Notes under the pieces: model-generated
Database searches by the model: none
What the model saw: only the letters and a program-made list of their open reading frames with translations
What the model was told of the DNA's origin: nothing
Program-made: the position numbers and the translations under genes
Assembly: GCA_013619035.1 (NCBI GenBank)
Contig: JABXKX010000108.1
Location: forward strand, 1-20,336
DNA from: Peptostreptococcaceae bacterium
GTDB lineage: Bacteria; Bacillota_A; Clostridia; Peptostreptococcales; Acidaminobacteraceae
DNA: 20,336 nt
Direction of reading: 5' to 3'
Shown: in pieces, positions 1 through 20,336 of the stretch
Position numbering within the stretch: the first letter of the stretch is position 1
How the letters are laid out: every line of letters starts with the position of its first letter

Positions 1-442
1 ATCGATAGTCCATCTCATCATCATCCATATAGGTACACCCTGCAATTTCAGGGATAAATTTTATATCCGGTGCATAAGTTTGATGGAGTCTGTTCAGATT
101 CTTAACAAGAGTTTCTACTGAATTATCATAATATAATTCTTCTCCAAGACTCACACTCATATGGAGTATTTTTATACCATCCATCTGCGCTTGTACAAAA
201 GAAGCTTCTATACGTTTTTCATAACCTTCTCTACCTTGAAGTAATGGTTTAATATGCTTTTGATTCCAATCATTCATTTCAGCAAGAGAATTAAATTTCG
301 GACAATTGGGTATTGTTTTGCCACTCCATTTTTCTATATACTTTTTGTTGCCACCTCTTGTGATATGATTGTGTAAGTCTCCTTTAGGAATGTGTTTCAT
401 CCGTTTTTTATCGTGATTTTTCAATGCTTCTATAAATGTCAT
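1..442 (-). CDS. Adenosine deaminase-like amidohydrolase (partial, C-terminus beyond window edge)
   Basis: An open frame runs off the left edge; the 147 visible residues are the N-terminus. Residues 18-31 read IPKGDLHNHITRGG, the first metal-binding segment of the adenosine deaminase superfamily, where the H-x-H pair (H24, H26) binds zinc. The ATG at 442 is preceded by GGAG with 7 bases of spacing, which fixes the start. Family members deaminate adenosine or related nucleosides, but several subgroups are not true adenosine deaminases and the catalytic part (later His, Glu and Asp) is outside the window, so the substrate cannot be assigned. It lies about 100 bases downstream of the GntR gene on the same strand and may or may not share its transcript. 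I see no functional link to the upstream flavoprotein genes. Confidence 0.75.
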   Translation of the reverse strand, partial: MTFIEALKNHDKKRMKHIPKGDLHNHITRGGNKKYIEKWSGKTIPNCPKFNSLAEMNDWNQKHIKPLLQGREGYEKRIEASFVQAQMDGIKILHMSVSLGEELYYDNSVETLVKNLNRLHQTYAPDIKFIPEIAGCTYMDDDEMDYR

Positions 443-493
443 CTGTTTTCTCCATTAACTTCAAATAGCTGTCTGCATTTTTTCTTGATACAA

Positions 494-523
494 ATATAGG
501 ACTAAATAATATTAGCCCTATAT
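494..523 (-). other. Hairpin between the GntR gene and the amidohydrolase gene
   Basis: Two 12-base arms (494-505 and 512-523) are complementary except for one A/C position, which becomes a G-U wobble in minus-strand RNA; the loop is 6 bases. Only UUU follows the stem, so it is a weak terminator candidate or a processing site separating the flavoprotein operon from the gene at the left edge. Confidence 0.4.
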
Positions 524-541
524 GAATTACTATTTAATTAA

Positions 542-1264
542 TTATACAAATCCATTAATGCCAATTCGACTGAGTTTTTCACCACAGTAGAACTGTAAGA
601 AATATAGAATTTCATTGCCTGGATTCATTCTTACGGTACGGCAACTTTTAATCATTTTCGTTTTGTCTTCTAACTTTAATAGGTCTTTTACTTCTTTTGT
701 TAATTGAAGCACTTCAAAATCCATCGACATCTTTCCTACTTCAATTTTATTTTCTTCAAATAGATAATGAGAAATGCCTTTTGTGAAATCATAATCCTTT
801 AAATACTCAAATGACTTCTCTGAGAAATAAAATTCTTCAATAGCTATCGGATTACCTTCTAATACTCTGACACGTTTAACATATAAACATTTGGTATTTG
901 GTTCTAAACCTGTTAACTCCGATAATTCTTCTGTTACAAGCATCTCTACTTCTTTTAGAATTGTTGTTATCAGTTGTAAGCCTCTCATTTTAATAAAATA
1001 GGTTAAACTCACAAATGGTTCTATTGAAATACCAACATCTTTTTGACTGACAAATGTTCCTACTCCTTTTTTAATGTATAAGTAGCCTTCATCAATAACG
1101 AGTTTAATCGCTTCTCTGACAGTTCCTCTACCAACATTATACTCTGCAATAAGTTGTTGTTCTGATGAAATTTTTTGGTTTTCTTGCCATTTTCCTTGTC
1201 GTATTTTTTCTATAATATCATCTTTAATTTGAATATACACCGGAATAGATGGTTTATATTTCAT
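542..1264 (-). CDS. GntR-family (HutC/UTRA type) transcriptional regulator
   Basis: This is a 240-residue one-component regulator. Residues about 8-72 form the GntR winged helix-turn-helix, with the family pattern SEQQLIAEYNVGRGTVREAI followed by the wing GYLYIKKGVGTFV. The remainder (about 90-235) fits the UTRA effector-binding domain of HutC-type members, which usually sense sugar phosphates or small metabolites. A TTG three bases upstream also opens the frame, but AAAGGAGG sits 5 bases before the ATG, so the ATG at 1264 is preferred. It is the last gene of the long flavoprotein operon, 19 bases after the FAD-linked oxidase. HutC-type proteins bind palindromes with GT-n-TAGAC-like half sites; the TATAGACGTCTATA palindrome over the operon promoter (11103-11116) is the natural target. 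Repression relieved by the operon's substrate or phosphorylated product is the likely mode; this is inference. Confidence 0.9.
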   Translation of the reverse strand: MKYKPSIPVYIQIKDDIIEKIRQGKWQENQKISSEQQLIAEYNVGRGTVREAIKLVIDEGYLYIKKGVGTFVSQKDVGISIEPFVSLTYFIKMRGLQLITTILKEVEMLVTEELSELTGLEPNTKCLYVKRVRVLEGNPIAIEEFYFSEKSFEYLKDYDFTKGISHYLFEENKIEVGKMSMDFEVLQLTKEVKDLLKLEDKTKMIKSCRTVRMNPGNEILYFLQFYCGEKLSRIGINGFV

Positions 1265-1283
1265 CAAATCCTCCTTTTATTTG

Positions 1284-2873
1284 TCAGTCCAATAAGGTGC
1301 CTTGGTTTATAAGTCCACTTGGCTCTATAATCTTCTTTATGGTTTTCATAGACTCTATATCTTGATCGGTCATCATCTGCTTTAACAGACCTTTTTTGAG
1401 CTTTCCTATACCATGTTCAGCTGTAACTGTACCACCCCACATAACGACTTGATCAGCCCAGGATGTCACCCGTTCTAATGATGCATGATATTCTTCAAGA
1501 TCTTTAGGAATCATATTCACATGTAAGTGATTATCCCCTATATGACCAAATATAATAGTCTTTAATTTTCTGTCTTTAATATCTGTATGATACATTTCTA
1601 AAACATCATGCAACACTTGATTAGGCACCGCCATATCCGTACCCACTTTTTTTATTTTGGGTTCTATTATTTTTTGATTTGCTACTAAAATATTAACACA
1701 TTCCGGTACAGAATGTCGAAAGTTTTTTAGTTTTTCATAATCCGAAGGTTCTAAAGCAAGCCACTGTTCCATTTCGTTGATATTAAAGTCTTTCAGATGA
1801 TCAAATAACTGTGTCATCACCTCATCCAAAAGCGATTCCTCATCTAAATGAAACTCAACATATAATCCACCTTGATATGACTCCGATATTTTAGGCAATT
1901 GATTTATTTCTGTTTTCAACTCTCTAAAATCATTTAATATATCGAATGTATTTTTATCAAAATATTCTATGGCACATGGTCTTTCAATCAGTTGATCAAG
2001 ATCAGAAGTAATGTCACCTCTTAACCAGTTGATGAAATCAATCATCTTATCCGTGTTATCCAAAAATAACATAAGACCCATCTTAATCTCTGGAGCATTG
2101 ATCAATTTTAACTCAACTTCGGTTATCACACCAAACAAACCTTCCACACCAATAAACAAATCAACCAAGTCCATCTCGTCTTCATAATACAACCCTGCCA
2201 CATCTTTTAACTGTTGGTTATGAAGATGCAAACTCGGTAAGGGTTTATCATGATTAAAAAGTTTATTGATATCTTTATAGGTATAACACCCTCTTTTTAA
2301 TGTTATTTCTTTTGAAGCGCCATTTATAAGTGTCACTACATTCATCGATTCAATATGATATCTAGTGGAACCATACTTAAAAGAACAAGCTCCTGAGGCA
2401 TCACAAGCAACCATCCCGCCAATGCTAGCCAGTGATTCGGTTGGATCCGGTGGAAAACATTTGGTTTTAGCGCTTTTAAAGTGTTCATATGCTTGTTTGT
2501 CTTTTGCAGACCAATTTGATGTGTTGATTTTTTTACTTAATAATATATTATTTAAATCTTTTAATAATAAACCGGGTGTAACTTTTATTGAAAATTCATC
2601 CTTTATTTCATTGTAAGAGAGTCCTGTAATATCCGTCATTTCTGATAAATTTAACACACAGCCACCATTTGGTACTGCACCACCACAAATACCTGTCATC
2701 GCCCCTTGTATGGTCAAAGGTTTCTTGTTTGTATAACATTCATCGAGTAGTTGTTTAACCTCTTCTGATGTATGACAAAAAACAAGCTCCTCTGCACGAC
2801 CTTGAAGAAGTGAAGCGTCCATTAAATAATCACTGTATTTATCATCATTTGAATTTAGAATCACTCGTCTCAT
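1284..2873 (-). CDS. FAD-linked oxidase, GlcD / D-lactate dehydrogenase type (Etf-associated)
   Basis: The 529-residue protein has the N-terminal FAD_binding_4 (PCMH/VAO) domain and the C-terminal FAD-oxidase domain of the GlcD, D-LDH and D-2-hydroxyglutarate dehydrogenase family. Visible marks are the pyrophosphate loop around QGAMTGICGGAVPNGG (about 56-71), FPPDPTESLASIGGMVA, a metal-site motif GHIGDNHLH at 443-451 and AEHGIGKLKK from 485. Such enzymes oxidise 2-hydroxyacids at the alpha carbon. Its start overlaps the stop of etfA by four bases (ATGA), so the two are translationally coupled. The etfB-etfA-dehydrogenase order is that of the lactate dehydrogenase/Etf complex of Acetobacterium woodii (LctBCD), which confurcates electrons to make NADH. 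A similar complex is plausible here, but the hydroxyacid substrate is not known. Confidence 0.85.
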   Translation of the reverse strand: MRRVILNSNDDKYSDYLMDASLLQGRAEELVFCHTSEEVKQLLDECYTNKKPLTIQGAMTGICGGAVPNGGCVLNLSEMTDITGLSYNEIKDEFSIKVTPGLLLKDLNNILLSKKINTSNWSAKDKQAYEHFKSAKTKCFPPDPTESLASIGGMVACDASGACSFKYGSTRYHIESMNVVTLINGASKEITLKRGCYTYKDINKLFNHDKPLPSLHLHNQQLKDVAGLYYEDEMDLVDLFIGVEGLFGVITEVELKLINAPEIKMGLMLFLDNTDKMIDFINWLRGDITSDLDQLIERPCAIEYFDKNTFDILNDFRELKTEINQLPKISESYQGGLYVEFHLDEESLLDEVMTQLFDHLKDFNINEMEQWLALEPSDYEKLKNFRHSVPECVNILVANQKIIEPKIKKVGTDMAVPNQVLHDVLEMYHTDIKDRKLKTIIFGHIGDNHLHVNMIPKDLEEYHASLERVTSWADQVVMWGGTVTAEHGIGKLKKGLLKQMMTDQDIESMKTIKKIIEPSGLINQGTLLD

Positions 2874-3856
2874 TTATCATTCTCCAACTTGTTAAATGTT
2901 TTTGTTAAATCACTGATAATCACTTTATAATCTTCTACAATACCAACATCGGCATAATCAAAAATTCTAGCATTATTATCATTGTTGATGGCAATTATTT
3001 TTTCTGATCCAATGATACCATTTATAAAAGGCGTTGCACCTGAAGCCCCTATCACCAAACAAGTTTTAGGTGATATCGAGTGACCGGTTTGTCCAATCAA
3101 TTGATGAATAGGAAGCCAACCATGATCTATGACCTTCTTAGTACCACCAACGGCAGCACCAATCGATGTTGCCCAAGTCGAAATTTCTTCAACCGCTTCT
3201 TTGCTACCAACACCTTTTCCTAAAACAACAACAAAATCAGAGTCTTCTAGTCCCTCTTCTTTAATGTATTCCATTTCAATTTGGTTGATATGACGCGCAT
3301 CAAAATGACCTTTATAATCAACATAATTTATTATAGGATTATTGAGTTCTAATTCTATTTTAGAGTTTTGATTGTGTTTAAAAGAAAGTATCGCTGATTC
3401 TTCAATACTGTAATGCGCCATGACATTGCCACCATAAACAAGTTTTTTAACCATGATTTTATGACTTTTTTCCTCAAATAGGACCTCATCGCACTCAAGA
3501 AAACCTGTAATGGTTCTTGTATGGTTGATGTCTGTATTCATCTTAACAACTGCTTTTGGAATAATACTATCAACATTATTATGAGCTACAACCACTAATG
3601 AAGGGTTATTGTTTAAATAATAATGTTCTATCACTTCAACAGTTTTACCAGTCAGATCATCTCCTGTAATCTGATCATAGACTAAGACCTGATCACAAGG
3701 TAATGCCTCTAAGGTCTTATCCAAAGCATCTAATAATATAAGATCAATCTCCAGAGCAAGATTCTCTAGACGTAAGTTTTTAACTTTTAAAATTGAATCA
3801 TAAGTTTGATGGCTTAATCCATTTTTATCAAGTTCACCCACTATACCAATTCTCAT
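2870..3856 (-). CDS. etfA: Electron transfer flavoprotein alpha subunit, divergent
   Basis: The 328-residue protein matches EtfA/FixB. The C-terminal FAD domain is clear: VVLGKGVGSKEAVEEI (about 210-225), GWLPIHQLIGQTGHSISP (246-263) and IAINNDNNARIFDYADVGIV (288-307). The usual segment GISGA-x-QH-xx-G reads GASGATPFING here, so the conserved Gln-His pair is Pro276-Phe277. In well-studied Etfs that His contacts the flavin O2, so FAD redox behaviour may be altered. An upstream ATG at 3871 lies inside etfB; GAGGAG seven bases before the ATG at 3856 favours the later start. Together with EtfB it should form the heterodimer that passes electrons from the flanking FAD-linked oxidases to NAD, ferredoxin or a quinone; the acceptor cannot be read from sequence. 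Confidence 0.88.
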   Translation of the reverse strand: MRIGIVGELDKNGLSHQTYDSILKVKNLRLENLALEIDLILLDALDKTLEALPCDQVLVYDQITGDDLTGKTVEVIEHYYLNNNPSLVVVAHNNVDSIIPKAVVKMNTDINHTRTITGFLECDEVLFEEKSHKIMVKKLVYGGNVMAHYSIEESAILSFKHNQNSKIELELNNPIINYVDYKGHFDARHINQIEMEYIKEEGLEDSDFVVVLGKGVGSKEAVEEISTWATSIGAAVGGTKKVIDHGWLPIHQLIGQTGHSISPKTCLVIGASGATPFINGIIGSEKIIAINNDNNARIFDYADVGIVEDYKVIISDLTKTFNKLENDK

Positions 3857-3857
3857 A

Positions 3858-4673
3858 TTAGTACTCCTCATTTTCTAAATCCTTTTTTAGTAACTGTATC
3901 AGTTGATTGGCTTTCGAGTTATTGTCTTCATCTTCAATAAAGAGACAGTGTTTTATCGGTTTGTTGATGGTGAGTTTTTCTAATTTATAAGCTGGAGATA
4001 CTGCTTTTAAAAGTGCATTTGTAACCTCCACTGGATAAACTTCAATGGGTTGCTTCTTAGCATCTAACATAGCTTTTAACGTCGACATTCTCAATAATTT
4101 GTTTTCTGACTGTGTAACCGTTACAACCACTGGTGTCGATACATAAAGATGTTCTATACCCCAATCCTCCATACGACTTATTCTGTATTCGTTTTTTACT
4201 TTTTTTATATCGGTCACCATAGTAATACAAGGCCAGCCTAGCATTTCTGCTAGGAGCTGACCTGTTTGACCATGATTACCATTATCCGCCTGTCTACCAC
4301 ACATAACAATCTGGACATCTTTATTATTATTAAGGTCTTCTTGAATATACGTTTTCAAATGAAAGGCAACATGTTCAGGCATAAAGTCTAGAGTCTCTAA
4401 AGCTTCAATTCGAACGGCTTCATGAACACCAACTGCCATTGCTTTACGTAAGATGGTGTCACTTTTTTTATCACCTAAAGTGATGACTTTGGTTTTCATT
4501 TCATGTTCATCACTTAAACGCAACATCAATTCAAGAGCCGTTTCATCAAATGTATTCATGATACGATTGGCGTAATCGATGTTTATAGATAAATCATCTG
4601 ATTCAACAACCCAATCATCTTTGAGTACGATATCTAAATCATGTACTTGTTTTATACAGCTAATAATGGTCAT
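3858..4673 (-). CDS. etfB: Electron transfer flavoprotein beta subunit
   Basis: The 271-residue protein is EtfB/FixA-like. It opens with the family signature IISCIKQVHDLD, continues with RIMNTFDETALELMLRL (about 37-53), LRKAMAVGVHEAVRIEA, and the nucleotide-binding segment CGRQADNGNHGQTGQLLAEMLG (about 125-146), then STPVVVTVTQSENKLLRMSTL. The beta subunit holds AMP in classical Etfs and a second FAD in bifurcating ones; I cannot decide between these from motifs by eye. A clear ribosome site (AGAGG, 7 bases) precedes the ATG at 4673. The gene sits between the AGPS-like oxidase and etfA and is co-transcribed with both. Confidence 0.9.
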   Translation of the reverse strand: MTIISCIKQVHDLDIVLKDDWVVESDDLSINIDYANRIMNTFDETALELMLRLSDEHEMKTKVITLGDKKSDTILRKAMAVGVHEAVRIEALETLDFMPEHVAFHLKTYIQEDLNNNKDVQIVMCGRQADNGNHGQTGQLLAEMLGWPCITMVTDIKKVKNEYRISRMEDWGIEHLYVSTPVVVTVTQSENKLLRMSTLKAMLDAKKQPIEVYPVEVTNALLKAVSPAYKLEKLTINKPIKHCLFIEDEDNNSKANQLIQLLKKDLENEEY

Positions 4674-4686
4674 AAGTTTTCCTCTT

Positions 4687-6105
4687 TTATTCTTGTGGTA
4701 ATAAAACGCCTCTATTCATAATGCCATTTGGATCAAAAGCAGTTTTAATTCTTTCTAACATTGTATAAGCAGTGCCCAACTCTTGTTTCATCCACTTCGC
4801 TCTGTATCTACCTACGCCGTGGTGGTGACAAATTGAACCATTGTATTTTAGAGTTGTTTCCATAATGATACCAAATAACTGATCATATGTCTTTTGAGCC
4901 GCTTCTGGTGAAGGCGCACACATAGCACCAAACATAAAGTAAATATTCGTACCTTGATTATAACTATGTGATGAATGACCTGTTACAGCCACTAAATGAG
5001 GTACTTCTTTTTGAACTCTTTCCAGTACTTCATCATAGATTTGTCCAATATCAGACCACATTGCTGAAATTTCACATGTATCTGCTACTGCACCTTGTTT
5101 GGCATACATATCTAAATGATCACAAATATCATTTCTATGAACCAACCAGATCTCAAGTGGTTTACTACCTAATGTTCTAGCACCATATTTTAAAGCAACT
5201 CTTTCTACTTCTTTACCTTCTAGACTAGCAAATCCTTCAGGACCTTCAGATAAGAACAACATAATACTCTCACCTTCTTGTACAAATGGTCCATAACTTT
5301 CAGCCGCTTCTGTTTTGTCATGTAATCTTGTTACTGCTGGTTTCCATCCAGCTTGTATAATTTCTTTAATGACAGACAAACCATCTTTAAAATCTTTTAT
5401 AGCAAAGGCCTGCATCACACGCTCAGGCGCTTGTTTAAATATTTTTACAGTCACTTCTGTAATGACACCAAATGCACCTTCAGAGCCTAACCAGATATGT
5501 CTAAGATCTGGTCCTGTTGATTTTCTTGGATTGTTCTTGATTCTTGTGAGTGTACCATCTGGTAAAACACCTTCGATACCCACTAACATATCTTCAATAC
5601 CACCATATAAAGTAGAGAACTGACCAATACTTCTAGTAGCTACCAAGCCACCCATTTGAGCCAATGGTAAAGATTGAGGAAAATGACCTGAAGTGTAGCC
5701 TTTTTTATTTAAAGTCTCTTCAAGGACTTGTAATGGCACACCGGCTTCAGCCGTAACTGTCAGGTTTTCTTCATTAATTTCCAATATTTTATTCATATCA
5801 CTTAAGTCTAAAACCACACTCTGAGCAGGTGTTTCTAAACCTAAACAGACGCCTGAACCACCGGTTCTTGGCACATTCACTATTTTTTCTGCATTTAAGA
5901 ATGTGATGACTTCAGAAGCTTCTTCTTTTGTATGAATTTTTAAAACACATGTTGCCAACTTATCCGATGACCAACCAAAATGTTTTTGTACCATTCTTAA
6001 ACCTGTAATATCTGTTGCAAATTCTTGTAATACAGAGTCTTCTGTTAAAACTCTTTCTTTGCCTAATTTACCTTCAAAATACTCAACTACTTTTGATTGC
6101 TCCAT
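4687..6105 (-). CDS. FAD-linked oxidase, alkylglycerone-phosphate synthase-like
   Basis: This is a 472-residue VAO/PCMH flavoprotein. The FAD pyrophosphate loop PRTGGSGVCLG lies at 79-89, TAEAGVPLQVLEE and GHFPQSLPLAQMGGLVATRSIGQ follow, and GSEGAFGVITEVTVKIF closes the FAD domain. Near the end is a His triplet HHHGVGRYRAKWM (427-439), diagnostic of the AGPS-like branch; in mammalian AGPS the triplet is needed for catalysis. True AGPS makes alkyl-DHAP from acyl-DHAP, but bacterial members mostly have no known reaction. An AAGGAG with 7-base spacing supports the ATG at 6105. It is encoded between the GlpA-like trio and etfBA, so oxidation of the kinase product or a derivative, with Etf as acceptor, is likelier than ether-lipid synthesis. 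The substrate is unassigned. Confidence 0.82.
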   Translation of the reverse strand: MEQSKVVEYFEGKLGKERVLTEDSVLQEFATDITGLRMVQKHFGWSSDKLATCVLKIHTKEEASEVITFLNAEKIVNVPRTGGSGVCLGLETPAQSVVLDLSDMNKILEINEENLTVTAEAGVPLQVLEETLNKKGYTSGHFPQSLPLAQMGGLVATRSIGQFSTLYGGIEDMLVGIEGVLPDGTLTRIKNNPRKSTGPDLRHIWLGSEGAFGVITEVTVKIFKQAPERVMQAFAIKDFKDGLSVIKEIIQAGWKPAVTRLHDKTEAAESYGPFVQEGESIMLFLSEGPEGFASLEGKEVERVALKYGARTLGSKPLEIWLVHRNDICDHLDMYAKQGAVADTCEISAMWSDIGQIYDEVLERVQKEVPHLVAVTGHSSHSYNQGTNIYFMFGAMCAPSPEAAQKTYDQLFGIIMETTLKYNGSICHHHGVGRYRAKWMKQELGTAYTMLERIKTAFDPNGIMNRGVLLPQE

Positions 6106-6106
6106 T

Positions 6107-6478
6107 TTAAATCTCCTTATTTTCCTGTTTTATTGTTCTTGTTGCAATCACATCAACACCGGTATTACCAATATTTTTAGCAACAATATCACCTCTATGA
6201 ACGGGACTTTTTACAGTCACCTTATACAGCAGTTCTGCCAGTTCAATCAACCTGTTTTTTGGTACTTCATCCACACTGATGACGGGTAAACGTTTCACTG
6301 AACTGCCTGTAATTTTTACGGTTGTTGTTAACATCCGTTTTGGATTTCTAAATTCATTTTCGCCAAATATCAAACCTCGTTTACATTGATTCTCACTGAC
6401 GGTTAAATGACCCTCTTGATCTTCAACAACTAAATTACAGCTGACAGGACACACAATACATGTAAATTCTTTTTTCAT
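6107..6478 (-). CDS. DUF1667 Fe-S protein, partner of GlpA-like dehydrogenase
   Basis: The 123-residue protein begins with Cys7-x2-Cys10-x3-Cys14 and has a fourth Cys at 32 in QCKRG, a layout like the [4Fe-4S] site at the N-terminus of molybdopterin oxidoreductases. This is the DUF1667 family, which in clostridia and Thermotogales is found next to the FAD dehydrogenase and pyridine-nucleotide oxidoreductase of glycerol-3-phosphate oxidation. Its ATG overlaps the stop of the upstream gene by four bases (ATGA), and the AGPS-like gene begins one base after its stop, so all three are translationally coupled. It probably carries electrons between the two flavoproteins. No membrane segment is seen. 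Confidence 0.85.
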   Translation of the reverse strand: MKKEFTCIVCPVSCNLVVEDQEGHLTVSENQCKRGLIFGENEFRNPKRMLTTTVKITGSSVKRLPVISVDEVPKNRLIELAELLYKVTVKSPVHRGDIVAKNIGNTGVDVIATRTIKQENKEI

Positions 6479-7743
6479 AACGTGCCTCCCATAACATTAA
6501 CAATGATGTTCCCACCTGCGTCTATAACAGACTGACTGTCAATTTCTTCGACTAGCATTTCAGGTGCTAATACCACACGATGTTTTTTCTGATAACATAT
6601 TGTTTCTGCGACTTTTGCAACCACTTTTACATTTTCCTGTTTCTGTCTCACTCTAAAGTAAAGTGGTAACTTCGCTTCTAGATTGTCTTTTCTAATACGT
6701 TGAGGTACAACAAACGATACATTTTCACCAGGCATCACCTCTGTATAATCTTGTTCTAAGTCTAAAGTACCTTGTATGTATTTAGCAGCACCTCGTCCAG
6801 CTATTTCACCTGTGAGTGATACATAATCTACTAAATCGAATACGGTCACCACATTTCCAGCGGCGAAAATACCAGCCATCGATGTCATAAAGTTTTCATC
6901 CACTTTCGGTCCATTGGTTTTAGGATCAATTTCAATATCGAGTTGTCTTGTTAATTCGTTTTCAGGAATTAAGCCAACCGCTAAAACAAGTAAATCACAT
7001 TCAATGTATCGCTCTGTACCTTTTATCACTTGACGTTTGTCATCTACTTCAGCAACGGTTACACCTTTTAACTTATGCTGACCATGGATACGAATTACCG
7101 TTGTTGATAAATGTAGAGGTATATCATAATCCACCAAACACTGAGCAATATTTCTTGTTAAGCCACCTGGTGAACTCATCAATTCATAAACACCTTCAAC
7201 AGAGATCCCTTCTAAGGTCATACGTCTTGCCATGATCAAACCTATATCACCAGAACCTAATATAACGGCTTTTTTGCCTGGTAAATATCCTTCGATGTTG
7301 ATGTATCGTTGTATGGTGCCAGCGGTTAATACGCCACTTGGTCTTGTCCCCCATATAAATGCTTGTGGTCTTGTCCGTTCGCGACATCCCATGGCTAGAA
7401 TAATTGTTTTTGCATTGTACTCTACGATACCTTCATTTGAGTTCATGGCGTAAACCACTTTATCTTTGGTAATCTCTAGTACAATAGTTTCATATGCTAC
7501 TTCAATGGTTTCATTTTCTACTTCTACAATAAAGTTATCCGCATATTCACAACCAGATAATCTTTTTCCGAATCTATGTAATCCAAAGCCATCATGGATA
7601 CATTGTTGTAAAATACCTCCTAGTGTATTGTCACGTTCGATAATGACAACCTTTTCAATCCCTTGTTTCTTAGCTTCAATCGCTGCTGCTAGTCCTGCTG
7701 GACCGCCACCAATAACTACTAAGTCCATTTGCCTTTTTTTCAC
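6475..7743 (-). CDS. NAD(P)/FAD-dependent oxidoreductase (GlpB-position flavoprotein)
   Basis: A 422-residue two-dinucleotide-binding flavoprotein. The FAD Rossmann motif is GGGPAG (12-17) and the NAD(P) motif is GSGDIG (about 163-168); between them LGGILQQCIHDGFG and GCRERTRPQ are typical of the subgroup that travels with GlpA-like proteins and DUF1667. FAAGNVVTVFDLVDYVSL near residue 295 is the second FAD contact. A GTG at 7749 opens the frame but lies two bases after AAAGGGG; the GTG at 7743, with 8 bases of spacing, is the better start, and an ATG at 7728 is also possible. The likely role is to move electrons from the dehydrogenase encoded just upstream to NAD or to the Fe-S partner. It is not a thioredoxin reductase: no CxxC pair sits in the NAD domain. 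Confidence 0.87.
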   Translation of the reverse strand: MKKRQMDLVVIGGGPAGLAAAIEAKKQGIEKVVIIERDNTLGGILQQCIHDGFGLHRFGKRLSGCEYADNFIVEVENETIEVAYETIVLEITKDKVVYAMNSNEGIVEYNAKTIILAMGCRERTRPQAFIWGTRPSGVLTAGTIQRYINIEGYLPGKKAVILGSGDIGLIMARRMTLEGISVEGVYELMSSPGGLTRNIAQCLVDYDIPLHLSTTVIRIHGQHKLKGVTVAEVDDKRQVIKGTERYIECDLLVLAVGLIPENELTRQLDIEIDPKTNGPKVDENFMTSMAGIFAAGNVVTVFDLVDYVSLTGEIAGRGAAKYIQGTLDLEQDYTEVMPGENVSFVVPQRIRKDNLEAKLPLYFRVRQKQENVKVVAKVAETICYQKKHRVVLAPEMLVEEIDSQSVIDAGGNIIVNVMGGTL

Positions 7744-7761
7744 AACCACATCCCCTTTTCT

Positions 7762-9513
7762 TTAACGACTTTGTTTGTGTAATATATAAGAATCAGATCC
7801 TTTTAAAGTGATTTCCGTTAAAGGTTTATCCAGTTCTCTAGCAACAATTTCAAGTACTTTCGGTCCACAGAAGCCACCCTGACAACGCCCCATACCCGCT
7901 CGAGTTCGTCGTTTTATACCATCAACAGTTGTTCCTGGAAGCGGTGCGTGAATCGCATCTAGGATTTCACCTTCAGTGATTAACTCACATCTGCAAACAA
8001 TATTGCCGTACTTAGGATTTTTTTTGATCCATTCATCCTGCTCTTCATGACTCAAATCTCTAAATTTAACGGCTGGTTCTCTCGTCTTTTTATAGTCTGT
8101 TTTTTTAGAAATGGTTTTATCCATCTTTAAGAGTATATTTTCAACCCTTTCAGCAATAGCAGGTGCTGATGCCAGTCCAGGAGACTGAATCCCTGCCACA
8201 TGTACAAATCCTTTTACAGTTTCGGAAGCTTCAATAATAAAATCTTCTTTGTAGTCTGCCGCTCTGATACCCGAGAAGAATGTGATGATTTCATTTTTCT
8301 TGATTTCATCTGTAACGCCACTTCCCAGATTTAAAATGTAATCTAGATCTGCAGCTTCTACTGATTTATCTTCTTTAAAAGGTGTTTCAGTAGCCGTAGG
8401 ACCCCATAACATATTGCCTTCTGGTGTTAAACTAGCGCCACCACCTTTTGTATTATTGGTTCTATCTGTATTGGCAATCACACCACAAGGTGTACTGATA
8501 AATCCTTTTCTGCTTTTATCAAAGATGGCAATGGCACCACGCCTTGGATGAATGGTATAAAACTTATCATCTACCATCTCTGCAATGGCATCTGCATACA
8601 CCCCAGCACAGTTAATCACATAAGAACATTTGATGGTTGAGTGATTTGTAATAACTTCTGTAACTTGATTATCTTTTTTATTAATATCCAATACTTTTGT
8701 ATCTAGTTTAAACTTAACACCGTTTTCTATGGCATTTTCTGCAAAGGCCATACAAACTTCATGAGGTTCAACAATACCCATGGTCGTCATCCATATACCA
8801 CCAATTGGATGACCTTTTAAGTTCGGCTCTAGTTTATTCACAGCTTCTTCATTTAGCCATTTTATTCCTGGTACTTTCATCATTTGTCTTAGCGGTCTTA
8901 TCAGATGACCTATACCTGTTTTTTTAATAACTTTTAAAAGTTTTGCTATAGTCCATTCTTTTTTTCGATAAAATACAATCAAAGATCCTGGTCTTTTTAA
9001 TTCAAAATTCAGATCTTTAGACAACTGCGTATACATTTTATTGCCTTTTAAATTGAGTTTGGCTTTTAAGCTCCCTGGTTTGGCTAAGGTACCAGGATGA
9101 ATGTTACCATTATTTGCTTTAGTCGCTTCTTCAGAAATATCGCTGTTCTTTTCTAAAACAACAATATTCAAGTCATATTGACTCAGCGCCCTGGCCACAG
9201 AACACCCTGATATGCCTCCACCAATAATAACAACATCACAAGATTCAACCACGCCGTTATTTTTAACACGATTGATTTCATCACTAAAGTCTACTTTTTC
9301 TAAGTTAAATTCTTTTGAAGTAATATCATTTACAACATTTCTAACACCTTTTACTTTTGCTGCTGCATGTCCAATTTCTACAACATCTTTCCAGTAATCA
9401 ACAACACCATTTAAAGTCACAATTTTTCTATCAGAAACATCAATATCGATATTGTAATGGGCTATAGATTCTTTTTGTCTAATTGCTTTTTGCACACGAT
9501 CTCTCATGATCAT
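7762..9513 (-). CDS. FAD-dependent polyol-phosphate dehydrogenase, GlpA-like, with BON and BFD [2Fe-2S] domains
   Basis: Three parts are visible in about 583 residues. Residues 3-66 fit a BON domain (IDIDVSDRKIVTLNGVV, then AAKVKGVRNVVNDI). Residues about 92-470 are a DAO/GlpA FAD domain with GGGISG at 98-103 and NGNIHPGTLAKPG after it. The tail is a BFD-type [2Fe-2S] domain with Cys507-x-Cys509 and Cys544-x4-Cys549 in RTRAGMGRCQGGFCGP. This is the anaerobic glycerol-3-phosphate dehydrogenase architecture plus an N-terminal BON module. The frame opens with a GTG at 9522 that abuts AGGAA; the ATG at 9513 (9 bases away) is preferred, and an ATG at 9507 cannot be excluded. It overlaps or abuts the kinase stop, so kinase and dehydrogenase are coupled. 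The substrate is likely a polyol phosphate made by that kinase; glycerol 3-phosphate is possible but unproved. Confidence 0.87.
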   Translation of the reverse strand: MIMRDRVQKAIRQKESIAHYNIDIDVSDRKIVTLNGVVDYWKDVVEIGHAAAKVKGVRNVVNDITSKEFNLEKVDFSDEINRVKNNGVVESCDVVIIGGGISGCSVARALSQYDLNIVVLEKNSDISEEATKANNGNIHPGTLAKPGSLKAKLNLKGNKMYTQLSKDLNFELKRPGSLIVFYRKKEWTIAKLLKVIKKTGIGHLIRPLRQMMKVPGIKWLNEEAVNKLEPNLKGHPIGGIWMTTMGIVEPHEVCMAFAENAIENGVKFKLDTKVLDINKKDNQVTEVITNHSTIKCSYVINCAGVYADAIAEMVDDKFYTIHPRRGAIAIFDKSRKGFISTPCGVIANTDRTNNTKGGGASLTPEGNMLWGPTATETPFKEDKSVEAADLDYILNLGSGVTDEIKKNEIITFFSGIRAADYKEDFIIEASETVKGFVHVAGIQSPGLASAPAIAERVENILLKMDKTISKKTDYKKTREPAVKFRDLSHEEQDEWIKKNPKYGNIVCRCELITEGEILDAIHAPLPGTTVDGIKRRTRAGMGRCQGGFCGPKVLEIVARELDKPLTEITLKGSDSYILHKQSR

Positions 9514-9518
9514 CCCAC

Positions 9519-11066
9519 TCACTTCCTAATTTTTAGTTCTATCATTTTCTTATAAACAGGTTGTAATCTTTTATAGGTCAACTTGTAAACCTGCTGATAG
9601 AGTTTCTCATATTGCTTAGCAGCTTCTGCTTCTGGTTCGTAGGTTTTTGTAATTCGGACCATTTGGGATACTGCTTCTTCAACTGTTTTATATTTATTTA
9701 AGTAAACATAACTTAAGACGGCTGCTCCAAGTGCAGAGGTCTCATGTGATTGAACCACATATACTGTTTTGTTAAATAGATTGGCTAGTAATTGACATAA
9801 TATATCACTTTGAGCACCTCCACCTGACAGACCAATTTTTTCAATCGTATCAGATGTTTTCAGTTCAATGCTTTTGATACCTTCTTTAATGGAATAACCT
9901 AATCCTTCTACCAAAGCCCTATAAAAATGTATTCTAGTATGTTTATCATTTAATCCTATCAAAGTGCCTGAAGCACCAGGATGTCTTACATCACTCATCC
10001 AATAGGGTTGCATCAACAGCCCATCGGATCCAGGTGGTACTTTATCTAATTTTTCATTTAACAATCTTTCAATACTGATATTGGAATCCGAAGATTCATT
10101 TTTTTCAAGTTCTGCAAATTCATCAATGAACCAACTCACCAACCAAAACCCTCTGGTTATTCCAAGTTCTGGATTAAATTTTCCTTTCATGGCTGCAGGA
10201 TAAACTGTGCCATAAGGATAAAGAGGTAAATAACTATCGGTTGTGGTTTGAACCGTTACCATAGATGCCAGAGAAACACTTACCGTTGAGGTATCAAAAC
10301 ATCCTACCCCTAATGTTTCACAAGCTTTATCTGATCCGGCTGCAATAACTGGAATCCCAACAGGTAAGTTGAACTGTGCTGCACAGGCTTCAGTTAATTT
10401 TCCTATTTCTTCACCAGGATTGACCAATTCAAATAAATGTTCTTTCTTCACATAGAATATACGCCCTTCAATATCAGTTCTCTTTGCCCAATCCAATCGT
10501 TTCCCTGAAAATGGTATATAGCCAGATGCGGAAGTGACACTGTCTCTATAAAGACCTGTCATTTTAAAATTTATGTAAGTCGATAAAAATAGTAATTTAT
10601 GTACTTTTTCCATCAGTTCTGGTTCATGACGGTCCACCCAATGATAAGGACAACTCCTATTATAGTTGTCAACAATATCCCAAACCTTCATCATCTTATA
10701 CGTTTTCTTGAGTGCGCCACTCACTCTGTAATTTTCTTTTATCTTTCTTGTATCCATCCAGCTGATTGCATTTCTAAGAGGTTTTCCTTCTTCATCTACA
10801 AATACACTGGTACTCCTTTGTGATGCCAAGGTCACGGCTACCACTTGTTTCATTACCTCTGGACTTTGCTCCCAAAACTTTTCTACAGCACTCACTGCAC
10901 TGTTCCAAAATATATCTGGGTGCATTTCAATAAAGCCTTCATCTGTCATTTCATACTTTGGATATTTTACCTTTGTTACTCCAAGTAAAGCGCCTTTATT
11001 GTCATAAACAATGGCGCGCATACTTTGTGTGCCACAATCTAGCACAAGAACATATCCAGTTTCCAA
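9519..11066 (-). CDS. FGGY-family carbohydrate/polyol kinase
   Basis: The 515-residue protein has both FGGY domains. Phosphate-1 motif DCGTQSMRAIVYDNKG is at 10-25, the substrate region WMDTRK at 103-108, a candidate catalytic Asp246 in AGSDKACETLG, and the C-terminal signature GLSGGGAQSDILCQLLAN (412-429) with ETSALGAA at 442-449. The family phosphorylates glycerol, xylulose, ribulose, erythritol and others with ATP. The sequence does not show the glycerol-kinase substrate motifs I would expect, and resembles the broader XylB group (COG1070), so no substrate is given. The start is a TTG at 11066 with GGGGG seven bases upstream; no in-frame ATG nearby aligns better. It is the first gene of the operon, about 50 bases from the promoter, and its product presumably feeds the GlpA-like dehydrogenase encoded next. 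Confidence 0.88.
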   Translation of the reverse strand: METGYVLVLDCGTQSMRAIVYDNKGALLGVTKVKYPKYEMTDEGFIEMHPDIFWNSAVSAVEKFWEQSPEVMKQVVAVTLASQRSTSVFVDEEGKPLRNAISWMDTRKIKENYRVSGALKKTYKMMKVWDIVDNYNRSCPYHWVDRHEPELMEKVHKLLFLSTYINFKMTGLYRDSVTSASGYIPFSGKRLDWAKRTDIEGRIFYVKKEHLFELVNPGEEIGKLTEACAAQFNLPVGIPVIAAGSDKACETLGVGCFDTSTVSVSLASMVTVQTTTDSYLPLYPYGTVYPAAMKGKFNPELGITRGFWLVSWFIDEFAELEKNESSDSNISIERLLNEKLDKVPPGSDGLLMQPYWMSDVRHPGASGTLIGLNDKHTRIHFYRALVEGLGYSIKEGIKSIELKTSDTIEKIGLSGGGAQSDILCQLLANLFNKTVYVVQSHETSALGAAVLSYVYLNKYKTVEEAVSQMVRITKTYEPEAEAAKQYEKLYQQVYKLTYKRLQPVYKKMIELKIRK

Positions 11067-11089
11067 AATGTTACCCCCTTTTTTCGCCT

Positions 11090-11097
11090 AGACGTCT
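11090..11097. promoter_or_regulatory. Second AGACGTCT half-operator
   Basis: AGACGTCT recurs here, 16 bases centre to centre from the perfect palindrome at 11103-11116. The flanks do not extend the symmetry. It lies in the leader of the kinase operon before the ribosome site. It may be a lower-affinity site for the same regulator dimer pair. Confidence 0.5.
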
Positions 11098-11102
11098 CCA
11101 CA

Positions 11103-11116
11103 TATAGACGTCTATA
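11103..11116. promoter_or_regulatory. Palindromic operator, probably for the operon's GntR/UTRA regulator
   Basis: TATAGACGTCTATA is a perfect 14-base palindrome starting 6 bases downstream of the -10 box of the kinase operon and covering the expected transcription start. A repressor bound here would block initiation. Its TATAGAC arm resembles the GT-n-TAGAC half site known for HutC-type GntR proteins, and the operon encodes one such protein as its last gene. Confidence 0.65.
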
Positions 11117-11121
11117 CCACT

Positions 11122-11150
11122 ATGTTATCCCTAACTTTTTTACTTGTCAA
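11122..11150 (-). promoter_or_regulatory. Sigma-A promoter of the kinase-flavoprotein operon
   Basis: On the minus strand a consensus -35 TTGACA (11145-11150) is separated by exactly 17 bases from -10 TAACAT (11122-11127). Initiation is expected near 11115, giving a leader of about 50 bases before the TTG start of the kinase. The operator palindrome sits on the start point. Confidence 0.8.
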
Positions 11151-11346
11151 TGAAATACACGTGTTTTTTCGAAAGATTCAGAATTTTCATCGTATTTCTA
11201 AATATTTTGTAATCTTCACTATATTTGTGTACTTTTATGTAATTGTTATACGAAATAAACCGAATTTTCTATCTTCCCTCACTGTTCTGTTGTAATAAAG
11301 TTACAAAGTAAATATTAGCAGTTTATATTTATCAAATGAACTTTTT

Positions 11347-11376
11347 TTGATTCTCCATTCATATACAGGGTATGAT
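11347..11376 (+). promoter_or_regulatory. Possible promoter of the small Cys-rich gene
   Basis: TTGATT (11347-11352) and TATGAT (11371-11376) are 18 bases apart, giving a start close to 11383 and a very short leader before AAGGAGG. An alternative pair, TTGTAA then TATTAG at 17 bases, lies about 50 bases further upstream. The rest of the 334-base gap between the kinase and this gene (11067-11400) holds the oppositely directed kinase promoter and operators, plus an ACACGTGT palindrome at 11157-11164. Nothing else is recognisable there. Confidence 0.45.
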
Positions 11377-11400
11377 TCTATCAAAGATAAGGAGGCTCCT

Positions 11401-11658
11401 GTGAAAGAATGTACTAAATTTAATTCATGTTCATTTCCAAATTGCGACAAATCGTATCATTTACTGACTTCAATTGATCATTTCATTGAAGATTACTGTA
11501 AAGGTGAAAAAAGAGATGATTGTATTCGACTGAAAATCGAAAACCATAATGGGAAAATTCATGTACCCAGTAATATGATGCCAAACGGCTTGCCACTACC
11601 GGGTACCCACAGAAGAGATTGGGATGAAGTTGCCTTAGAATTTAAAAAACATATTTAA
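11401..11658 (+). CDS. Small Cys-rich protein of unknown function
   Basis: An 85-residue protein on the strand opposite to its neighbours. The frame stays open to a TTG at 11347, but AAGGAGG five bases before the GTG at 11401 fixes the start there. Five cysteines lie at 4, 10, 15, 33 and 41, in the pattern C-x5-C-x4-C and then DYCKGEKRDDCIR, followed by VPSNMMPNGLPLPGT. From memory, a similar YC-x-G-...-C-x-R plus Pro-Asn-Gly layout occurs in small proteins and at the ends of some bacterial sensors; the residues suggest a bound metal or Fe-S cluster, but that is inference. It has no signal peptide or membrane helix. It ends at a terminator shared with the BCCT operon. I do not recognise a function, and its position between two operons may be incidental. 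Confidence 0.75.
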   Translation: MKECTKFNSCSFPNCDKSYHLLTSIDHFIEDYCKGEKRDDCIRLKIENHNGKIHVPSNMMPNGLPLPGTHRRDWDEVALEFKKHI

Positions 11659-11660
11659 TA

Positions 11661-11705
11661 AAAAAAAACTGTCATATCGTTATAAACGACATGACAGTTT
11701 TTTAT
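11661..11705. terminator. Bidirectional intrinsic terminator
   Basis: A near-perfect inverted repeat with 21-base arms (11661-11681 and 11685-11705), a 3-base loop and one A/C mismatch carries T-runs on both outer sides. It ends the small plus-strand gene and, reading the other way, the BCCT operon whose last stop is at 11754. A smaller 6-base hairpin (11722-11739) precedes it on the minus strand. Confidence 0.88.
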
Positions 11706-11753
11706 GAATCTCTTTAATGATATATCCTTTAGTGGATATGTTAAGTTTCTATC

Positions 11754-13298
11754 TTAATCCATACCACTTGCCTTTTTTATTGTCATACTTTGCGTATAAA
11801 GATCTTCATCTACCATTTTCTTAAAAGAAACGATTAATAAACACATAATAAGAATAATAGGTAACGCTGTAATAATCGAGACTGTTTGTATGGCATAAAG
11901 CGGACCATCAATTATCAGCAGTGTCATTGGAATAAATCCCAATGCAAAAGCCCAGAAAAGTCTGTTCCATTTGGCTGGTTCCTGTCCCTGATACAATTGT
12001 TTGGTTGTCACTGAAGCAAGAATATACGATACTGAATCAAAAGTTGTTGCTGTGAATACAGTTGCGGCAATTGAAAATCCTAAAATGATTAACTTGCTAA
12101 AGGTTAGGGTTTCTAGAACACTAACAATTGCTACTGGTCCCCCTTTACTGTTTAAAAGGCCAATGACGTCGAGTTCTCCTGTCAACTGTAAATGCAGTCC
12201 TAGATTACCGAACACAACAAATATAATCGCGCATCCCATCGTACCAAAAATCATAGATCCCAATATAACGGTTTTAACTTTCATGCCTCTCGAAATTCTA
12301 GCAATGAATAATCCTATAAGTGGTGACGATATGATCCACCATGCCCAATAGAAAACGGTCCAACTTTCTGTAAATCCCGAATTATTCACGGGATCCATCC
12401 ATGTGCTCATCCTAAAGAAGTTTTGAAGAAGTAAACCAAAACTAGTTGTACCCATTTTTAATATAAATAAAGTTGGTCCAGTGATTAATACGAATAACAA
12501 AATGATAAATATAAGTGCGATATTAATATTGCTCAGTACTTGAATACCTTTTTTAAGTCCAGAATAAGCACTCATTGAGAATAAAGTAATGACCAAGAAA
12601 AGTACACAGAGGTTTAATGACAGATTCATTTCAACACCCATTAAATTACTGACCCCAGCCGAAATCAAAGGAATACCTAATCCCAAACTCGTAGCGGTTG
12701 CACCAACTGCACCAAATATAAAAAGAATATCTATAATTTTACCAATGACTCCATCTACTTTTGAACCCAATAAACATCTAAGAGCTTCACTGATCTTAAA
12801 TACATTGTCCTGTCTTACAAAATAACTATAAGCTATTGGTAACGCAGGCAAAGCATACAATGCCCATCCTATAGGTCCCCAATGAAAAATACCATAAGTG
12901 GCTGCCATTTCAGCGGCTTCCCATGAACCTGGAACCATTCCAAATGGTGGTTTGCTTAAATAATAAGCCCACTCAATTGATCCCCAATACATAACACCCG
13001 AACCGATACCAGCACAGAAAAGCATTGCTGCCCAACTGAATTTATTAAATTCAGGCGCTTCATTATCACGCCCTAAAACGACATTTCCATATTTGCTAAA
13101 AGCAAACCATAACGCTGCAATCAAAGCAAAAATGCCCATCCAAATATTTAGAAAACCAAAATTTGATGTTAAGTACTTATTTATGAGATTAATTAATTGT
13201 GTCGCTTGATCCGGAAAGATGACAATCGGTAGACAGATTAACACAATTACAGTTATCGACATAAAAAATGTAAACCGATCGATTCTTATTTTATTCAT
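11754..13298 (-). CDS. BCCT-family betaine/carnitine transporter, carnitine-subclade features
   Basis: A 514-residue membrane protein with about 12 hydrophobic helices. Family marks are AGIGSGVMYWGSIEWAYYL (96-114) with KPPFG at 116-120, YGIFHWGPIGWALYAL, and SWTVFYWAWW (312-321) followed by LFIARISRG. The WGSIE...PPFG, FHWGP, DP...GF..WTVFYWAWW pattern is close to CaiT and related carnitine/choline carriers, and the tryptophans that box the trimethylammonium group are kept (W313, W320, W321). However, the Arg that replaces a sodium ion in E. coli CaiT (Arg262) aligns with Asn259 here, as in sodium-coupled BetP, so ion-coupled uptake is more likely than CaiT-type exchange. AAAGGGG five bases before the ATG supports the start. 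It is the last gene of the operon and is separated from the small membrane gene by a strong hairpin. Confidence 0.93.
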   Translation of the reverse strand: MNKIRIDRFTFFMSITVIVLICLPIVIFPDQATQLINLINKYLTSNFGFLNIWMGIFALIAALWFAFSKYGNVVLGRDNEAPEFNKFSWAAMLFCAGIGSGVMYWGSIEWAYYLSKPPFGMVPGSWEAAEMAATYGIFHWGPIGWALYALPALPIAYSYFVRQDNVFKISEALRCLLGSKVDGVIGKIIDILFIFGAVGATATSLGLGIPLISAGVSNLMGVEMNLSLNLCVLFLVITLFSMSAYSGLKKGIQVLSNINIALIFIILLFVLITGPTLFILKMGTTSFGLLLQNFFRMSTWMDPVNNSGFTESWTVFYWAWWIISSPLIGLFIARISRGMKVKTVILGSMIFGTMGCAIIFVVFGNLGLHLQLTGELDVIGLLNSKGGPVAIVSVLETLTFSKLIILGFSIAATVFTATTFDSVSYILASVTTKQLYQGQEPAKWNRLFWAFALGFIPMTLLIIDGPLYAIQTVSIITALPIILIMCLLIVSFKKMVDEDLYTQSMTIKKASGMD

Positions 13299-13327
13299 CT
13301 AAACCCCTTTCTATTTATACAACTAAA

Positions 13328-13373
13328 ACACTACAGCATCTGTGTTATTATATAACACAGATGCATGTAGTGT
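13328..13373 (-). other. Long RNA hairpin between the 45-residue gene and the second BCCT gene
   Basis: Arms 13328-13348 and 13352-13373 pair over 21 positions with a 3-base loop and one bulged base (13365). In minus-strand RNA the stem is followed by UUU-A-G, a short U-run. It could be a partial terminator that lowers expression of the second transporter, or a processing or stabilising stem. It lies about 30 bases before the ribosome site of the downstream gene. Confidence 0.7.
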
Positions 13374-13385
13374 CCATTATTCATA

Positions 13386-13523
13386 TTAATCTATTACATC
13401 TAAGGCTAACTTTATATTCCAAACTACAAAAGCTAAAGCGCCGATAATAATAAGTCCTTCAAGAAGACTACTTCCAATACTTTGCGCACCAAATAGTGCT
13501 TGATCTAAACCGTAAGTTTCCAT
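13386..13523 (-). CDS. 45-residue single-pass membrane peptide, candidate BCCT accessory subunit
   Basis: A short frame starts with an ATG at 13523, two bases after the stop of the first BCCT gene, and ends with TAA at 13386. The protein begins METYGLDQALFGAQSIG and then has one hydrophobic stretch of roughly 19 residues (about 19-37, LLEGLIIIGALAFVVWNI), ending KLALDVID. A purine-rich GGAAGGGG lies about 11 bases before the ATG, and translation could also be coupled to the upstream stop. Coupled tiny membrane proteins are known for other secondary carriers: the MetS-type subunits of NSS transporters and small accessory proteins of some SSS symporters. By analogy this may be a subunit of the BCCT carrier encoded before it. 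I do not recognise a named family; coding is supported by spacing, composition and the clean helix only. Confidence 0.7.
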   Translation of the reverse strand: METYGLDQALFGAQSIGSSLLEGLIIIGALAFVVWNIKLALDVID

Positions 13524-13525
13524 TT

Positions 13526-15097
13526 TTAAATCATCCCCTTCCTATGGTCATTCCTAATTTGTCTTAGGAAGCCACTAACTTGCATGATGACAAAGAAGGT
13601 ATAAGGAATACCCATGAAAACAGCGACCGCTTTTACACCACTCAGGGTACCTGTTACAACATTTGCAAATGAAATAGTCACCATAATAACTGACCAGATT
13701 AGCGTTCTAGAAACAGGTGCATTTTCAACACCATTACTAGTCATCATACTTAATGAAATCGCAGCACTAGTTGCACCAGTCGCTAAGAAAACAATAATTA
13801 AAAGAACAAATACCGGACCTGTTATTGCAAATAGTGGTAGAGATTGTAGAACCATGATGAACGATAAGTAAACGTCATTTGGATTTTCAGTAATATATCT
13901 TGCAATTTCTCCAGTGCCAGCAATATCATCTAAAAGTCCATATCCTCCAAAGACACCAAACCATGCAACTAAAAACAGGGTTGGAATCAGTATTGAAGCC
14001 ATAACAAACTCTTTAATTGATCTTCCTTTAGATATTCTAGCAATAAATACACCCATAAACGGCGTCCAAGAAATCCACCAGATGAAAGTTGTTAAAGGCC
14101 AATCATTGAACCAACCTTTTGCTTCAAACATGTAAGTATTGAAACTAATTGGTATCAATTTAGTAAACGTTGTACCTAAAGTCGTTACAATTGATTCCAT
14201 AAAATAACGTGTAGGACCAACACAAAATACAAATATTAATAAAGATATAGCTATAATAACGTTAACATCTCCAAGCACTTTCATACCCTTTTTTACAGGT
14301 AATAATGCTGGTAGTGTATATACTAAGAATAATACAAATAAAATAATAAGTGAGTACGTTAATCCCGTTAAATCAAATCCTGTAATGGCTTCCAAACCAT
14401 TCTTTACTTGGAACACACCCATTCCAATAGATGCAGCCATAGTCAACGCTGCTGCACTTGCTGCTACAACATTAGTTAATCCTGCTACTTTTTTGCTCCA
14501 TTTTTTATCTTTGAAGCCTTCTTCAATTGGTGTTCCAGGAAGGAATCTTGCACCTCTGTGATAAGTAAAGTATGCTATTACCAAACCTGAAATTGCATAA
14601 ATTGTCCATGCAGGTAATCCCCAGTTAAATAGAGATAACGTTAAAGCATTTTTTGCAGCTTCTACTTGAGAATACCCACCAGATACACCAAGTGGTGATT
14701 GAAGATAATGTACCATTGGTTCAGCAACACCGAAGTTTACTAATCCAACACCAATACCTGCGGTAAATAACATTGAAATCCAAGAGAAAGTTGAAAATTC
14801 GGTTTCGGCAAATTTGCCACCTAATTTTATCTTTCCAAACTTACTAAAAGCAAGATACATACATATTAGGAAGAAGGTTATTGGAATCAATATTGTGAAC
14901 CAATTCATATAACCATGGAATTTATAAACCCACCCCCACAAAGTTGTTGTTAAGGATTCCGGATTTATCAATGACCATACTGAAAATATTCCAGTGACCA
15001 TAATCGCTAACCAGAACAGTCGAGAAGACTGTTTAGCAGGTTGCTTGTCATCAACTATTATAGTTTCGACATTTGTTTCTTTTACTGCACTACTCAT
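13526..15097 (-). CDS. BCCT-family betaine/carnitine/choline transporter
   Basis: A 523-residue protein with a short polar N-terminus and about 12 membrane helices. The glycine-rich sodium-site helix reads FTAGIGVGLVNFGVAEPMVHYL (111-132), and the TM8 signature WWISWTPFMGVFIARISKGR is at 340-359, with the conserved Trp residues of the ligand site (W340, W341, W344). PVKKGMKVLGDVNV has Asn279 where CaiT has its sodium-mimicking Arg, which suggests a sodium- or proton-driven symporter. Substrates of the family carry a quaternary ammonium or similar group: glycine betaine, carnitine, choline, dimethylsulfoniopropionate. The ATG follows AAAGGGGAG by 5 bases. It is encoded directly after carnitine acyltransferase, which points to carnitine or acylcarnitines as cargo. 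It is clearly different in sequence from the second BCCT protein, not a recent copy. Confidence 0.93.
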   Translation of the reverse strand: MSSAVKETNVETIIVDDKQPAKQSSRLFWLAIMVTGIFSVWSLINPESLTTTLWGWVYKFHGYMNWFTILIPITFFLICMYLAFSKFGKIKLGGKFAETEFSTFSWISMLFTAGIGVGLVNFGVAEPMVHYLQSPLGVSGGYSQVEAAKNALTLSLFNWGLPAWTIYAISGLVIAYFTYHRGARFLPGTPIEEGFKDKKWSKKVAGLTNVVAASAAALTMAASIGMGVFQVKNGLEAITGFDLTGLTYSLIILFVLFLVYTLPALLPVKKGMKVLGDVNVIIAISLLIFVFCVGPTRYFMESIVTTLGTTFTKLIPISFNTYMFEAKGWFNDWPLTTFIWWISWTPFMGVFIARISKGRSIKEFVMASILIPTLFLVAWFGVFGGYGLLDDIAGTGEIARYITENPNDVYLSFIMVLQSLPLFAITGPVFVLLIIVFLATGATSAAISLSMMTSNGVENAPVSRTLIWSVIMVTISFANVVTGTLSGVKAVAVFMGIPYTFFVIMQVSGFLRQIRNDHRKGMI

Positions 15098-15127
15098 TAT
15101 TACTCCCCTTTCAAGATCTTATATATA

Positions 15128-15147
15128 ATTGATATGCCCATATCAAT
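15128..15147. other. Perfect inverted repeat between acyltransferase and first BCCT gene
   Basis: ATTGATATG and CATATCAAT form 9-base arms around CC. It lies in the 55-base gap, 15 bases after the acyltransferase reading frame ends at 15153 and about 30 bases before the BCCT start. The 2-base loop is too tight for an ideal RNA hairpin, so a DNA operator or a slightly opened stem are both possible. No U-run follows, so it is not a terminator. Confidence 0.6.
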
Positions 15148-15152
15148 ACGCA

Positions 15153-16910
15153 CTATGTATTGTTACCATTCAACGTTCTAGAAATATCACGGAACGCTTC
15201 CCATAGATTATTGATCAATAACTCACTTTTTTCTTGATGTTCAACTCGACATGAAATGGTACATGATATGTTGTTTTTCTTAATACCATAACCAATTCCA
15301 AACCCATCCTTCACAACTGGTCCAAATCCAAAACACCTTATATTTTCAGAACCCAATCCACTAGTTGAAATGAAATCATATTTTAACTTTTGATAAGCTC
15401 CGTCTTTAAAAATATCTACGCCTTCATCATTCTTAAAGTGCAACTCGTACATCTTATTAAGTCCGTAAAGATGACGTTCCACTCCACTACCAGACTGACA
15501 TATTTTTATTCTATCAACATGTGCTTTTACCGCTTCATGTATCAATTTTTTTAGAACATCAGCATCTATACAATCGTCGAACTGCTCAACCAATATTTTT
15601 ACTTTGTCATTAATCGGTCTTGTACAATCAGTTCGTCCTTCTCTATATGAACGCATTGCAACAGGCTCATACGTGCTTTTTAAACAGTTAAAGGTTCTAT
15701 ACTGAGCAAGTTGTAAAGCAATGTGGAAAAATGCGTCAGGGCTTACCCCTAATGTTTTTATATAATCCTTACCAAAGTCATCAAAATTCAAGTACTTAAT
15801 ATCAATAGAATCTGACACAACTTGATGAGCCGCCAACACTTTGTTTAATTCTTTGTTCAAGTTTTTATCTAATTGCCACTCCAAATGGTGGTATTTTGCT
15901 TTTTCTGTCATTATGTTATCAAAGGCATCCTTATTGGTCATAATAAAATCATATATGTTTTCCATTATCGTAAACCAAGTGGTACCATCAGCACCTGTAT
16001 GTTCATTATTAAAGCCAATTTCACAATCTTTTGTTATTACTATTTGACTCGATTTATCAAAATATCTATTTTTCCCATTCGATAACAGCATATTACGACA
16101 CATATTCTCTTGAGAATCCATTTTCTCATCTAAACATATGACAATGACTGCTTCATTTATCATTTCAATATTAGCCTTATTGTTTTCATCGGATAATAAT
16201 TGTTGGTATATATCAGCTGCATGATCTCGATTGGATGTTGTCAAAGCCGAAATATTAATGTCTTGATCTGCCATGTTACTGTTAACAATTTCATCAATAG
16301 TTAAAGCTATAGCATCTAGTGACAACACTTCGCCTTGTTCATCAGTAACAAGAATCTTATACATTTGATTGTTATAAAAGAACATGACATGATTATTTTC
16401 TTTTGTTCTTGCACCAATTCTATATTCATCTTGTTTCTTTCTTGGTATTCTCACCGCTTTAAAAGTATTCTTATATTGATCCATACACAGTGGAATCTTC
16501 TTATTCATTTCTGGAGCCAGTGCATTGTCAATAATCGAAAAATAAAAAGTTACCGATTTAACAATTACCAGTGCAGCCAACTGTGAAGGGGTTAGAGATT
16601 CTTTAAACTTTTCATTCTCAATGATAGAATAATAATTCATATTAAGAACCAATGGCTCTCTATAAGAAAGATACATGTCGTCCCACATAGGTTTTAGCCA
16701 ACTTTTATTATCAGTAAATTCAGATTCTATGAGTCTGTTCTGTAGCTTGCTACCTAACCCTTGTGGTGACAGAAACTCAGCAACGTTATCTTGAGTTGTC
16801 ATAAATTCTTCAGCCGTCACTAGAGGTTTAATCCATTCCAAATACTCATTCATGGTTTCATTTAAATCAGGTATTGGTAATTTGCTTAACTCTTTATTGT
16901 ATCTATACAT
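15153..16910 (-). CDS. Carnitine O-acyltransferase (choline/carnitine acyltransferase family), predicted short-chain
   Basis: A 585-residue member of a family best known from mitochondria and peroxisomes. It reversibly moves acyl groups between CoA and carnitine. Catalytic His304 lies in NEHTGADGTTW; TYEPVAMRSYREGRTD is at 413-428; ERHLYGL has Arg479; the STS motif is 515-517 and FGPVVKDGFG 529-538 follows. Against animal carnitine acetyltransferase, Tyr452, Thr465 and Arg518 (which hold carnitine's carboxylate) align with Tyr414, Thr427 and Arg479, all kept, so carnitine rather than choline is predicted. Met564, which blocks long acyl chains in the acetyl enzyme and is Gly in long-chain enzymes, aligns with Phe527, favouring short acyl chains. 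No signal or membrane segment is seen, so it acts in the cytoplasm. The ribosome site is weak (AGG, 10 bases); the gene follows ptb by 7 bases. Confidence 0.93.
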   Translation of the reverse strand: MYRYNKELSKLPIPDLNETMNEYLEWIKPLVTAEEFMTTQDNVAEFLSPQGLGSKLQNRLIESEFTDNKSWLKPMWDDMYLSYREPLVLNMNYYSIIENEKFKESLTPSQLAALVIVKSVTFYFSIIDNALAPEMNKKIPLCMDQYKNTFKAVRIPRKKQDEYRIGARTKENNHVMFFYNNQMYKILVTDEQGEVLSLDAIALTIDEIVNSNMADQDINISALTTSNRDHAADIYQQLLSDENNKANIEMINEAVIVICLDEKMDSQENMCRNMLLSNGKNRYFDKSSQIVITKDCEIGFNNEHTGADGTTWFTIMENIYDFIMTNKDAFDNIMTEKAKYHHLEWQLDKNLNKELNKVLAAHQVVSDSIDIKYLNFDDFGKDYIKTLGVSPDAFFHIALQLAQYRTFNCLKSTYEPVAMRSYREGRTDCTRPINDKVKILVEQFDDCIDADVLKKLIHEAVKAHVDRIKICQSGSGVERHLYGLNKMYELHFKNDEGVDIFKDGAYQKLKYDFISTSGLGSENIRCFGFGPVVKDGFGIGYGIKKNNISCTISCRVEHQEKSELLINNLWEAFRDISRTLNGNNT

Positions 16911-16917
16911 CTTTCTT

Positions 16918-17838
16918 TTACCTGCTTTCTATCATATTCTGTTCTGCAACCAACATCGCAAAAGCAATTGAATTCAACTTAGTCATTTCTGAATCCGCTC
17001 TAGAAGTCATGATAATAGGTACTTTCGCCCCTAAAATGATACCAGCAGCTTGAGCATCACTGATAAAAGTAAGTGCCTTATATAAAACATTACCGGCCTC
17101 AATGTTAGGCATTAATAAGACATCTGCTTTCCCGGCAACTTTATGATCAATTCCTTTTTGAACTGCTGCTTTTATAGACACGGCATTATCAAGTGCAAAA
17201 GGTCCACCTACAGAGTATGATTTGTCCGTACTATTTAAATGATCATCTTCTATTTGTTTCGCATCTACTGTAGCTTGCATTTTAGGATTCACTTTTTCTT
17301 TCGCACATATCAGTGCGACATTCGGGTGTTTAATGCCAATTGCCTTTGCTGCAAGAACTGAATTGTTTATAATTTTTTTCTTCGATTCTATATCAGGTGA
17401 AATATTGATAGCTGCATCAGAAACGATTAATATCCTATCATAAGTCGATGACGCAATAAGACCAACATGACTCAGCAGATTATCAGTTCTTAAATCAGCC
17501 TCTTTCTTAAGTATGGCTTTAAGAATAACCGATGAGTCAACAAGACCTTTCATCAACATATCCGCTTCCTTTAGTGTCACTTTTTCTACTGCGATTCGAG
17601 AAGCTTCCACATCATCTAATTCATTAATGATACTAAAATCTTTTATATTAAATTTAAGATCCTCACATATATGTCTTATCTTTTTCTCATCTCCAACAAG
17701 TATGCCTTTAACAAGCCCCAGTTCATTGGCTAATTTTAAAGCGCCAAGTACCTCTTCATCTTGAGCGACTGCTACTGAGATTCTTTTTATATCTTTTGAT
17801 ACTGCATAATCTAAAATATCTTTAAAATCTTTTATCAT
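16918..17838 (-). CDS. ptb: Phosphate butyryltransferase
   Basis: The 306-residue protein is close to the family length (about 300) and carries its signatures: VSDAAINISPDIESKKKIINN (about 138-158), CAKEKVNPKMQATVDA, GGPFALDNAVS (about 211-221), the LLMPNIEAGNVLYKAL segment (about 240-255) and AAGIILGAKVPIIMTSRADS. It converts acyl-CoA plus phosphate to acyl-phosphate plus CoA; butyryl, isobutyryl and related short chains are used by characterised members. GAGGAG seven bases before the ATG fixes the start. It follows butyrate kinase with an 18-base gap and precedes carnitine acyltransferase, so in this operon its acyl-CoA may come from acylcarnitine rather than from the butyrate fermentation pathway; no thl, crt or bcd gene is present in the window. 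The order buk-ptb here is the reverse of the usual ptb-buk order. Confidence 0.93.
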   Translation of the reverse strand: MIKDFKDILDYAVSKDIKRISVAVAQDEEVLGALKLANELGLVKGILVGDEKKIRHICEDLKFNIKDFSIINELDDVEASRIAVEKVTLKEADMLMKGLVDSSVILKAILKKEADLRTDNLLSHVGLIASSTYDRILIVSDAAINISPDIESKKKIINNSVLAAKAIGIKHPNVALICAKEKVNPKMQATVDAKQIEDDHLNSTDKSYSVGGPFALDNAVSIKAAVQKGIDHKVAGKADVLLMPNIEAGNVLYKALTFISDAQAAGIILGAKVPIIMTSRADSEMTKLNSIAFAMLVAEQNMIESR

Positions 17839-17856
17839 TTATTTTCTCCTCACTCC

Positions 17857-18927
17857 TTAATAAATCATTGCTTCTTCGGTACCGTTTAATACTCTTAAAC
17901 CACCTTGTACCAGGGCATTTAATTCATCTTCACCTGGAATGACAATAACATCTCCTAAGAAACTCACTCGTCTTTTAATCAGTGAAACAAAGTTTTGTGA
18001 ATAAGCAATACCTCCCGTGATGATAATGCCATCTATATCACCTTCTAATATAGCTGCTGAAGCTCCAATTTCTTTAGAAATCTGATAAGCCATAGCTTCA
18101 TAAACTAATTTAGCTTCCTTATCGCCATCTTTTATAAGTTGCTCTACATCTCTTAAGTCGTTCATGTTCAAGTGACTTACCAGTCCGCCTTTTCCAACCA
18201 ACTGTTTTTTCACTTCTGATTTTGTATATTGTCCAGAAAAACATAAATTAATCAAATCACAGTTAGGGATTGCACCAGCACGTTCAGGAGAAAATGGTCC
18301 ATCGCCATCTAATGCATTATTAACATCAATTACATTGCCTTTTAGATGTGTTCCAACTGAAATGCCCCCACCAATATGTGCAACAATAAAATTGCAATCA
18401 AAATAATCTTTTCCTTTTTGATCTGCAACAATTCTGCCAACTGCCTTTTGATTTAAAGCATGAAACATACTGACACGTTCGATTGATTGAATACCAGTCA
18501 CTTTAGCAATCTCCATCATCTCATCTACACTTGGAGGATCAACAATAAAACCAGGTATTTCAAGTTGATTTCCCAAGTCATATGCAATCATACCCGCTAA
18601 GTTTGATGCATGATTTTTTTGAATTGCACCTTCTTTTAAGTCTAAGAAAAGCTTTTCCTCCAACCTATACGTGCCACCTCTTAAAGGTTTTAAAAATCCT
18701 CCACGTCCGACAATCGCTGTCAATGACTCTAAGGATATGCCTTGTTTATCAACCGCCTCAATTACAGCATTTTTTCTAAATTCATATTGTTCAATTATCG
18801 ACTTGTAATTGGCTAATGTCTCATTTTTATGTCTTAATGATTCTTCAAATAATATATCATTGTCATCGTAAATTGCGATCTTTGTAGAAGTAGAACCCGG
18901 ATTGATAACTAATACTCTATTCTTCAT
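17857..18927 (-). CDS. buk: Butyrate kinase
   Basis: A 356-residue ASKHA-fold acyl kinase. The N-terminal phosphate loop is VLVINPGSTSTKIAIYDD (about 5-22), followed by VGRGGFLKPLRGGTY (73-87), VDPPSVDEM, MFHALNQKAVGR and AHIGGGISVGTH (about 183-194), then IITGGIAYS near the end. It makes ATP and a short-chain acid from acyl-phosphate, or the reverse. An upstream ATG at 18942 opens the frame, but AAGGAGG lies inside those extra codons, five bases before the ATG at 18927, which is therefore the start and matches the usual MK-x-VLVINPG beginning. It is the first gene of the operon. Length and motifs separate it from acetate kinase (about 400 residues). Branched-chain or propionyl phosphates could also be used. 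Confidence 0.94.
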   Translation of the reverse strand: MKNRVLVINPGSTSTKIAIYDDNDILFEESLRHKNETLANYKSIIEQYEFRKNAVIEAVDKQGISLESLTAIVGRGGFLKPLRGGTYRLEEKLFLDLKEGAIQKNHASNLAGMIAYDLGNQLEIPGFIVDPPSVDEMMEIAKVTGIQSIERVSMFHALNQKAVGRIVADQKGKDYFDCNFIVAHIGGGISVGTHLKGNVIDVNNALDGDGPFSPERAGAIPNCDLINLCFSGQYTKSEVKKQLVGKGGLVSHLNMNDLRDVEQLIKDGDKEAKLVYEAMAYQISKEIGASAAILEGDIDGIIITGGIAYSQNFVSLIKRRVSFLGDVIVIPGEDELNALVQGGLRVLNGTEEAMIY

Positions 18928-19059
18928 ATACGCCTCCTTCATTAGATAGATTTAACTTTCCTAATAAGCCTAACATTATTATTAGTGCATCGACGACCGT
19001 TTTTTTGTTTCCGTGTGGATAATTATTAATAGATTCAGATTCTTAAAAATAAAACAACA

Positions 19060-19086
19060 AAAAAAGACCTGCAAACGGTCTTTTTT
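19060..19086. terminator. Bidirectional terminator-like hairpin in the divergent buk/araC gap
   Basis: A-run, GACC, 7-base loop, GGTC and T-run form a stem with U-tracts in both directions. It lies between divergent genes, 12 bases before the -35 of the AraC gene, so it would mainly insulate the two promoters. The remaining gap (18928-19059) must contain the buk promoter; I see AT-rich candidates (TAATAATAATG near 18975-18985) but no convincing -35 partner. Confidence 0.65.
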
Positions 19087-19097
19087 CACACTTTTTA

Positions 19098-19126
19098 TTG
19101 ATATTTTCTATCATTCAGATTAAAAT
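19098..19126 (+). promoter_or_regulatory. Promoter of the AraC-family regulator gene
   Basis: TTGATA (19098-19103) and TAAAAT (19121-19126) are 17 bases apart, a good sigma-A match, ending 32 bases before the ATG and upstream of GGAGGAG. Confidence 0.7.
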
Positions 19127-19158
19127 TAATTCATTCATCAAATTAATGGAGGAGTCAT

Positions 19159-20336
19159 ATGAACTCAAAATACGAAATTATAGAACATGTTGCCAATCTC
19201 CCTTACTCATGTTACTTATGGGAAAGCACAAAACAACCTTTAAACTGGCATAATGATATCGAACTCATTATGGTACTTAAAGGTACTTTGGATATTGAAG
19301 TACGTGGCGAAAAATATCATCTAAGAAAAGAAGATGTATTTCTAATAAACACCAATCAACTGCATCGTTTATCATCAAATACTGTTGAAAATGTCAATAA
19401 CTCAATAATATTGATTTTCCAATTTGATCCCGATTATTATCAAGCTTACTACCCTAAATTTTCAGATATAATATTTCACTGCAATACAGCACTCATACAG
19501 CGAACTCCTAAAACATACGATACACTTAGGAGATTGTTAGTAAAACTTATGTGGCTTTCACTTAATAAGACTGAAACTTTTCAACTAGAAGGATTACAAA
19601 TTTCGTTGGAGTTGATAGAGTTTCTAATAACCAATTTTGTTAAATCCATTTCAGTCCAAAATACTAGCCAAGATCAGATGCAACAACGTTTGATCCGGAT
19701 TATAGAATACATAAATAAGAACTACAATAAAAAGATAACTTTGCCTCAAGTGGCAAATAACGAATTTATGTCTGCTCATTATTTATCAAGATTTTTCAAA
19801 ACCCATACCGGCATTGGTTTCAACAAATATATTAATCAATTCAGAGTTAACAAGTCTTTAAACGAATTGCTACACACCAGCAAAACTATACTTGAAATTG
19901 CACTAGATCATGGATTTTCCAATTCAAAATCATATGCAAAACACTTTAAAGAACATTACGGAACCAGTCCAAGTGAATTTAGAAAAGAAAGCCATCTCTT
20001 TTTAAAATCAACCCAAGATGATTCATTAAAAAATAGTAAGAAAAGTGAAGCTGCCCTTCTCACCTATGTCGAAAAATACAAGGCTGATGAGAGTTATGGA
20101 TTTGTACCCGTTGATCCCATTACAGTGGACTGCAACATTGATACAGTTGATACCTTTGAATTCGAAAAAATTCTATATTTTGATTTTGTTTATGATGGTC
20201 TAAACTCCAATTGGCAAAACAATCTTATTAAGATTCAAAATGAGGTTAAGTTTGATTATATTAGATTCAATGGCATTTTTAATAAAGGCATGTTTTTTTA
20301 CAGTAAAAAAGAATTATCTTACAACTGGTTCAATAT
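19159..20336 (+). CDS. AraC-family regulator with C-terminal GH39-like domain (partial)
   Basis: The frame is open to the right edge; 392 codons are visible. GGAGG six bases before the ATG sets the start. Residues about 20-90 form an N-terminal cupin (HNDIELIMVLKGTLDIEVRG, then KEDVFLINTNQLHRL). The double helix-turn-helix occupies about 175-277, with LPQVANNEFMSAHYLSRFFK and the AraC signature ALDHGFSNSKSYAKHFKEHYGTSPSEFRK. After a polar linker, the part from about 335 on, ending KFDYIRFNGIFNKGMFFYSK, resembles the start of a GH39 (beta-xylosidase type) domain. This cupin-AraC-GH39 architecture is common in clostridia next to carbohydrate genes, so its target may lie beyond the edge. Divergence from buk makes control of the acylcarnitine-type operon possible but not demonstrated. 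Confidence 0.88.
   Translation, partial: MNSKYEIIEHVANLPYSCYLWESTKQPLNWHNDIELIMVLKGTLDIEVRGEKYHLRKEDVFLINTNQLHRLSSNTVENVNNSIILIFQFDPDYYQAYYPKFSDIIFHCNTALIQRTPKTYDTLRRLLVKLMWLSLNKTETFQLEGLQISLELIEFLITNFVKSISVQNTSQDQMQQRLIRIIEYINKNYNKKITLPQVANNEFMSAHYLSRFFKTHTGIGFNKYINQFRVNKSLNELLHTSKTILEIALDHGFSNSKSYAKHFKEHYGTSPSEFRKESHLFLKSTQDDSLKNSKKSEAALLTYVEKYKADESYGFVPVDPITVDCNIDTVDTFEFEKILYFDFVYDGLNSNWQNNLIKIQNEVKFDYIRFNGIFNKGMFFYSKKELSYNWFN

Follow-up and report, generated by a model that had tools for sequence, protein, structure and literature searches.

Gene organization of the locus

The window, i.e. the whole stretch of 20,336 nucleotides analyzed here, carries six open reading frames in one tight run on the minus strand, which encode a butyrate-kinase-type enzyme (buk), a phosphate acyltransferase (ptb), a carnitine acyltransferase (CrAT), a BCCT carrier (BCCT1), a 45-aa peptide (termed the microprotein below) and a second BCCT carrier (BCCT2), in this order. 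All six reading frames proposed by the first-pass annotation are present, and its description of collinear, closely spaced genes holds: the intergenic gaps are 18 bp (buk-ptb), 7 bp (ptb-CrAT), 55 bp (CrAT-BCCT1), and, as calculated from the coordinates, 2 bp (BCCT1-microprotein) and 87 bp (microprotein-BCCT2). The features of the locus are as follows.

11663..11703, minus strand: terminator-like hairpin after BCCT2, at the end of the unit (-23.1 kcal/mol, z -7.2)
11754..13298, minus strand: BCCT2, second BCCT carrier (PF02028, 503.5 bits)
13336..13376, minus strand: hairpin in the microprotein-BCCT2 gap, coinciding in part with a promoter-like site (TGGACA-18-TATAAT) (-25.1 kcal/mol, z -7.4)
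13386..13523, minus strand: microprotein, 45 aa including a single hydrophobic stretch, probably an accessory subunit of BCCT1 (conservation and coding pattern)
13526..15097, minus strand: BCCT1, carrier of the type recurring beside CrAT, followed by the microprotein (PF02028, 417.9 bits)
15153..16910, minus strand: CrAT, carnitine acyltransferase (PF00755, 540 bits)
16918..17838, minus strand: ptb, Ptb-type phosphate acyltransferase of uncertain acyl specificity (PF01515, 150.8 bits)
17857..18942, minus strand: buk, butyrate-kinase-type acyl kinase (TIGR02707, 504.7 bits against a curated cut-off of 289.1)
19057..19089, minus strand: terminator-like hairpin between buk and araC (z -3.7)
19159..20334, plus strand: divergent AraC-type regulator gene, truncated by the end of the window (PF12833)

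A strong terminator-like hairpin (11703-11663) closes the run, and the FGGY, GlpO and ETF genes downstream thus probably constitute a separate unit. ETF genes are present in the window, but in this downstream unit. Promoter-like sites showed no excess across the region (43 against 45.4 in shuffled sequences), and no Rfam family matched the hairpin at 19057..19089 up to an E-value of 0.1. Relatives of the AraC-type gene accompany CrAT at four loci in other genomes (L001, L004, L012 and L095), and the two full-length relatives at L001 and L095 bear a GH39-like domain at their C-termini.

Enzymes and carriers encoded in the run

The PF00755 match spans residues 11-565 of the window CrAT, i.e. the whole length. 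Alignment to 1nm8 placed the catalytic His at H304, the carnitine-site residues at Y414, T427 and R479, and the STS motif at S515-T516-S517. By HMMER alignment to human and mouse CrAT and by alignment A1, which comprised the window CrAT and 28 relatives, the equivalents of H343, Y452, T465, R518, S552 and T553 were kept in all 29 sequences, while E347 was uniformly replaced by Asp. The earlier claim of intact catalytic residues is thus borne out, with the substitution at E347 to be added. The AlphaFold model (pLDDT 92.6) resembles the animal CrAT structures (1nm8 and 1ndb; TM 0.92-0.94) in fold, albeit with a sequence identity of approximately 27%, and structure scores do not separate the window CrAT from choline acetyltransferase. 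Y452, T465 and R518 of animal CrAT hold the carboxylate of carnitine, choline acyltransferases differ from carnitine enzymes at these positions, and the carnitine-type Tyr, Thr and Arg were found in 29/29 aligned sequences. Judged from its active-site residues, the window CrAT would be a carnitine-type acyltransferase, and activity with carnitine esters is predicted. In contrast to animal CrAT, the window enzyme has Phe (F527) at the position of mouse M564 and shares its operon with carriers and acyl-phosphate enzymes. We infer from this Phe that the acyl group is short.

Buk belongs to the butyrate kinase family by a wide margin over the cut-off of TIGR02707. Its reading frame begins at 18942; the start at 18927 used previously is a second in-frame ATG, which the database copy P0243 (356 aa) fits. 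The window Ptb fell below the cut-offs of two butyryl-specific models (340 against 410.5 for TIGR02706; 371.7 against 399 for NF004472) and narrowly exceeded that of the broader phosphate acetyltransferase model NF006045 (288.6 against 282).

Both carriers are members of the BCCT family by PF02028, and BCCT2 (463.8) but not BCCT1 (335.1) exceeded the cut-off of TIGR00842 (407.55). BCCT1 is 77% identical to its counterpart in Oceanirhabdus, and its nearest relatives among the solved structures are a trimethylamine and a choline carrier. The nearest solved relative of BCCT2 is DddT (21ff), a DMSP carrier, with 569 bits against 264-271 for the CaiT chains. Arg262 of CaiT, the residue of Na+-independent carnitine antiport, is replaced by Asn in BCCT1, BCCT2 and all 8 other non-CaiT sequences aligned. 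Carnitine exchange by the mechanism of CaiT is therefore unsupported for either carrier.

The microprotein gene was found behind 13/13 carriers of the BCCT1 type and behind 0/12 others, where carriers with an alignment ending before BCCT1 residue 440, including the broken carrier of L108, were left out, and those of L034 and L065, in which BCCT1 is interrupted by a stop, were counted among the 13. Substitutions in the microprotein gene amounted to 0.47/0.33/0.66 by codon position (78 pairs). This pattern, together with the conservation behind the same type of carrier, indicates that the gene is coding. The first-pass annotation had mentioned a tiny membrane peptide; the peptide is genuine, and it deserved more weight than it was given. 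Considering its strict association with one carrier type, we propose from gene order that the microprotein is probably an accessory subunit of BCCT1. Its conservation after a single BCCT subtype suggests the existence of BCCT carriers with a second, small subunit, and none of the paper titles listed by our literature search describes such a subunit.

Carnitine acyltransferase loci in other genomes

CrAT was detected in 2/391, 10/398, 3/225 and 16/297 genomes of four sets, each count including the center genome that was picked for possessing CrAT. These numbers support the earlier statement that bacterial carnitine acyltransferases are uncommon. Carriers recur at the CrAT loci: a BCCT or OpuC-like carrier lies within approximately 6 kb of CrAT in 22/67 loci (OpuC-like carriers flank CrAT in 10/67), and the sole BCCT gene found in the genome adjoins CrAT in 5 of the 16 genomes searched.

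The locus survey found CrAT linked to kinase genes, against the possibility that the acyltransferase is never linked to ptb or buk. In Oceanirhabdus, CrAT adjoins pta-ackA (pta-ackA-CrAT), accompanied by the AraC-type gene, BCCT1, the microprotein and BCCT2. L095, on a 2.2-Mb contig probably from Peptoclostridium acidaminophilum, presents the order BCCT1-microprotein-BCCT2-AraC-buk-CrAT; no ptb adjoins CrAT there, and the PTA_PTB genes sit elsewhere in the genome. L098 has a symporter, an esterase, an ADP-forming acyl-CoA synthetase-like gene, CoA-transferase A/B and CrAT in a row. CrAT is followed by a butyryl-CoA:acetate CoA-transferase-like gene in L006 and by an acyl-CoA ligase gene in L007. 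Equal contig sizes suggest that three further contigs carry CrAT with ptb and/or buk, namely those of 16468 (CrAT P0004 and Buk P0246), 8425 (CrAT P0005, Ptb P0128 and Buk P0247) and 4844 (CrAT P0006 and Ptb P0134). Such coincidences in size were not unusual when all pairs were considered (2 seen against approximately 0.4 expected; at least 2 arose in 32 and 25 of 400 shifts), but were unusual among the top-ranked proteins only (2 and 2 seen against 0.005 and 0.008 expected).

Linkage of CrAT to ATP-type enzymes is confined to a small minority of the loci. An acyl-phosphate gene pair was found near CrAT in 1/67 loci, and an ATP-type partner in 2/25 loci of a second set. Of the 67 loci, 51 extend for 3 kb or more to either side of CrAT. 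In 64 of the 67, no relative of pta, ackA, ptb, buk, the CoA-transferase of L006 or the ligase of L007 was detected within 6 kb of CrAT, and the same 64 loci lacked close relatives of the L098 genes within this distance; distant matches were a synthetase-like gene at 5 kb in L051 (28%) and an esterase gene of opposite orientation in L025 (30%). CrAT lies in an unrelated conserved neighborhood in Enterococcus and behind shikimate-like genes in Anaerophilus. Another genome, for which no CrAT was listed, has a BCCT1 relative followed by the microprotein and an esterase 61% like that of L098, which suggests that the cargo is an ester.

The CrATs with ATP-type partners appeared in more than one clade of the CrAT phylogeny (43 sequences, several on long branches), in which the linked sequences require 4 changes (13/500 shuffles as low). 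In the ptb phylogeny, which comprised 50 sequences chosen from 120 listed, the grouping of the CrAT-linked sequences was weakly supported (87/50), and the labeling was generous in that P0123 and P0124 were regarded as linked from their near-identity to the window, instead of contig evidence. Four labeled sequences in the buk phylogeny, two being the window itself, fell into a supported clade with 11 unlabeled ones, and the label was not clearly clustered (50/500 shuffles as low).

Proposed function and alternatives

We regard an inducible unit that takes up short acylcarnitines and uses them for substrate-level phosphorylation as the most likely reading of the locus, with a probability of roughly 0.55. 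BCCT1 with the microprotein, and/or BCCT2, would bring in a short-chain O-acylcarnitine, CrAT would transfer the acyl group to CoA, yielding acyl-CoA and free carnitine, and Ptb would swap CoA for phosphate. Buk would then convert the acyl phosphate into ATP and a short acid to be released. The ester bond would give one ATP without a redox step, carnitine would exit again or stay as an osmolyte, and the unit may be induced through the AraC-type protein. This chain from acylcarnitine to ATP had been put forward in the first-pass annotation; it fits the genes and is supported by comparative genomics, while the direction, the acyl chain, the transported substrate and the gain of ATP are what we infer. 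Weighing against this reading are the rarity of linkage to ATP-type enzymes, the Ptb scores under the butyryl-specific thresholds, the affinity of BCCT2 to DddT, the Asn at CaiT Arg262 in both carriers, the absence of ptb next to CrAT in L095, and the spread of the CrATs with ATP-type partners over more than one clade.

The same enzymes could be used in reverse, as every step of CrAT, Ptb and Buk is reversible: Buk and Ptb would spend ATP on activating a short acid, and CrAT would load imported carnitine, so that the acylcarnitine is stored or exported, serving as an acyl sink, and CoA is freed. The ligase following CrAT in L007, an activating enzyme, agrees with this direction. Nevertheless, we consider it unlikely, since it costs ATP, no exporter was recognized among the genes of the window, and CrAT is accompanied in L001, L095 and L098 by modules converting acyl-CoA into acid, which are typical of fermenters.

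It is likewise improbable that the mechanism is as proposed but serves the ester of another hydroxylated betaine, choline or sulfonium compound. The affinities of BCCT2 to DddT and of BCCT1 to trimethylamine and choline carriers, as well as the low identity of CrAT to animal CrAT and the structure scores mentioned above, would suit such a cargo, against which stands the invariant carboxylate site. Even less probable is a role in osmolyte and CoA housekeeping, with carnitine or betaine imported, acyl-CoA buffered by CrAT, and ptb and buk present by chance. The OpuC-like carriers flanking CrAT are often osmolyte importers, as this role would have it; on the other hand, several genomes independently have a kinase or another acyl-CoA-disposing gene next to CrAT, ptb is separated from CrAT by 7 bp only, and the AraC-type gene occurs with CrAT in the window and at four other loci. 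Chance neighborhood without a common function is highly implausible despite the absence of ptb and buk at most CrAT loci, being already disfavored by the near-identical CrAT neighborhoods of Oceanirhabdus and L095 and by the five genomes with a single BCCT gene beside CrAT.

The proposed uptake of acylcarnitines for ATP shares elements with known systems. In clostridia, ptb-buk is an acid-forming ATP module normally fed by butyryl-CoA from fermentation; the two enzyme families and the final step are common to the window, in which, in contrast, the pair lies in one run with CrAT and the BCCT carriers. The caiX-cdhCAB-hocS operon of Pseudomonas aeruginosa, with a divergently transcribed regulator gene, cdhR, serves short-chain acylcarnitine catabolism: the compounds are imported and used, the ester being hydrolyzed and carnitine degraded to glycine betaine (PMC5806209). 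The window is alike in the proposed import and use of short-chain acylcarnitines and in the divergent regulator gene (AraC-type here), whereas the ester would pass to CoA and then to ATP instead of being hydrolyzed. Among the 17 window proteins scanned, we found no Pfam family of the alpha/beta-hydrolase or 3-hydroxyacyl-CoA-dehydrogenase-like kind, to which HocS and CdhA belong, respectively, and hence no sign of a HocS route. The enterobacterial cai operon (E. coli region L072) combines a BCCT carrier with CoA chemistry on carnitine, as proposed here. This operon, for carnitine respiration, activates carnitine itself to CoA and then reduces it; families of the CaiA, CaiB, CaiC and CaiD kinds had no match among the same 17 proteins, and the window carriers differ from CaiT at Arg262 as described above.

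Altogether, CrAT, an interchangeable acyl-CoA-to-ATP module (Ptb/Buk, Pta/Ack or an ADP-forming synthetase), a two-gene BCCT uptake system of a large protein and a single-helix microprotein, and carnitine as a recycled handle may represent an undescribed type of substrate-level phosphorylation in anaerobes, a proposal that we hold tentatively, at somewhat less than even odds. If true, some anaerobes would draw ATP directly from acylcarnitines made by animals, and carnitine acyltransferases, rare as they are in bacteria, would gain a physiological role. The swapping of unrelated acyl-CoA-to-ATP modules beside one acyltransferase would then nicely illustrate modular evolution.

Organization of the carnitine acyltransferase unit

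The first-pass annotation had described closely spaced, collinear genes for butyrate kinase (buk), phosphate butyryltransferase (ptb), a carnitine acyltransferase (CrAT), two BCCT carriers and a tiny peptide, and this gene set was confirmed as one close run on the minus strand. The features are as follows.

17857-18942, minus: buk
16918-17838, minus: ptb
15153-16910, minus: carnitine acyltransferase
13526-15097, minus: BCCT1, BCCT carrier
13386-13523, minus: 45-aa peptide
11754-13298, minus: BCCT2, second BCCT carrier
19159-20334, plus: AraC-type gene, divergent from the buk unit and leaving the window at its edge
11703-11663: strong terminator-like hairpin behind BCCT2 (-23.1 kcal/mol, z -7.2)

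The intergenic gaps range from 2 to 87 bp (buk-ptb, 18; ptb-CrAT, 7; CrAT-BCCT1, 55; BCCT1-peptide, 2; peptide-BCCT2, 87). Another hairpin, between the 45-aa peptide and BCCT2, overlaps a promoter-like site, and the region as a whole has no more promoter-like sites than shuffled sequence does (43 vs 45.4). Both full-length relatives of the AraC-type regulator that were scanned (L001, 11874-14120; L095, 5280-7625) bear a C-terminal glycoside-hydrolase-39-like domain, which is odd for a regulator of carnitine genes.

A separate same-strand run occupies 542-11066 of the window and comprises an FGGY kinase, an FAD oxidoreductase with an N-terminal BON and a C-terminal BFD-like domain, an NAD/FAD oxidoreductase, DUF1667, a GntR regulator, and two GlcD-type FAD oxidases around EtfB/EtfA. 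This run resembles a 2-hydroxyacid or glycerol-phosphate system and is perhaps electron-bifurcating. A partial open reading frame on the edge of the window (2-442) matched no Pfam family at E values up to 1e-6.

Genes adjoining CrAT in other genomes

CrAT relatives were encoded at 67 loci in public genomes by the patterns used, and none was found in the viral contigs searched. The claim that bacterial CrAT is uncommon held: CrAT was present in 2 of 391 and 10 of 398 genomes sampled from the classes of Oceanirhabdus and Bacillus chungangensis, 3 of 225 and 16 of 297 from the orders of Oceanirhabdus and Anaerophilus, and 5 of 71 from the family of genome G1197, each count including a centre genome picked for having CrAT and the samples overlapping. 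Its occurrence across the sampled genomes is thus sporadic.

The co-occurrence of CrAT with ATP-making genes stood in part. In Oceanirhabdus sp. W0125-5 (L001), pta-ackA-CrAT is followed by an opposite-strand AraC-type gene, BCCT1, a small peptide and BCCT2. L095 carries BCCT1, the peptide, BCCT2, an opposite-strand AraC gene, buk (56%) and CrAT in this order, and the PTA_PTB genes of its genome are located away from the CrAT locus. In L098, a sodium:solute symporter, an Abhydrolase_3 esterase, a synthetase-like gene and CoA-transferase A and B precede CrAT, the C-terminus of which is cut by TGA. The synthetase-like protein possesses CoA-binding, succinyl-CoA-ligase-like and ATP-grasp domains, as in ADP-forming acyl-CoA synthetases, and its name rests on these domains because it scored below every equivalog cut-off shown. 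L095 and L098 are the two of 25 further loci with an ATP-type partner, several of the 25 repeating genomes of the 67-locus set. On the other hand, 64 of the 67 loci had no relative of pta, ackA, ptb, buk, the CoA-transferase of L006 or the ligase of L007 within 6 kb of CrAT, in a search that used these reference proteins alone and would miss other families; only 51 of the 67 loci extend 3 kb or more to either side of CrAT. The other three of the 67 loci had one each: the acyl-phosphate pair of L001, a butyryl-CoA:acetate CoA-transferase-like gene after CrAT in L006 (scoring below its cut-off), and an acyl-CoA ligase after CrAT in L007. L025 has, near 9989-11755, a gene related at 30% to the esterase of L098, on the opposite strand and 216 bp from CrAT.

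Source contigs were equal in size for CrAT P0004 and Buk P0246 (16468), for CrAT P0005, Ptb P0128 and Buk P0247 (8425), and for CrAT P0006 and Ptb P0134 (4844). Over all pairs listed, two matches against about 0.4 expected are not unusual, while the ten best CrATs gave two matches each with the best 15 Ptb and the best 10 Buk, against 0.005 and 0.008 expected, respectively. The equal sizes probably reflect linkage of CrAT to ptb/buk. In the Ptb tree, the window sequence and the rows from contigs equal in size to CrAT contigs formed one weakly supported group (87/50). The labelled rows of the buk tree shared one supported clade with unlabelled rows, and the CrAT-linked label showed no clear clustering (50 of 500 shuffles as low). 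In the CrAT tree, the ATP-linked rows are scattered and require 4 changes (a value as low in 13 of 500 shuffles), a pattern consistent with either recurrent pairing or recurrent loss.

CrAT was also found in other settings. A second, divergent clade (27-29% to the window CrAT) sits in a conserved set of a split galactarate-dehydratase-like pair (about 112 and 388 aa), CrAT and a BCCT2-like carrier (L071, 6820-13105; L106, 7383-12351; L107, 7432-12377; L109, 7392-12421; L110, 7339-13714; in pieces in L108, 8132-11831), to which L071 and L110 add an enolase-superfamily gene; this clade perhaps represents another carnitine-ester pathway. In L002 (3465-11758), CrAT lies 11 bp behind a shikimate-kinase-like gene at the end of a shikimate/aromatic-operon-like run (names by eye), with no carrier recognised nearby. 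Enterococcus CrAT keeps a constant position after a relA/dtd-like pair (named by eye) with no carrier recognised beside it (L030, L031, L033, L037, L038, L050, L060), and may serve another use. In L097 (8127-11675), two different CrAT genes of one genome face each other, and an OpuC-like set precedes one of the two.

Carriers and the small peptide behind BCCT1

A BCCT gene was found within about 6 kb of CrAT at 12 of the 67 loci (L001, L004, L007, L012, L032, L034, L035, L042, L043, L047, L057, L065), and an OpuC-like ABC set at ten (L018, L019, L021, L023, L024, L025, L046, L052, L054, L064). In five of 16 genomes searched, the sole BCCT gene found neighbours CrAT (L032, L043, L047, L057, L065), the L032 genome being a possibly incomplete metagenome bin and the L065 gene having an internal stop.

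When loci L001-L119 were scanned in six frames for the 45-aa peptide, ten segments scored at least 55, each immediately downstream of a BCCT1-type gene in the vicinity of CrAT. Judged from the small frames listed and the six-frame scan, a small peptide follows, by position, 13 of 13 BCCT1-type genes (at least 51% identity; window and broken copies L034 and L065 included); the 12 other distinct BCCT genes have none behind them. Substitution rates by codon position (0.47, 0.33 and 0.66; 78 pairs) match the pattern of a translated sequence, and most starts are preceded by purine-rich stretches, candidate ribosome sites. Among the 297 genomes, a BCCT1-type gene above 900 bits occurred in two (G1197 and G002), both with CrAT. 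The next-best carrier (472 bits), in G1028, which is not among the 16 CrAT genomes, is followed by a similar small peptide and then by an esterase matching the L098 one at 61%; no such peptide lies behind four carriers at 364-383 bits. We infer that BCCT1 and the peptide form a two-gene carrier with ester cargo. In L127 (7233-9916), the genome of which is not listed with CrAT, a BCCT1 relative (40%) immediately precedes a 37-aa peptide, which has a single hydrophobic stretch, and an Abhydrolase_3 esterase.

Substrate, direction and the proposed pathway

Arg262 of the carrier CaiT is absent from both BCCT1 and BCCT2, so there is no support for a CaiT-type exchange against carnitine. As BCCT2 is nearest to DddT among solved structures and BCCT1 is nearest to a trimethylamine and a choline carrier, the carriers alone do not indicate acylcarnitine. 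The CrAT reaction is near equilibrium. Fermenters convert acyl-CoA into acid and ATP by modules like those partnering CrAT, and from this likeness the direction would be from acyl-CoA to acid and ATP.

Pseudomonas aeruginosa uses short acylcarnitines by hydrolysis via the caiX-cdhCAB-hocS operon (PMC5806209). No title among the matches listed in the literature searched described the gene set of the window. The acylcarnitine-to-ATP reading of the first-pass annotation, in which short acylcarnitines would be imported, their acyl groups transferred to CoA and ATP gained via Ptb and Buk, was strengthened by the CrAT linkages in other genomes and is unproven; we put it slightly above even odds (about 0.55).
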